A stretch of DNA of 56,356 nt from Candidatus Shapirobacteria bacterium (GCA_028704635.1 JAQWFB010000003.1:1-56356); one strand, 5' to 3'; shown: positions 1-56,356, counted from the stretch's first letter. Translations and numbers: made by a program. Notes: generated from the sequence alone by a model not told the origin.

Positions 1-5
1 AAAGA

Positions 6-1253
6 TTATTCAAAAATATATTGAGAACCAGGGTAAAAAAGATTCAGGGCAAACTTTATTTTAATTTTAATAAAGTTTGAAATGATCCCTAATACCCCGA
101 CCGTAAGGTCGTGGGTGTGTTTTATTATCAAAGCATGAGTTAAATACAAAGCATAACTATATTTACCTAAAAATACTAAAAATTTATTTCCTAGCCACCT
201 TCCCCAAGATTGCTCTCCCAAAGTCGCTGCCACCAATAAAATTCCTGTCGGAATTGTCAAAGATATAAACATTAACTGAACCAAATTTTCATTTGAAATA
301 GAATAAACAAAAACTCCACTCAAAATTATTAATAAAATCGGAATTAACCCAATTGGTTTTAAAATAATTTTTGGTAATTTTAAAAATTTTTGTTGCCACC
401 AATCTAAATTAGATCCAATAGTGACCCCAACTATAAAATAAATCATCAAAGAGGGAACCATCATTCGCATTGCCAAAATCCTTTGACTGATAAGATTTAA
501 ACCATAACAAAATAAAAAACTAGACAAAAATAAAAAAGCTTTCCATTTTGATGATTTTTTTTGATTTATATACAAAAAAATCGGCACAAATAAAACTGGA
601 TACAAAATATAAAAAAATGTTTCTGTGATTAAACTCCAATAAACACCATCTAATTGACCAATATAATTTCCAAAAGGAAGCGTTAAGGTTGCATTAATTA
701 TTCCAGTAATAACCCATTGTAAGTTTTTATCCCAAGTTTCATAAAAAACTGGTGATGGAATTTTTAATAAATAAAACACATACCAACCGGCCACCACTAC
801 CTGAAAACTTATCCAAAAATAGGTCAAAATTTTTCCAATCGGTATTTTTTTTCCTATATTTAAAACTAATTCCCAAATAATTCTTGCTATCATTCCCACT
901 CCCAAAACCACCAAGATTTGATTCAAAATCGTTAAATTTCCATTTATTTTAATAATCGTTAAACTGACCACCATCACTAAAAATGCCGGAAATAATCGGG
1001 CATATCGTCTCGACCAAAAAGCAATCTTTGATTTTGGTCTGGGATATAACCACGCCATCAGAAAACCAGTTAATAAAAACAAAATTGATACTCCAACTTT
1101 TCCGTTAACCAATAAAAAATCCAGGTACCTATGAATTATTACCGGCGTTGATTCGTACCAAATTTTCAACGGAATATGATTAAAAATTACTAATAAAATT
1201 GCAACTCCTCTCAATCCATCCAATGCTGTTAGCCTAATATTTTTATTTTTCAT
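6..1253 (-). CDS. Acyltransferase family 3 membrane protein (OafA/YrhL-like)
   Basis: Polytopic membrane acyltransferase that probably O-acylates surface glycans. Seen: the N-terminal LTALDGLRGVAILLVIFNH motif with the family's catalytic-type histidine, an RRYARLFPAF loop, about ten hydrophobic segments, and a final SYALYLTHALII segment. An in-frame ORF extends to a TTG at 1268, but I prefer the ATG at 1253, which overlaps the end of queH by 11 nt and implies translational coupling. The C-terminus is odd: right after the last family motif lies a GC-rich palindrome (about 91-118) read as HTHDLTVGV, followed by an unusual basic/hydrophobic tail. The normal end may have been replaced by element insertion. 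Family call firm, substrate unknown. Confidence 0.85.
   Translation of the reverse strand: MKNKNIRLTALDGLRGVAILLVIFNHIPLKIWYESTPVIIHRYLDFLLVNGKVGVSILFLLTGFLMAWLYPRPKSKIAFWSRRYARLFPAFLVMVVSLTIIKINGNLTILNQILVVLGVGMIARIIWELVLNIGKKIPIGKILTYFWISFQVVVAGWYVFYLLKIPSPVFYETWDKNLQWVITGIINATLTLPFGNYIGQLDGVYWSLITETFFYILYPVLFVPIFLYINQKKSSKWKAFLFLSSFLFCYGLNLISQRILAMRMMVPSLMIYFIVGVTIGSNLDWWQQKFLKLPKIILKPIGLIPILLIILSGVFVYSISNENLVQLMFISLTIPTGILLVAATLGEQSWGRWLGNKFLVFLGKYSYALYLTHALIIKHTHDLTVGVLGIISNFIKIKIKFALNLFYPGSQYIFE
91..118. repeat. GC-rich palindromic element inside acyltransferase C-terminus
   Basis: A hairpin with core GACC-gtaa-GGTC (99-110), flanked by CCCC and GTGGG, sits in otherwise very AT-rich coding sequence near the 3' end of the acyltransferase gene. 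It is translated in frame. It resembles the other short GC-rich palindromes in this window in setting, but not in sequence. Confidence 0.5.
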
Positions 1254-1827
1254 TAAACTTTTCTTCAAACCTCTCCATTAAAGAATAACAGCAACCACAA
1301 AATATTTGTTTATAAAAACCTTTAGTTTCTAAATGTTTACAAATATTTTTGGGCACCAAAAATTCAATTCCTACTTTTTCTCCAATTTCTTTTCCAATCT
1401 TTTCAATCATTTCTCCGTTCTGATATTCACTAGTCAGTAAAGTCGAACTAAAAGCCCCAAATCCATTTTCTTTGGCAAATTCTGCTGTCTTTTCCAATCT
1501 CAACCTCCAACATTTCTCACATCTTATTCCTTTTTTTAAAGCCTCCCTGTCAAGGGAGGTGGCTCCCGATTTATCGGGAGACGGAGGGTTTATTTCATCA
1601 AACCATTCCCTTGGCTTCCAATCAGCCACCACCATTTTTAAATCTCCAATCATCAATTGCATTGCCTTTAATCTCGATTGATATTCCGATCGGGGATGAA
1701 TATTTGGATTGTAATAATAAACCTCAATTTCGTTTTGTAAGGGCGAATCATGATTCGCCTCTACAGTTATCGACTCCACCATTTTTAATAAACAATCAGC
1801 ACAACAGGCATGAATTAAAAGTTTCAT
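1243..1827 (-). CDS. queH: Epoxyqueuosine reductase QueH (DUF208)
   Basis: Last step of queuosine tRNA modification: reduction of epoxyqueuosine to queuosine by the QueH iron-sulfur enzyme. Seen: N-terminal LIHACCADC with paired cysteines, YYYNPNIHP, CEKCWRLRLEKTA, the SSTLLTSEYQN segment, and FCGCCYS near the C-terminus, giving the family's cysteine pairs. The ATG overlaps the tyrS stop as ATGA, so the two are translationally coupled. Two different palindromic elements are read in frame here, at residues about 21-31 and 79-96, both in loops between conserved motifs. The catalytic motifs themselves are intact, so the protein is probably functional. Length 194 aa is ordinary for the family despite the insertions. 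Confidence 0.9.
   Translation of the reverse strand: MKLLIHACCADCLLKMVESITVEANHDSPLQNEIEVYYYNPNIHPRSEYQSRLKAMQLMIGDLKMVVADWKPREWFDEINPPSPDKSGATSLDREALKKGIRCEKCWRLRLEKTAEFAKENGFGAFSSTLLTSEYQNGEMIEKIGKEIGEKVGIEFLVPKNICKHLETKGFYKQIFCGCCYSLMERFEEKFNEK
1541..1591 (-). repeat. 51-nt double-hairpin palindromic element (copy 1) inside queH
   Basis: Two adjacent hairpins: one formed by CCTCCC and GGGAGG (1542-1559), one by CTCCCGAT and ATCGGGAG (1563-1580), followed by CGGAGGGTTT. In the queH frame it encodes NPPSPDKSGATSLDREA. A second copy with the same outer arms and a different inner hairpin is at 53572-53621 in another gene, with the same orientation relative to its host gene and the same terminal frame. 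Confidence 0.85.
1736..1765. repeat. 30-nt palindromic element inside queH
   Basis: Contains the perfect 18-bp palindrome GGCGAATCATGATTCGCC (1742-1759), with outer TGTA/TACA arms. It is read in frame in queH as roughly TVEANHDSPLQ, between the first cysteine motif and the NPNIHP motif, where other QueH proteins have a shorter loop (family knowledge). Confidence 0.8.
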
Positions 1828-2963
1828 TTTTTAGCTAAAAATTCTTTCATCTTCTCCAATCCTTCTTTTACTTCTGCTTTTTCAAAATGTTTTCTGGCTG
1901 GTTCTAATTTTTCAATCAACCAATCCGCTAGTCCATTTTTTAAATCCAATGGATATAATTTTTCATTTTTATAATCCTCAATCAATTCATCCACCTTAGT
2001 GTAGACAATATCTCCACCAAATTTTTCTGGTCTACTAATTTTAAAATTACCTGTTTTTTCTCCCCAAAACACCAAAGTTTGTACCCAATTAATTAATGGA
2101 TTAAATTCAATTTCCTTTGGTGGCCCGTAAGCTTTTTTAATTTTATTTCTAATTTCCTCTGGTGTATCGTGAATAAAAATTGCACTACCCGGTTTTGATT
2201 TACTCATTTTCAACGATTCTTCATCATATGTTTGAAGCGAAGCGGAACCCCGCTCCTGCGGGGCCGGCCCAGTTAATCCCGCAATTAAATTTTGATGAAT
2301 TGCCACTGGGGCAATAATTTCACCTTTATTATTTTTCAATGGATTAATCGTTAATTTTTTGGCCACATCTCTAGCTATCACATGAGCTTTCCTTTGATCC
2401 ATTCCCGCATGAGCTAAATTGACCTGCATCGTAAAAATATCCGCCACTTGCAATGGGGGATAAAACAATGTTGCCATATCCACATCATTACCTTCTTTTT
2501 TTCCCATTATTGAAATTGATCTCAAATCTCTCGACAAAGTTACATGTTTACCCACTTCCATAAAAGTTTCCCAATGAACAAAATTTTTCTCGTACAAATC
2601 TTTACCAGTCACAAAATTCACTTGATTTTCTTCCACCCCAAAACATTTTAAAGAGGCGATTAATCCTTCTTTAAAATAATGTTCCGTTGCCCAACGAATA
2701 TTTTCCCAATTTCCCCCTAATTTATTATTTAAATAAGAGTGAAAATCTGCCATTAAAATATTACATTTAACTCCCGCTTTTAAAAAATCAGCAATCTTTC
2801 CCATTGAAATTAAACCAGTTCCCAAATGTACCATTCCTGATATTTCAAAGCCAATATAATGATTTAATTCAGTTTCGTTTTCTATCAATTTTTTCAAATC
2901 GTCTTCAGTTAATACTTCCTGACAATTACGGGTAATTAGCCTAATTTTTTCATTTATCTCCAT
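1824..2963 (-). CDS. tyrS: Tyrosyl-tRNA synthetase, archaeal/eukaryotic type
   Basis: Charges tRNA-Tyr. Seen: HYIGFEISGMVHLGTGL (HIGH-equivalent region), ILMADFHSYLNNKLGG, MDQRKAHVIARD, and KMSKSKPGSAIFIHDT (KMSKS loop near residue 252). This pattern is that of archaeal/eukaryotic TyrRS, with no C-terminal S4 domain as in most bacterial enzymes. At 379 aa it is longer than typical archaeal enzymes. A short stretch just before KMSKS (residues about 230-245, read as GPAPQERGSASLQTY) is encoded by a GC-rich hairpin and looks like an in-frame element insertion close to the active-site loop. It is followed by queH with an ATGA overlap. Confidence 0.93.
   Translation of the reverse strand: MEINEKIRLITRNCQEVLTEDDLKKLIENETELNHYIGFEISGMVHLGTGLISMGKIADFLKAGVKCNILMADFHSYLNNKLGGNWENIRWATEHYFKEGLIASLKCFGVEENQVNFVTGKDLYEKNFVHWETFMEVGKHVTLSRDLRSISIMGKKEGNDVDMATLFYPPLQVADIFTMQVNLAHAGMDQRKAHVIARDVAKKLTINPLKNNKGEIIAPVAIHQNLIAGLTGPAPQERGSASLQTYDEESLKMSKSKPGSAIFIHDTPEEIRNKIKKAYGPPKEIEFNPLINWVQTLVFWGEKTGNFKISRPEKFGGDIVYTKVDELIEDYKNEKLYPLDLKNGLADWLIEKLEPARKHFEKAEVKEGLEKMKEFLAKK
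2229..2270. repeat. GC-rich hairpin element inside tyrS
   Basis: A perfect stem CCCCGC-tcct-GCGGGG (2248-2263), preceded by GAAGCGAAGCGGAA, stands out sharply in the AT-rich tyrS gene. It is read in frame immediately upstream of the KMSKS loop. The outer limits are approximate. Confidence 0.7.
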
Positions 2964-2996
2964 AACTTAGAGTATAAATTATTTTTTCAAATTTTA

Positions 2997-3473
2997 CTAC
3001 TTATAATAGCTTTTAATTTGAAACAAAATATACCAAGATAATCCAGCTCCAATTATCAAACCTCCCAAATCAAACTTTAATAAACTTAATAAAGCGCTAA
3101 TTAACGAAATATAAAACAACAACCTCCAGGATTTAATTTTTCTTTTAAATAATCCCGGTATCGCCATTATTTGCAAAATTATCATTACTACTCCTAATAA
3201 AACTGAAACAATATAAAAACAACCTTTAACCCCACCCAAAAACACCAACGATGTCATCGTTATTGCCACTCCCATAAAAGCCAATATCACCGGTACCGAT
3301 AAAATCAATAATATTACTGCCAAATATGGACCACATTTTACTATTATTTTTTTAATTTTTTCTGGCAATGAGGGAAACTTATTAATAAATAATTCCGATA
3401 GTTTTTTTTCTAAATCATCCAAAATCATTTTCCGTTTCTTATTCTTTATAGTCATTTTGACCAACTCTAACAT
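2997..3473 (-). CDS. Small four-TM membrane protein, unknown function
   Basis: I do not recognise this 158-aa protein. A lysine-rich N-terminal region (NKKRKMILDDLEKKL) is followed by four hydrophobic segments starting at about residue 50 (GPYLAVILLILSVPVILAFM, then FYIVSVLLGVVMIILQIMAI, LLFYISLISALLSLL and LIIGAGLSWYILF). There is no signal peptide and no catalytic motif. It sits between a CAP-domain protein gene and tyrS, with 33 nt to tyrS, so it is probably co-transcribed. Confidence 0.7.
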   Translation of the reverse strand: MLELVKMTIKNKKRKMILDDLEKKLSELFINKFPSLPEKIKKIIVKCGPYLAVILLILSVPVILAFMGVAITMTSLVFLGGVKGCFYIVSVLLGVVMIILQIMAIPGLFKRKIKSWRLLFYISLISALLSLLKFDLGGLIIGAGLSWYILFQIKSYYK

Positions 3474-3497
3474 CTATTTATTAAAAAACATTAAAAA

Positions 3498-4157
3498 CTA
3501 AAATTTTCCAGTTCCAAAAATCAAACAAGTTGCCAATCCATCCACTCCAATTCCCACATAATTCCATCTATTATCCAATTGATTGTCGTTATGAGGTTTA
3601 TCACCAGCATACATCCATTCAATCACATGAACTCCGTTTAATTTGAATCCATAACTAATATTTTCTCCCAAAGCTGTAAATCCCAATTTATCAAAACCAT
3701 TTTGATTTTCCACAAAATCATTAAAACCTTTATGCTGATCGACTGATTTTATCCCATTTAAAAATTTAGCCCTATCTTTGGCATAATTCCCCAATTTTTC
3801 ATCCCAATTAAGTATTTGTGAACCGTGCACTTGTCGGTATTCATTTAAAGCCACCAATATTTCTTTAGCCGTCGCCATGGTTGCATCTTCACCTATTTTC
3901 ATTGTCCAAGTATGTTCACCCACTTGTTTCGCCACCCCCCAAGTTTCATTATCTGGGGTTGGGGTTAATATTATTTTTTTAGTTATTTTTTCTTCTTCCT
4001 GAACCATTTCCGATTCGTTTTTTATTTCTGATTCTTCCGCAATTACCGTCGGTATCGTCTCTAAAACCGGCGCCAAAACTTCTTCTTTTTGAATCAAAAC
4101 CACTCCCAAAATTTCCAGCAATAAAACTGTTAATACTATTCTTACAATTCTCCCCAT
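3498..4157 (-). CDS. Extracellular CAP/SCP-domain protein
   Basis: A single N-terminal hydrophobic anchor (residues about 5-23) is followed by an acidic linker and a CAP (SCP/PR-1, PF00188-like) domain from about residue 95 to the end. Domain marks: ILVALNEYRQVHG, LNWDEKLGNYAKDRAKFL, a His-containing HKGFNDF segment, LGENISYG, and a terminal NYVGIGVDG strand. Likely membrane-tethered and exported. Specific activity (peptidase, lipid binding or adhesion) cannot be inferred. It starts 16 nt after the stop of the giant fibre-like gene, so it is probably the end of the surface operon. Confidence 0.85.
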   Translation of the reverse strand: MGRIVRIVLTVLLLEILGVVLIQKEEVLAPVLETIPTVIAEESEIKNESEMVQEEEKITKKIILTPTPDNETWGVAKQVGEHTWTMKIGEDATMATAKEILVALNEYRQVHGSQILNWDEKLGNYAKDRAKFLNGIKSVDQHKGFNDFVENQNGFDKLGFTALGENISYGFKLNGVHVIEWMYAGDKPHNDNQLDNRWNYVGIGVDGLATCLIFGTGKF

Positions 4158-4173
4158 TAATTCTATTTTACTC

Positions 4174-7100
4174 TTACAGTCCAGTTGTATCTAAAGTCGC
4201 TCCCACTCCTGTCGGCGTTGGCATTGGTGTTGGTGTTGTTCCTCCAATATCCATTTTCAACAAAATCTGATCCAATTGCGATTTAGTAATACAGGTTTCA
4301 TTGTTTTCTTCACCCACACACAAGTTTTTAGTTTGAGTTTTATCAGTCACGATTTTTGGGGTAATTATCTCCACTCCCGCCACCAATCGATCAGTTATTA
4401 TTTCCGATAAATCGGTTAAAACTAAATTATCTTTCTGCCACATCAATTCATCCAAAATTTGCTTTGCAAAATCCGCTGCATTTTCATCTACTCCTGGTAA
4501 TAAATCCGCTATTTTAGTTCCATTCCCCACACCATTTTTAATAAACACTAAAACGTGTCCTGTTCCTTCTCCATCAAAATCACTCATCGCCGTTCCAATA
4601 ATCGCCCCTGCTTTAGTCGCTTTCATTGCCACGCCCGGTGTCGAAGAGGAGGTCAGGGGATCACCTGCTTTTATCGGTCCATTTTCTGTATTTACTTTTA
4701 CTGGCACTCGCCCCGACAACGCCACTGGCACCGCCGAAGTTTCATTATCATCAACACTCCCAATCGTAATTGCTGGCGTTGAAGAAACCACTCCCACTAA
4801 ACCTTTCTCGTAACTCCCTGTACTTTTTTTAACCCCCGATTTTAAATTGGAATCTAAACTAACCACATCACCCGCCCCAATTGTTTTATCTGTAGCTGAA
4901 TACACCTCCGCCAAATCAGCGTTACTGTTGCTAACCTCAATTAAGGTAACAGTCGCGGATGTTTTATAAACTGTGTCTGCCATAACCGAAGTACTATCTG
5001 TACATAATGTATAGTAAACCGTACTAGTAGTTGCTGGATCATCCAAAAAAGTATTAGTTGCAGTAAGACTAACGGCATCACTACTATATCTACCGAAAAA
5101 AGAATCAACTTGGCCTGTATGGGCATTATCACAAACAGGTGTCGCCCCAATACCTCTTCTAATTGTTCCAACTGGAGTATCATTGCCAGTACCAGCCGCA
5201 CTTAGTCCCACACTAATCATAACTAAAATTTTATTAGAAGCAGACGATAAAGTAATATTTGGTCGAGTTGCCCCGATAAAGATTGTAGTTGTATTATTGT
5301 CTGCAAAAGTGGTCACATTAGTATCCACAAAAGATCTTGTTTTTTGAATTTCTGAGGTCACACAATCCTTCCAAATACTATTTTCGTAGCAACGGAATTT
5401 ATTAGTTGAAGAATTGTAATAAGTTGCTCCATTAGTTCCGGTTGGATCCGTTGTTCCATTATCCAACACTAATAAATCTGGCGCTGTTGTTCCACTATTT
5501 CCAATAATCACTTTTCCACTGGAATTAACTCCACCCACTGTAAAAGCAATATTTCCACTTCCAGATTGAATCGTTGTTGCCGAGGTCGTATTTGTCGATC
5601 CAATAAACATGGTAATCGCTGCCGCCCCTGTACCAATGTTAATTGTCTTTGCTGTTGCTCCGGATCCAATATTAATTCCACCTGTTCCCGCCCACAGATT
5701 TAAACTCGATGTCCCCGAAGTAGTTCCAATTGAAATCACATTATTTGCTGCTCCTGTTCCAATATTTATATTTTTATTTGCCGTTCCAGTTCCAATATTT
5801 ATACCTCCAGTTCCCGAAATCAGGTTCAAAGCAGCCGCTCCAGTTGTCGTCCCAATTGAAATCGTTTTTGCATTTGCATCTGTTCCAATATTTATTGTTC
5901 CTGTTCCAGACTGCATTGTAATCGATGAATTAGCTGTTGTACTCCCAAAAGTTAATCCACCAGCACTGGTTGTATCCAAAATAATATTTCCTTGTGCTGA
6001 GACTTTTAATGGTGCCGCTGTTGATCCTGCTAAGGTTGAAATTCCTACCAAATATTGTGACCCAGCTCCGTTTGTTGATGCCACATTTTCTCCAAAAGTG
6101 AAAGCTGTCTTAGATGCTGAAGTCATATTCCAATTCCAAACCTGTTGGTTATCACCATTATTTATTGTATTTGTTCCATCCGCCGCCGTAATCGAATTTA
6201 AGCTCGATGCCCCGCCACTCGCGTCTGATTGGCAAGCCCAGCCACCAGCATCCGTATATTTTAAAATTTGCCCATCATTACAACCCTTAAGCAGAGTTAA
6301 GCCAGATGCTGATACTTCCAAGCCAGAATTTGAAGCAGTTGACCCTACTGTTCCCGAAGTAGTTAAATTAACTGCAACAGTCGCTGTTCCTCCTAGAGAT
6401 ACTGTTCCACCACCACTCATACCAACTCCAGTGGAAATCGTAATTGAACTATTAACCAAATTTGCATTTGATATTGATCCAGTTGGTAAATTCACCGTTC
6501 CTGATACTCCTATTCCACCATTAAATGTTTGTAAACCAGTCCAAACATTACTATTACCTAAGTTAAGTGCAATTGTATATGGGCCAGCGCCAGACCGAGT
6601 TAAGCTCGAATCAGTCACATTGTTAACATAAGGAAGAGAACCTGTTTGTCCCACACTAATAAAATTACCAGTTTGTCCAATTCCCACAAATCCACTCGAA
6701 CTAATTCCATTCAAATAATTAGAATTGAGATTAGTCACTAAATCACTCGACCCAATCCCTATTCCACCATTAAATGTTTGAAGTCCTAACCAAACATTGG
6801 AAGAACCTAAATTAAGGGAAAAAACATTACTTGAAGACAAAGTTAAACCAACTCCAGCTGTATAACTTGACCCAACATCAACACTACAAATAAAAGCTGA
6901 ACCATTCCACTGTAATTTATCAGTCCCAGTACAAGTAGGGGAAGATACTCCAATCGAACGAGATGTTCCTGATCCACTAATAATTATTCCATTCCCATTA
7001 GTAAGCGTGGTAATAAAATTTCCTGTTTGTCCAATTCCTATAAATCCAGCCGAACTAATTCCATTTAAATAATTAGAATTGAGATTATTCACTAAAGCAC

Positions 7101-8769
7101 TCGACCCAATTCCAATCCCACCATTAAAAGTTTGTAAACCTATCCAAACATTAGATGAACCTAAGTCTAAATTCAAAGTCGCTGTTCCTCCTAGAGATAC
7201 TGTTCCACCACCACTCATACCAACTCCAGTGGAAATCGTAATTGAACTATTAACCAAATTTGCATTTGATATTGATCCAGTTGGTAAATTCACCGTTCCT
7301 GATACTCCTATTCCACCATTAAATGTTTGTAAACCAGTCCAAACATTACTATTACCTAAGTTAAGTGCAATTGTATATGGGCCAGCGCCAGACCGAGTTA
7401 AGCTCGAATCAGTCACATTGTTAACATAAGGAAGAGAACCTGTTTGTCCCACACTAATAAAATTACCAGTTTGTCCAATTCCCACAAATCCACTCGAACT
7501 AATTCCATTCAAATAATTAGAATTGAGATTAGTCACTAAATCACTCGACCCAATCCCTATTCCACCATTAAATGTTTGAAGTCCTAACCAAACATTGGAA
7601 GAACCTAAATTCAAATTCAAAATTGTAGTTCCACCTAAAGCCACTAAACCACCACCACTTAAACCAACACCAGCCGCCACTGTCAAACTAGAATTAGTTA
7701 ATGATGAATTGCCAATATCCATAATCGTATTCGAGTTTCCCGAAATAGTTTTACTAGTTAAAGTTTGCCCTACATCAGTCATTACCACTTTATTTCCAAT
7801 CCTAATTCGAGCCACTCCACCTGTTTGATCAGTAATAATAAATTCATCAGACGAATTTGAAGCCGGTCCAAATTCTATTGCCGAAGCTGGATTAACTGAA
7901 GGGGAGCCATCAGTTTCCCTTATTGTTAATGTTCCTGATGATGGAGTATTAATTGTAAATGTTGACCCTGAAACCGTAATAGTAGTTCCACCACTTCCAT
8001 TTAGCTTTATCACCCCACCCAATGATACTGAGCCACTACTTGAATCACCCGATAATCCAATTGCACTATTAACCAAATTTGAATTGGATATTGATCCGGT
8101 TGGTAAATTAACTGTTCCCGACACCCCTATTCCACCATTAAACGTTTGTAAACCTGTCCAAATATTAGATGAGCCCAAGTCTAAAGCCAGAACAGTCGTT
8201 CCACCTAATGAAACTGTTCCACCTCCAGACATTCCCACTCCAGTATTAAAAGTAACCGAACTGTTGGCTAAATTTGAATTAGTAATTCCAGCCGTTCCCG
8301 ATAAATTACTATTTGTTAATCCCGAAATTGCTGTTGTTGTTACATTAGTCACTCTTCCTTGAGCATCAGTGGTTATTATTGGAATATTTAAAGCACTACC
8401 ATAAGTCCCAGAAGTTCCAATACCAGATAAAGCTAAACTTATACTTCCTCCCAAATTAACCAAACCACCTCCAATCAATCCATTTCCCGCCGTTATTGTT
8501 AAACCGGAATTTACCAAAGAGGAATTACTAATATTTAAAATAGTATTTTCACTTCCAGAAATTGTTTGATTAGTTAAAGTTGTTCCTATCGATGCCACCA
8601 TTGGTGCCGTCACTGTACAATCCGGATTTGTCGGTAAACAACTTGGATTTAATGTTTCTCCCGGAGAATATAATGCTGTCGCCTTAACTTCCTTAGTAAA
8701 AACCAAAGACAATAATAGAACCAAAAAAAATAAGGGGTATCTGTTCAATCTCCCCAGCTTCAATAGCAT
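4174..8769 (-). CDS. Giant repetitive secreted fibre-like surface protein
   Basis: 1531 aa with an N-terminal signal segment (FFLVLLLSLVFTKEVKA). A long Gly/Ser/Asn/Thr-rich body repeats units such as SNVWTGLQTFNGGIGVSG and GMSGGGTVSLGG, as in phage-tail-fibre-like beta-structured proteins. Residues about 930-1090 carry shorter 12-17-residue repeats of the type INIGTGAAAKTISIGTT. The C-terminal part has NADLAEVYSATDKTIGAGDV and ALSGRVPVKVNTENGPIKAGD, which recalls peptidase-G2/intramolecular-chaperone tail regions (inference), then a short TPTPMPTPT tail. No C-terminal TM is seen. A 434-bp exact nucleotide duplication lies inside. Likely an adhesin or surface filament; ligand unknown. Confidence 0.8.
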   Translation of the reverse strand: MLLKLGRLNRYPLFFLVLLLSLVFTKEVKATALYSPGETLNPSCLPTNPDCTVTAPMVASIGTTLTNQTISGSENTILNISNSSLVNSGLTITAGNGLIGGGLVNLGGSISLALSGIGTSGTYGSALNIPIITTDAQGRVTNVTTTAISGLTNSNLSGTAGITNSNLANSSVTFNTGVGMSGGGTVSLGGTTVLALDLGSSNIWTGLQTFNGGIGVSGTVNLPTGSISNSNLVNSAIGLSGDSSSGSVSLGGVIKLNGSGGTTITVSGSTFTINTPSSGTLTIRETDGSPSVNPASAIEFGPASNSSDEFIITDQTGGVARIRIGNKVVMTDVGQTLTSKTISGNSNTIMDIGNSSLTNSSLTVAAGVGLSGGGLVALGGTTILNLNLGSSNVWLGLQTFNGGIGIGSSDLVTNLNSNYLNGISSSGFVGIGQTGNFISVGQTGSLPYVNNVTDSSLTRSGAGPYTIALNLGNSNVWTGLQTFNGGIGVSGTVNLPTGSISNANLVNSSITISTGVGMSGGGTVSLGGTATLNLDLGSSNVWIGLQTFNGGIGIGSSALVNNLNSNYLNGISSAGFIGIGQTGNFITTLTNGNGIIISGSGTSRSIGVSSPTCTGTDKLQWNGSAFICSVDVGSSYTAGVGLTLSSSNVFSLNLGSSNVWLGLQTFNGGIGIGSSDLVTNLNSNYLNGISSSGFVGIGQTGNFISVGQTGSLPYVNNVTDSSLTRSGAGPYTIALNLGNSNVWTGLQTFNGGIGVSGTVNLPTGSISNANLVNSSITISTGVGMSGGGTVSLGGTATVAVNLTTSGTVGSTASNSGLEVSASGLTLLKGCNDGQILKYTDAGGWACQSDASGGASSLNSITAADGTNTINNGDNQQVWNWNMTSASKTAFTFGENVASTNGAGSQYLVGISTLAGSTAAPLKVSAQGNIILDTTSAGGLTFGSTTANSSITMQSGTGTINIGTDANAKTISIGTTTGAAALNLISGTGGINIGTGTANKNINIGTGAANNVISIGTTSGTSSLNLWAGTGGINIGSGATAKTINIGTGAAAITMFIGSTNTTSATTIQSGSGNIAFTVGGVNSSGKVIIGNSGTTAPDLLVLDNGTTDPTGTNGATYYNSSTNKFRCYENSIWKDCVTSEIQKTRSFVDTNVTTFADNNTTTIFIGATRPNITLSSASNKILVMISVGLSAAGTGNDTPVGTIRRGIGATPVCDNAHTGQVDSFFGRYSSDAVSLTATNTFLDDPATTSTVYYTLCTDSTSVMADTVYKTSATVTLIEVSNSNADLAEVYSATDKTIGAGDVVSLDSNLKSGVKKSTGSYEKGLVGVVSSTPAITIGSVDDNETSAVPVALSGRVPVKVNTENGPIKAGDPLTSSSTPGVAMKATKAGAIIGTAMSDFDGEGTGHVLVFIKNGVGNGTKIADLLPGVDENAADFAKQILDELMWQKDNLVLTDLSEIITDRLVAGVEIITPKIVTDKTQTKNLCVGEENNETCITKSQLDQILLKMDIGGTTPTPMPTPTGVGATLDTTGL
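6380..6813 (-). repeat. 434-bp direct repeat, copy 1, within fibre gene
   Basis: This stretch matches 7178-7611 base for base as far as I can read, at an offset of exactly 798 nt. It encodes one SNVWTGLQTFNGG-containing repeat block. Such identity in a gene whose other repeats have diverged indicates recent duplication or gene conversion. Confidence 0.9.
7178..7611 (-). repeat. 434-bp direct repeat, copy 2, within fibre gene
   Basis: Second copy of the block at 6380-6813. The 798-nt period is a multiple of three, so unequal recombination between the copies would add or remove 266 residues without breaking the frame. Confidence 0.9.
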
Positions 8770-8804
8770 TGTACCTATTTAACAATTTTTTTATTAAAAA
8801 ATTA

Positions 8805-9305
8805 TTATTTTTTCTTTTTAGACACAATGATATCTACAATTGCCAAGATCGCCACCAAACTAATTACTCCCAACAAAATAAAAAAATATGTTTTTAATTC
8901 CTCATCTTTTCCCGCCACCACATGAAAACTAGTCAATACTTCTTCAGTTAAATTTTCATAATCACTTATTCTTACGTTTAAATTATAAAATCCAGTTTCA
9001 GAACTTTCTGGAATCACAATAAAATCCAAAAATTGAGCCTGTGTTTCTACTGCTTTTAAAACTTGTGATTGAGCGATTATTTCATCACCTTTAGTTACCT
9101 CATAATTTAGCCGCAAATCTTTTCTTTGTGGGTTTTCTGGATATTTAATATCTATTTGAAAATAAAGCCGATCGCCAGATTGAATCTCTGTATACTTTTC
9201 TGAAATATTTGTTGACACACTTAAAGCCCTGGCATATGGCGCATTAATAAGCATTTCTACATAAATAAAAACAACACAAATTACTTTAATTATCTTAACC
9301 ATCAT
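8805..9305 (-). CDS. Single-pass Ig-like surface protein, module 1b
   Basis: 166 aa: signal peptide (to about residue 28, ending ARA), one beta-sandwich domain, one C-terminal TM (FFILLGVISLVAILAIVDII) and a short KKKK tail. Conserved with the proteins at 12877-13392 and 40935-41459: KY.E...GDRLYF, KYPENP.RKDLRL, VLKAVETQAQF, IPES...G.Y, and a DYENL.EEV strand. A homologous region also precedes the TM of the two beta-helix proteins. The gene start overlaps the previous gene by 11 nt. I do not know this family. Topology suggests an extracellular domain anchored next to the Cache proteins. Confidence 0.8.
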   Translation of the reverse strand: MMVKIIKVICVVFIYVEMLINAPYARALSVSTNISEKYTEIQSGDRLYFQIDIKYPENPQRKDLRLNYEVTKGDEIIAQSQVLKAVETQAQFLDFIVIPESSETGFYNLNVRISDYENLTEEVLTSFHVVAGKDEELKTYFFILLGVISLVAILAIVDIIVSKKKK

Positions 9306-9762
9306 GACGAATATTAATTAAAAAACTTAAAATTAAAAGATAAAGAAGTATATTGTAAAAAGCAAATAAAACCAAATTTATATAATAAATCGTAATCATA
9401 AATGGCACAAATAAAGATAAAAGATTTAAATTAAAAAAAATAACAAAGCATATAAAAAAAGCATAAAGTAATAATATATTAGTCTTTTCTCTATTAATAT
9501 AAAAAAACATTCCCGGAATCACCGCTAACAAAAAATTAATACAAGAAACCCAATTAATAATATTTAACGAAAAATATAATATATAGACATCGAGGGAAAT
9601 TCTTATTAAAACTACCAGATAAATAAAAAATATAAAAACTATTTGTTTTTTATCAGCTTTCTTAAATAATTCCACCGTTAACAAACCCATCATCACAATT
9701 ACCAAAAGGACACAAACAAATAAGACACTTAACTCCATGTTTTGAGTAAAATTAAACGTCAT
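9295..9762 (-). CDS. Five-TM small membrane protein of the sensor module (1b)
   Basis: 155 aa, almost entirely hydrophobic, with about five TM segments (for example SVLFVCVLLVIVMMGLL and IVFIFFIYLVVLIRISL). No recognisable domain. Its counterpart in size and position is the 161-aa protein at 13385-13870. Both lie between a roughly 87-aa membrane protein and an Ig-like protein, with 8-14 nt overlaps on both sides, so production is coupled and stoichiometry may be fixed. Possible role as the membrane partner of the Cache sensor (inference). Confidence 0.75.
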   Translation of the reverse strand: MTFNFTQNMELSVLFVCVLLVIVMMGLLTVELFKKADKKQIVFIFFIYLVVLIRISLDVYILYFSLNIINWVSCINFLLAVIPGMFFYINREKTNILLLYAFFICFVIFFNLNLLSLFVPFMITIYYINLVLFAFYNILLYLLILSFLINIRHDG

Positions 9763-10015
9763 TTTTTATTAAAATGATTAAAATCCACAAAGCAGATATT
9801 GTTAAAAGTGATTCAGGTATAAACCAAGCTTTTTGGTCGTTAATGCCATAAAAATTTAAAGCCACATTTATGCAATAAGATAGACTTATTACAAAAAAAG
9901 GCAAAAAAATTACCATTTTTTTCGAACAAATAATATTCAGAGAGGCGATCCACATTAATATAATTGCTGCCATCAACACCATAGCTATCGTTAAAAAATT
10001 TAAAAATATCGTCAT
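9752..10015 (-). CDS. Three-TM small membrane protein of the sensor module (1b)
   Basis: 87 aa with about three TM segments. It is a paralogue of the 88-aa protein at 13857-14123: IMWIASLNIICSKK / VIFLPFFVISLSYC aligns with LIWLSSQAMVEKK / VIIPFVPFFMIGLAYC. The ATG overlaps the stop of the 613-aa Cache protein by 4 nt. Unknown family. Its consistent placement directly after a Cache protein in both sub-modules suggests direct partnership. Confidence 0.75.
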   Translation of the reverse strand: MTIFLNFLTIAMVLMAAIILMWIASLNIICSKKMVIFLPFFVISLSYCINVALNFYGINDQKAWFIPESLLTISALWILIILIKNDV

Positions 10016-11853
10016 AATTTCATTTCCTTTTTAAATCCATAAAAAATTAAAAACAAACCCACAAATCCCACCATTCCCACCGGTAACCAAAAATAAAGCG
10101 GAAGAGTTTCGAAATTATTATTGTATTCTTCAAAAAAAATTTGGATTAACTTATCAAGTATAACCAGAACCGATCCCCATGGAATTAATTTTTTCGCAAT
10201 ATCATTTTTTAATTTAAACGTATAAAAAAATAAATTAATTAAAATCATTATTATTACTAAATCGGGAATATCATTATAAAATGCCGCTTTTTTCCAACCT
10301 TGGAAAAATGAAGTTATAAAAAGGAAATAACCAATTGTAAAAATTAAAGAAAATAAAACAGCATATCTAATTTTTAGCTTTATAAAAAAATTCTCAATTT
10401 TTGATATTTTTTTTATTTTTTCTTTTTCCATTAATTCTATTTCTTTTCTAATGGTCATTAAAAAACCAATCAAAGAAAATAATAAAAAAATTATTATTGA
10501 TGCAAATAATTCCTTATTAAAAGATATATCCAAAACTTCACTCTCTTTAATTTCCGTTATCAAACACCAAGGCAATCCAGTGATTAAAGAATTTGTAGCA
10601 ATAGTTCTTTCATTATTATAATTAATTAAAATATTTGTTGTTGGGTTTTTTATTCCAGAAAAACAATTACGGATATTGTCTGTATCAATAGTTTGAACAA
10701 ACATATCAAAAGAACTATTCCTCAGCGGGCTAATCAGTAGTTTTTGATCACGACTTACTAAATAACTCTCTCCAGTTTCACCTAAATTTTCTTTATCTCC
10801 AGTTATTCCAAAAATAACATTCATATTTTTAATTAAAGCCACATATCCTAGTAATTTATTTTGGTCATATATTGGCAATAATACTAAAAATTCTGGATAA
10901 ACTTCACTATAATAATCAATATAAGCATCAGAAAATAAAATTTCTTTATTATTTTTTTCTTCAATAAATTTTTTTGTTAAATACCAATCTTGATTAACTG
11001 GCCAATTAAGATTTGAACCAACCTTTTCTTTAATTGTATTTGTATATACAACATAACCATCAGGATTTATTAAAAATAAATTATTAAAATCTTTCTTATT
11101 AACATTTTCTTCAAAAAACTTTAAATTCAAATCAGCCACTTCTTTGATCATTTTATAATTATCAATAGCAGCCGCTACTACCACTGTTAAATCAACTCCA
11201 TCACCAGTTTTTGTTTCTATGTGGGTTATTCGTAAATATTTTCTTATTATTTTTTTATTTTTTTGACTAAAATCATAAAAACCATAAATATTTTGATTAT
11301 TTTTTATACCCTCAACAATCAATTTATAAAGTTCTGGAGAATTATATATATCCTCATATGTTCTTCCAAAAAATGTGGTTTTTTCATTAAAAAGGGCCAC
11401 TTGTTGTTGGTAATTTTCAATCGAAATATAACCATCTAAACCAATTATTTTACTTTTAATTTTTTGAAAAACAGGATCGTCTTTAAATTCATCAAATTTT
11501 TTATTTGGATTTCTATTAATATAATTTTCTATTTCTTTAATAATAATTCTCGATTCTTCATCAACATTAACTTTCACTATTTCTTCATTGGAAACCAATG
11601 GCTGATTTAATAAATATTTTGCCTCATCCGAATTCGCAATTTTTTTAGCCTCACTTTCCACCATTGAAAAATACGAATCAATTTTATTTTTCTTTAAATC
11701 AGAAACTTCAACTAATTGTTGATGTGTATTTTTTACAATGTTATTTTTTACAAAAGTACAACTTACTAGCCAAAAAAGACCACCCATCAAAACACCAAAA
11801 AAACAAAAAAATATTTTAATTTTTACTTGATTTGAAATTATAATTTTATTCAT
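10012..11853 (-). CDS. dCache-type extracellular sensor protein with multi-TM C-terminus, no output domain
   Basis: 613 aa from the ATG at 11853; the open frame continues upstream, but this start lies 2 nt beyond the preceding stop and precedes the TM. Architecture: TM1 (about 12-33), extracellular double-Cache-like region (about 40-455; marks FLINPDGYVVYTN, KVGSNLNWP, GESYLVSRDQKLLISPL, LPWCLITEI), TM2, a short basic cytoplasmic helix (EKEKIKKISKIENFFIKLK), then four more TM segments. The tail IFFEEY ... FYGFKKEMKL matches that of the 353-aa protein at 14120-15181 (IFFEEY ... FSFKKNLKL). There is no kinase, GGDEF, HAMP or MCP domain. A Cys pair (RNCFSG, WCLITE) is shared with other Cache proteins here. 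Confidence 0.8.
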   Translation of the reverse strand: MNKIIISNQVKIKIFFCFFGVLMGGLFWLVSCTFVKNNIVKNTHQQLVEVSDLKKNKIDSYFSMVESEAKKIANSDEAKYLLNQPLVSNEEIVKVNVDEESRIIIKEIENYINRNPNKKFDEFKDDPVFQKIKSKIIGLDGYISIENYQQQVALFNEKTTFFGRTYEDIYNSPELYKLIVEGIKNNQNIYGFYDFSQKNKKIIRKYLRITHIETKTGDGVDLTVVVAAAIDNYKMIKEVADLNLKFFEENVNKKDFNNLFLINPDGYVVYTNTIKEKVGSNLNWPVNQDWYLTKKFIEEKNNKEILFSDAYIDYYSEVYPEFLVLLPIYDQNKLLGYVALIKNMNVIFGITGDKENLGETGESYLVSRDQKLLISPLRNSSFDMFVQTIDTDNIRNCFSGIKNPTTNILINYNNERTIATNSLITGLPWCLITEIKESEVLDISFNKELFASIIIFLLFSLIGFLMTIRKEIELMEKEKIKKISKIENFFIKLKIRYAVLFSLIFTIGYFLFITSFFQGWKKAAFYNDIPDLVIIMILINLFFYTFKLKNDIAKKLIPWGSVLVILDKLIQIFFEEYNNNFETLPLYFWLPVGMVGFVGLFLIFYGFKKEMKL

Positions 11854-11855
11854 TT

Positions 11856-12887
11856 TTAAAAGATTTTTTTTTCCATTAAAAGTAATATAAAAACAAATCC
11901 TTGAATTAGCATCTGTATAAAAATTGCCCACAAATAATCTTTTTTTTGTTGGGTAAAATCTTTTAAACCATCACTCTTATTAGTCACTGTAATTAATAAC
12001 CATTGATAATCATCTTTAAGATTTTCATTAACCGTTTTTAACCCTTCATATATTTCGAAATTACTTATTGTTGGGTTAATACAACGATAAGTAAAAAATT
12101 GCTCATCAGTTTCTTGGCGTCTCTCATTGCATTTATTAATTAAATCTTTAGAAATCATCGGGTAATCAACAAAAAAATTATTATTTTCATTTTCAGACAA
12201 ATAACCAAATTCTTTATTTTTATCAGGGTTAGCCAAATAAAAACCATTTTTATCAATTAAATAAGTTACTTCTCCTTCCCTTTGCGATCTTCTAATACTA
12301 TCTAAAAAATAATTAGCATAAACTTTAGTCAAAATTATACCTTTCAACTCATTTGTCTTCTGGTCAAAAATTGGAGTTGCATATTTCAATATCGGAATTT
12401 TATTTTCCAAGGTTAAAGGAAAAATATAAACCTCTCCTTTTTTCAAATTTTTTAATAAATCAAAATAAGAACTATCTTGTTGTTTATTATTGGAACCAGA
12501 AATAATTTGACGTTCCTTTCCATCAAACTCAGCTGTTAATAAAACTTTTTTATTACTTACCAGATAACTTATTTGATAATAGGCTTCACTTTGGGTTAAA
12601 AATTCCAAAAAATCTTTTTCAAGATTATTTATTTCAGCCGAACCCGTACTTATTTTTTGGAATTCAGATAATTTACTTAAAAATAATAGATTATCAGCCG
12701 CTCCAGAGGGAAAGTTGTTGACCTCATAATAAGTAGTGTTTAATCTTTGATCAATTATATCCAAAGCATCAGCTTTTATTTTTATATTTTGTTGTTTAGA
12801 TTGTTGATAAAAAAATATTGCGTTAAAAACCACCGATGTTATTAGTAAAATAAAAATCAAAAATAATAACGACTTTTTATTTTTCAT
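11856..12887 (-). CDS. Cache-domain membrane sensor protein, short form
   Basis: 343 aa: N-terminal TM (about 5-27), an extracellular dCache-like region (about 35-310; marks SYLVSNKKVLLTAEFDGK, GEVTYLIDKNGFYLANPDK, YQWLLITVTNKSD) and a C-terminal TM ending in MEKKIF. No cytoplasmic signalling domain. It overlaps the upstream Ig-like gene by 11 nt and lies 2 nt before the 613-aa Cache gene. The two Cache proteins may form a hetero-oligomeric receptor (inference). Confidence 0.78.
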   Translation of the reverse strand: MKNKKSLLFLIFILLITSVVFNAIFFYQQSKQQNIKIKADALDIIDQRLNTTYYEVNNFPSGAADNLLFLSKLSEFQKISTGSAEINNLEKDFLEFLTQSEAYYQISYLVSNKKVLLTAEFDGKERQIISGSNNKQQDSSYFDLLKNLKKGEVYIFPLTLENKIPILKYATPIFDQKTNELKGIILTKVYANYFLDSIRRSQREGEVTYLIDKNGFYLANPDKNKEFGYLSENENNNFFVDYPMISKDLINKCNERRQETDEQFFTYRCINPTISNFEIYEGLKTVNENLKDDYQWLLITVTNKSDGLKDFTQQKKDYLWAIFIQMLIQGFVFILLLMEKKIF

Positions 12888-13392
12888 TTTTTTTCCTCAT
12901 TCTAGAAATCATCCAAAATTCAATAATCACCAAAACATCAACTATTCCTATTGCCACCCCTAAAATATAAATATATTTCATTAAATCCGCCTTGCCTTTA
13001 ACCACTCTAAAATTAGCCGAAACTTCTTCATTTAAATTTTGATAATCTTGAACCTTATTGGCAATTGTATAAGTTCCTACTTCCAAGGATTCCGGTATTG
13101 TCATGTAATCCATAAATGAAGATTGAGTTTCAATCGCTTTAAGAACCTTACTTTCACTAATAATTTCATCGCCTTTTTTAATTTGATAAGTTAATCGCAA
13201 ATCTTTTCGACTTGGGTTTTCTGGATATTTCACCTCCAATTCAAAAGTCAGCCGATCACCCGCCGTTACTTCTAAATATTTTTCTGGGATATGAATAACT
13301 AAATTTAATGCTAAAACAGATTTGCTTATTACAAATACCGCTACTATTAATCCAAAAATCCATATTAATCCAAATATAATTTTATTATTCAT
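12877..13392 (-). CDS. Single-pass Ig-like surface protein, module 1a
   Basis: 171 aa: signal peptide (to about residue 29), beta-sandwich domain, C-terminal TM (YILGVAIGIVDVLVIIEFWM) and basic tail. Clear paralogue of 8805-9305: VKYPENPSRKDLRLTYQIKKG, VLKAIETQSSF, IPESLEVGTY, QDYQNLNEEV. Its ATG overlaps the preceding gene by 8 nt. Unknown family; see the domain-sharing finding. Confidence 0.8.
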   Translation of the reverse strand: MNNKIIFGLIWIFGLIVAVFVISKSVLALNLVIHIPEKYLEVTAGDRLTFELEVKYPENPSRKDLRLTYQIKKGDEIISESKVLKAIETQSSFMDYMTIPESLEVGTYTIANKVQDYQNLNEEVSANFRVVKGKADLMKYIYILGVAIGIVDVLVIIEFWMISRMRKKNEK

Positions 13393-13870
13393 ATTCAGGT
13401 TCGTTTTGAAATTTAATCAACACTGTTAAGGTTAAAAAATGTAAATCAATTACTGTTAATAAAGATAAAAACCCTGCTAATAACATCAATAAATTATTTC
13501 CAGTAATAACTTGAATAATAAAAACTATAAAATTTACAATTATCAATCCTATGGCTATTGAAATTGCCATTAATCTAACAAATTGTCGAAAAACTGAAAA
13601 TAATCGAACATAAAGCCAAATTACTAATATATTTATAGTGGCAAAAATAGAGACATCAATCATTCCTGGCCATCTAAAAAGAATAATAAAACCATAAGCT
13701 AATAATGAAATTATTGAAAAAATAGTTAAACTAAAAAACATTGATAATAGTATTTTTAATTCCTTATATTTAAATTGAAACGATAATAATATTCCAAATA
13801 AAGTAGTTAAAATAATTCCACTTCCTAAAAATAAAGATATTATTACAGCATCCAAATTAGTCAGAAACAT
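13385..13870 (-). CDS. Five-TM small membrane protein of the sensor module (1a)
   Basis: 161 aa, five predicted TM segments (for example IISLFLGSGIILTTLFGILL and LMAISIAIGLIIVNFIVFII). Positional counterpart of 9295-9762. Overlaps its neighbours by 14 nt upstream and 8 nt downstream. No catalytic motif; unknown function. Confidence 0.75.
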   Translation of the reverse strand: MFLTNLDAVIISLFLGSGIILTTLFGILLSFQFKYKELKILLSMFFSLTIFSIISLLAYGFIILFRWPGMIDVSIFATINILVIWLYVRLFSVFRQFVRLMAISIAIGLIIVNFIVFIIQVITGNNLLMLLAGFLSLLTVIDLHFLTLTVLIKFQNEPEYE

Positions 13871-14123
13871 ATTTTTTTATAGTGAACACAAATAACCCAA
13901 AGCTGATTAATAAAAATAAATTTTTAAAAAACCAAAAAATATTAGTCAAAAGAAAATAAAAAGAAAATACTGAAGTAAAACAATAAGCCAGTCCAATCAT
14001 AAAAAAGGGGACAAAGGGGATTATCACTTTCTTTTCCACCATCGCTTGTGACGATAACCAAATCAACCATACTGCCAGCATTAAATCCAAAAAACTTCCT
14101 AAATTTAATAATAAATCACTCAT
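13857..14123 (-). CDS. Three-TM small membrane protein of the sensor module (1a)
   Basis: 88 aa, about three TM segments; paralogue of 9752-10015 (shared KK.VI.PF.PFF.IGLAYC-type core). The ATG overlaps the stop of the 353-aa Cache-like gene as ATGA. Function unknown. Confidence 0.75.
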   Translation of the reverse strand: MSDLLLNLGSFLDLMLAVWLIWLSSQAMVEKKVIIPFVPFFMIGLAYCFTSVFSFYFLLTNIFWFFKNLFLLISFGLFVFTIKKYVSD

Positions 14124-15181
14124 AATTTTAAATTTTTCTTAAAACTAAAAAATAAAGATAAAAATCCTGTAATACTTAAAATCCGCATTAAAACTAAGAT
14201 TAAATTTCTCCAAACACTTGGTAAAGCATATGCTTGTCTGTATTCTTCAAAAAATATAGTTAATAAAAAATAAATCCCCAAAAACAACGCTCCAATTTTA
14301 AAATCATTTCCCTTTTTAAGAGGTATCATCACAATTAATAGGAAAAAAGAAAGTGTCGCCATTCCCCATTCCAAAAAATATGTTTCTAATGAAAAATAAT
14401 TAACTCCTCTGGTCGCCAAAGTTACAATGAAACAATAAGAAATTCCAGCTGCACCGCAAAGAATAAATAGTAACATTTCTTCTATGCTAAAAGATGAAGA
14501 AAAACTAGAAAAATATCCGCTTAAAAAAGTAATTGCTAAAACAAAAAGCATTCCCCAAAAAATATATCGTTTAAGGATTTGTTGTGCTGGTATATCAATA
14601 TTTGTTACCTTTTCTGTTTCTGAGAATAAACATAAGGGCAAACTATCCGAAACCTTTTGATATGTCCCATAAACAGATCTATTTCCTTCATCGATTCCAG
14701 TATAAAATTTTCGACTAAAATTATTCTCATTAAGACATTGATCAAGAAGTTCATTTCGAATAATTTTAGTTGTTGTTCGTTCACTACTGATATCAAATTC
14801 TTTTTGGGCTGTTAATAAAGCCCCTTTATCATTTACCAAATAAGCATTAAGACGAAGTGTTTTTTGTTGCTCCACATATAATAATTTTCTTAAATCATCC
14901 ATGGAAATCGCTTGTCCTTCGCTTGTTATATCAATAGTACTAACTGTTTCTTCATTTTCCACAAATGCTAACGGTTCATTTTTATTAGCTAAAAATTGAG
15001 AAACAGAATTTTCTTTTTCATTAGAAAAATTTGTCAAAGTTTTTTCAACTTGATCAAGTAATTTAGCGTAATCTTGGGTAAAAAAAAATTGAATACTTAT
15101 CACCGCAATCACCAATGCTACTGCAAAAGAAGTTATTGTAAAAAATTGTGATTCACTTATTTTTTGAAATGTTTTTTTCAT
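14120..15181 (-). CDS. Single-Cache-like membrane sensor with multi-TM C-terminus
   Basis: 353 aa from the ATG at 15181, which overlaps the stop of the beta-helix gene as ATGA (a longer frame reaches 15217 but is less plausible). TM1 (about 12-31), a short extracellular alpha/beta domain (LNAYLVNDKGALLTAQKE, LPLCLFSETEKV) and then six TM segments ending IFFEEY ... FSFKKNLKL. The membrane part is homologous to the C-terminal part of the 613-aa protein. Cys residues in DQCLNE and PLCLFSE correspond to the pair in the larger protein. No cytoplasmic enzymatic domain. Confidence 0.75.
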   Translation of the reverse strand: MKKTFQKISESQFFTITSFAVALVIAVISIQFFFTQDYAKLLDQVEKTLTNFSNEKENSVSQFLANKNEPLAFVENEETVSTIDITSEGQAISMDDLRKLLYVEQQKTLRLNAYLVNDKGALLTAQKEFDISSERTTTKIIRNELLDQCLNENNFSRKFYTGIDEGNRSVYGTYQKVSDSLPLCLFSETEKVTNIDIPAQQILKRYIFWGMLFVLAITFLSGYFSSFSSSFSIEEMLLFILCGAAGISYCFIVTLATRGVNYFSLETYFLEWGMATLSFFLLIVMIPLKKGNDFKIGALFLGIYFLLTIFFEEYRQAYALPSVWRNLILVLMRILSITGFLSLFFSFKKNLKL

Positions 15182-18132
15182 TTCTTTTTCCTTTTTCCCA
15201 TCAACCCAATAATCCAAGAAATTAAAATTAATACTATTCCAGATCCAATACCAATCATCAATGGTTTGTTTGATAAGAAATTAGTTAATGGAGAAGTAAT
15301 AACAGTTTCACTAATTTCAAATGGTTGTTTAAATTCATCTCTAATATTAGTGTTATAAAGAGTGTTTAATACTAATGTGTATTTACCTTTGTCTAATAAC
15401 AATCCTTCAAATGTTTTATTAAAGACTCCTTCTGTTTGTATTGTTGTATTGTCAACCGATCTATAATATTCTTTTCCATTTGCATCAACTATAGTAAATG
15501 TCATTTCTACTGGGGTATCTTTATTACCAAAACTAACAAATGTTACTCTAGCAGTTAATTCAGATACATTAGTAATTTGTGGCTTATCTACAATTAGGGC
15601 GATATCAAAAAGTTCAGAGGGGATTTGAGAAACAGGCACAAATCCTTCAGCTGGAGTAGTTGTCGTTGTTCTGCCAGTAGTGGCTGTAGTTGTTTCTATT
15701 ACTCTTCCTCTTGGTGTTGCCGATACCTCATTTGACCAATCACCTGGCATACAATCATTAATAGCTTTTATCTTAAAGTAATATCTAGTTCCACCAGATA
15801 ATCCTTTGATTGTATAACTAGTAGTATCGGCATTACCTACATTTGGATTACCATATTCAATTGATCCAGAAGAAGTTCCATAAGCTACCAAATAATGAGT
15901 AAAGGGATTACTTGCTTTTGACCAAGTTAAAGTAATACTATTATCTCCATTTACTGTATTAGTAATAGTTGGTGCACTTCCTGGTTTAGTTGCAGTACAG
16001 GCTGGTGCTGCCCAACCAGTAGAGGTGGTAGAAGTTGAAGTTGACGAAGGGGAGGAGGTTGGTGTTGGTGTAGGTGTTGGAGTAGGAGTAATTACAGCCG
16101 AACTAAAAGTTACAAATTTAGTAAAATGTCTCGTCCAAACTACCAAATCATCACCCACATCAATTTTACATTCTTCATCTACCCCCAATGTCGCACCAGA
16201 ATCACTCCCACATGTCGTTATAATTTCAGTAAAGGATATTCCACTTCTAAGATATCCTACTCTATTTCCCTCTTGATTTGGAAATAAAATTCTTACTGCT
16301 TTATCAAAAGATAACTTAACATCAGTCACTCCAACGTCAATTGCTGTTTCCACAGTTCTTGTTTCACCTGAAACCTCAGGGATAGTCGTTGATATTGCTG
16401 TTGGAGCCAACATCATTCCATCCCAACCAGTATCTGTACTTGATATTGACGTTGAAGCCTGAATAGATATTCCTACACCACTAACATTATTTGCCACAAT
16501 ATTTACCTCTGGTAATGTTCCTGACCCACTGGAAATAAACCCACTAAAATCAATTGTTGGACTGGTTATTCCACTATTTATTGTAATAAAAGCTGGTGTA
16601 GTTGAATTTGTAATTACGGCTAAATATCGATTATTACTGCTGATTGTGGCGGTACCACCCACTTGATTAACCACTAAGTAATTTCTTGAATTTTCAATGT
16701 AATATGGAATAATAGTTGCGTTTCCATAAATTAATGATTTTGCCACCTGATAATTTTTACTTCCCCACCAATTATTTATTGCACTTACTGTATTTGCAGT
16801 ATTATTCCGTAAATTATAACTAGTATTACTAAATATCAAATTTTCAGTTATATCGTATCCACCAATTGAAGTTCCCACATCCAAAAAAATTCCTTTATCC
16901 CATCCGGAAATATTATTTCCTGTTATCGATGTTATCACCGCCCCACCACCCAGATCAAAAATAGCGGATGAATTACTAGTCCCATCACCAGTTAAAGTAT
17001 TTTCCAAAACACTCACTCCAACAGTATGGCTATTTGGAGTAAATCCCTCCAAACTAATACCACCACGAGGAAAACCACTCCCAATTGTATTTAAATATAG
17101 TGTTGAATTGCTAATATTTGCCTGTTCATTATCTAAATAAATTCCTGTTCCATAAGTATGTCCCGAACCAGAAATGTCATTATTTTGAATAGTTATTTCA
17201 GAACTATTTCTATTAGTAATTCCAAAATCACAATTAATAATTGTATTATTTTCAATCACCGCCCCATTCTTAATATTTATTACTTCTATTGCCGAATCCC
17301 AATCTGTTGTGTTGTAGTGTAGGTCGCTAATAACATTATTAGAAATTGCCGTAACTGTTACTCCATCATTTACTTTAATTCCATCTTGTCGCCTTGTCGT
17401 TAAAATTCCATCACCATTAATCACATTATTGTGAATATTTGCCGTTATATTTGTGGTTGTTTCTCCAATTTGAATTCCATTACTCAAAAAATTAGAGGCA
17501 GTACAACCACTAATTTCCACTGTTTTTGCCGAAGTAGTATTAGCATCTACCCAAAAAGCATGTATCCCTTTTTTCCATGTTTCCGAACCACTCGGTATTA
17601 CTACATGATCATTATGTATACTACTAACATTCTCAATTACTCCGCTAGTGTTATAAAAAAAGACTCCTCCAAAACGCATATCGGGTATTGTTGAACCAAA
17701 CCAATCCGCTCTGTCAGTCGACAAGGAAGACGCATCTACCTTTAAATTTTCCACTGTCACCGTGTCACCTATATCATTAACCACAATTATTCCTGTTGTT
17801 GTTCCAGATGGTGTTGTTACATATACATCTAATGATGTTGGTTTAATAATTGTCGTCCCTCCAGTTCCATTTAATACTATCGATTTAGTAATATTGACTT
17901 GCTCCGTATATTCGCCTGCTGCCACATTAACAGTGTCGCCATCAACAACTCTAGTATCACCTATTGCATACTGAATAGTTTGAAAAGCATCTGTTCCACT
18001 TGCAGTTCCATGAGATCCATCATCAGTTCCTGTTGAGTCAACATAATAATCAGTTGCCAATATTTGGATTGGCTTTATTAATAAAACCAATCCAAATAAA
18101 CCTATTACAATATATTTCCTAATCACATACAC
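15178..18132 (-). CDS. Secreted beta-helix/FN3 surface protein with C-terminal membrane anchor, module 1
   Basis: 984 aa, GTG start (the nearest ATG runs straight into TGA). Domains in order: signal peptide (to about 27); right-handed beta-helix/NosD-type repeats (about 28-460; YYVDSTGTDDGS, DTVNVAAGEYTEQVNI, many NNxI turns, ending NNWWGS); beta domain with VDEECKIDVGDDLVVWTRHF; (TP)n linker; fibronectin type III domain (about 710-810); an Ig-like domain resembling the small Ig proteins of the locus; TM (about 955-977) and a GKRKKK tail. First gene of the minus-strand sensor locus. Its FN3 region is almost identical in DNA to the plus-strand protein at 36433-39987. Likely a carbohydrate-binding surface receptor or adhesin. 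Confidence 0.82.
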   Translation of the reverse strand: MYVIRKYIVIGLFGLVLLIKPIQILATDYYVDSTGTDDGSHGTASGTDAFQTIQYAIGDTRVVDGDTVNVAAGEYTEQVNITKSIVLNGTGGTTIIKPTSLDVYVTTPSGTTTGIIVVNDIGDTVTVENLKVDASSLSTDRADWFGSTIPDMRFGGVFFYNTSGVIENVSSIHNDHVVIPSGSETWKKGIHAFWVDANTTSAKTVEISGCTASNFLSNGIQIGETTTNITANIHNNVINGDGILTTRRQDGIKVNDGVTVTAISNNVISDLHYNTTDWDSAIEVINIKNGAVIENNTIINCDFGITNRNSSEITIQNNDISGSGHTYGTGIYLDNEQANISNSTLYLNTIGSGFPRGGISLEGFTPNSHTVGVSVLENTLTGDGTSNSSAIFDLGGGAVITSITGNNISGWDKGIFLDVGTSIGGYDITENLIFSNTSYNLRNNTANTVSAINNWWGSKNYQVAKSLIYGNATIIPYYIENSRNYLVVNQVGGTATISSNNRYLAVITNSTTPAFITINSGITSPTIDFSGFISSGSGTLPEVNIVANNVSGVGISIQASTSISSTDTGWDGMMLAPTAISTTIPEVSGETRTVETAIDVGVTDVKLSFDKAVRILFPNQEGNRVGYLRSGISFTEIITTCGSDSGATLGVDEECKIDVGDDLVVWTRHFTKFVTFSSAVITPTPTPTPTPTSSPSSTSTSTTSTGWAAPACTATKPGSAPTITNTVNGDNSITLTWSKASNPFTHYLVAYGTSSGSIEYGNPNVGNADTTSYTIKGLSGGTRYYFKIKAINDCMPGDWSNEVSATPRGRVIETTTATTGRTTTTTPAEGFVPVSQIPSELFDIALIVDKPQITNVSELTARVTFVSFGNKDTPVEMTFTIVDANGKEYYRSVDNTTIQTEGVFNKTFEGLLLDKGKYTLVLNTLYNTNIRDEFKQPFEISETVITSPLTNFLSNKPLMIGIGSGIVLILISWIIGLMGKRKKK
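15694..16025 (-). repeat. 332-bp FN3-encoding inverted repeat, copy 1
   Basis: Reverse complement of 39167-39498 without indels; I count about eight base differences. It encodes the Cys-linked FN3 domain beginning at TGWAAPACTATKPGSAPTI. The matching region continues less strictly into the preceding VDEECKIDVG domain. Confidence 0.88.
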
Positions 18133-18207
18133 ATGAAACCAAATATAAGTTAAAAAATGCTAAAAAGTTAACAAAATCTTAAAAATACTAGTGAAATTGA
18201 CAAAATT

Positions 18208-20034
18208 TTAGTATCCGCCTATAAACTTCATCGTTTCCGCCTGTTCCTCTATTGCTTTTTTAGCTGCTTGTTCCGGGTTTTCTAATATCGATAAAAGTAA
18301 TTCTGGTTTTTCAACCAATTTAATTTTAGCCATATTTTTTCTGGCTTTATTTATATTTTTTAAAATAATATTCGAAACTTCAATTAAAACTTCCTTCCAA
18401 AATATTTCTTTAAATTTTTTTTTATTGGCTGTTTTTTTAAAAATTTCTATTGCCACTGGATTAATAAATCCTTTTTTTAAATCATCTTCCCAATCATGAG
18501 CATCATCATTTAATTGTCTGGCAATCAGATAATTTTTAAAAAATTTCCAAAGATTTTTAACCTCAGGTGAATTTTTATCAAAACCCAATGAATACAAAAT
18601 CGCCATTGGCCCCAACGCATGGCCTAAAGATTTTTTTGCTAATTGCGAATAATCAACATAATTAGGCAATTTTTTATCATCATAGCAATTAACAACTTCC
18701 CAGTAATTAGCCGCATCAATTTCATCCATCGTTTTATTAAACACATCGGCAAAATCTGTTTTTGGCAAAATACTATTATATATCAGCGCCAATTCTCTCA
18801 AACATACATTCGCCATCGACAATGTTTTTTTGTCTCCATCACCATCTAAAAAATCATCATAAATCGTATACGCAATCCAACCATAAAGATTAGCCAATCC
18901 ACATCGAACAATTAATTTTTTTGATACTTTTGCCCCATTTTTTCCCAAAGACTTATAAAAAATATATGGCAATAAAGTAATACTTTTTTTACAATTTCTT
19001 TCTGGTATTTTGGACAAAAATTTTGTTCGATTATTAGCGATTTGTAGTATTTCTTGGTGAATTTCATCAGCCACTTTATCCTTTTTTTGAACAAGATTAG
19101 ACACAGTTTTTAAAAAATATTTATTTAATGCTTCAACACAAAAAGCTGTTGTCAGAGCCATTGAGCCAGCATAATAAGTTTCTCTGTTTATTGCCGGATC
19201 AATACAAAAAGCACTTGTCTTCCAAGAACCATTTTTTTTCTGATTCTTAATCAAATAATTAATACTCGATCGCACCTTTTTTGGATCCATTCCTAAATTT
19301 AAAAGGGCACTGATCGCCAGGGCTGTATCCAATGGATTTCCCCAATTGTCATCATTTTTCTTCATTAAAATTATTTTCACTAATTTTTTACATTCTGTTT
19401 TGCCGAAAAAAAATCTAGAGATAAAATAAACAATCGGATAAATTGACGGATAATAAGGCGATATTAAATCTTTTTTTTCAATTGCCAATTTAATTAATTT
19501 ATTAATATTTTCTAACTCAATTTCTTGTAATGACAAAAAATAACCTATATTACTATTTACTGCCAAATCAACATCTTTCCATGCTTCATCCACACTTTCC
19601 GAAACCAGCCAAGTTTTATATGGGCCACCTTCTTTTTTTTCCATCGTCGTCAATAACGTCACAATTTTAGCCATTGCCGCTCCGTCAATTAACTTTGAAT
19701 CATATTTATAAATTCCACTCAAAGCACAAAAAGTATCATCCAAATCATCGGGATAGGGCATTCTTTTACTTTCTTTTGCCTGGCGTTTCCAGTAATTAAA
19801 TGACCAATAATCACTTTTTTGAGATAAAAGAAAATCAACTAACTTCTTTTTAATTTTTTCTGACTTTTCTATCGAATCTAAGCAAGATAAAATTAAAACT
19901 GATGGAAAAATAGAATTATATTTTTTAGCCTTATCAAAATTATTTCTATCTAGACTCGACCAACTCCAAAAACCATCATCTTTTTTCTGTTGACTTTTAA
20001 TAAAACTAATTGCTCTATTTATATTTTTTTTCAT
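18208..20034 (-). CDS. Putative bifunctional terpene cyclase (class II DLDD plus class I DDFLD domains)
   Basis: 608 aa. The N-terminal half (about 1-320) has alpha/alpha-barrel QW-type repeats (QQKKDDGFWSW, NQKKNGSWKTS) and the class II protonation motif DLDD at 97-100. The C-terminal half (about 375-600) is all-helical, with DDFLD at 393-397 and NDDAHDWEDD at 509-518, resembling the DDxxD and NSE/DTE metal-binding motifs of class I terpenoid synthases. The combination resembles bifunctional diterpene synthases. It overlaps the histidine-kinase gene by 20 nt, so expression is tied to the two-component system. No prenyl-diphosphate synthase is in the window. Alternative: a prenyltransferase-fold protein with degenerate activity. 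Fold assignment fairly sure, product unknown. Confidence 0.7.
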   Translation of the reverse strand: MKKNINRAISFIKSQQKKDDGFWSWSSLDRNNFDKAKKYNSIFPSVLILSCLDSIEKSEKIKKKLVDFLLSQKSDYWSFNYWKRQAKESKRMPYPDDLDDTFCALSGIYKYDSKLIDGAAMAKIVTLLTTMEKKEGGPYKTWLVSESVDEAWKDVDLAVNSNIGYFLSLQEIELENINKLIKLAIEKKDLISPYYPSIYPIVYFISRFFFGKTECKKLVKIILMKKNDDNWGNPLDTALAISALLNLGMDPKKVRSSINYLIKNQKKNGSWKTSAFCIDPAINRETYYAGSMALTTAFCVEALNKYFLKTVSNLVQKKDKVADEIHQEILQIANNRTKFLSKIPERNCKKSITLLPYIFYKSLGKNGAKVSKKLIVRCGLANLYGWIAYTIYDDFLDGDGDKKTLSMANVCLRELALIYNSILPKTDFADVFNKTMDEIDAANYWEVVNCYDDKKLPNYVDYSQLAKKSLGHALGPMAILYSLGFDKNSPEVKNLWKFFKNYLIARQLNDDAHDWEDDLKKGFINPVAIEIFKKTANKKKFKEIFWKEVLIEVSNIILKNINKARKNMAKIKLVEKPELLLSILENPEQAAKKAIEEQAETMKFIGGY

Positions 20035-21398
20035 CAGGCTTCATTTTAATCGGAAATTTAATTGTAAATAATGTTCCCTTTTTTAATTTACTTTCCACCT
20101 CAATTTTCCCACCAAATTCTTTTTCCACAATAGTTTTAGTTATATAAAGTCCAATTCCAGTACCTCGCTTAGTGTCTTTAGTTGTAAACAACGGATCAAA
20201 AATTTTTTGTTTAGTTTCTTCATCAATACCGCAACCAAAATCCTCAACTATTAATATTACTTCGCTTCCATTAGTGTCTAATTTAATATTAATTTTTCTA
20301 TTTTCTTTTCTCTTTATTTCATAATATGAATCAATTGCATTAGAAATTAAATTACTGACCAATTGATAAAATCTAAGTGAATTACCAAAAGTACAAATTT
20401 TTTTATTACCAATAATATTAACTTGAATTTTCATTTCTTTAGCTTTATATTCAAAATTTTCCATCACTGTTTCAATTTCTACCCATGGCTCATAAATACA
20501 ATTCGTTTCTTGTTGTTGAACTTGTTTTCTCACTGACACAATCAACTTTTCCATTTGTCTAGTTCCTTTAATTGCTCTCCTAACAACTGGGTCAATTTTA
20601 TTTAATTCAGACGATATTTTATTTTTTGTTTGTAATTCTATATTACTTAAACTTAAAGATACTTGAGTTAATGGATTAACAATATCATGAAACATTCCCG
20701 CCGTTAATCGTCCAAAATCAGCAAATTTATATAAATTTACCATTCTTTCTAATTGAACTTTTTTTAGTTCCTTTGTTCTTTTTTCAACTTCAATTTCCAA
20801 GTTATCCCGCTCTTTTTTTAAATCATTTTCCGATTTTTTCGCCCGTTTTAACGCTTTTTCAATTTCTCTATTATACAACCAAGAAACAATAGCAATTATA
20901 AGAAGTGTAAAAATGGCTACTAATATTGACCCAATCATTGGTGATTGATCCCAAGTTTGATATTTTAATATTCCATTTTTTTGTAAACAAGTTAATAATA
21001 ATAAAACAATTCCATGAATAATTACTAAAAAAAAGGAAAAATTTGATCCAATCAAAATTCCACCAACTACTATGGTAAGTGCCAACAAAATCCAAGCCTG
21101 GGGAATAATTGTACCAAAACGAAATTCGAGATAATGTGCTGATAACGATAAAGCCATTATTATTATCAATGACGATAATTCTAAAAAAAAGACCTTTTAT
21201 TGTAAAAAAATTCAACCACCAAAAAACAACCAAAATCACCAATGGAAGAATTTTATTTAACGAATCAGCTGTTGTATTAAAATTTGGAGAAAAAACATTA
21301 ATAAGCGTAGTCCAAAAAGAAAGAAACAAAATCCCGTTTAAAACCACTTTCAATACTAATATTTTTTCGTTTTCTTCTTTTGTGGTTACAAACCTCAC
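20015..21398 (-). pseudogene. Six-TM sensor histidine kinase split by a homopolymer frameshift
   Basis: The N-terminal frame (GTG at 21398, MRFVTTKEENEKIL) encodes two TM segments and runs to the A8 run at 21183-21190 (T8 on the coding strand). The kinase frame (ATG at 21157-21169, through 20015) begins just after it with the remaining TM segments. Seven T residues would join them into one protein of about 460 aa. Kinase parts: coiled coil (about 100-140 of the downstream frame), H161 in GMFHDIVNPLT, N-box NLISNAIDS, G1 DFGCGID, G2 GTGIGLYI. Possible readings: sequencing error, true pseudogene, phase variation or transcriptional slippage. The downstream part alone still has three to four TM segments plus a complete kinase core and could be translated from 21169. 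Encoded between the 37-aa peptide and the terpene cyclase. Confidence 0.8.
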
Positions 21399-21405
21399 AT
21401 ACTAA

Positions 21406-21519
21406 TTATACTTGCCACGGAGCCATAGAAGAAGTTATTGCGGTAACTAAAAACATACCCAAAATAGAAGCATTTCTTGCCTTTTTATCAGTCAAAACTT
21501 TTTTCATTAATTCTTTCAT
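21406..21519 (-). CDS. 37-aa hydrophobic peptide between response regulator and kinase
   Basis: Short ORF beginning MKELMKKVLTDKKARNASIL, ending in TSSMAPWQV. It has one of the few strong Shine-Dalgarno sequences in the window (AAGGAGA at 21524-21530, 4 nt before the ATG). A basic N-terminus is followed by a hydrophobic stretch and a short Pro-Trp tail, like a signal peptide precursor or a small membrane peptide. The stop is 7 nt before the GTG of the kinase, so it may also act as a translational coupler. Role unknown; a peptide signal for the adjacent kinase is an inference. Confidence 0.65.
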   Translation of the reverse strand: MKELMKKVLTDKKARNASILGMFLVTAITSSMAPWQV

Positions 21520-21582
21520 TTTTTCTCCTTTTTTAATTAATAATTTAATAGTAACTTAATATTAAATTAATCAGTAATTAAT

Positions 21583-22251
21583 TCAAGCAGTTATTTTATA
21601 TCCTAAACTATGAACCGACTTAATCATTTTAATTCCAAACTGTCGGTCGATCTTGTTTCTTAAATAATTAATATGAACATCAACTGTATTAGTCAATTGA
21701 TTTGTATCACTTTCCCACACATGTTCCAAAATCATACTTCTCGTCAATACCTTACCAGCGTTACGCATCAAATACTCCAATAATCTAAATTCTTTTAATC
21801 TAAGCTCAATTTTGTCTCCCTTATATTCAGCTGTATTGGAAATTGTATCTAAAATTAAACCATTTACAGACAATCTATCAGACGAAAAACCATTAGGAGC
21901 TCGTCTTATTAAAGCTTGCAATCTGGCATGAAGCTCTTCAAAACTAAACGGTTTAGTTAAATAATCATCTGCTCCTAAATTAAGAGCATTAATTTTATCT
22001 CTGGTTTCCGATTTTCCTGTCAACATTATAATCGGTGTTTTAATCTCACCTTCTCTAATATTTCGGCAAACTTGAAATCCATCAATATCAGGCAAAACCA
22101 CATCCAGCACTATTGCATCATAATCATTATCAAACACTAATTCTTCTCCTTTTTGTCCAGTAAAAGCAATGTCGATTGCATAATAAACTTTTAACATTTC
22201 CTTAATCGAACTTGCCGTTTGTCTTTCATCCTCAATTAACAAAATTTTCAT
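21583..22251 (-). CDS. OmpR/PhoB-family response regulator
   Basis: 222 aa. Receiver domain (1-118) with acidic pocket IEDE, phospho-acceptor D50 in IVLDVVLPD, LTGKSE switch region and K in YLTKPFSF. C-terminal winged helix (about 128-222) with the RLKEFRLLEYLMRNAGKVLTRSMILEHVW and VHINYLRNKI motifs. Natural partner of the downstream kinase, separated by the 37-aa peptide gene. Probably controls the terpene-cyclase operon and possibly its own. No confident operator was found upstream. Confidence 0.93.
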   Translation of the reverse strand: MKILLIEDERQTASSIKEMLKVYYAIDIAFTGQKGEELVFDNDYDAIVLDVVLPDIDGFQVCRNIREGEIKTPIIMLTGKSETRDKINALNLGADDYLTKPFSFEELHARLQALIRRAPNGFSSDRLSVNGLILDTISNTAEYKGDKIELRLKEFRLLEYLMRNAGKVLTRSMILEHVWESDTNQLTNTVDVHINYLRNKIDRQFGIKMIKSVHSLGYKITA

Positions 22252-22366
22252 ATTTAATCAAACTTTGCTTAACAATAATTTAACTTGTAACCAATTAAAC
22301 ACTATAAAAATTAAAAAAATCTAAAAAAAAACCAAGTAAATTAAAGTTAAATGTATTTTAATCTAA

Positions 22367-23446
22367 TTAAAGTGCAGATACAAATCCAATTACAAAAACT
22401 ATCAAAATCAAAATAATTAAACTAGAAATTAAATAATTTTTTTTCAATTTAAACATCATCAAGCAAATTATTATTGTTGAAACAAAAATACTACCAGCTC
22501 CAATTCCTCCCAAAATTGATCCAAAAGATAAATTAAAAAGTAATAATGTTGCTATTGGTAAAAATACTGCTAGTAAACTAGATATTTTTTCTGGCACTTT
22601 AAAATCACGATAAAAAATTTCATGAAAAACATTCATAAAATTAATCGATCCTTTAAAAGTTGCCAGTAATCCAAAAACAGAGATTATTATCGCCACCAAA
22701 TAAGAAGTTTTAGCTAATCCTGTCACACTATCTTCAGTTAAATTGTTTCCAACCAATTTTATAATTGCGTAACTAAAAATTACATAAACTACAAAAGCTA
22801 AAAATAATCCCATAATTGATGCCCATGTTAATTTTATTTTTACTTTTTTTTCACCACGTAAAATTTCTTCCATTTCTGGAATTACAGTAAAACCAGACAA
22901 AGCAAAAACTACCACTCCAAAAAAGGCTAAATTAAAACTTTGTAATCCAATTTTTGGTAATGGATTAATTAAAACTATTTGCAATAATAAAAGAACAATC
23001 AATATCGCCACAAAAGGTAAATAATCCAAGATAATTTTTATTTTTTTTATTTTCAATAAATACCCCACTATTATCAATAATAAAAAGAATGCCACTGAAA
23101 AAAAACTATTTATTGGTAATAAAATTTGAATAAACCCTGACCCTAATTTAATACACGCCAACATCACTCCCAATCCAGAAATGATTAAACTCATCAATGC
23201 CAAATACTTAAATTTTTCACCTAAATATTTTTTTGCATAACCAGGTAACTGATGATCACCTTGTGTATTACAAATAATTTGTACATAAAAAATATTTACA
23301 ACCGCTGTTACCAGGGCAATCAAAAACATTCCAATTACTGACCAAAAAAAATTAGAATTATATAAAAAGTAGGGGAGAGCAAAGATTCCTGCTCCCATTA
23401 TCCCTGAAAACTGCAGTAATATCGCTCTTATAAATTTACTTTTCAC
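22367..23446 (-). CDS. Amino-acid permease-like transporter
   Basis: 359 aa, GTG start, about ten TM segments. The N-terminal motif SGIMGAGIFALPY is typical of the APC superfamily (AAAP/aromatic amino acid permeases). A likely unwound-helix region FALSGFTVIPEME recalls the second core repeat. Substrate cannot be named; amino acid import would fit a host-dependent bacterium. 15 nt separate it from the upstream Hsp20 gene. Confidence 0.8.
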   Translation of the reverse strand: MKSKFIRAILLQFSGIMGAGIFALPYFLYNSNFFWSVIGMFLIALVTAVVNIFYVQIICNTQGDHQLPGYAKKYLGEKFKYLALMSLIISGLGVMLACIKLGSGFIQILLPINSFFSVAFFLLLIIVGYLLKIKKIKIILDYLPFVAILIVLLLLQIVLINPLPKIGLQSFNLAFFGVVVFALSGFTVIPEMEEILRGEKKVKIKLTWASIMGLFLAFVVYVIFSYAIIKLVGNNLTEDSVTGLAKTSYLVAIIISVFGLLATFKGSINFMNVFHEIFYRDFKVPEKISSLLAVFLPIATLLLFNLSFGSILGGIGAGSIFVSTIIICLMMFKLKKNYLISSLIILILIVFVIGFVSAL

Positions 23447-23461
23447 TACATCAGTATAAGT

Positions 23462-23872
23462 TTATTCCGCTTTAATAGTAATTTTTTTAGGTTGTACTTT
23501 TGGTGACTTAGCAAAAGTCACTGTCATCATTCCATTTTTACATTTTGCCTCTGGCTCAGCCTTGTCGTCAATATCACCAGGCACTGTTAATTGGTAATAA
23601 AACGATTGCCTTGATTGTCGAATAATTTTTTTCTTTTCTTCTTTTTCAATCATTTCTCCTTTAATCGTTAAAATTCCTTTATTGTAAGTAATATCAATGT
23701 CTTTTGGATCAATTCCTGGAACCGCCGCTTTAACATAAACACCTTTTTCATCCTCAGAAATTGATAAACCATTATCATTATTTGATGTTATTAAATCATC
23801 GTTCCACCATGAATCTAAATCAGAGGGAAACCAGGGAGTCATTAATAATTTTTTGGGCACTAACATATTCAT
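23462..23872 (-). CDS. Small heat-shock protein, Hsp20 family
   Basis: 136 aa from the ATG at 23872 (the frame extends to a TTG at 23884). Alpha-crystallin domain from about residue 35: VYVKAAVPGIDPKDIDITYNKGILTIKGE, then FYYQLTVPGDIDDKAEPEAKCKNGMMTVTFAK and a PKKITIKAE tail. ATP-independent holdase. The flanking genes give no functional hint. Confidence 0.92.
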   Translation of the reverse strand: MNMLVPKKLLMTPWFPSDLDSWWNDDLITSNNDNGLSISEDEKGVYVKAAVPGIDPKDIDITYNKGILTIKGEMIEKEEKKKIIRQSRQSFYYQLTVPGDIDDKAEPEAKCKNGMMTVTFAKSPKVQPKKITIKAE

Positions 23873-23926
23873 ATATTTATACAAACAATTAATTACCCTA
23901 ATCTAAAACACTAATATTAAAAAAAA

Positions 23927-24280
23927 TTAAAATATTTTCGGAATAAAAATTATCAAACCAACTATTGCCGCCACTATTGCAATTACTAATACTGATCCTG
24001 CGGCTATATCTCTCGATTTAGTTGTCGCTTCATAACTCAATTTATTAACATCCCTCACTGTATTACTTAATTCTTCCACACTGGAATTAACTAGTTCGGC
24101 CGACCAAACTAATGAAATCAATATTAAAACTATTATCCATTCATTTACCGACAATTGATAATACCAACTCACAAATATCACCACTAAAGTTGCCACTCCG
24201 TGGAATCTCATATTTCGTCCTTCAAAACCATTAATAATCCCTCTAAAAGCATAAACAAATCCCATTAAAAATTTCTTCAT
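23927..24280 (-). CDS. dgkA: Diacylglycerol/undecaprenol kinase, DgkA family
   Basis: 117 aa, three TM segments. Family signature WSAELVNSSVEELSNTVRD with the catalytic glutamates, an N-terminal amphipathic FVYAFRGIINGFEGRNMRFH stretch, and KSRDIAAGSV after the signature. Gram-positive-type members phosphorylate undecaprenol for cell-wall carrier recycling. The start lies 3 nt before the stop of the upstream toxin gene, although functional relation is unlikely. Confidence 0.93.
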   Translation of the reverse strand: MKKFLMGFVYAFRGIINGFEGRNMRFHGVATLVVIFVSWYYQLSVNEWIIVLILISLVWSAELVNSSVEELSNTVRDVNKLSYEATTKSRDIAAGSVLVIAIVAAIVGLIIFIPKIF

Positions 24281-24283
24281 AAA

Positions 24284-24628
24284 TTATTTTACCCCAATTT
24301 CTTTTAGATAACCCTTTATCCTTTCCCTGTCTTCATTTACCTTATCACCCTTAAAATATATTTCCAAAAAACAAATTTTATTTTCCTTTGGATAGTAAAC
24401 ATAAACTAATCTTAAGGTTGAACCTTTAAGATATCGACAAAACAATCGAGTTTTAACCACCTTAATTTCTTCACTATTGTAAATAATTTCTGAATTATTA
24501 CTTTGACCTGTCGGAAATAATTCCAAAGCGTCTTTCAAAACATTCAAATCTTTTTCCAGCGAAAGATATTTTTTAAACAACCGTTTAAATTCTTTATCAA
24601 AAATAGTTAAACTTTCATAATTGATCAT
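24284..24628 (-). CDS. RelE/ParE-like toxin partner of Panacea antitoxin
   Basis: 114 aa from the ATG at 24628, overlapping the antitoxin gene by 14 nt; the frame extends further into the antitoxin gene but that N-terminus is not plausible. The pattern FDKEFKRLFKKY (N-terminal helix), TRLFCRYLKGSTLRLVYVYYPKENKICFLEIYFK (antiparallel strands) and a C-terminal helix ERIKGYLKE fits a RelE-superfamily mRNA interferase or related toxin. The pairing supports the call more than any single residue. Confidence 0.65.
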   Translation of the reverse strand: MINYESLTIFDKEFKRLFKKYLSLEKDLNVLKDALELFPTGQSNNSEIIYNSEEIKVVKTRLFCRYLKGSTLRLVYVYYPKENKICFLEIYFKGDKVNEDRERIKGYLKEIGVK

Positions 24629-25385
24629 GACTGTAATCTCGAACCGAATGAACCGAATCACGATAAAAAACCGATTCGTAATCCAACACTTCACCTTGTT
24701 TTTTAACCATCCAAGGAATATCTGTATGCGAGTAATCAGATAATTCTTTAGCTGTTTTATCGGACAAACGATTTAAAACATCATCAATATGAGCAATCTC
24801 TTGGCCATTCAATCTTGATAAATTAGGGGATACTTTTGGTAAATATTTTCTCTGAGGATATTCAAAAAATTTGCTTTGAACTTCTTCCAATTGACCATTT
24901 TTACTCATATCTTCAACCACTTTTTTAAAATGAATCGGAGTTGGCCCATAATTGTTACGAATATATTTAGCCCCAATTAATTGCTCCTCATATTTTTCAT
25001 AATAATCAAAATCAATAAAATAAAGTATTTTATAAATAGCCGTCTCGCCGATATTTGGCTTAGAGCCAATTTTAGTCAAAATATATAATAAAACTTGTTT
25101 AAATTTTTCTAAATTATTTTGAGGCACATCAATTCTAATTTCGTTTTTATCTTCTTTTGTTCCTTTTTTTCCACTAGACTCAATAATAATTTCTTGTTGA
25201 TTTAAAAACGAATCCAAAGACAATCCATAAAGATCAGAAAGTTTTTTTGCTTCAGTAATGGTCAAATCTCTAGAGCCTTTTTCAATTTCGAGATATGTCG
25301 GCCGAGAAACACCAATATGTTTGGCCACAAACGATTGATTAAAGCCATTTTTAAGTCTTAATTTTTTAATAAATTTGTCAAGCAT
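24615..25385 (-). CDS. HTH-Panacea (DUF4065) antitoxin
   Basis: 256 aa from the ATG at 25385 (a TTG lies 6 nt upstream). N-terminal XRE-type HTH (about 8-62: NQSFVAKHIGVSRPTYLEIEKG), a charged linker, then a Panacea/DUF4065 domain (about 95-225: LYILTKIGSKPNIGETAIYKILYFIDFDYYEK, YGPTPIHF). Panacea domains are known neutralisers of diverse toxins (Kurata, Atkinson and colleagues' PanAT work). The HTH suggests autoregulation. The toxin gene follows with an overlap. Confidence 0.85.
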   Translation of the reverse strand: MLDKFIKKLRLKNGFNQSFVAKHIGVSRPTYLEIEKGSRDLTITEAKKLSDLYGLSLDSFLNQQEIIIESSGKKGTKEDKNEIRIDVPQNNLEKFKQVLLYILTKIGSKPNIGETAIYKILYFIDFDYYEKYEEQLIGAKYIRNNYGPTPIHFKKVVEDMSKNGQLEEVQSKFFEYPQRKYLPKVSPNLSRLNGQEIAHIDDVLNRLSDKTAKELSDYSHTDIPWMVKKQGEVLDYESVFYRDSVHSVRDYSHDQL

Positions 25386-25441
25386 GCCCAAGTATAGCCA
25401 TTGTCAAATACTTTGTCAAATGAAATGTAAAAAAAGTTTAC

Positions 25442-26122
25442 TCATATTAACCTTAATTCCACACAACTCGAATAATTATTTCTCGTGACAATTATATGAT
25501 CGACTACTGAAATACCTAATAATTTACCAGCTTCAATTAATCTTTTTGTTGTATTAATATCTTCATTCGATGGGGTAGGGTCGCCCGATGGATGATTATG
25601 AGCTATCACTATATGTGAAGCATTATTTAATATTGCCTTACTAAAAACTTCACGAGGATGAACCAAACTTGCATTTAATATTCCTATTGAAATTTCATCA
25701 AATATTAAATTATTTTTGGTATCAAAATATAAAATTACAAAATGTTCTTTTTTTTCTTTTCCTATTTTTTCTCGCAAAAATTCAAATATTTTTTTTGGGG
25801 AGTCTAATAAATTTTTTGGATCTATTTTTTCTTTTGTATATCTTTCAGAAATTGCTTGAAAAAGTTTTATTCCAAATGCGTTTGATGATCCAATACCCCT
25901 AATCTTTTGAAGTTCCTCCAATGTCGAATCAAGAACACCATTAAGTCCCTTAAAAGTTTTTATTGCTTCTTTTGCAGTTTGCTTGCAATCCTTACGAGGA
26001 GTTCCTAATGTTAAAAGAAGTTCGATTATTTCATAATCTAAAAAACCATCTAAACCAGATTTTAAAAATCTCTCTCGTAGACGTGCACGGTGCCCCGTAT
26101 TATTCACAATTTTATTTATCAA
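25442..26122 (-). CDS. radC: RadC-family JAB-domain protein
   Basis: 226 aa, TTG start overlapping the preceding gene by 11 nt. N-terminal helix-hairpin-helix region (IRGIGSSNAFGIKLFQ) and C-terminal JAB/MPN metalloprotease-fold domain with the conserved IAHNHPSGDPTPSNEDINTTKRL zinc motif and a final DHIIVTRNNYSS. The cellular role of RadC is unclear; copies in accessory loci often go with defence or mobile genes. Here it is the third gene of a MazG / nuclease-ATPase / RadC operon. Confidence 0.9.
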   Translation of the reverse strand: MINKIVNNTGHRARLRERFLKSGLDGFLDYEIIELLLTLGTPRKDCKQTAKEAIKTFKGLNGVLDSTLEELQKIRGIGSSNAFGIKLFQAISERYTKEKIDPKNLLDSPKKIFEFLREKIGKEKKEHFVILYFDTKNNLIFDEISIGILNASLVHPREVFSKAILNNASHIVIAHNHPSGDPTPSNEDINTTKRLIEAGKLLGISVVDHIIVTRNNYSSCVELRLI

Positions 26123-28022
26123 TATTTAATGATGTACCATCAGAAATATTATTATACGTGAAATTATCAGTAGAATTTATTAATAATTTATTTTTAAAAT
26201 ATTCTTGTGTCTCAGGATCAGTTGAATAAATATAGCAACCTTTCATTCCTCTCGTCATCAATGTTCTATATGTATTTTTTATTATTTTATCTGATATTTT
26301 TTTAGCCTCATCAGGGCTAATTTTCATTAAGGCTTTTATTCCTTTTAAAGATTTATCAGTCGATGCTCTTTTTGTTGAATCGGTGATTACTTTTCCATTT
26401 CTTATAACTAAATCGGGGCCAATAATTACACCGACATAATCAAGTTCTAATCCCTGACAAGTATGGATGCAGCCAACTTGATCTACTGAATTTTCTCTAA
26501 CAATCCAACTTTGACCATGAGAACTTAAATTCCATGTTGCCGAATAATTACCTATGGTAATATCTTTAATTTCAGGTTTATTTTTACTTATCCATTCCCA
26601 ACAATATCCAGCCACCATCCTTGATTTGTTATTTATTTTATTATGTTCGATTATTAATCCATGTACAACAGATGGGTTATCATACACTCGAAAGTCATAA
26701 TTTATCCCTTTTAGAGTATCGTTTGCTGTATCTCTTATCTGTAATATTTCATCTAACCAGGCCAAATATCCATCAGAACCATTACATCTAAATTGTGATT
26801 CAAGTTTTAATTTATATATTTTTGTATTTAATTTATTTCCCCAATAACTGATTACATCAGAAGTTCCAATATCCTTAGTTGTTACTTGTTGATCTTCATC
26901 TAAAAAAAATATTGTAAATTTTGAAGCATTAATTAACTCCTTAACTTGGTGGAATCCCTTACTAAACAAACCAGATTTTTCGGTGAGTCTATGAGCTTCA
27001 TCAACAATTAATGTGTCAAAAGTATTTTCACTTGTATTATAAAATGACCCAGAAGAAGAAAATAAATTTGCAATTCTTGTTTTAGTAAATTTTCCCGTTA
27101 ATTTTATTTGAAAAACTTCCCTAGGAGCAGAATTTCTCGTAACATATCGTGGGTTTTTTCCTCGGTTAATAAGTTCTGAAAGTAAATTAATTGCCACTAC
27201 CGATTTTCCTGTGCCAGGGCCACCTTCAACTATCAATACATTTTTTGATACGCTTCCAGACTCTTCAGACAATTTTAAAGCCGTTTCATAAACAATTTTT
27301 TGATTATCAATTAAAACAAATTCTTGATTATTTGAAAGCATGGAAGTAAGACTGTCGGCTAAGTGTTTTGATGGTCGAATTTTACCGTTTTCAATTAAAT
27401 AAAGTATTTCCCTATCATCACCATATTTGACGTATTTTTTAATAAAATCTTGTAATTTTGTAGCGTCATTTTTCAAAAATGCCGGAGCTTTCTTTAAATG
27501 TTCTTTATAGAAATCATTTACAATAATATTGTCTGGCGAATAATTATGAAGATAAGCACACGGCTGTAATCCAATATGGTTTGTTTCCACACTTTCATTG
27601 TAATCTTCAAGTAAAGTTTTATATGACCATGCTTGATATGAAGGATGTAATACCTCACTATTATTATAAAAACTTGCCTTCAAAATACCATCCATTTCTG
27701 TAGTACTAACACCTTCACTCCATTGTTTCAATTCAATTATTATTGCTGATCCTTTTTTGTTTTCATCCAAACCCGTAATAATGAAATCAATTCTATTAGA
27801 AGTGCCATTAATTTTATATTCAACAGCAACACCAGCGTTATTTGGAATATTTACATCATGCATAATTTCACTCATAAATCGTAAACTATCCCAAGATCTT
27901 TTTTCTTTAAAACCGACAGAATGACCAGTTTCTCTAACTAAAGAGGAAAGTATTTTATCTTTATATACATTATTTAAAACATCATCTAAGAAACCTTGTT
28001 TTGTTGAAGAATAAGTAATCAT
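26112..28022 (-). CDS. Nuclease-DUF2075 (SF1-like ATPase/helicase) fusion
   Basis: 636 aa. The N-terminal part (about 60-130) contains a PD-(D/E)XK-like core (NRIDFIITGLDENKKG, then IIIELKQW). The central/C-terminal part is DUF2075: Walker A VEGGPGTGKSVVAINLL (about 262-278), DTLIVDEAHRLTEK (Walker B), FLDEDQQ, SQFRCNGSDGY, QVGCIHTCQGLELDYVGVI (motif V-like) and YRTLMTRGMKGCYIY (motif VI-like). Begins 2 nt after the MazG-like stop. Likely a nucleic-acid-acting defence or stress protein; exact substrate unknown. Confidence 0.82.
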   Translation of the reverse strand: MITYSSTKQGFLDDVLNNVYKDKILSSLVRETGHSVGFKEKRSWDSLRFMSEIMHDVNIPNNAGVAVEYKINGTSNRIDFIITGLDENKKGSAIIIELKQWSEGVSTTEMDGILKASFYNNSEVLHPSYQAWSYKTLLEDYNESVETNHIGLQPCAYLHNYSPDNIIVNDFYKEHLKKAPAFLKNDATKLQDFIKKYVKYGDDREILYLIENGKIRPSKHLADSLTSMLSNNQEFVLIDNQKIVYETALKLSEESGSVSKNVLIVEGGPGTGKSVVAINLLSELINRGKNPRYVTRNSAPREVFQIKLTGKFTKTRIANLFSSSGSFYNTSENTFDTLIVDEAHRLTEKSGLFSKGFHQVKELINASKFTIFFLDEDQQVTTKDIGTSDVISYWGNKLNTKIYKLKLESQFRCNGSDGYLAWLDEILQIRDTANDTLKGINYDFRVYDNPSVVHGLIIEHNKINNKSRMVAGYCWEWISKNKPEIKDITIGNYSATWNLSSHGQSWIVRENSVDQVGCIHTCQGLELDYVGVIIGPDLVIRNGKVITDSTKRASTDKSLKGIKALMKISPDEAKKISDKIIKNTYRTLMTRGMKGCYIYSTDPETQEYFKNKLLINSTDNFTYNNISDGTSLNIDK

Positions 28023-28024
28023 TT

Positions 28025-28372
28025 TTATAATTCTGTGTACTTTTTATGATTACCCTTAGCCTTTTCTACTGCATATTTTTCTTCATTTTTATCCATTTTT
28101 TTATTTAACGCTTCAATGATATTTAAATCTAAATCATGACTCATTAATAAAACCCAATATAAAACATCAGAAAGTTCTTCGCCTATATGTTCTTTGTGTG
28201 TTTCTGCATATTCCTCCAATTCTTTACCATTTTTCCATTGAAAATGTTCTAAAACTTCTGATGCCTCCAAAGACAATGAAATAGCCATGTCTTTTGGATT
28301 ATGAAATTGCTTCCAATCTCTGGCATCTCTAAAATCAACAATTCTTTTTGTAAGATTTTTAATATCAGACAT
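28025..28372 (-). CDS. MazG-like nucleotide pyrophosphohydrolase
   Basis: 115 aa. Helical NTP-PPase of the MazG/RS21-C6 type: RDWKQFHNPKDMAISLSLEASEVLEHFQW, with the E-x-x-E of helix 2, and HIGEELSDVLYWVLLMSHDL with the ExxD metal motif. Hydrolyses (d)NTPs to monophosphates; related enzymes house-clean modified nucleotides or deplete dNTPs in phage defence. First gene of the operon with the DUF2075 nuclease and RadC. Confidence 0.88.
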   Translation of the reverse strand: MSDIKNLTKRIVDFRDARDWKQFHNPKDMAISLSLEASEVLEHFQWKNGKELEEYAETHKEHIGEELSDVLYWVLLMSHDLDLNIIEALNKKMDKNEEKYAVEKAKGNHKKYTEL

Positions 28373-28468
28373 ATAACTGATTATACCGCCTTAAAAACTC
28401 CAAAACCTCAACCTAAATTAAAAATTTTTAATAAATATTTAATCTTTTCGAATCTTCTTTTAATTTTT

Positions 28469-31400
28469 TTATTTAAAAAGACTCACCAGTGTTTTCAACT
28501 TATTTTTAATAATAGTTTTATATTTATAAATTGTGCTTTTTCTATTTGCCTTAGCCGGCACCCATTCTGACCATGGTCCCATCGTACAACCATTAACCGC
28601 CGCCACTTTAAAATAATAAGTTATTTTTGGATTAAGCATATTAATATCAATATTTTGTACTCCTTTGTTTTCATTAATAGTGTTAGTAAATGTTCCAAAT
28701 CGTTCATCTCCCTTTTTCAAACCATATAAAATAGCATAAGACGTTGCCTGTGAGGTTGGAGTGTAAAAAAGTTTAACACTACCCTTAGTCGTTTTAACTT
28801 CAAACAGATCAGGATTATCGGTTGGAGGAGTGTCGGTACAAACTTTTGGTCCAATATTATTATTATTGTTATTATTATTATCGTTTGAATTTTGTTGAGT
28901 TGAAGCCTCATAAGAAGCCGCCATAAAATAAGAAGCTTTAGTGGCCAAAAATTGGCAATAACCACTACTCACCACACAAGTAGCTGGTGACACAATCCCT
29001 TCATTTGTCCATCCAGAAGATCCATTTGGTGAGCGCAAAATATTTAAAGTTCTTCCATTTAGATCTGTTCCTACATAAACAGTAATAGTAATTGGGTTAC
29101 TAAAAACCAATGTTTTATCAGGAATTCCCCACTGAATTGCCGCCTCTTTTACAAAACCAGAATCAAGATTAGACAATGTACTTACATCAACTATTCTTGC
29201 ACTCAATTCACTTGCATCATATGACTGATTATCATGTTCAGTAATATCCGTTCCTTGGGGTAAATAAACAGTATCCTTAGCAACATTTTCACCAATATTC
29301 ACTGTTATATTGTTAGTTACCGATATTCTTGATATTTCCCCAGAATTATCACCACTTGGAGTAGTTGTAAAAGTCCCGTAAACCACTAAATCAGATAAAT
29401 TGGTCGCCCCAATATTTGAGGGCACTATTTTTGTTGCTCTAAAAGTAGAAACAGCATTATTCAAAGCATTTACTGCCAAATCTATTTGGTCTTGGTTTGA
29501 TGTTAAATTGTTTTTAATTCCTGTAGCTGTCGTAATAGCTGTCTGGAGATCAGTAATAGCATCGGTTGGATACTGACCATAATCAGTTCCAGCCACTGCT
29601 GAATTATGCCATGACTGAGCCAAAGTAATTGCAATATTCAAATTAGTAAAATTCGCCACTGGTGTCACTCCGTTAATAGAAGCATATACTCCTAATCCAG
29701 TCTGATTAATCGCTGCCACTCTAAAATTATAACTAGCCCCATTAGTTAAATCAGTTACAGTAGTAAACGTTTCAGTAAGTGAACTTCCATGACCCACAGT
29801 AACCCAACTATCACCTATTCCATAATCAATTTGATAATCAATAATACTCGAACCTACATCAGTTGGCCCCGTCCAAGACAATAAAACTTGAGAATCACCT
29901 GGGGCAGCCACTAAATTAATTGGTGCCGAGGGGACAGGAACTGGTCCGACTGAAACTGTCACAATATAATTTTGAATTGAAGTATCTTCAGCTGTGACAG
30001 TATAAGTTACTGGATTGGTAAAATTTTGAGCCACGTCAGAAAGGGGAGAAACAGATGCCCCATTAATAGTAATCGTCGGAGTCAGGTTTGTTACATCAGT
30101 ACTATAAGGAACAGTTATCCCTATATCAGTTCCATTAATTATTCCCGATACTCCAATTCCACTAAAACTAAATCCTGTTATTGTTTTATTATCGGAACCT
30201 ATTCTAATAGTAATAGATGAAGAAGTTGAGCCCACACCCGTTTGATTAATAGCACTAACCCTAAAATTATAATTAATGCCATTAGTTAGGCCATTAACAA
30301 CAGTCGGTGGCACAGTGATTTGACTTTCGTGAGTAAAAGTAACCCAACTATCTCCTATACCATATTCAATTTTATAATCTAGAATAGTTGAACCTACATC
30401 GACTGGAGCATCCCAACTTAAAGTAACTTGATTACTACCAGCAGTACCAGTTAGATTAGTTGGTGCCGAGGGGACTGGAACAGGAGCAATTGGTGCCACT
30501 CCATTACTACGAACATACGCACCCAGACCAGTCTGATTAACCGCTGCTATTCTAAAATCATAACTAGTTCCATTAGTTAAACCAGTTACCGGTACATTAG
30601 AAACATTAATTTCCGAAGTATCAATTACCTGTGTAGTCCAATTAATTTCAGTATCACCAAGAACACTTTCTTTATATCCAACTTGATATTGAATAATACT
30701 TGAACCTACATCAGATGGTCCCGTCCAAGACAATAAAACCTGAGAATCACCTGGCACAGCCAACAATACCCCAGGAGCAGAGGGGACAGGAACTGGTGTT
30801 ACGGTTGGTGTCAGTGTCGCTGTTGGAGTCGCTGTTGGAGTTGGAGTCACTGCTCCCATTTCTAAAACCGAATTATAAGCATTAATTCTTTTACCCGTTG
30901 TAGTTTTTCCAGCCAAAGCGTCAGTCGAATCACCATTATTTAAAATAATATCCCTCAACTGAGAATAAGTTACTAAAGGATTAATACTTAATAAATACCC
31001 AGCCAATCCAGTAACATGAGGAGTGGCCATTGAAGTTCCATCTTTAAAATCATAACCAGCATCGGTACCATTTTCAGGATAATCAATTATTTTAATATTG
31101 TATACATAACAACCAGTGTCGGTATTCAAACTAGAATCAGTCACCCAATGTAATCGATATTTAAAATTACTAGTTAAATAAGAACTACCAATGTCAACAT
31201 TAAAAGTATTACTGCAATAAGAAGATCCGCAAGAACCAGTCGACATTCCAGATATTGAAGCTTTATTAAATTTAGATACTTCCACAAAATCAGTCCCGTT
31301 ACCACTAAATTCCAGAGCTACATAATCAGAAGTTGCATCATCATTACTATCGGTAGTACCAACGTCATAACATTGTGCCTTAAAAATAAATTTAGTTGGA

Positions 31401-32728
31401 TTACTTGCCACCGCCGAAATATTTATATTTTCTGAGGTGATTGTGTAATCAGAATCATTTGAATAAGGAGTCCGACTATCAGTTACAAAAATTTTACCGA
31501 CATTTGAAGTATTTGCCAATTGCCAATAAGAACCACTCCCATTCGTATAATCTAAATAATCTTCAATATAATCTTTTCGAAAAGAAACAGTACTATAAAT
31601 ATTAACACCAGGAGCTCCAACATCCACCGAAGTTCCACCGTAATTAGAAAAGCTAGCCAACTGATCCTTATTATCAGTTGCCGCTACCGAAATAATATTA
31701 TCTAAATCATAATCACTTGGATAAGAATGGCTTGTTTCGTTATCAGTATTTTCATTTCCCGCCCCAGCAATAAAAATACCACCAGCTTCTTTAAAGCGAT
31801 TAATCGCATCATATAGTGAAGATGAATAAGACGTGCCAGCAAAACTCGCATTAATTACTTTTGCTCCATTTTTAATTGCAAAATCAATTGCCTTAATTTC
31901 ATCGCTACCATAAAAATGCCCATCTGCGGATTGAACATTAAGAGCCATTATTTTTATTTTTTGTCCCACCCCTGCAATTCCCAAACTATTATTTACTTTA
32001 GCTGCAATTGTTCCCGCCACATGAGTTCCATGAGAGGAACTGTCCAGATCAGTTAAAACCGGAGCCGGGTTAGTTGAACTATTAATAAAATTATAACCAT
32101 GTAGACAACCTCCAACAATTGCATCACCATTTTGGTCTAAACAATTAGTTCCATCCCACATATTATCCACTAAATCTGGGTGATTCCAAGCCACACCCGT
32201 ATCAATAACTGCTACGATAATTTCACTGGTCCCAACAGAAATATTCCAAGCTCTAGGTAAATCAATATCAGCTCCGCTAGTTCCCACACTCGTTGTTCCG
32301 TTGTCAAAAGTGATAGTTTGCCCAAAATTATCTAAACCCCACAAATTATTTTTATCAACATCATCAGTTCCCAGATCAGAAATATATGAATAATAATTTG
32401 GCTCAACTGTTTCCACATTAGAATCAATTCTAATTTCATTAATAACTTCTTCTACCGACCTACCATCTTTAATTTTATAAACCATCACATTTCCCGATTC
32501 TAATACTTCATTTTTTTCCAAATCATTATTTTTTCTGGTGTTATATTCTCTAAAAAGTGACATCAATCCAGGATTAGATAAATTTACTTGTCCTTTTTTA
32601 AATTTAACTAATACCTCATCCGGAGCATACTTAAGCCGACTATTTTCCGTAGTTGCCATCACCACTGTTGAGCCAAACAAAAAAAAACTTAACAACAAAA
32701 AACCTAAAAAAATACTCTTCTTAAACAT
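28469..32728 (-). CDS. Secreted subtilisin-like (S8) protease with FN3 modules
   Basis: 1419 aa. Signal peptide (to about 25), I9-type propeptide (30-115), S8 domain with D176 (VIDTGV), H233 (HGTHVAG), oxyanion N325 (AGAGNENTD) and S566 (GTSMATPH). A domain of about 180 aa is inserted between N and S (roughly 380-555), beta-rich with two Cys pairs. After a (TP)n linker come three FN3 repeats (SQVLLSWTGPSDVGSS type), a cadherin-like sandwich, a FIVAR-like helical segment, an Asn-rich linker, and a last FN3 with PWSEW. No C-terminal TM or sorting signal is seen. Probably a large extracellular protease acting on neighbouring cells or surface proteins. Confidence 0.9.
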   Translation of the reverse strand: MFKKSIFLGFLLLSFFLFGSTVVMATTENSRLKYAPDEVLVKFKKGQVNLSNPGLMSLFREYNTRKNNDLEKNEVLESGNVMVYKIKDGRSVEEVINEIRIDSNVETVEPNYYSYISDLGTDDVDKNNLWGLDNFGQTITFDNGTTSVGTSGADIDLPRAWNISVGTSEIIVAVIDTGVAWNHPDLVDNMWDGTNCLDQNGDAIVGGCLHGYNFINSSTNPAPVLTDLDSSSHGTHVAGTIAAKVNNSLGIAGVGQKIKIMALNVQSADGHFYGSDEIKAIDFAIKNGAKVINASFAGTSYSSSLYDAINRFKEAGGIFIAGAGNENTDNETSHSYPSDYDLDNIISVAATDNKDQLASFSNYGGTSVDVGAPGVNIYSTVSFRKDYIEDYLDYTNGSGSYWQLANTSNVGKIFVTDSRTPYSNDSDYTITSENINISAVASNPTKFIFKAQCYDVGTTDSNDDATSDYVALEFSGNGTDFVEVSKFNKASISGMSTGSCGSSYCSNTFNVDIGSSYLTSNFKYRLHWVTDSSLNTDTGCYVYNIKIIDYPENGTDAGYDFKDGTSMATPHVTGLAGYLLSINPLVTYSQLRDIILNNGDSTDALAGKTTTGKRINAYNSVLEMGAVTPTPTATPTATLTPTVTPVPVPSAPGVLLAVPGDSQVLLSWTGPSDVGSSIIQYQVGYKESVLGDTEINWTTQVIDTSEINVSNVPVTGLTNGTSYDFRIAAVNQTGLGAYVRSNGVAPIAPVPVPSAPTNLTGTAGSNQVTLSWDAPVDVGSTILDYKIEYGIGDSWVTFTHESQITVPPTVVNGLTNGINYNFRVSAINQTGVGSTSSSITIRIGSDNKTITGFSFSGIGVSGIINGTDIGITVPYSTDVTNLTPTITINGASVSPLSDVAQNFTNPVTYTVTAEDTSIQNYIVTVSVGPVPVPSAPINLVAAPGDSQVLLSWTGPTDVGSSIIDYQIDYGIGDSWVTVGHGSSLTETFTTVTDLTNGASYNFRVAAINQTGLGVYASINGVTPVANFTNLNIAITLAQSWHNSAVAGTDYGQYPTDAITDLQTAITTATGIKNNLTSNQDQIDLAVNALNNAVSTFRATKIVPSNIGATNLSDLVVYGTFTTTPSGDNSGEISRISVTNNITVNIGENVAKDTVYLPQGTDITEHDNQSYDASELSARIVDVSTLSNLDSGFVKEAAIQWGIPDKTLVFSNPITITVYVGTDLNGRTLNILRSPNGSSGWTNEGIVSPATCVVSSGYCQFLATKASYFMAASYEASTQQNSNDNNNNNNNNIGPKVCTDTPPTDNPDLFEVKTTKGSVKLFYTPTSQATSYAILYGLKKGDERFGTFTNTINENKGVQNIDINMLNPKITYYFKVAAVNGCTMGPWSEWVPAKANRKSTIYKYKTIIKNKLKTLVSLFK

Positions 32729-32814
32729 TTTTAATCAAACAAAGTTAATCTCATCTAAATGATATTATTAATTAAATATTAATTAATAACTAATTAATAG
32801 TATCACTAAAAAAA

Positions 32815-33147
32815 ATGAAAAAAATAACTCAAAAATCAATATTTTTTTTAATCGGAATTTTTTTATTGTTAATAATCGGAATAACAATTTTAATTGAAAA
32901 TAATAAAAATAAAGAATCAATAAAAATTAAAGAAAATACTAATCTTTGTCAAAGGGCAGGTTGTAGTGGACAATTGTGCGTTGAATCAAATTTCAAAGAC
33001 ACGGCCACAACTTGTGAATGGAAAGAAGAGTACACTTGCTATCAAAAAGCTAAATGTGAAAAACAATCAGACGGAAAATGTGGTTTTACTAAAGATGATC
33101 AGTTTAATAAATGTGTTGACGAGTCGATGGTAAAAATAGAAAAATAA
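32815..33147 (+). CDS. Membrane-anchored eight-cysteine-cluster protein
   Basis: 110 aa. N-terminal TM (about 9-28), then a compact domain with exactly eight cysteines: LCQRAGCSGQLCVES, TTCEWKEEYTCYQKAKCEKQ and KCGFTKDDQFNKCVDE. This fits the 'eight-cysteine-cluster' domain seen in other bacterial exported proteins (recognised by pattern; function unknown). Divergent from the subtilase gene across an 86-bp AT-rich gap. The next gene begins 12 nt downstream, so they are likely co-expressed. Confidence 0.8.
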   Translation: MKKITQKSIFFLIGIFLLLIIGITILIENNKNKESIKIKENTNLCQRAGCSGQLCVESNFKDTATTCEWKEEYTCYQKAKCEKQSDGKCGFTKDDQFNKCVDESMVKIEK

Positions 33148-33159
33148 AGGTTTTTGAAT

Positions 33160-33564
33160 ATGAATGAAAATAATTTAATCATAATTGTTAAAGATTTGAA
33201 CAATAATCTAGTCAAGGACGCCAAAGTAAGTTTAATAACTGAAAAATTAAGCGGCAAAACAGATGAAAAAGGGCAAATAGCTTTTCCTTTACCAAGAGCA
33301 AAAAAAATAAATGTCGAAGTTGAGTTAAATGGAAAAATTAACACTACTACTTATTATCCAACCGGTAATTCGGATCAGAAATTAGAAATAAATTTTGCTT
33401 CCTATGAAAAATTTCAGGAATCTCAACAAACATCACAATCTCTATTAATTAATAATAAAATTCAACCTAAAGACTCCCTTCATCCTCTTAGTTTTTTATT
33501 AATATTTTTAATAATTATTTTGGGTGCCTGGCTATTTTTTAAAAAATATCGAAAATCTAAATAA
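33160..33564 (+). CDS. Carboxypeptidase-regulatory-like (Ig-fold) protein with C-terminal TM
   Basis: 134 aa from the ATG at 33160 (an upstream TTG at 33154 is possible). No clear signal peptide. The N-terminal 75 residues (LIIIVKDLNNNLVKDAKVSLITEKLSGKTDEKGQIAFPLPRAKKINVEVE) form a CarboxypepD_reg-like sandwich, followed by a polar linker and one TM (LSFLLIFLIIILGAWLFF) with a basic KKYRKSK tail. Orientation without a signal peptide is uncertain. Likely works with the eight-cysteine protein. Confidence 0.65.
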   Translation: MNENNLIIIVKDLNNNLVKDAKVSLITEKLSGKTDEKGQIAFPLPRAKKINVEVELNGKINTTTYYPTGNSDQKLEINFASYEKFQESQQTSQSLLINNKIQPKDSLHPLSFLLIFLIIILGAWLFFKKYRKSK

Positions 33565-33617
33565 TTAAAACACTCATACTTTAAAAGTAGTTTAATTTTG
33601 TTGATACAATATAATCC

Positions 33618-34544
33618 ATGGTCTTAACTCTCCTAACTATTATTGGCCTTAGTCTTTTCGAAGTAGTTTGTAGTATTGATAATGCTATTGTTAATGCTAA
33701 AGTTTTGCGCACTGTTAGTGCTAAAGCCAAAAAATGGTTTTTGACTTGGGGATTATTTTTTGCAGTCTTTATTGTTCGTGGTCTTTTGCCATGGATAATT
33801 GTCTGGGCTGTCAATCCTCATTTAGGCCCAATTGGTGCTTTTACCGCATCTTTTAGTTCTGATCCTGCCATTGCTCATTCAATTGAACAATCAGTTCCAG
33901 TTTTGTTTATGAGTGGTGGTGTTTTTTTATTACTTTTATTCTTTAGTTGGCTTTTTCTTGAAAATGAAAACTATTGTATTAGGGGAGAATATTTTTTTTA
34001 TCGTAAAGGTTTTTGGTTTAACAGTATTGCTTCCTTAATTCTACTTTTTTTAACTTTTATTACCATTAAAATTGACCCAAACATGACTCTAGGTGCCGCC
34101 ATTGGTTCTACTATTTTTTTTATTACTCATGGTTTTCGTGAGCGAGCAAAAAGTATGGAAGAAGGGTTGGCAACTTCCAGCCGTTCAGATTTCAGTAAAC
34201 TTCTCTTTCTGGAAATTCTCGATACTAATTTTTCTATTGATGGAGTTCTTGGTGCTTTTGCTTTTACTCTTTCCATTCCCATTATTTTACTTGGCAACGG
34301 TATTGGAGCTGTAATTGTTCGTCAGTTGACAGTTGGTAATATTGATCGAATTAAAAAATATCGTTATCTTGAAAATGGTGCCATGTATTCCATTTTCTTC
34401 CTTGGATTTTTTATGGTCATTGAGTCATTTGGCATTCCACTTCCCAAATTTTTACCCCCAATTTTTACTATTAGCGCTATTTCTTTCTTTCTATATAAAT
34501 CAATTGTCAGACTAAAAATAGAACAATCATCTAAAATTGTTTAA
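33618..34544 (+). CDS. TerC/DUF475-family membrane protein
   Basis: 308 aa, about eight TM segments. Features of the DUF475/YkoY-TerC group: SLFEVVCSIDNAIVNAKVL with paired acidic/polar residues in the first TM, and LEILDTNFSIDGVLGAFAF as the inverted-repeat counterpart. Family members are linked to manganese or other metal export and to metalation of secreted proteins. No yybP-ykoY-like leader was recognised upstream. Confidence 0.87.
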   Translation: MVLTLLTIIGLSLFEVVCSIDNAIVNAKVLRTVSAKAKKWFLTWGLFFAVFIVRGLLPWIIVWAVNPHLGPIGAFTASFSSDPAIAHSIEQSVPVLFMSGGVFLLLLFFSWLFLENENYCIRGEYFFYRKGFWFNSIASLILLFLTFITIKIDPNMTLGAAIGSTIFFITHGFRERAKSMEEGLATSSRSDFSKLLFLEILDTNFSIDGVLGAFAFTLSIPIILLGNGIGAVIVRQLTVGNIDRIKKYRYLENGAMYSIFFLGFFMVIESFGIPLPKFLPPIFTISAISFFLYKSIVRLKIEQSSKIV

Positions 34545-34572
34545 TTATTTTAATTATAATTAATAAATTTTA

Positions 34573-35754
34573 CTAAAAACAAGGGAATATCTCAGTTAAT
34601 TCACCCGAATAAAAAAATTCGTAGGATAATCGACCAAAACTATACTTATTTTGACCGATTTGCACGGTCGATCCGCCAATTTTTGGATTGGCATTTGGTT
34701 TTGATTGAGGAAAGCCGACATTAAAAAGAGTTCCGACAATTTCTGGTCGAGAAGAAATATCAAAACCAGCATTTTTCCATTGAGTCATCATTTGCTTTAA
34801 ATACAGCCCAGCATACAAATAACTATAATAATGATTATTATCCATTAATCGGTTATATCTTTCTGTTGCCAGATTTTGTCCTTGATTGTAGTTCAAAATA
34901 TTTTCATATTTTTCACCCAAATAATAAGGCGAACTTCTGTCTTTCAAATGACTTTCAATTTGTGCGGCCGTGTCCTCCTTAATTGCCATCACTCCCAGCG
35001 AAATTTTATTCATATTCGACAATATTTTTAACGGTTCAAAATATTGTTTATAAAGTTCTCTAGCGGAATAATAAACTCTTAATTGTTCTACAACTAGATC
35101 AGACACAATTAGTCGGGGATCGATATCTGCCATTAAGGCGGCTCGATTAATAATATCCTTATCTTTAGTTATTGATTGGGACACTGTTTTCCATTGATCT
35201 TCATCTGGCCAAACAAAAATATTCTGGCTGTTTGAATTTTTAACCCTGGTGATTATTTCATCTTCGTTAACTTTTCTTGATTCAAAATTAGACATACAAT
35301 CGGAGACATTTTTATCAAAACTATCTTTATCAGTTAAATAAGTTTTAATAGCAAAAATCATTTGGGCCACTGTCAAATCTGATTTAATCTGTTTTTTTAC
35401 TGTCAAAATTTTGTCTACATTTTTTGGGGCGATATAACTCAATTCCTCTAATGAACACAAATTTTTAATTTTCAAATCTTTTTCTATTGTTAATTTATCA
35501 ATTTCTGTTTTAATATTATCTAATTCGCCACTAGATGTGGCAATCTTGTTACTAAAACTACCAATTATAATTTGATTTTCTTCAGCTTGGTTTTGAAAAT
35601 TTTGACTCAAATTATCCACCGATCCTTTTACATCGGTTATTTTTAATCTTATAGCAAAAAACATACCCACAAAAACAAATCCGACTATGGCAAAAGTATA
35701 AAGCATTAAAAAATAAGCAATTCTGGCAATTTTCTTAACACTTAAAACCATCAT
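34573..35754 (-). CDS. Membrane-anchored lytic-transglycosylase-like protein (DUF1402-like)
   Basis: 393 aa: N-terminal TM (about 12-35), a coiled-coil region (about 38-95), then a helical domain with DPRLIVSDLVVEQLRVYYSARELYK, SLGVMAIKEDTAAQIE, YNQGQNLATERYNRLMD, YLYAGLYLKQMM and a C-terminal EIVGTLFNVGF segment. The combination of a VEQLR catalytic-type Glu, SLGVMAIKE and YLYAGLYL recalls the lysozyme-like fold of Slt/DUF1402 proteins. Likely a periplasm-facing cell-wall hydrolase. Confident on topology, moderate on fold. Confidence 0.65.
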   Translation of the reverse strand: MMVLSVKKIARIAYFLMLYTFAIVGFVFVGMFFAIRLKITDVKGSVDNLSQNFQNQAEENQIIIGSFSNKIATSSGELDNIKTEIDKLTIEKDLKIKNLCSLEELSYIAPKNVDKILTVKKQIKSDLTVAQMIFAIKTYLTDKDSFDKNVSDCMSNFESRKVNEDEIITRVKNSNSQNIFVWPDEDQWKTVSQSITKDKDIINRAALMADIDPRLIVSDLVVEQLRVYYSARELYKQYFEPLKILSNMNKISLGVMAIKEDTAAQIESHLKDRSSPYYLGEKYENILNYNQGQNLATERYNRLMDNNHYYSYLYAGLYLKQMMTQWKNAGFDISSRPEIVGTLFNVGFPQSKPNANPKIGGSTVQIGQNKYSFGRLSYEFFYSGELTEIFPCF

Positions 35755-35829
35755 TAACTACAATTCTATATTAATTTTTTATTAAAAAAACATTAAAATT
35801 ATTTCAAAACCTATTACAGTGAGGAGGAA

Positions 35830-35850
35830 GTGAGTCTAGAATCTTTTTAC
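35830..35850 (+). repeat. Transposase-tail relic, type 1 (copy D)
   Basis: The 21 nt GTGAGTCTAGAATCTTTTTAC match 41680-41700 at 17 positions, all differences being transitions. Both read VSLE(S/P)FY after a GG-rich stretch, as at the C-terminus of some transposases. It overlaps the end of the 162-aa gene on the other strand. Confidence 0.5.
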
Positions 35851-36324
35851 TTTATCAATTATCACTACATAATTTTTTCCATATTTTTTTGCACACTTAG
35901 GACAAGTGGTGTACCACATATAACATTTTTCAATTTTCAAGTTTTTTGTTTTTGCATATTTTTTATAATCTTCACACCATTTATCTGTATCTTTAAAATT
36001 TCCTTCATAAACTTTACTCAAAAATTTTCCATTTAATACGACATTTTCAACTCCCTCAACCTTTTCATCTACTGACACATAAATATCCATATTCCATTTA
36101 GAGGTATGATCAGACAAACATATCATATCTTTTGATTGTATCCCTGCTTTTTCCATTTTTTTCATCAATTCAGATATCACTGCCCCAAAATTTATTGGCA
36201 TATAAAAAAAAGTAAAGACACTACCTTTAATAAATCGCTTATCCTTCCATTCAAAAATTTTTTCATTCCACAGTTTTGGATCAAGTTTTGGACAACACAC
36301 TTCTTTTTTAATTCGTCTTTTCAT
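35836..36324 (-). CDS. Conserved CxxC protein of unknown function
   Basis: 162 aa from the ATG at 36324 (the longer frame to 36363 only reads the antisense of a relic sequence). Contains KEVCCPKLDPKLW, FTFFYMPINFGAVI, CLSDHTSKWNMDIYVSVDE, KFLSKVYEG and TTCPKCAKKYGKNYVVI, a pattern I associate with a widespread uncharacterised bacterial family sometimes called 'hydrolase'. The CxxC in the C-terminal part may bind metal or be redox active. The gene lies between two transposase-tail relics (35830-35850 and 36338-36369), which suggests acquisition with a mobile element. Confidence 0.75.
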   Translation of the reverse strand: MKRRIKKEVCCPKLDPKLWNEKIFEWKDKRFIKGSVFTFFYMPINFGAVISELMKKMEKAGIQSKDMICLSDHTSKWNMDIYVSVDEKVEGVENVVLNGKFLSKVYEGNFKDTDKWCEDYKKYAKTKNLKIEKCYMWYTTCPKCAKKYGKNYVVIIDKVKRF

Positions 36325-36337
36325 AAACAAATTATAC

Positions 36338-36369
36338 CATTTGGAGGCGAACCGTTGACACAATTAGAA
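36338..36369 (+). repeat. Transposase-tail relic, type 2 (copy A)
   Basis: 32 nt matching 44534-44565 at 28 positions; both read FGGEPLT.LE before a stop. It lies 13 nt upstream of the 162-aa gene's start. Confidence 0.6.
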
Positions 36370-36432
36370 TTTTTTTCTCTTTAAAATGTAATATTTAATA
36401 CTTTTTTAATTTATGTCTGTTTTTATACAGTT

Positions 36433-39400
36433 ATGAATAGAAAGATATTTTTATTTATATATGTTTTTTTAGTATTGCCTTTGTCATTTTTATTCCTTTT
36501 TAAAAAAACATATGCAGCTATTAGTTGGACCGATGATTTTAATAGTGGAAATAAAAATACTTGGATAAATATAGATGGAGGAGATAATAGTACTCATCTT
36601 TTTCAGAATAATAAATATGAATTACATACTGAAAGTAACAATGGTTCGGCTAAATCATTAGCAAGTTATGTTAATCAAACTAACGATAATTCAATTGTTC
36701 AAACCAGAGTACAGAAAATAAATTCTGGTGATAATTTTTTAACTTATCTTCTCTTAAGGATTAACCCCACCACCATGAGTGGTTATACCTGTGGCGTTAG
36801 TTCTGATGGAACCAACCATTTTTGGTTCGGTAAACTAACCAATGGAGTCTATTCCAATTTAACCACTACTGGAACAGCAACATATAATTCGAACGATTTT
36901 AAATTTCGTTGTGCTGCTATTGGCAGTAGTCTTGTAGCCAAAGTTTGGAATGCTTCAGATTCAGAGCCTTCCAGTTGGCAGATCAGTTCCACTGATAATA
37001 GCTACACAAGTGGATCAAATGGTGTGATGTTGGCTACTTATCCCATACTTGGCTGGAATACTGTTCAAGTAGCTGTTGATGATTTTTCCACACAAGGATT
37101 ATCCAAATCTGAAGTTTGGGTAGACGACAATTGGGTTGGAACTTCAGCCAATACTGAAGTTGAGTCGGGAAAAATTTTTGGATATAACGCTTTTGCCACA
37201 ATTCAATCCGGTGTCAGTGCGGTTGATGTTGAAGGAACCGTTAATGTAGCAGCAGGAGAATATAACGAAAATTTAACCATCACTAAGGCTGTTAATATTA
37301 TTGGAGCCAATAAAGATACAACTATCATTAAAGGAGTAAGCGGTAAAACCAGAGTTCTTTCTGTCAATGATGTTAGCACCACTATGAGCGTTCGTGGTTT
37401 TACCATAAATGCAGCCAATTGTGACTCTCCTAAACGAGGAATGCAATCAGTCTTGTCGAGTAATGTCACTTTCGAAGGAAATAAAATAATAAATATCGGC
37501 GATATGGGTATTTGGACCAGATCGGGTAATATTATTAAAAATAATAATATAAATTGTGATATTGGAACTAGTTTTGGAGGGATTTATATAGACGGTGCAG
37601 GCAATACTATCTCAGATAACACTATTAATAGTGTTACCACAAATAGTGGTATATCAATAAATGGTTCAAATAATTTTATCAAAAGTAATAACATTCAATG
37701 CTCAATTGAAGATTCTTTTGCTGGTTGTATATACATCAGCGGTATAGACAACATTTTAGATAGTAACACAATTACTGGATTTACTGGTTCTGCTTATGCT
37801 ATTTTTTCATATGGTGGAACAGCACCTGTTAATCAAAATAATACTTTTAAAAGAAACACTTTTATTGCTAATAACGCCGATGGTAGTGGTGGTGGAATTT
37901 ATTTATACAACTCGGGTGGTAATATTATTGGCGGTACCTTGCCCGAGGATGGTAATAGCTTCATTTTAAAACCAGATTCAAAAAAATCACCTTCGTATGG
38001 CTATGGCATAGACATTATTTCTTACCCTGATGGATACACAGCCAGTAACACTATTCAAAATAATAAATTTGATGGTGGTAATCGAGTTTTAGAGGTAGAA
38101 GGTTTTGTTGGTGGAACAACAACTTTTTCCAACAATATTGTTGGAGCCACCACTCCACCAAGCAATTATGGTGTTATCTTTAGTGGGGGAAGCGCCATTA
38201 TTTCCGGCAATACTTTTCACAATATCTCTACTCCAATTTTTTTTAGTAGATCTGGTGGTGTAGCAGAAATGAATATTTCTATTACTAATAATATTTTTGA
38301 TGATGGAGCTGATACTTATGCCGCAATTTTAGCTTCAAATTTTACTTCACTTGTGGTTAATGAAAATAGTTTTGATTTAAAGAGTAATAGAATAGCATTA
38401 AACAATCAAGGTGGAAACGTTGATGCTACTAATAATTGGTGGGGAAGTGCCTCTTTAAAAAAAATTAAATCTAAAATTCTAGGTAACGTTATTTTTACCC
38501 CTTATTATGTTAATTCTAAAAAAACATCATTAGTTGCTAGTATTATTCATGGAGCGGCCACCATTAATAATAATAAACCGCAAGTTTTAATTAACGATTC
38601 TACTTTGCCGGTAACTATTACTGTTGAAAGTGGAACAACTAACCCCACTTTAGATGTCAGTTCTTTAATTACTAATAATTCTGGAACATTACCTCAAATC
38701 ACTATAAATACAAATTCGGCTAATATTTCCATCCCTGAATCAACTACTATTACCAGTGACGACGAAAATTGGGATGGAATAATTAAAGCACCAACTGTTA
38801 CTACTATTACTCTCCCTGAAACTTCTGGTGAAACAAAAACCTTAGGTATGGCAATTGAAGTTGGACTTGGTGATACTAAATTAACTTTTGATAAAGCAGT
38901 AAAAATAGATTTTCCCGGTGAGGTAGGTAAAAGAGTGGGTTTTTCAAGAAATGATGTTTTTACTGAAATTACAACAATATGCAGTAGTGATTCTGGTGCG
39001 ACTTTAGGGGTAGATGAAGAATGTAAAATTGATGTGGGTAACGATTTAGTGGTATGGACGAGACATTTTACAAAATTTATTGTTTTCAGTTCTGTTTCAA
39101 CCTCAACTCCAACTCCAACACCTACTCCAACACCTACTTCCTCCTCTAGTACTTCAACCTCTACAACCTCTACTGGTTGGGCAGCACCAGCCTGTACTGC
39201 AACTAAACCAGGAAGTGCACCAACTATTACTAATACAGTAAATGGAGATAATAGTATTACTTTAACTTGGTCAAAAGCAAGTAATCCATTTACTCATTAT
39301 TTAGTAGCTTATGGAACTTCTTCTGGATCAATTGAATATGGTAATCCAAACGTAGGAAATGCTGATACCACTAGTTATACAATCAGAGGATTATCTGGTG

Positions 39401-39987
39401 GAACTAGATATTACTTTAAGATAAAAGCTATTAATGACTGTATGCCAGGTGATTGGTCAAATGAGGTATCGGCAACACCAAGAGGAAGAGTAATAGAAGC
39501 TATGACTACTACTAGTGGTGAAACAACAACTACACCGGCTGAGGGATTTGTACCGACATCAGAAATCCCTGGAAATTTATTTGATATTAAATTGACTATC
39601 GATAGTGCAATTTTAAATAAATCAAATGAGTTAGTTTCAAGAGTATCCTTTACTAATTTTGGTAGTTTGCCAACATTGGCTAAGCTTGTTTATAAAATTT
39701 TAGACGAAAATGGAAAAATTATTTTTACTGAAAATGGAGAAGTAACCGTTGAAACAGAAAATACATTAGTTAAAGAATTTAAAAATTTTGAGGCAGGAAA
39801 CGGAAAATATACTCTAATTTTGGAGACTATTTATGGAGATAATGTAAAAGATGAATTTAGACAGAGTTTTGAAATTAAAGAAGTGGTGAGCACACAAAAC
39901 AGATGGATAGTTTTGGTTTTGGGGATATTTGTTGGAATAATTGGAATTGTAATCTATAAATTATCTAAGGCTCGCAAACATAAATAA
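36433..39987 (+). CDS. Secreted beta-helix/FN3 surface protein with C-terminal membrane anchor, module 2
   Basis: 1184 aa. Signal peptide (to about 28), LamG/concanavalin-like sandwich (about 30-215: WTDDFNSGNKNTW ... WNTVQVAVDDF), a VWVDDNW linker, right-handed beta-helix repeats (about 250-680; GTVNVAAGEYNENLTI to NNWWGSASLKK), beta domain with VDEECKIDVGNDLVVWTRHF, (TP)n linker, FN3 domain, Ig-like domain, TM (about 1155-1175) and a KARKHK tail. Paralogue of 15178-18132 with an extra N-terminal lectin-like domain. Followed 1 nt later by a Cache protein and then an Ig-like protein, the same order as the minus-strand module. Confidence 0.82.
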   Translation: MNRKIFLFIYVFLVLPLSFLFLFKKTYAAISWTDDFNSGNKNTWINIDGGDNSTHLFQNNKYELHTESNNGSAKSLASYVNQTNDNSIVQTRVQKINSGDNFLTYLLLRINPTTMSGYTCGVSSDGTNHFWFGKLTNGVYSNLTTTGTATYNSNDFKFRCAAIGSSLVAKVWNASDSEPSSWQISSTDNSYTSGSNGVMLATYPILGWNTVQVAVDDFSTQGLSKSEVWVDDNWVGTSANTEVESGKIFGYNAFATIQSGVSAVDVEGTVNVAAGEYNENLTITKAVNIIGANKDTTIIKGVSGKTRVLSVNDVSTTMSVRGFTINAANCDSPKRGMQSVLSSNVTFEGNKIINIGDMGIWTRSGNIIKNNNINCDIGTSFGGIYIDGAGNTISDNTINSVTTNSGISINGSNNFIKSNNIQCSIEDSFAGCIYISGIDNILDSNTITGFTGSAYAIFSYGGTAPVNQNNTFKRNTFIANNADGSGGGIYLYNSGGNIIGGTLPEDGNSFILKPDSKKSPSYGYGIDIISYPDGYTASNTIQNNKFDGGNRVLEVEGFVGGTTTFSNNIVGATTPPSNYGVIFSGGSAIISGNTFHNISTPIFFSRSGGVAEMNISITNNIFDDGADTYAAILASNFTSLVVNENSFDLKSNRIALNNQGGNVDATNNWWGSASLKKIKSKILGNVIFTPYYVNSKKTSLVASIIHGAATINNNKPQVLINDSTLPVTITVESGTTNPTLDVSSLITNNSGTLPQITINTNSANISIPESTTITSDDENWDGIIKAPTVTTITLPETSGETKTLGMAIEVGLGDTKLTFDKAVKIDFPGEVGKRVGFSRNDVFTEITTICSSDSGATLGVDEECKIDVGNDLVVWTRHFTKFIVFSSVSTSTPTPTPTPTPTSSSSTSTSTTSTGWAAPACTATKPGSAPTITNTVNGDNSITLTWSKASNPFTHYLVAYGTSSGSIEYGNPNVGNADTTSYTIRGLSGGTRYYFKIKAINDCMPGDWSNEVSATPRGRVIEAMTTTSGETTTTPAEGFVPTSEIPGNLFDIKLTIDSAILNKSNELVSRVSFTNFGSLPTLAKLVYKILDENGKIIFTENGEVTVETENTLVKEFKNFEAGNGKYTLILETIYGDNVKDEFRQSFEIKEVVSTQNRWIVLVLGIFVGIIGIVIYKLSKARKHK
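39167..39498 (+). repeat. 332-bp FN3-encoding inverted repeat, copy 2
   Basis: Reverse complement of 15694-16025 with no indel and about eight differences by eye. Recombination between the copies would invert roughly 23 kb carrying the terpene, toxin-antitoxin and protease genes. Confidence 0.88.
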
Positions 39988-39988
39988 A

Positions 39989-40927
39989 GTGAAAAAAGTT
40001 TCTATTAGAAATATTTTTGGACTATTGGCAGGCGTGATTTTTATTTTACTAGTTGTTGAGGGAATTTATTTAGTTCAAGTTGGGATGTTGGTTGATGCTC
40101 GGCATAAAAGTTTGCAAATTACTGCAGATAATAAAGCACTGTTGATTGATACTTATTTAAATGAGGAAAAGCAAAAAATAATCTACATATCATCATTAAA
40201 AGAGTTTAAAAATGTTGCCTTGAATCCTAATAATAAACAAACGATAGCAATAGCAAAAAAGAAAATTGATGAATTAAATAGTTTCTTTCCAGGAATCTGT
40301 ATTACAGATAATAAGGGAATTGTAATTGTGGCAAAAAATGATTTGCCAGGAATGAATTATGGAAACCAGAAATATTATTCTCTTGAAAATAAAAAGATTG
40401 TTTTTGAACCTTATTATGACACTATTAGAAAAAATAATTATTTGGCAGTTGTAAGCCCTATTTACAATAATGATGTGATAAAAGATAAAATAATTGGCAC
40501 AATTGTTTTTGATTTGGATTTTGAAACAATAACAGGATTAATGAAAGTATCAATTGATAATAACAGTGAAGAGGCGTATTTAATTGATGAATCGGGTTTG
40601 TTTTTAAGTGGTTCAAAATATATTGGTGGTGGAAATAAAGATGGAATTTTAATTCAAGAAGCTAAAAGTGATGGAGCAAAAGCATGTTTGGATGATTTGA
40701 AAAAATATCAAAAAAGTAATGGTGATATTGAGGACCATGAAGAAAAAATAATTCCATATTTAAATTATATTGGTGAAGATGTTTTTGGAACTCATACTTA
40801 TCTTAAGACCATGACTGGTTGTGTTATAGCGGAAGAAAAGGTAGCTGAAGTAGCTAAATTTCCTTCTGTAAAAGACATTATTGATATTTTTAAAAATGTA
40901 TTTTATTTATTACTGAATAATAAATAA
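39989..40927 (+). CDS. Cache-domain membrane sensor protein, module 2
   Basis: 312 aa, GTG start 1 nt after the upstream stop. TM1 (about 8-30), extracellular dCache-like region (ITADNKALLIDTYLNEEKQKI, GICITDNKGIVIVAKN, NYLAVVSPIYNND, EEAYLIDESGLFLSG). A Cys pair (KACLDDL, TGCVIAEE) matches that in the minus-strand Cache proteins. The C-terminus is an amphipathic or weak membrane helix (IIDIFKNVFYLLLNNK) and there is no output domain. The 87/155-aa-type small proteins are absent from this copy. Confidence 0.78.
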   Translation: MKKVSIRNIFGLLAGVIFILLVVEGIYLVQVGMLVDARHKSLQITADNKALLIDTYLNEEKQKIIYISSLKEFKNVALNPNNKQTIAIAKKKIDELNSFFPGICITDNKGIVIVAKNDLPGMNYGNQKYYSLENKKIVFEPYYDTIRKNNYLAVVSPIYNNDVIKDKIIGTIVFDLDFETITGLMKVSIDNNSEEAYLIDESGLFLSGSKYIGGGNKDGILIQEAKSDGAKACLDDLKKYQKSNGDIEDHEEKIIPYLNYIGEDVFGTHTYLKTMTGCVIAEEKVAEVAKFPSVKDIIDIFKNVFYLLLNNK

Positions 40928-40934
40928 ACAAAAA

Positions 40935-41459
40935 ATGAGGAAGATATATTTAGTGACATTTATTTTAATGTTTTTGGTAGTGTTTCCTAAATCAGTGATG
41001 GCTATGAACATTACTATCGGGGTGTCAGATAAATATTCAGAGGTAAATGCAGGTGAAAAAATATATTTTGAAACTGAAATTAAATGGCCAGAAAATGTTG
41101 ATAGAAAAGACTTAAAGATGGAATATTTTATTACAGATAATAATGGAAAAGAAATAGCTTATCTTAAAGTGTTAAAGGCAGTTACAACACAAGCGATTTT
41201 TTCGGATTCAATATTAATTCCAGAAGGTACTCCAAAAGGAATGTATAAAATTAGTCTAAAAATTAATGACTATAAAGAACTTAATCAAGATGCGGTGGTT
41301 AGTTTTAATGTGATAAAAACTGTTAATAAAAATACTTTAATTCTTTATATTATTGTTGGACAGTTTATTTTGACTTTATTTTATGTTGTGTTTGAATTAC
41401 CATTTTTAATTAAGAGACTTAAATCATTTATTAATTTATCTTTGAATACAAAGAAATAA
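40935..41459 (+). CDS. Single-pass Ig-like surface protein, module 2
   Basis: 174 aa: signal peptide (to about 24), Ig-like domain and C-terminal TM (TLILYIIVGQFILTLFYVVF). Third member of the family: DKYSEVNAGEKIYFETEIKWPENVDRKDLKMEYF, VLKAVTTQAIF, NDYKELNQDAVVSF. Ends the plus-strand module; 7 nt after the Cache gene. Confidence 0.8.
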   Translation: MRKIYLVTFILMFLVVFPKSVMAMNITIGVSDKYSEVNAGEKIYFETEIKWPENVDRKDLKMEYFITDNNGKEIAYLKVLKAVTTQAIFSDSILIPEGTPKGMYKISLKINDYKELNQDAVVSFNVIKTVNKNTLILYIIVGQFILTLFYVVFELPFLIKRLKSFINLSLNTKK

Positions 41460-41582
41460 CTGAACAAAATTTTGAAATCAGTGAAACAATAAAGACTTCT
41501 TTATTAACTAATTTTTTATTCCTTGGACAGTTGGAGTGGTAAGAAAAAATAATATAAAGGTAATGTGAGTTCAAAATTTCTT

Positions 41583-41700
41583 TTGAAGCTAAACAGGAAC
41601 AAATCAGAAATTTCTTTAAGAGTGTCATTGCCTATATTACACGGTACAATAAGGTAAAAACGACACTTTGGTGGAGCATGTGAGTCTGGAACCTTTCTAT
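41583..41700 (+). repeat. Decayed transposase 3' end, copy B
   Basis: The first 83 nt (41583-41665) are identical to 44453-44535 and read EAKQEQIRNFFKSVIAYITR and onward to NKVKTT, like the end of a DDE transposase (the tyrosine/asparagine C-terminal helix region). Then a one-base shift and a type 1 tail (GTGAGTCTGGAACC) follow. No start or catalytic part remains nearby. Confidence 0.7.
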
Positions 41701-41731
41701 CCCTATAACCGAATTCTAATTCCCGATCTCT

Positions 41732-41764
41732 AAAAACCTCTTTCTTTAAAGAAATCTTTAGAGG
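41732..41764 (-). terminator. Intrinsic terminator abutting the tRNA-like gene
   Basis: On the minus strand CCTC and GAGG enclose the palindrome TTTCTTTAAAGAAA, followed by five T residues (41732-41736). The left arm is the 3' acceptor strand of the tRNA-like sequence, so terminator and tRNA overlap. Confidence 0.55.
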
Positions 41765-41838
41765 ACGGGAATCGAACCCGCATGTCCTTGCGGACCATCC
41801 TTTATCAAAGGAATGCCCCACCATTAGGCGACCTCTCC
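41757..41838 (-). tRNA. Atypical class II tRNA-like gene, anticodon GAT
   Basis: On the minus strand: 5' GGAGAGG, D-arm GCCTAATGGTGGGGC, anticodon loop TTGATAA (anticodon GAT, Ile), an extra arm GTCC-gcaa-GGAC, T-arm GCGGG-TTCGATT-CCCGT and 3' CCTCTAA. Two things are odd. A long variable arm is expected only in Leu, Ser and bacterial Tyr tRNAs, and acceptor pairs 1-72 and 2-71 are mismatched. No encoded CCA. Either a decayed tRNA or a mobile-element-borne variant. Confidence 0.6.
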
Positions 41839-41955
41839 ATGGTTACCTGATAAAAATCAGGGGTATAGAGTTTGTGGATTTACGATTTGACTGTCTCGTA
41901 ATAAACACATGACTCCGTCTCATTCTATCAAATTTATAGTTAGATGAGATTATAA

Positions 41956-44352
41956 CTACTTATCAAGAAAATCAAAATAACCTTTAGCTTCTCCAGCAAG
42001 GAATCTTGATGGCAGACTAAAATATGCATCATAGCCCAAACTAAAGTGAGGTAAGGTAATGATTAATTTATCTTTGGCACGAGTGATTGCTACATAAAAC
42101 AGTCTTCTTTCTTCATCTATTTCTTTTAAAGTATGCAAACTACGGTGATTGGGCAATAAACCATCAATAGCCTCTATCACGAATACAGTGTTCCATTCTA
42201 AACCTTTAGCAGAATGAATAGTTGTAAGAGTGACATAATCGTCTATTTTTTCAACCTTATCAACATCTTTATTTTGGAATGCCTGATTAGGAGGATCAAG
42301 TGAAAAATCATTAATAAAATCTTGAGAATTTTTGTATTTTTCAGACAACGCTTGCAAAGCATCAAGATCAAACTTACGTATAGCAGCATCCTCTTCTGTC
42401 GCTTCTAAGTATGGGAAATAATATTGAATAATTTCAGAAATTTTTTCTTTAACCTCAGATGTTTCTTTAATTAGCTTTAATAACGACAACAATTTTACTA
42501 AGTCTGTATAAAATTTTTTCTGTATAAAATTAGTCTCATTAAATTCTTGTTTTCTAATCTTAAGTGAAATATCGGCTGCTGTTTTATCTCCAATATTGGG
42601 AATCATTGTTAGAATACGATTCCATGCTAATGAATCTTTAAAATTAGCAGTTACACGCAAATACGCCATAACATCTTTAATATGTTTTCGTTCAATGAAT
42701 TTAATTCCACCTACCGTTACAAACGGGATATTACGTTTCATTAATTCAGCCTGAAGATAATTACTATGATAAGATGCTCTAAATAATACAGCAATGTTTT
42801 TAAGTTTTTTTCCAGAAGAATAGTCTTTTTCAATTTCATCTGCTATCCAAGACGCTTCTTTTAATTCATCGCCAAATCTATAAACTTGAGGTTTATAATC
42901 AACGTTTTTCTGTGAATACAATGATTTTTTATACCCTAACGTTGCCTCATTTATTACTGCATTAGAGAAGGTAAGAATTTCTTGGTTGCTTCTATAATTC
43001 TCATCAAGCTTAATAACTTTTGCTTTTGGAAATTGTTCGTGAAATTTAAGAATATTGATAAAATTAGCTCCTCGAAAAGCATAAATACTTTGAGCATCAT
43101 CGCCAACTACAAAAATGTTATTATGTTTTTTTGCTAAAATCCCAATTAGTTCTGCTTGTACTATGTTGGTATCTTGGTATTCATCTACTAAAATATAATC
43201 GTAACTGTCTTGGATAAGTTTGCAAAAGTCTGCATTAGATTGCATTTTTTCAAGTAACACCTCTAAAAGATCATCGTAATCATAGATATTAGTACTTCTT
43301 TTATAGTCATGATATGCCAGAGCAATTTGTTGAATCATTTCTATGTGTGGTTTAAAGCGTGGATATTCTTTCTCTATATATTTACTGATGGAAATTGATT
43401 TATTTCTAGAACCAGAAATAATTTTTTGTAATTGCATTTTGTTAGGGAAAAGTTCATTTTTTTTCTTTTTTATATTCAATGAATATCGAACCAAATTTAT
43501 TGCATCTGCCGAATCAGCACTATCTATAATAGTAAAATTTGGTTCAATTCCGATTAGTCTGGCATGTTTTCGTAAAATTCTATTAGCAAAAGCATGAAAT
43601 GTTCCTCCGTCTACACGTTTAGCAGCTGGGCTATTAGTTAACTGAAAAACACGATCCAACATTTCATTAGCAGCTTTACGAGTAAAAGTTAAAAGCAGAA
43701 TTCTGTTTGGTTTAATATTTTTCTCTAAAAGATAACTTACTCTGTAGGTCAGAGTTCTTGTTTTACCGCTACCAGCACCAGCAATGACAAGGAATGCTCC
43801 ATCAATAGTAGTTGCTGCTAAAAATTGGTTCTGATTAAGCTCTTTACGATAATCAACTTTATATACTTTTTGTGAATCAAAAGTAGATTGCAATATATTC
43901 TTTGATTGATCTTCTAAAGAGGTAACAATTTTTTGTAGAGAATTAAGCTGTTTTTCTAAAATAGGGGAAATATCTGGTGTTTGATAGGATTTAATGTCCG
44001 GAATATCATTATCTTTTGTAAGATCTGTTTGCCTACTATCAGAAAAAAGGCTTGTAAAATTTGAAGTATCCACTTTGGGAGTATTCACTATTTTTTTAAC
44101 TCGTCGTTCATTTCTTTTTTGTTGAATATATGCATAATAAATTGCTTCAATCCATGAAATTGGAAACGTAACCACAGCAAGTACACCAAACGACAAAACA
44201 GTCGAAATAAGAAAAATTAAACCAGAAGTACGACGTTTAAGATAAAACCTATGAAATCCAAGTGGTCCAAAGAATATGGCAAGCATTGCTGCAACCATTG
44301 GGTGTTTATTTTGTGCTTCAAACTCATCAGAGTGAACAAAAAAGTTTCGCAT
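41956..44352 (-). CDS. TM2-domain fused to UvrD/Rep-type SF1 helicase
   Basis: 798 aa from the ATG at 44352 (a GTG is one codon upstream). The N-terminal 15-85 form a TM2 domain (KHPMVAAMLAIFFGPLGFHRFYL, then two TM segments). A linker follows (about 90-165), then a complete UvrD-type helicase: motif I AGAGSGKTRTLTYRV, Ia LLLTFTRKAANEM, II YILVDEYQDTN, III VVGDDAQSIYAFRGANF, IV DENYRSNQEIL, V TTIHSAKGLEWNTVFVI and VI EERRLFYVAITRAKDKL. The fusion predicts a membrane-tethered 3'-5' helicase. It stands alone between two transposase-tail relics and a tRNA-like gene, inside the accessory island. Confidence 0.9.
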   Translation of the reverse strand: MRNFFVHSDEFEAQNKHPMVAAMLAIFFGPLGFHRFYLKRRTSGLIFLISTVLSFGVLAVVTFPISWIEAIYYAYIQQKRNERRVKKIVNTPKVDTSNFTSLFSDSRQTDLTKDNDIPDIKSYQTPDISPILEKQLNSLQKIVTSLEDQSKNILQSTFDSQKVYKVDYRKELNQNQFLAATTIDGAFLVIAGAGSGKTRTLTYRVSYLLEKNIKPNRILLLTFTRKAANEMLDRVFQLTNSPAAKRVDGGTFHAFANRILRKHARLIGIEPNFTIIDSADSADAINLVRYSLNIKKKKNELFPNKMQLQKIISGSRNKSISISKYIEKEYPRFKPHIEMIQQIALAYHDYKRSTNIYDYDDLLEVLLEKMQSNADFCKLIQDSYDYILVDEYQDTNIVQAELIGILAKKHNNIFVVGDDAQSIYAFRGANFINILKFHEQFPKAKVIKLDENYRSNQEILTFSNAVINEATLGYKKSLYSQKNVDYKPQVYRFGDELKEASWIADEIEKDYSSGKKLKNIAVLFRASYHSNYLQAELMKRNIPFVTVGGIKFIERKHIKDVMAYLRVTANFKDSLAWNRILTMIPNIGDKTAADISLKIRKQEFNETNFIQKKFYTDLVKLLSLLKLIKETSEVKEKISEIIQYYFPYLEATEEDAAIRKFDLDALQALSEKYKNSQDFINDFSLDPPNQAFQNKDVDKVEKIDDYVTLTTIHSAKGLEWNTVFVIEAIDGLLPNHRSLHTLKEIDEERRLFYVAITRAKDKLIITLPHFSLGYDAYFSLPSRFLAGEAKGYFDFLDK

Positions 44353-44452
44353 CACATAAAGTTTATCAATTAAGAATAAAATAATCCTGTTTTCTTAAAT
44401 TTAAAAACTCGCTAATAATAGATATAGAACATGGAAGTAGTTTGAAACTAAC

Positions 44453-44578
44453 TTGAAGCTAAACAGGAACAAATCAGAAATTTCTTTAAGAGTGTCATTG
44501 CCTATATTACACGGTACAATAAGGTAAAAACGACATTTGGCGGCGAACCATTGACACTGTTAGAACCTATTTTATGAC
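44453..44578 (+). repeat. Decayed transposase 3' end, copy C
   Basis: 83 nt identical to copy B, continuing in frame into FGGEPLTLLEPIL and a TGA stop at 44576-44578. This is a clean transposase C-terminus with no upstream body. The 44356-44660 gap holds only this relic and AT-rich sequence. Confidence 0.7.
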
Positions 44579-44660
44579 TGCAATCATAGAAAACAACATA
44601 ATATAAGACAGTATTCCTTTGTAATTTTATGATACCTAAATTAGGTGTATTATTCTCGTA

Positions 44661-45008
44661 GTGAAAAGATTCATAAAGCTTATTCGGTCAATTTTTAAGT
44701 CAATTATCAGATTACTTGTAATCTGTTTTTGTATTTGGATAATCTACAAAACAGTTATTGGGATATATAACTTTATGAGACCAAAATCCTGGACATTAAT
44801 GGTGTGTGAAGGTGAGATCATGAATGATGGTGGGTGCTACAACATAAGCTACGAACTTAAGGATTACCCTTCACAAAGAGCTTGCATGGAAAAAGGGTTA
44901 ACACTTCCTAAAATTGATGGGTTTGAATGTGGCTTTGATTGTAAAACTACCGAGTATGGCTTAAGAGTGTGTAAAACGATCTGCAATAAAAATGGGTGTG
45001 GCAATTAA
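44661..45008 (+). CDS. Cysteine-rich exported/membrane-anchored small protein
   Basis: 115 aa, GTG start. A basic N-terminus and TM (about 15-35) are followed by an extracellular domain with eight cysteines (VCEGE, GGCYN, RACMEK, FECGFDCKT, RVCKTICNKNGCGN). Not similar in spacing to the eight-cysteine protein at 32815. Not recognised. The start is chosen because it precedes the TM; no clear ribosome-binding site. Confidence 0.6.
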   Translation: MKRFIKLIRSIFKSIIRLLVICFCIWIIYKTVIGIYNFMRPKSWTLMVCEGEIMNDGGCYNISYELKDYPSQRACMEKGLTLPKIDGFECGFDCKTTEYGLRVCKTICNKNGCGN

Positions 45009-45073
45009 AAATGTAGAAACTTTTCAACTAGACGAATAAAACCCGAACTGATATATTTCAAATTTCAAAAATT

Positions 45074-45083
45074 GGTATAAAAT
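45074..45083 (+). promoter_or_regulatory. Extended -10 promoter for the 58-aa gene
   Basis: TGGTATAAAAT (TG at 45073-45074, TATAAAAT at 45076-45083) is an extended -10 element. No good -35 was found. It predicts a start near 45088 and a leader of nearly 100 nt. Confidence 0.5.
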
Positions 45084-45087
45084 CCAA

Positions 45088-45184
45088 CCAAGGGGCAAAA
45101 CCTGAGTCTTTATCTAAACTAAACAATAATGCTTTAGGACGCAAGTCTGACTTCTCGTTATTAGTTTAGTAAGGAGATAGACTT
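45088..45184 (+). promoter_or_regulatory. Structured 5' leader, possible riboswitch-like element
   Basis: Contains AGGGGCAAAACC (45091-45102) and AGGACGCAAGTC (45136-45147), which resemble the conserved halves of the GEMM-I c-di-GMP riboswitch core. CCTGAG (45101-45106) can pair with TTTAGG (45133-45138). Alternatively CTAAACTAA (45114-45122) pairs perfectly with TTAGTTTAG (45161-45169), directly before the Shine-Dalgarno AAGGAG (45171-45176). The ligand assignment is tentative; other parts of the GEMM consensus are not obvious. Confidence 0.4.
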
Positions 45185-45361
45185 ATGCCAAATGGAAAAG
45201 TCGTTACCCGTACTGGTCAACCAGCTCCAACTTCCGGTCAATACCGTGCAGTTGGAAGTGAGGTAGAGTATACCCTCGCAAGAGGCAATATTACTCCACC
45301 AAACAGGTACAGTACCCAACAACGATTTGTCTTGGTTGATAAATCCAAGAACAAATCTTAA
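45185..45361 (+). CDS. 58-aa protein, YjzC-like (tentative)
   Basis: Begins MPNGKVVTRTGQPAPTSGQY, with later LARGNITPPN and FVLVDKSKNKS. Supported by a strong Shine-Dalgarno (AAGGAG, 8 nt before the ATG), its own promoter-like element and an intrinsic terminator, so it is a compact autonomous gene. The TGQPAP.SGQY ... G...PP pattern loosely recalls YjzC-type small proteins. No TM and no cysteine; function unknown. Confidence 0.75.
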   Translation: MPNGKVVTRTGQPAPTSGQYRAVGSEVEYTLARGNITPPNRYSTQQRFVLVDKSKNKS

Positions 45362-45367
45362 CAACAG

Positions 45368-45393
45368 GCAGGGGTTTTGCCCCTGCATATTTT
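45368..45393 (+). terminator. Intrinsic terminator after the 58-aa gene
   Basis: Seven-bp stem GCAGGGG / CCCCTGC (45368-45374, 45380-45386) with a short TTTTG loop, followed by ATATTTT. Seven nt after the stop codon. Confidence 0.85.
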
Positions 45394-45450
45394 AATAATA
45401 CACCAATACGAAACCATCAAATCTATAAAGGGAACAATCTTGGATTTTTT

Positions 45451-47229
45451 TTAGGCAAAGATACTTCTTATTTTCGATTCAAATTGGGTAGAAATCTGAA
45501 ATGTATCAATAGAAATGTGTTCGATGGCAATATGTGGTTTATTCTTATTATTTTTATCTGTAATACCTATCTCTTCTTCAATGTCATTTTCAAGAACAAT
45601 TGATGAGCCATAAAATTGATCAACTTTTGACGTTATACATTGTGTTGAAATATCCGCTGATGCAATACCGTTTGCATCTTTATAGGATTGATGGTCTTTG
45701 TCATAAACTGCAATGTAAGGTAGCTTAAAATTATTGAGTAAGTGTATATACAAAGGGATATTGTCTTTCGATCCGCAATCTATAATAGTGTAATCGTATC
45801 TAAAGCAACCTAATTTTCTCGCAAGATAGGAGAATACTGTTTTGTCAGTTTGACCCTCTACTAAAACGACTTTTTTAGCAAAAAATAATTCACCTCTATC
45901 AGGATTTATCCAATATGTTAGATTAAATTTTTGCTTGTCAATAACACTATCAAATATATCCGATGTACACTGAAGATGTTTTGTGCCTTCTGTTATATTA
46001 TCTTTATAGACTATGCACACCGATTTATACATTTCTAAATCGATAAAAGAACTTGAATGAGTGGATATAAATACTTGGCTGTTTGTTTCGGATAGGTTTT
46101 TAAGTGAAGAATACAATTCTCTTTGAGCTTGTGGATGTAAATAAAGTTCTGGTTCCTCAAATATGAAATAAGTTGATTTGGAGGCTTTTCTTTGTCCATC
46201 TTCTTCTTGAGCTAACTCTTCATTCTCTTTTTGCTCTTGACTAACTTTTGCCCAAGATTTAATCAAAGCAAAAATAAGGGAACGTTGTAAGCCATTACCT
46301 TTGTGGTTCACATCTGTCGATATGCCATCGTCAACCCAAACATTTGTGCCTACTCGCATTACCTCGTCCACATCTGGAGGAGTGATTTGAATATCAATGG
46401 TTGTATGCCAACTTGCCAATTCTGACTCTAATAATTGTTCCAGTTTGCAAATTTGTTCGGGTCTATTAGTATTTACTGATCCATCCGCGACGGTTTTGTT
46501 TAGACGTTGTGTAAGCGCTCGTACTTGGTTCTTCACTTCAATATAACTCTCATTGGTTTCAGACATATCATTGATAACATTTGTCAGCAATTGATTAAAA
46601 ACAGATTTCCCTTTAACACTAAATTCGTCTATTGCGTTTTTTACTGCTGGAACATAAAAAACATCACCAAAAATACCTTGAGCAACATTTTTTAGACCTA
46701 AAAAATTAGATGATTCCAACTCATACGAAAAAACAAGTAAATCTTTATTGTCATTAATATATTTTTGTTGTGCCTGATAAACTATATCTTTTGTTAATCT
46801 ACCAGCAGTAGGAACCAATTGATTTAATGGAGTAGCAGCAATTGCATCTCTACTAAGGTAATTGGAAACATTTGCCTCTTTTAACCATTCTTCTGATGGA
46901 GATTGAGTATAACCATGATACTCATAAGACTCATTTTTTTTGATTTGTTTCCTGACCGTAAATTCATTGGCAGAAGTTAAATACTTGGTAAACTGAGTTT
47001 TGTCATGACTATCTAAATCAGAGAATGTGATCTCAACATACAACTCGTCTCCACCCTGATTAAAATCTAAATCACCACATGAGATTAATCCAAAAAAGAA
47101 AAGAAGCCCCGATAAGATATTAGATTTACCGTGATTATTTTGGCCAATAAAAACCATCAAATCCTGGAACTTGATATCAATGTCTTTAATTGATCGCCAA
47201 TTATGAATTTTCAATCTATTAATTTTCAT
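45451..47229 (-). CDS. OLD-family ATPase-TOPRIM nuclease
   Basis: 592 aa. ABC-type ATPase with Walker A IGQNNHGKSN (29-37), signature region NHKGNGLQRSLIFAL, Walker B FIFEEPELYLHPQAQ and H-loop ISTHSSSF. C-terminal TOPRIM domain with VVLVEGQTDKTVF and YIAVYDKDHQS acidic motifs. Overcoming-lysogenisation-defect proteins are nucleases in phage-defence systems (class 1 alone, class 2 with UvrD-like GajB/UvrD partners). A UvrD-like helicase is encoded nearby (41956-44352) but not adjacent. Confidence 0.9.
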   Translation of the reverse strand: MKINRLKIHNWRSIKDIDIKFQDLMVFIGQNNHGKSNILSGLLFFFGLISCGDLDFNQGGDELYVEITFSDLDSHDKTQFTKYLTSANEFTVRKQIKKNESYEYHGYTQSPSEEWLKEANVSNYLSRDAIAATPLNQLVPTAGRLTKDIVYQAQQKYINDNKDLLVFSYELESSNFLGLKNVAQGIFGDVFYVPAVKNAIDEFSVKGKSVFNQLLTNVINDMSETNESYIEVKNQVRALTQRLNKTVADGSVNTNRPEQICKLEQLLESELASWHTTIDIQITPPDVDEVMRVGTNVWVDDGISTDVNHKGNGLQRSLIFALIKSWAKVSQEQKENEELAQEEDGQRKASKSTYFIFEEPELYLHPQAQRELYSSLKNLSETNSQVFISTHSSSFIDLEMYKSVCIVYKDNITEGTKHLQCTSDIFDSVIDKQKFNLTYWINPDRGELFFAKKVVLVEGQTDKTVFSYLARKLGCFRYDYTIIDCGSKDNIPLYIHLLNNFKLPYIAVYDKDHQSYKDANGIASADISTQCITSKVDQFYGSSIVLENDIEEEIGITDKNNKNKPHIAIEHISIDTFQISTQFESKIRSIFA

Positions 47230-47313
47230 ATATTAGATTTAATCCCTACTCTTTTCTCCATTAAAACCAACAACAATGCACATAGTCAATTTTATCACCA
47301 AAAATGTCTCTGA

Positions 47314-47541
47314 TTAGTTTTTGCCAAACAAGTCCGATATTTCTACACGCAGTTTTTTTGCTATTTTAACCAACACTTCCATTGATGGGTTTTTTCTTCC
47401 TTGTTCAATATGTCCAACATGAGTCCGACTTAAGCCAAGAGTCTCAGCAAAACTTTCTTGACTTGTATAACCCATCTCTTTTCTAAGTCTTTGGATCTTC
47501 TTGCCTAATTTTTTTGTAACCTTTTTACCAACAACATTCAT
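47314..47541 (-). CDS. Small XRE-family HTH regulator
   Basis: 75 aa, a single helix-turn-helix domain: IQRLRKEMGYTSQESFAETLGLSRTHVGHIEQGRKNPSMEVLVKIAKKL. 84 nt upstream of the OLD gene on the same strand, so it likely represses the OLD transcript or the divergent membrane-protein operon at 47651. Confidence 0.88.
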   Translation of the reverse strand: MNVVGKKVTKKLGKKIQRLRKEMGYTSQESFAETLGLSRTHVGHIEQGRKNPSMEVLVKIAKKLRVEISDLFGKN

Positions 47542-47650
47542 GACACGATTATGTCTAGCTGTAGGGAGCTATACCACTAGCTTAAAGCGAGCAATTAGAT
47601 TCAAATATATGTATAATCACATAAATAATTAATTTTTTATTTTTAATAAA

Positions 47651-48037
47651 ATGTCAGTTGGTGGAAGAATTGTTGGACAACAAATTAGCAGCTATTGTCA
47701 AAATGAAGGAAACGGATCATTGTCGTGTGGTTTCCTTTCTTATGGAACATATATCTTGTATGGATTTTTAATAATTTTTCTCATTTTTAGATTTTTTAAG
47801 AAAAAATCAATTCCAACAAAAAACAAAATATTGGATAAAACTGAGTCTAGTAATAATTTTCTAAACAATTATTTTGCTTGGGCAAAAAAGAAATCAAATT
47901 TGAAATTTTCAATTATCTTACCGTTGTTTATTGCTATACTATTTTGTTTAGGTAATTTGTTGGCTTTTGTATTATTATTTTTAATTTTTAGTATTGTTCT
48001 CTATTTTCTAAAAAGAGAAATCAAAGATGGAAGATAA
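47651..48037 (+). CDS. Three-TM small membrane protein of the island
   Basis: 128 aa: an N-terminal polar segment with two cysteines (YCQNEGNGSLSCGF), a TM (YILYGFLIIFLIFRFF), a basic linker, then two more TM segments and a basic tail. Not recognised. Overlaps the next gene by 11 nt. Confidence 0.6.
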   Translation: MSVGGRIVGQQISSYCQNEGNGSLSCGFLSYGTYILYGFLIIFLIFRFFKKKSIPTKNKILDKTESSNNFLNNYFAWAKKKSNLKFSIILPLFIAILFCLGNLLAFVLLFLIFSIVLYFLKREIKDGR

Positions 48038-48479
48038 AAATGAATATTTAATTAATACTGAAAATATTAAGATTAGAACTGATTTAGTGGTAAAAATTGT
48101 CATAATTGGAGTTGTTTTATGGATAATAATGAAATTACTCATTGGTTATTTTGGCAATAATGAAATTGGAAGTTTTTTTGAAAAAAGTAGTTACACTGCT
48201 CAATACTGGGTGTATCTGCAACCAGAAAATACTCAATCGAAAAATTACAGATTAAAAGCAGATATTCATCATTATGTAGAACCAGGAGACGAAGATTATA
48301 GTGGTGGAGATATGTATGTTTTAGAAAAGGTTTATTGGGAAAACGGAGGACATTCCGATTTTGATGATTGTGAAATCAGTGATTCTATTTTAAGTAAGAA
48401 TGACAAAAACAATTACACTAACTGTTTTGATGATAATCATAATTACTACAAAATAAGATTGGATGAAAAGGTAAATTAA
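48027..48479 (+). CDS. Single-pass membrane protein with extracellular domain
   Basis: 150 aa: a short cytoplasmic N-terminus, TM (about 23-44: VVKIVIIGVVLWIIMKLLIG), then a polar domain with aromatic strands (YTAQYWVYLQPENTQSKNYR, YVLEKVYWENGGHSDFDDCE). Two cysteines may form a disulfide. Middle gene of a three-gene overlapping operon; unknown family. Confidence 0.6.
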   Translation: MEDKNEYLINTENIKIRTDLVVKIVIIGVVLWIIMKLLIGYFGNNEIGSFFEKSSYTAQYWVYLQPENTQSKNYRLKADIHHYVEPGDEDYSGGDMYVLEKVYWENGGHSDFDDCEISDSILSKNDKNNYTNCFDDNHNYYKIRLDEKVN

Positions 48480-48481
48480 AA

Positions 48482-49483
48482 ATGAAAAATAAGAGAAAAA
48501 ATATTTCCAACAAAATTAAATTAGCAATTCCTCTCGTATTGATTCTTTCGGTTCTGATTGTTTTCTTTGGCAATAATAATTCCAATAATTCAAATAGAGG
48601 CGTACCTGAGGCGTTATCAGGCGACCTAGGACGTGCAAACAAGTGTGAGACAGAGATTGTTAAGGCCTTCGATAAAAATGAAACATTAAAACTTTCAAAA
48701 CAGGTTCAAAACACAAAATTAATTTGGAAAGACAAAAAATATGAAACTTTTGTTTTAGATTGTCCAAATGAAGAGGAATCTTTTAATAAAGTTTTTCTTC
48801 TGACAAACAGCGAAGGCAAAATAATCTTTTCAATGACAGACGAAAGATTCGATAAAGCTGAGATCAAAGATATTAATAAAGATAGTCTTGCTGAGTTGGT
48901 AGTGGCTCATGGGAATAGTGGTAATTGTTTTAACTGCCAAGGCCAATCAGTTTTTCAGATAACTAATGACGCAGTAAAAAATTTATTATCAGATTTACCA
49001 AAACCTGAAGGTTCAGAATATGCCAATGTTTGGCTATCAGACATTAATAATGATGGGATTGAAGACATAATGCTTAGAGACAGTAGTTGGGAAATGCACG
49101 AAGGGTTTTTCCATTCAAACTCACCGAGTCATACTCAAATACTTACTTGGAATGATGGTGAGTATCGACTAGACGGTGAAATGTTTTCAAAATTTTATCT
49201 AAATCAAATTAATGAGAGAAACAAGGAAATTACAAAACTCTTAAAAGGCAAAAACACTGGATTAAATGACATTGTCAGCTTGGCAATAGAAAATTATTGG
49301 GATTATCAGGAAATTGGTAAGAATGATGAAGGCTACGCCAATTTTATTCTTCAAACAAATCTAGAGACTCTTCCAAAGACAATCACAATTAGTGACAGTG
49401 ATAAGATCTGGCTTTTGGGAATTAGAAATGAAATTGAGAAAGAATACAAAGAAGCCAGACCAACAATAACGCCATTGTATTAA
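48482..49483 (+). CDS. Exported protein with FG-GAP/dockerin-like calcium repeats
   Basis: 333 aa: N-terminal TM/signal anchor (about 13-29), then DINKDSLAELVVAHGN and DINNDGIEDIMLRD, two Asp-rich loops of the VCBS/FG-GAP or EF-hand-like calcium type. The C-terminal helical region is unassigned. A GC-rich palindromic stretch just after the anchor (residues about 40-53, RGVPEALSGDLGRA) looks inserted. Third gene of the membrane operon; begins 2 nt after the previous stop. Confidence 0.65.
   Translation: MKNKRKNISNKIKLAIPLVLILSVLIVFFGNNNSNNSNRGVPEALSGDLGRANKCETEIVKAFDKNETLKLSKQVQNTKLIWKDKKYETFVLDCPNEEESFNKVFLLTNSEGKIIFSMTDERFDKAEIKDINKDSLAELVVAHGNSGNCFNCQGQSVFQITNDAVKNLLSDLPKPEGSEYANVWLSDINNDGIEDIMLRDSSWEMHEGFFHSNSPSHTQILTWNDGEYRLDGEMFSKFYLNQINERNKEITKLLKGKNTGLNDIVSLAIENYWDYQEIGKNDEGYANFILQTNLETLPKTITISDSDKIWLLGIRNEIEKEYKEARPTITPLY
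48599..48636. repeat. Candidate palindromic element inside the 333-aa gene
   Basis: Hairpin CCTGA-ggcgtta-TCAGG (48605-48621) followed by CCTAGG and ACGTGC, markedly GC-richer than its surroundings. It is read in frame as RGVPEALSGDLGRA, just after the membrane anchor. A single copy in the window, so status as a dispersed element is inferred. Confidence 0.45.
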
Positions 49484-49484
49484 G

Positions 49485-49510
49485 ACCCCTCCTTGAAAAA
49501 TCTAAGGGGT
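49485..49510 (+). terminator. Weak terminator-like hairpin after the membrane operon
   Basis: ACCCC and GGGGT arms with TT/AA extension enclose an A-rich loop, 2 nt after the stop. There is no T run, so termination strength is doubtful. Confidence 0.35.
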
Positions 49511-50450
49511 GGATACAACTAATAGTTCTTTTACTACCACTAAACGAAAGCATCTAATTTAATGGTGTCATTAAGTCCTATTTTAAGACAATACTTGAGT
49601 ATTTAATATGTATACATTATTTACTCAATAATCTATATATCATGAGTACTAACGCAATTATTACTACACTATTTATAATTATTTCATCAAATTTTTGTTT
49701 TATTTTCATATTTTGGAATTATTTTTAACCCCTCTAAAATTTTTATTTTATTAATGGCGTCATGAACTTTCTTGGGAATCATTCAATTCATCCAAACAAA
49801 AGAAACACGGGCGCCAGTTAATATCACTGTAGCTGAGTTTTCCAAGGTTCTCAGGCTCCCTGCCAACCCACCGTTAATCTTAATGACACAGTTAAAATTA
49901 CATATATATATCTTTAGATATATAAATTATATTTTTCTTTGGGATCTTCGAGACCCTGCGGTTCTCGAGCTTTTCGCTTGAGATTCCAGAGGCTTTACCT
50001 TTGAAGAGAACTGCCAAGTACCGAAGACGCATTGGAGCTCAGAAAAGGTAAATTTTGTAGTTTTTTCTGTTTTCTCTCAGACTACAATTAGAATACTGCT
50101 TGTCTCAAACCGTGGCTTACACGGACAAAGGGGCGGTCGTCACAGTTCTTGGCGAGACCCGCCTCACATTTTTCAATAAACTTAATCAAGCACTTGCCGT
50201 AGTCCTCGACGATTATCGCCATGAATATCTTATACGTTTACAGGATGACCCTATCTCTTCCCTATAAGCACCCCATTTGGAGGGTGAGTGTTAGAAGGGA
50301 ACAAGATTTCTCTCGTTCCTATCAATCTCTATATCCATGGCAAGAATTTCTTCTACCTAATATTAGGTTATCAAATAACAATCTGTCGTGTCAAATTTAT
50401 TATAGGTACCACTAGTAAAATAATAATCAGTTCAGTGAAGAAACATATTT
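49511..50450. other. Gene-poor, GC-richer tract with hairpins and a broken ORF
   Basis: No convincing intact gene. Within 49790-50340 the base composition rises and strong hairpins appear: GAGACC-ctgc-GGTTCTC, CTCGAGC-ttttc-GCTTGAG (around 49945-49985), TTGTAGT/ACTACAA (around 50055-50087), and GGGCGGTC pairing with GACCCGCC. An open frame from about 50100 to 50267 reads protein-like (VAYTDKGAVVTVLGE, then FNKLNQALAVVLDDYRHEYL) but lacks a clear start. It could be a remnant of an acquired gene or a structured RNA. I found no match to the rnpB, tmRNA or SRP RNA hallmarks I know. Confidence 0.45.
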
Positions 50451-50467
50451 ATCCGGACATACCGGAT
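50451..50467. promoter_or_regulatory. Palindromic operator candidate upstream of recombinase operon
   Basis: ATCCGG-acata-CCGGAT, a perfect 6-bp inverted repeat about 60 nt upstream of the -35 element of the recombinase promoter. Confidence 0.4.
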
Positions 50468-50525
50468 TAGGTTTAATATAGTACCTTGACAAGGAAAACA
50501 AAAAGACCAAAACTACATCTACTTA

Positions 50526-50553
50526 TTGACAACCTATAAGGTAGTGATAATCT
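50526..50553 (+). promoter_or_regulatory. Sigma70-like promoter for the recombinase operon
   Basis: TTGACA at 50526-50531, a 16-nt spacer, and TAATCT at 50548-50553. It lies 77 nt before the GTG of the 65-aa gene. Confidence 0.55.
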
Positions 50554-50629
50554 TTTCATATAGGAAGATAGATTTCTTTACTCTCTTTTATTAAAGGTTT
50601 AGGAAACATTTCCACGCTTAACAGCTTAT

Positions 50630-50827
50630 GTGGAGAATAAAGAACTTAAAAATCTATCAAATGAGAATAATTATATTTGCCGATTGTCGGAACAAACAGT
50701 CGCAGACTTTCAAGGATTATATCTTCGAAAAACTGGGGTTTTCTTATCTAATGAAGAAGCGGATATGAAGGCAATAGAATTATTGACTTTCATTAAATCA
50801 ATTTATAAACCAATTAAAAATGAATAG
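50630..50827 (+). CDS. Small recombinase-associated protein
   Basis: 65 aa, GTG start. LSEQTVADFQGLYLRKTGVFLSNEEADMKAIELLTFIKSIY forms two or three helices. I recognise the pattern of a small ORF commonly found just before serine recombinases in CPR genomes (personal pattern recognition, not searched). Overlaps the recombinase start by 8 nt. May be a recombination directionality or regulatory factor (inference). Confidence 0.7.
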   Translation: MENKELKNLSNENNYICRLSEQTVADFQGLYLRKTGVFLSNEEADMKAIELLTFIKSIYKPIKNE

Positions 50828-52586
50828 TCAAAAAGAAGAAAAAATTATTTGGGTTGAGTATAACCGTCGATCATCAGATGAGGGCTCAGGCAAACAAATT
50901 GTCTCTATAGAGAAACAACAAGAAGAATTAAGTATTAAATTCCCTGTAGTTAAGTTCAAGAGAACTCTCCATTTATGGGAAAGTAAAAGTGCTTTCAAAG
51001 AAAACAATCGTCCAAACTTTACAAAGATGGTCGAGTTAATTAAAAAAGGGAAGATCACTGGCATTATTTGTTATTCTCCTTGCCGTCTTTCTCGTAATCC
51101 AATAGAAGCAGGAATCATTGTTGATCTAATAGTGAAAGGACTTTTGAAGGACATTAAATTTGCTGGTTATACTTTTGATAATAGCGCCGAGGGTATAATG
51201 TTACTTCAATTTTCCCTTAGTCAATCACAATATTTTTCAGCCAAACTCTCAAGAGATGTAAGGGTGGGTAATAGGGTTCATTTAGAACGTGGTCAATGGA
51301 TAACTGTAGCTCCTCCAGGATATCTGAATATGGAAAATCCTATCACTAAAGAAAAATATATCGACAAAGATCCTGAAAGATTCGAAATAATTAAAAATGC
51401 TCTTCTCGATATTATTGCTGGCAAACGACCAATGGATGTATTACGTAAAATTCAGGATTCTGGATATAAAACTAGAAAGACTAAATCTCTCGGTGATCGT
51501 AAATTAAGCAGAGCTTCATTTTACAGAATTATTACCGATCCATTTTATTGTGGTTTAATGAGACGTCGTGAAGGTGATTTTGCTGGTAAACATCCCATTA
51601 TGATTACCCCAAAACAATATGATCAACTCCAAATCAGATTGGGCAGAAAAGGTAAATCAAGATATAGTAAAAATGAGTTTGCTTATAAAGACGTTTTGAA
51701 ATGTGGCGAATGTGGAGGGTCAATTACCTGTGAAGAGAAGTATCAAATAATTTGTCCTGTGTGCAAAACTAAATTTCATCGTGGAAAAAATACTGATTCT
51801 TGTAAGGGTTGTGAAACCAAAATTGAAGACATGAATAATCCTAAAATACTTCACTACATCTCATATCATTGCACCAAAAGAGTACATAAGGATTGCGCCC
51901 AAGGTGGTATCTCACTTGAAAACCTTGAAGAAAAAATTGATTCTGAACTGCAAAAGTTTGAGATTGATATTGATTTTCGAGACTGGGCAATCGACCATTT
52001 AGGTGAAACAAATTCTAAAGAAGAACAGATGGAACTTGATGTTCGAGAAAGACTAGAGAAAAATCTTAGAGAATGTGATTGGAATATTAATAATTTAATT
52101 AAATTGAGAACCAGAAGGGAAAATGTTGATTCTTATGAAGATGAAGAGAAACAACAAGCTTATGACTTTGAAGAGAATCGTTTATTTGCTGAAAAAAGAT
52201 CACTCAAAAAACAAATTGATGAATTGGATAAACACCAAGTCGATAGAATAGAATTAACTAAAGAAACTTTTGACTTTGCATTTTATGCTCGTCAGCATTT
52301 TGCTAATGGTGATGTAATGACAAAAACGATGATACTTTCAAGACTCGGTACGAACCTAGTCATTAGGGATAGAAAACTCCATATAGATGGGGAAACTGCT
52401 TTTTTTCTAATAGAAAAAGGCAAAAAAGAGATAAAGGATATTGTAGAATCGTTAGAACCTTCAAAAATACCCAATAATTCCAATGATTTATTATCTCTCG
52501 ATTCAGTTTGTCAATCTTGGCGGAGGAGGAGAGATTCGAACTCTCGGTGCCTTGCGACACACACGCTTTCCAAGCGAGCGCACTAG
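50820..52586 (+). CDS. Large serine recombinase (integrase)
   Basis: 588 aa. Resolvase catalytic domain (about 8-150) with YNRRSSDEGS (Ser18 in the Y-x-R-x-S motif) and YSPCRLSRNP. Recombinase domain (about 165-275; PPGYLNMENP, DPERFEIIKNALLDIIAGK, FYRIITDPFYCGLMRRREG). Zinc ribbon (CGECGG ... CPVC), then a coiled-coil region (about 400-480). The last roughly 20 codons are the antisense of the tRNA-Ser gene, so the natural C-terminus may be defined by the integration junction. Catalyses site-specific integration of the island. Confidence 0.93.
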   Translation: MNSQKEEKIIWVEYNRRSSDEGSGKQIVSIEKQQEELSIKFPVVKFKRTLHLWESKSAFKENNRPNFTKMVELIKKGKITGIICYSPCRLSRNPIEAGIIVDLIVKGLLKDIKFAGYTFDNSAEGIMLLQFSLSQSQYFSAKLSRDVRVGNRVHLERGQWITVAPPGYLNMENPITKEKYIDKDPERFEIIKNALLDIIAGKRPMDVLRKIQDSGYKTRKTKSLGDRKLSRASFYRIITDPFYCGLMRRREGDFAGKHPIMITPKQYDQLQIRLGRKGKSRYSKNEFAYKDVLKCGECGGSITCEEKYQIICPVCKTKFHRGKNTDSCKGCETKIEDMNNPKILHYISYHCTKRVHKDCAQGGISLENLEEKIDSELQKFEIDIDFRDWAIDHLGETNSKEEQMELDVRERLEKNLRECDWNINNLIKLRTRRENVDSYEDEEKQQAYDFEENRLFAEKRSLKKQIDELDKHQVDRIELTKETFDFAFYARQHFANGDVMTKTMILSRLGTNLVIRDRKLHIDGETAFFLIEKGKKEIKDIVESLEPSKIPNNSNDLLSLDSVCQSWRRRRDSNSRCLATHTLSKRAH

Positions 52587-52605
52587 ACCACTATGCGACT
52601 CCTCC
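52518..52605 (-). tRNA. tRNA-Ser (anticodon GGA)
   Basis: Minus strand, 88 nt including encoded CCA: acceptor GGAGGAG / CTCCTCC with G73, anticodon loop CTTGGAAAG (GGA), long variable arm, T-loop TTCGAAT. A canonical class II serine tRNA. Its 3' part overlaps the end of the recombinase gene, marking a probable attachment site. Confidence 0.97.
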
Positions 52606-52628
52606 ATTTAAGGTACGATTATTATAAC

Positions 52629-53141
52629 CTACTTTTTCATCAACTTGTCCAATTCCAATTTTGCCTTTTTTAACAGAATTCTTTCACTTGCATAAGCCAA
52701 CTTTTCTTTCGCTTCTTCAAAGCTCAACCACGATCTTTCTAAAACCATTTCGCTATCGTAATATTTTAAATTACTTGGTCCTAAATATTCCATCAAAAAA
52801 AACGTTACTTTTTTGATAATTTTTTTATTTTTTTCTTTATCCCAAATAATATAATCATTAGATCCCAATTTAGTTATTACTTTTGCTTTCACTCGGCCTT
52901 CCTCTTCAACTTCCCTCAACGCTGCTTGTTTCAAAAACTCTCCCTTATCTAAATGGCCTTTTGGAAATTTATATATCGATCCTTCTATCTCTTTTCTTCT
53001 ATTTTTTTCCCTATTAAATTTAGAAATCGTCTTAATCACCAGCCAGAAAACTTTATTATTTTCAATTTTATAAACCAAGCCGCCAGCCGACCTCTCATCA
53101 TAATACATTTCGTCTCCTATTAATGCTGTCTCATTTTTCAT
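52629..53141 (-). CDS. Nudix hydrolase
   Basis: 170 aa. Nudix box GHLDKGEFLKQAALREVEEEGRV (the GX5EX7REUXEEXGU pattern is complete), preceded by SAGGLVYKIENNKVFWLVI and KFPKGHLDKGE. Resembles Ap4A hydrolase/MutT-like members; substrate unknown. Located 12 nt upstream-to-downstream from the nucleotidyltransferase gene on the same strand. Confidence 0.9.
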   Translation of the reverse strand: MKNETALIGDEMYYDERSAGGLVYKIENNKVFWLVIKTISKFNREKNRRKEIEGSIYKFPKGHLDKGEFLKQAALREVEEEGRVKAKVITKLGSNDYIIWDKEKNKKIIKKVTFFLMEYLGPSNLKYYDSEMVLERSWLSFEEAKEKLAYASERILLKKAKLELDKLMKK

Positions 53142-53153
53142 AAGTAGTCGATA

Positions 53154-53645
53154 TTATATCTTAATTTTATCAATAATTAGGCTTGTCGATTGATGTGGAA
53201 TTAATTTACTCACCTCTAACACTTTTGCCCCAATCTCCTTGGCTTGTTTTCTCTTTTTTTCTAAACCACTATCACCCTCACTAACCGCAATTATTTTTGG
53301 TTTTATTTTTTTAATTATTTCTAAATAATCTTCATCACTTTTCATTTCCGGCAATTTAATCACCCTATCTACCATTTTCAATTTAGTCAAAAAAGCGGCC
53401 CTATTCTCTTGATTATTTATTGGTCTATTTTGCCCTTTATTTTTTCTAATATTTTCATCCGATTCCAACAATACTATTAATATATCTCCTTTCGCTTTTG
53501 CTTTTTCCAAAAAAATCAAATGACCCAAATGAACAATATCAAAACACCCTCCAACAATCACGATTTTAGAAGCCTCCCTGTCAAGGGAGGTGATCTCGAT
53601 TCTATCGAGATCGGAGGGTTTGTTTATTTCAAAAATATTTTTCAT
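53154..53645 (-). CDS. RfaE/TagD-type cytidylyltransferase-like protein
   Basis: 163 aa. Class I nucleotidyltransferase with VIVGGCFDIVHLGHLIFLEKAKAKGD (HxGH), NRAAFLTKLKMVD and a STSLIIDKI end equivalent to the ISSTxxR motif. It may act on sugar or glycerol phosphates. Residues about 9-25 (KPSDLDRIEITSLDREA) are encoded by a palindromic element at the extreme N-terminus, before the catalytic core. The ATG overlaps the stop of the SBF transporter gene as ATGA. Confidence 0.87.
   Translation of the reverse strand: MKNIFEINKPSDLDRIEITSLDREASKIVIVGGCFDIVHLGHLIFLEKAKAKGDILIVLLESDENIRKNKGQNRPINNQENRAAFLTKLKMVDRVIKLPEMKSDEDYLEIIKKIKPKIIAVSEGDSGLEKKRKQAKEIGAKVLEVSKLIPHQSTSLIIDKIKI
53572..53621 (-). 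repeat. 50-nt double-hairpin palindromic element (copy 2) inside the nucleotidyltransferase gene
   Basis: Outer arms GCCTCCCTGTCAAGGGAGGT and CGGAGGGTTT are identical to copy 1 in queH; the inner hairpin is changed to CTCGAT/ATCGAG with compensating bases. Both copies end in the same reading frame, as TSLDREA. Confidence 0.87.
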
Positions 53646-54538
53646 TTTACCTTTTTTCCTCTAGTCAAAATCTGTATTGGCACCAACATTAAATTATTAG
53701 TAATCGTATAAATTATCGATGGCAACGCCACTACTGGATTAAATAAGGTTAACGCTACTAAAGTTCCTAAAGTATAATTTTTATAACTCGAAGTCACTGC
53801 CAATGTAATTTTATCTTCCTTTGTTTTTCCAATTCTCCAACCCAACCAAAAATCAAAAGATATTAATCCAATCACTATTAATATCAACCCCATCGATCTT
53901 TCCCAATTATATAAAATTACCTGTCTTATGGGTGAAATTATTCCTATGATTATTAAAAATAAAAATATTACTGATAAACCCGAGGCTTGTTTCACTAAAT
54001 ATTTTGCCAAACCCATCCATCTCACCAAAATTGCTACCAATATTGGCACTGCCACTAACCACATAATTGTTGTTCCCATTTCTATTGGGTCCATCTTAAT
54101 ACTAGTTCTAGCAAACAACCACACCAACAATGGCACCACAATCGGACTTAAAGCATTTGAAATTGACGAAACAACTAGAGCTGTTTCTGGTTTTCCTCCA
54201 TAAATACTCACTAAAAAAACAGACGCTCTTCCCGCCGGGATTACTGAAGCCAATATTAACCCCAAAAATATTTCCTCGCTTAAAAATCCTTTCAAAAATA
54301 TTAACACTATTAAAGGTGAGACCAAGTGAACTATTAATAATAGTAATAGTTGAATCTTAAAATCTTTCAATGCCACCACAAATGCTTTTAGATCAATATC
54401 CAGACAGCTCAAAAACATCAAAATCATCAAAAAAATATTTAAATATGGACTTAATATTTTTCCAAAATTTGGTACCACAAAACTAATTATTATCGCCAAA
54501 AATATTACTAGCCAAGTATTTTTTACCAACAACTTCAT
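53642..54538 (-). CDS. SBF/BASS-family transporter
   Basis: 298 aa, nine to ten TM segments. Bile acid/sodium symporter-type features: ILMFLSCLDIDLKAF, ASVIPAGRASVFLVSIYGGKPETALVVSSISNALSPIVVPLLVWLF and VTSSYKNYTLGTLVALTLFNP, the last equivalent to the E-x-x-x-x-N region. Substrate cannot be told. Last TM followed by a GKKVK tail; coupled to the nucleotidyltransferase gene. Confidence 0.82.
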   Translation of the reverse strand: MKLLVKNTWLVIFLAIIISFVVPNFGKILSPYLNIFLMILMFLSCLDIDLKAFVVALKDFKIQLLLLLIVHLVSPLIVLIFLKGFLSEEIFLGLILASVIPAGRASVFLVSIYGGKPETALVVSSISNALSPIVVPLLVWLFARTSIKMDPIEMGTTIMWLVAVPILVAILVRWMGLAKYLVKQASGLSVIFLFLIIIGIISPIRQVILYNWERSMGLILIVIGLISFDFWLGWRIGKTKEDKITLAVTSSYKNYTLGTLVALTLFNPVVALPSIIYTITNNLMLVPIQILTRGKKVK

Positions 54539-54541
54539 TCC

Positions 54542-55105
54542 CTATCTTACCAATCCCAACGGCATATACCAACCGAAAGGTTTTTTACAAACAGGACACT
54601 CAGTTGGGGGAGTCTTACCTTTATGAATATAACCACAATTCACGCATTTCCATTCCAACTCAATTTCTCGGTTGTACAGGGTATTGGCATCCAAATGCGT
54701 TGCGATAATAATATATCTTTCCTCGTGTTTTTCTTCGACTTCTTTTACTTCTCTAAATAATCTTTCCGCCTCAGCATCACCATCAATTTTTGCCTGTTCT
54801 TCAAATGAAGGATACATTTCTGTCCACTCGTGATGTTCACCCTCAGCCGCCATTTTTAAATTATCAACCGTTTTTGCACTATAAGGCTTAATTGATAAAA
54901 CATCACTCACGCCCACTGGCTCTGTAATCATTTCAAATAACTCCTCAGCATGGGCTTTTTCTTGATCAGCCGTTTCCTCAAAAACCCTGGCAATCCATTC
55001 CAGCTCTTCCTTTCTCGCCATTTTGGCAAACATATTGTAACGATTCCTAGCTTGGCTTTCGCCAGCAAATGCTTTTAAGAGGTTTTCTTGTGTTTTATTA
55101 ATCAT
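54542..55105 (-). CDS. rbr: Rubrerythrin
   Basis: 187 aa from the ATG at 55105 (the frame reaches an earlier start at 55123). Ferritin-like di-iron domain with AFAGESQARNRY, ETADQEKAHAEEL, AAEGEHHEWTEMY and VEEKHEERY. C-terminal rubredoxin-like domain WKCVNCGYIHKGKTPPTECPVCKKPFGWY with two CxxC pairs. Reduces peroxide. Encoded 3 nt upstream of the SBF transporter gene. Confidence 0.95.
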   Translation of the reverse strand: MINKTQENLLKAFAGESQARNRYNMFAKMARKEELEWIARVFEETADQEKAHAEELFEMITEPVGVSDVLSIKPYSAKTVDNLKMAAEGEHHEWTEMYPSFEEQAKIDGDAEAERLFREVKEVEEKHEERYIIIATHLDANTLYNREIELEWKCVNCGYIHKGKTPPTECPVCKKPFGWYMPLGLVR

Positions 55106-55141
55106 ATTAGTTAATAATAACACTTTTTTATTCCAAGAAAA

Positions 55142-55176
55142 AACCGGTGGTCACATAATGTGATTACCCACCGGTT
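55142..55176 (-). terminator. Intrinsic terminator after purB
   Basis: Nine-bp stem AACCGGTGG / CCACCGGTT (55142-55150, 55168-55176) with an inner TCACAT/ATGTGA stem, followed on the minus strand by a run of T. Separates purB from the rubrerythrin operon. Confidence 0.88.
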
Positions 55177-55211
55177 AAAATAAAAAATCTAAGAAAATAT
55201 CAACGGTCAAA

Positions 55212-56351
55212 TTAATTAATAATAATTCTGGTTTTTTCTGCTATTTCTAATGCTTTTTTGGCCGCATTTCCTGTATATTGTTTTGGATCAGCCAACATTT
55301 CTCTAATCTCACTCGGAATATTTCCCCAAGCTTCCTCTAATTCTGAATCATTTATTATCAGTAGATTAATTGTTTCAACTAAATTAATATTTATCTCCTG
55401 AGACAGGGGAACAATCTGATGATTAACCACATGATGAGCATCTCCTTCATAACCATACATTTGTAAGGCAATATAAAGAGGTTCACTCAAGATATAATTA
55501 GCCACGTTGTCAAAGTTCCTTCGACAGGCTTTTTCATCAATGCTAATTCTCTTCAGGAAAGGAACTTTATTTTCTCCCCCTTTTTTCAATAAAGAATCCA
55601 TCTGCGATTGAAGATTAATTAAAATTATTGGAAAATCACGCATTAATCGGCTACCCACCAAATCGCGCTGCAAATCAGAAATCATTGTGTCTAAAACTTT
55701 TCCATATTCATTTTTCGTTCGGAGCCAATCTCCTTCTAAACCCTCAAACGTAATCGGATTGCGTTTATGAGCCATCGTTGAAGAACCACTTTGATTTTTA
55801 TCAAAAGCTTCCGCCACTTCGGCAATTTCTGTTCTCATCAGGTTCCTACAATCACGTCCAAATTGTCCTAAAGCTGCCGACATCAGTAAACATGAATGTA
55901 AAAAATAAGCCAACGGCTCAGGAGATAAAATTTGTGTTGAAATTGGTGTTGCCTTGAGCTTCAAAATATCCAAGACACATTTTTCGTAATCACCGTTTTT
56001 CCACAAACCTAATCCAACTTGAGCATTATAAGCACCCACCGCTCCTGAAATTTTGCCTACCAACAAATCAGCATTTCTTTCCATTTCCTGATAGTTATAA
56101 ACCAATCGGCTGAGTATTGTTGCCAACCAAAAGCCTACTGTTATTGGTAAGGCCGCCTGGAGATGAGTCCTGCCAATTTGTAACACATTTGCATTTTTTT
56201 CCACCAAATCAGCCATCAATAAAATAACCTCTTTAGCTGCCGGTTTAATTGAATTTTCAAAAGCCCGTTTATATTGCAGACATCTTCCAGTTTCAATTGG
56301 GTCATAACTTGTCAACATTACATGAAGCCATCGTCCAATTCTTGGGTCCAT
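55212..56351 (-). CDS. purB: Adenylosuccinate lyase, N-terminus cut by window edge
   Basis: 379 aa visible. Fumarase/aspartase superfamily: GRTHLQAALPITVGFW (conserved His region), signature GSSTMAHKRNPITFEGL with the catalytic Ser loop, and RDLVGSRLMRDFPIIL. The sequence resembles PurB more than argininosuccinate lyase. The visible ATG near 56351 is probably internal, because the usual N-terminal roughly 80-100 residues are missing, so the gene continues beyond the window. Confidence 0.85.
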   Translation of the reverse strand: MDPRIGRWLHVMLTSYDPIETGRCLQYKRAFENSIKPAAKEVILLMADLVEKNANVLQIGRTHLQAALPITVGFWLATILSRLVYNYQEMERNADLLVGKISGAVGAYNAQVGLGLWKNGDYEKCVLDILKLKATPISTQILSPEPLAYFLHSCLLMSAALGQFGRDCRNLMRTEIAEVAEAFDKNQSGSSTMAHKRNPITFEGLEGDWLRTKNEYGKVLDTMISDLQRDLVGSRLMRDFPIILINLQSQMDSLLKKGGENKVPFLKRISIDEKACRRNFDNVANYILSEPLYIALQMYGYEGDAHHVVNHQIVPLSQEININLVETINLLIINDSELEEAWGNIPSEIREMLADPKQYTGNAAKKALEIAEKTRIIIN

Positions 56352-56356
56352 TAATT

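Follow-up and report, generated by a model that had tools for sequence, protein, structure and literature searches.

Three adjacent genes of a Candidatus Shapirobacteria bacterium, located on the plus strand of a 56,356-nucleotide stretch of DNA (GCA_028704635.1 JAQWFB010000003.1:1-56356; hereafter the window), encode a beta-helix display protein, a dCache sensor and an Ig-like membrane protein. Judging from sequence comparisons, this trio appears to be a co-inherited lineage of its own and not a cut-down copy of the related locus on the opposite strand (the first locus), with the case for the Ig-B domain being marginal. The trio and the first locus represent a module that seems not to have been described before, common among DPANN archaea but rare among Patescibacteria. 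It is an even call whether the trio would act as a split (trans-acting) extracellular receptor, the members of which form a complex and pass a signal to a separate histidine kinase. The trio consists of three ORFs, with intergenic gaps of 1 and 7 nt, and is associated with two further features:

36433..39987, plus strand: BH2, display protein (PF13229, E 5.5e-9; PF00041, fn3, 1e-12; local Ig-B HMM, 181 bits)
39989..40927, plus strand: Ca2, dCache sensor (PF02743, dCache_1, 7.5e-20; transmembrane scan; ortholog L058_13, 43% identity)
40935..41459, plus strand: Ig2, Ig-A family (AlphaFold2 model; foldseek; Ig-A HMM)
39133..39492, plus strand: homogenised fn3 tract within BH2, partner at 16062-15700 in the first locus (codon-aligned sliding identity)
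41462..41518, plus strand: leftover C-terminal piece of a BH1-type Ig-B domain, immediately 3' of Ig2 (79% identity over 57 bp by blastn, E 2.6e-8; tblastn E 3e-4)

The preliminary description had placed a beta-helix, a Cache and an Ig-like protein here, and all three assignments hold, the last one on the strength of a predicted structure. BH2 comprises a signal peptide, an N-terminal domain of ~200 aa, the beta-helix, fn3, the Ig-B domain (aa ~1039-1148), a C-terminal membrane helix and a short basic tail. The additional N-terminal region had been described as a gained lectin-like domain; the extra ~200 aa are indeed there and may reflect either a gain here or a loss elsewhere, but the lectin identity is unsupported, as the region has zero Pfam matches at E 10 and no meaningful PDB match, and hence no match to a carbohydrate-binding family; the ligand diversification proposed from it is likewise unsupported. 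Ca2 belongs to dCache_1 (72 bits against a curated cut-off of 45) and, according to the transmembrane scan, has a single N-terminal membrane helix and an external C-terminus, with neither a second membrane helix nor a cytoplasmic output domain, so that it departs from the canonical transmembrane Cache receptor, in which the ectodomain lies between two membrane helices and is followed by a cytoplasmic output. The ligand motif of the amino-acid dCache domains (dCache_1AA) is RxWY...D; at the expected RxWY segment of the alignment Ca2 shows NQKYY. Ig2 comprises a signal peptide, an E-set beta sandwich, one long C-terminal membrane helix and a cytoplasmic tail of ~20 aa. Its AlphaFold2 model (pLDDT 88) contains the beta sandwich and one membrane helix, and the nearest PDB folds are CARDB, MG2 and E-set (foldseek E about 1e-5 to 1e-4 for CARDB and MG2), which assigns the predicted structure to the E-set type of Ig fold; the match of the Ig-A sequence to PF01835 is below the cut-off. 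An NCBIfam search returned no name for any trio member, for Ig-A, for Ig-B or for the three polytopic families of the module, and Pfam gave only sub-threshold or isolated weak matches for Ig-A, Ig-B and these polytopic families.

The first locus (8.8-18.1 kb, minus strand), of which the trio had been considered an inverted, reduced copy, encodes three Cache-type and two Ig-A proteins. Its genes and the two-component genes next to it are the following:

8805..9305, minus strand: Ig1b, Ig-A family (local HMM)
9295..9762, minus strand: p5 family, 5 TM (local HMM)
9752..10015, minus strand: s3 family, 3 TM (local HMM)
10012..11931, minus strand: Ca1c, dCache plus C5TM membrane domain (PF02743, E 1.3e-9; AlphaFold2 model of C5TM, pLDDT 85)
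11856..12887, minus strand: Ca1b, output-less sensor of the HK_sensor_dom_bact type (PF21623, 3e-12; tail 6 aa)
12877..13392, minus strand: Ig1a, Ig-A family (local HMM)
13385..13870, minus strand: p5 family, 5-6 TM (local HMM)
13857..14123, minus strand: s3 family, 3 TM (local HMM)
14120..15217, minus strand: Ca1a, remote Cache-like ectodomain plus C5TM membrane domain (local C5TM HMM, 139 bits)
15178..18132, minus strand: BH1, beta-helix/fn3/Ig-B protein of another Ig-B lineage (Ig-B tree)
20015..21169, minus strand: membrane histidine kinase upstream of BH1, candidate output partner (PF02518, 1.7e-25)
21583..22251, minus strand: OmpR-type response regulator, candidate output partner (PF00072, PF00486)

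The C5TM fold has no PDB match at E<0.001. A fibre-like protein (4174-8769) adjoins this locus. The order of Ig-B/beta-helix, Cache and Ig-A genes is shared by both loci, as had been claimed, but the first locus carries multiple Cache-type and Ig-A genes; the C5TM, 3-TM and 5-TM families are all absent from the trio, in agreement with the same description.

Phylogenetic analysis rejects the derivation of the trio from the first locus. A phmmer search with Ca2 yields L058_13 (244 bits) and L052_9 (175 bits), followed by a next best match of 60 bits, with no first-locus Cache among the matches. In the Cache tree, Ca2 forms a clade with the L058 and L052 proteins (100/100), and its union with Ca1c is rejected (p~1e-56); in the Ig-A tree, Ig2 falls together with L052, L053 and L058 (96/91), and monophyly of the three Ig-A proteins encoded in the window is rejected (AU p=0.0007). 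In the Ig-B tree, BH1 is placed with L013 and L074 at 99/97, BH2 has L058 as its nearest neighbor, a placement that is not firm (77/69), and a joint clade of BH1 with BH2 is rejected by a narrow margin (p=0.047). The closest kin of all three trio proteins are found in the trio-type loci of G067, a member of another Patescibacteria family, and of the archaeon G430, which places the trio in one trio-only subtype with L058 and L052, the Ig-B placement not being firm. Since all three members group with L058 and L052, they share their origin with each other and not with the first locus; unrelated origins of the trio members are not seen.

Inverted duplication of the first locus followed by loss of the polytopic genes is thus very improbable. 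It would explain the identical gene order, the similarity of the beta-helix proteins (57% protein identity over the C-terminal half and 84% DNA identity over 795 bp by blastn) and the 57-bp BH1-type tail behind Ig2, which is a further trace of rearrangement, but the three gene trees put the trio members with other genomes (marginally for Ig-B), and the two genes are most alike in DNA within the fn3 tract, as gene conversion predicts. In codon-aligned sliding windows, an identity of 95-98% between the BH1 and BH2 genes is confined to about 120 codons of fn3; it is ~70-85% immediately 5' of this tract and about 47-60% across the Ig-B and beta-helix regions. This limited peak points to the two inverted loci having recombined or undergone gene conversion, and not to recent duplication, and recent paralogy of the entire beta-helix genes is rejected. 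In an empty-site comparison via the neighboring UvrD gene, relatives were found to have only paralogs of 35-40%. Independently of the first locus, the trio was most likely obtained from DPANN archaea or exchanged with them. The host genome is read as Patescibacteria from its size of 1 Mb, its bacterial genes and phylum-mates such as G067. Misbinning of an archaeal contig was rejected, the tRNA synthetase encoded in the window being 77-82% identical to those of same-genus genomes, and so was carriage by viruses or phages, since neither viral contigs nor phage records contained relatives of Ig-A.

Relatives of Ig-A are found in DPANN archaea (Nanoarchaeota, Woesearchaeota and Pacearchaeota) and in single genomes of Moraniibacteriota and Parcubacteria. 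Within the order of the window Ig-A is present in 1/44 genomes, that is, in no other genome; a strong match was detected in 2 of the 380 sampled genomes of its phylum (Patescibacteria), and ~10 of the 371 genomes of the sampled archaeal phylum have matches above 100 bits, along with many weaker ones. Strong matches to the Ca2-type dCache are limited to this genome (G000), G067 among the 380 Patescibacteria and G430 among the 371 archaea, and are always located beside Ig-A. Local HMMs reveal a recurrent order of Ig-B, Cache(s), C5TM, 3TM, 5TM and Ig-A, with many loci lacking some of the parts: Ig-B is present in 15 and the Cc-type Cache in 14 of the 25 Ig-A loci, in which Ig-A itself is present everywhere by construction, given that loci were located partly via Ig-A; several archaeal loci are contig ends, and genes were called as mechanical ORFs. 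The 40 control regions (663 kb) from the same and related genomes contain no member of the Ig-A, Ig-B, Cache or polytopic families, which excludes chance co-occurrence. Loci without the polytopic genes include:

L074, Moraniibacteriota: Ig-B, Cache, Ig-A
L075, Pacearchaeota: Ig-B, Ig-A, Cache
L058, Patescibacteria: Ig-B, dCache, 4-helix bundle, Ig-A
L052, archaeon: Ig-B, dCache, 4-helix bundle, Ig-A, in the order of this trio
L014 and L053: the Ig-B and Ig-A pair alone

The preliminary description had proposed the trio as the core unit of the module, with the small proteins as accessory parts, and had called for a search for trio-only loci. Such loci exist (L074 and L075, as well as L058 and L052 with the extra 4-helix bundle), which partly supports the trio as a unit, but the Ig-A/Ig-B pair forms a narrower constant core and, from locus composition, seems to be the most constant pair in the module; the C5TM/3TM/5TM cassette does behave as an optional part across loci. 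The 4-helix-bundle protein of L058 and L052 is absent here, and the trio may therefore be incomplete. In L052 a single chain (L052_9) contains Ig-B, a membrane helix, a short basic loop RQKRFRIGKIRPYKYFKEN, another membrane helix and dCache, and the 4-helix-bundle and Ig-A genes follow it. The ectodomain ahead of Ig-B varies, being a beta-helix in BH2 and a kelch propeller or repeats in L052. Tree distances of Ig-A and Ig-B are correlated when divergent loci are included (Mantel r 0.57, p 0.0006) and less so without the most divergent ones (r 0.28-0.36, p about 0.04-0.05), so that co-evolution of cognate Ig-A and Ig-B is suggested and not established.

Among the Cache proteins of the module loci, 34 of 35 have a cytoplasmic tail of at most 39 aa or lack the second membrane helix, and the single exception sits in a weak Ig-A locus. 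Elsewhere, most Ca2-like dCaches are fused to a histidine kinase, and a response regulator is usually encoded next to them; the unlinked Cache proteins L143 and L144 have no fused kinase, and L144 has a kinase next door. The accessory genes of the module encode sensor types (SBP_bac_8, Peripla_BP_6, NMT1, ABC_sub_bind and the 4-helix bundle). Linkage to signaling genes is modest: of the 25 loci, 5 have kinase, regulator or DUF835/KaiC-like genes next to Ig-A, as against 1 of the 40 control regions (Fisher p 0.028, counted by loci), a comparison in which the kinase HMM was seeded from module loci and thereby favors the cases over the controls. The output-less Caches, the fusion of Ig-B with dCache in L052, the sensor-type members, these kinase, regulator and KaiC-like neighbors and the lack of the MCP signaling domain together suggest a split receptor with its kinase in trans.

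The main rival is a role in adhesion only, in which BH2 would be an adhesin or glycan-binding fiber held by Ig-A and Ig-B, with dCache as a structural or co-binding part. The large beta-helix/fn3 ectodomain, which is typical of adhesins, its replacement by kelch in L052, the fibre-like protein beside the first locus and the lack of any kinase within 6 kb of the trio are all compatible with a surface attachment complex of this kind; we nevertheless consider it unlikely, because dCache, the 4-helix bundle and numerous solute-binding domains, all of them ligand-sensing types, recur in the module, and kinase, regulator or KaiC-like genes are neighbors in five loci. The same solute-binding domains, twice fused to the p5 membrane family, could instead indicate a nutrient uptake system with surface binding proteins. 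This is improbable: none of the 328 ORFs near Ig-A is ABC ATPase-like, which makes sensing likelier than uptake, no permease family is matched by C5TM or s3, and p5 gives just one isolated weak Pfam match, to SdpI. Finally, dCache domains and 4-helix bundles are common chemoreceptor ectodomains, and the dCache match of Ca2 would fit a part of a chemotaxis receptor feeding a chemosensory array, but such a role is hardly credible in a 96%-complete genome (G000; 1.0 Mb) that has 0 matches to the MCP signaling domain.

Under the split-receptor model, BH2 would display its beta-helix ectodomain on the membrane-anchored Ig-B, Ca2 would serve as a dCache ligand sensor held by its single N-terminal helix, and Ig2 would be the conserved single-pass partner of Ig-B. 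The three proteins are predicted to form a complex, in which binding of a ligand or a surface would shift Ca2 and the Ig-A and Ig-B sandwiches, and the membrane helices, with Ig-A and Ig-B in contact, would hand this change in trans to a histidine kinase encoded elsewhere. In this genome the kinase at 20015-21169 may take that part, together with the regulator at 21583-22251. For the first locus, its C5TM/3TM/5TM cassette may represent an alternative, bulkier transducer that is not essential. A broader proposal, which falls slightly short of an even balance and is put forward tentatively, is that of an undescribed class of prokaryotic receptors in DPANN archaea and Patescibacteria, in which exchangeable output-less sensors (dCache, 4-helix bundle and several solute-binding folds) would be mounted on a chassis of two E-set membrane proteins, with an optional C5TM/3TM/5TM cassette and with signals relayed to KaiC-like hubs or to kinases on chains of their own, the trio being its minimal, independently transferred form.

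The dCache-HAMP-HK receptor kinases (L137-L140 and L142) resemble the trio in the sensor family and in membrane-anchored extracellular sensing, but the module sensors lack the kinase and HAMP, and Ca2 also lacks the second membrane helix. The alpha2-delta subunit of calcium channels likewise bears Cache domains, has no kinase output of its own and modulates its partner in trans; unlike the trio, it is eukaryotic and contains a VWA domain, and homology is claimed for Cache only. Among archaeal two-component and KaiC hubs, HK-RR-DUF835 (inactive KaiC) cassettes adjoin Ig-A in L005, L049, L056 and L063. The parts consulted of a survey of such systems (PMC5847659) report no two-component systems in finished Nanoarchaeota genomes and describe no Ig-A/Ig-B or output-less Cache module. 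LuxP/LuxQ and TorT/TorS each pair a ligand-binding protein with a kinase that receives its signal in trans (reviewed in PMC8534201), a mode of action proposed for the trio by analogy; the trio binders differ in being membrane-anchored and built around two E-set membrane proteins, and their kinase partner is a candidate only. Upadhyay et al. 2016 (PMC4822843) state that Cache domains span two membrane helices and that every protein in which they had been identified carries an output domain, a generalization that an output-less Cache module, if true, would challenge. Little is known of host sensing in DPANN archaea and Patescibacteria, most of which are thought to live attached to other cells; a recurrent module of output-less extracellular sensors, shared by both domains of life, would qualify as a candidate for this function, and the trio is its smallest form for reconstitution.

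Positions 18208-20034 encode a protein of 608 amino acids that has weak toroid terpene-cyclase similarity, seen with squalene-hopene cyclase models. A DLDDT motif is found in its N-terminal half and the motifs DDFLD and NDDAHDWEDD in its C-terminal half, and, judged from its sequence, the protein is possibly a bifunctional class II and class I terpene synthase. Its gene overlaps that of the membrane histidine kinase (20015-21169, minus strand), and a hydrophobic open reading frame (20871-21398) lies in another frame upstream of the kinase start. This reading frame looks like the N-terminal membrane segment that the kinase lacks, so that either a frameshift or a fault in the assembly may be present in the kinase gene. 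The association of a histidine kinase with a response regulator and an inactive-KaiC-like gene was also observed in a control region without Ig-A (L116, G715:C1:1-20000), and therefore this cassette also occurs alone. In another locus, a Cache ectodomain is fused to about ten more membrane helices in a transporter-like arrangement (L011:11586-13589), adjoining Ig-A and the Cache-family gene Cb.

In G067, a member of Patescibacteria from another family, the beta-helix protein is encoded by a separate gene (the region concerned covers L058:13461-15143 and L058:12398-13450). The C-terminal end of this protein consists of dockerin-like calcium loops DINRDGSVDIFD, and one domain of the Ig-B protein appears cohesin-like by eye; a Pfam search of the G067 proteins called neither of them. 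This gene pair is possibly a non-covalent counterpart of the fusion in the window trio.

The window also encodes a repetitive fibre-like surface protein (4174-8769) directly 3' of the Ig-A family gene Ig1b, with an internal gene repeat of 445 bp (99% identity) and no match in a Pfam search, and a subtilase with several fn3 domains (28469-32728), the last of which is a distant relative of the fn3 domains of the display proteins BH1 and BH2. A 92-bp direct repeat (98%; copies at 41583-41674 and 44453-44543) encloses tRNA-Ile and a UvrD-like helicase gene, the latter with only distant paralogs in the genus. A large serine recombinase gene (50820-52586), whose 3' end overlaps tRNA-Ser (52518-52605) on the opposite strand, possibly marks an integrated element.
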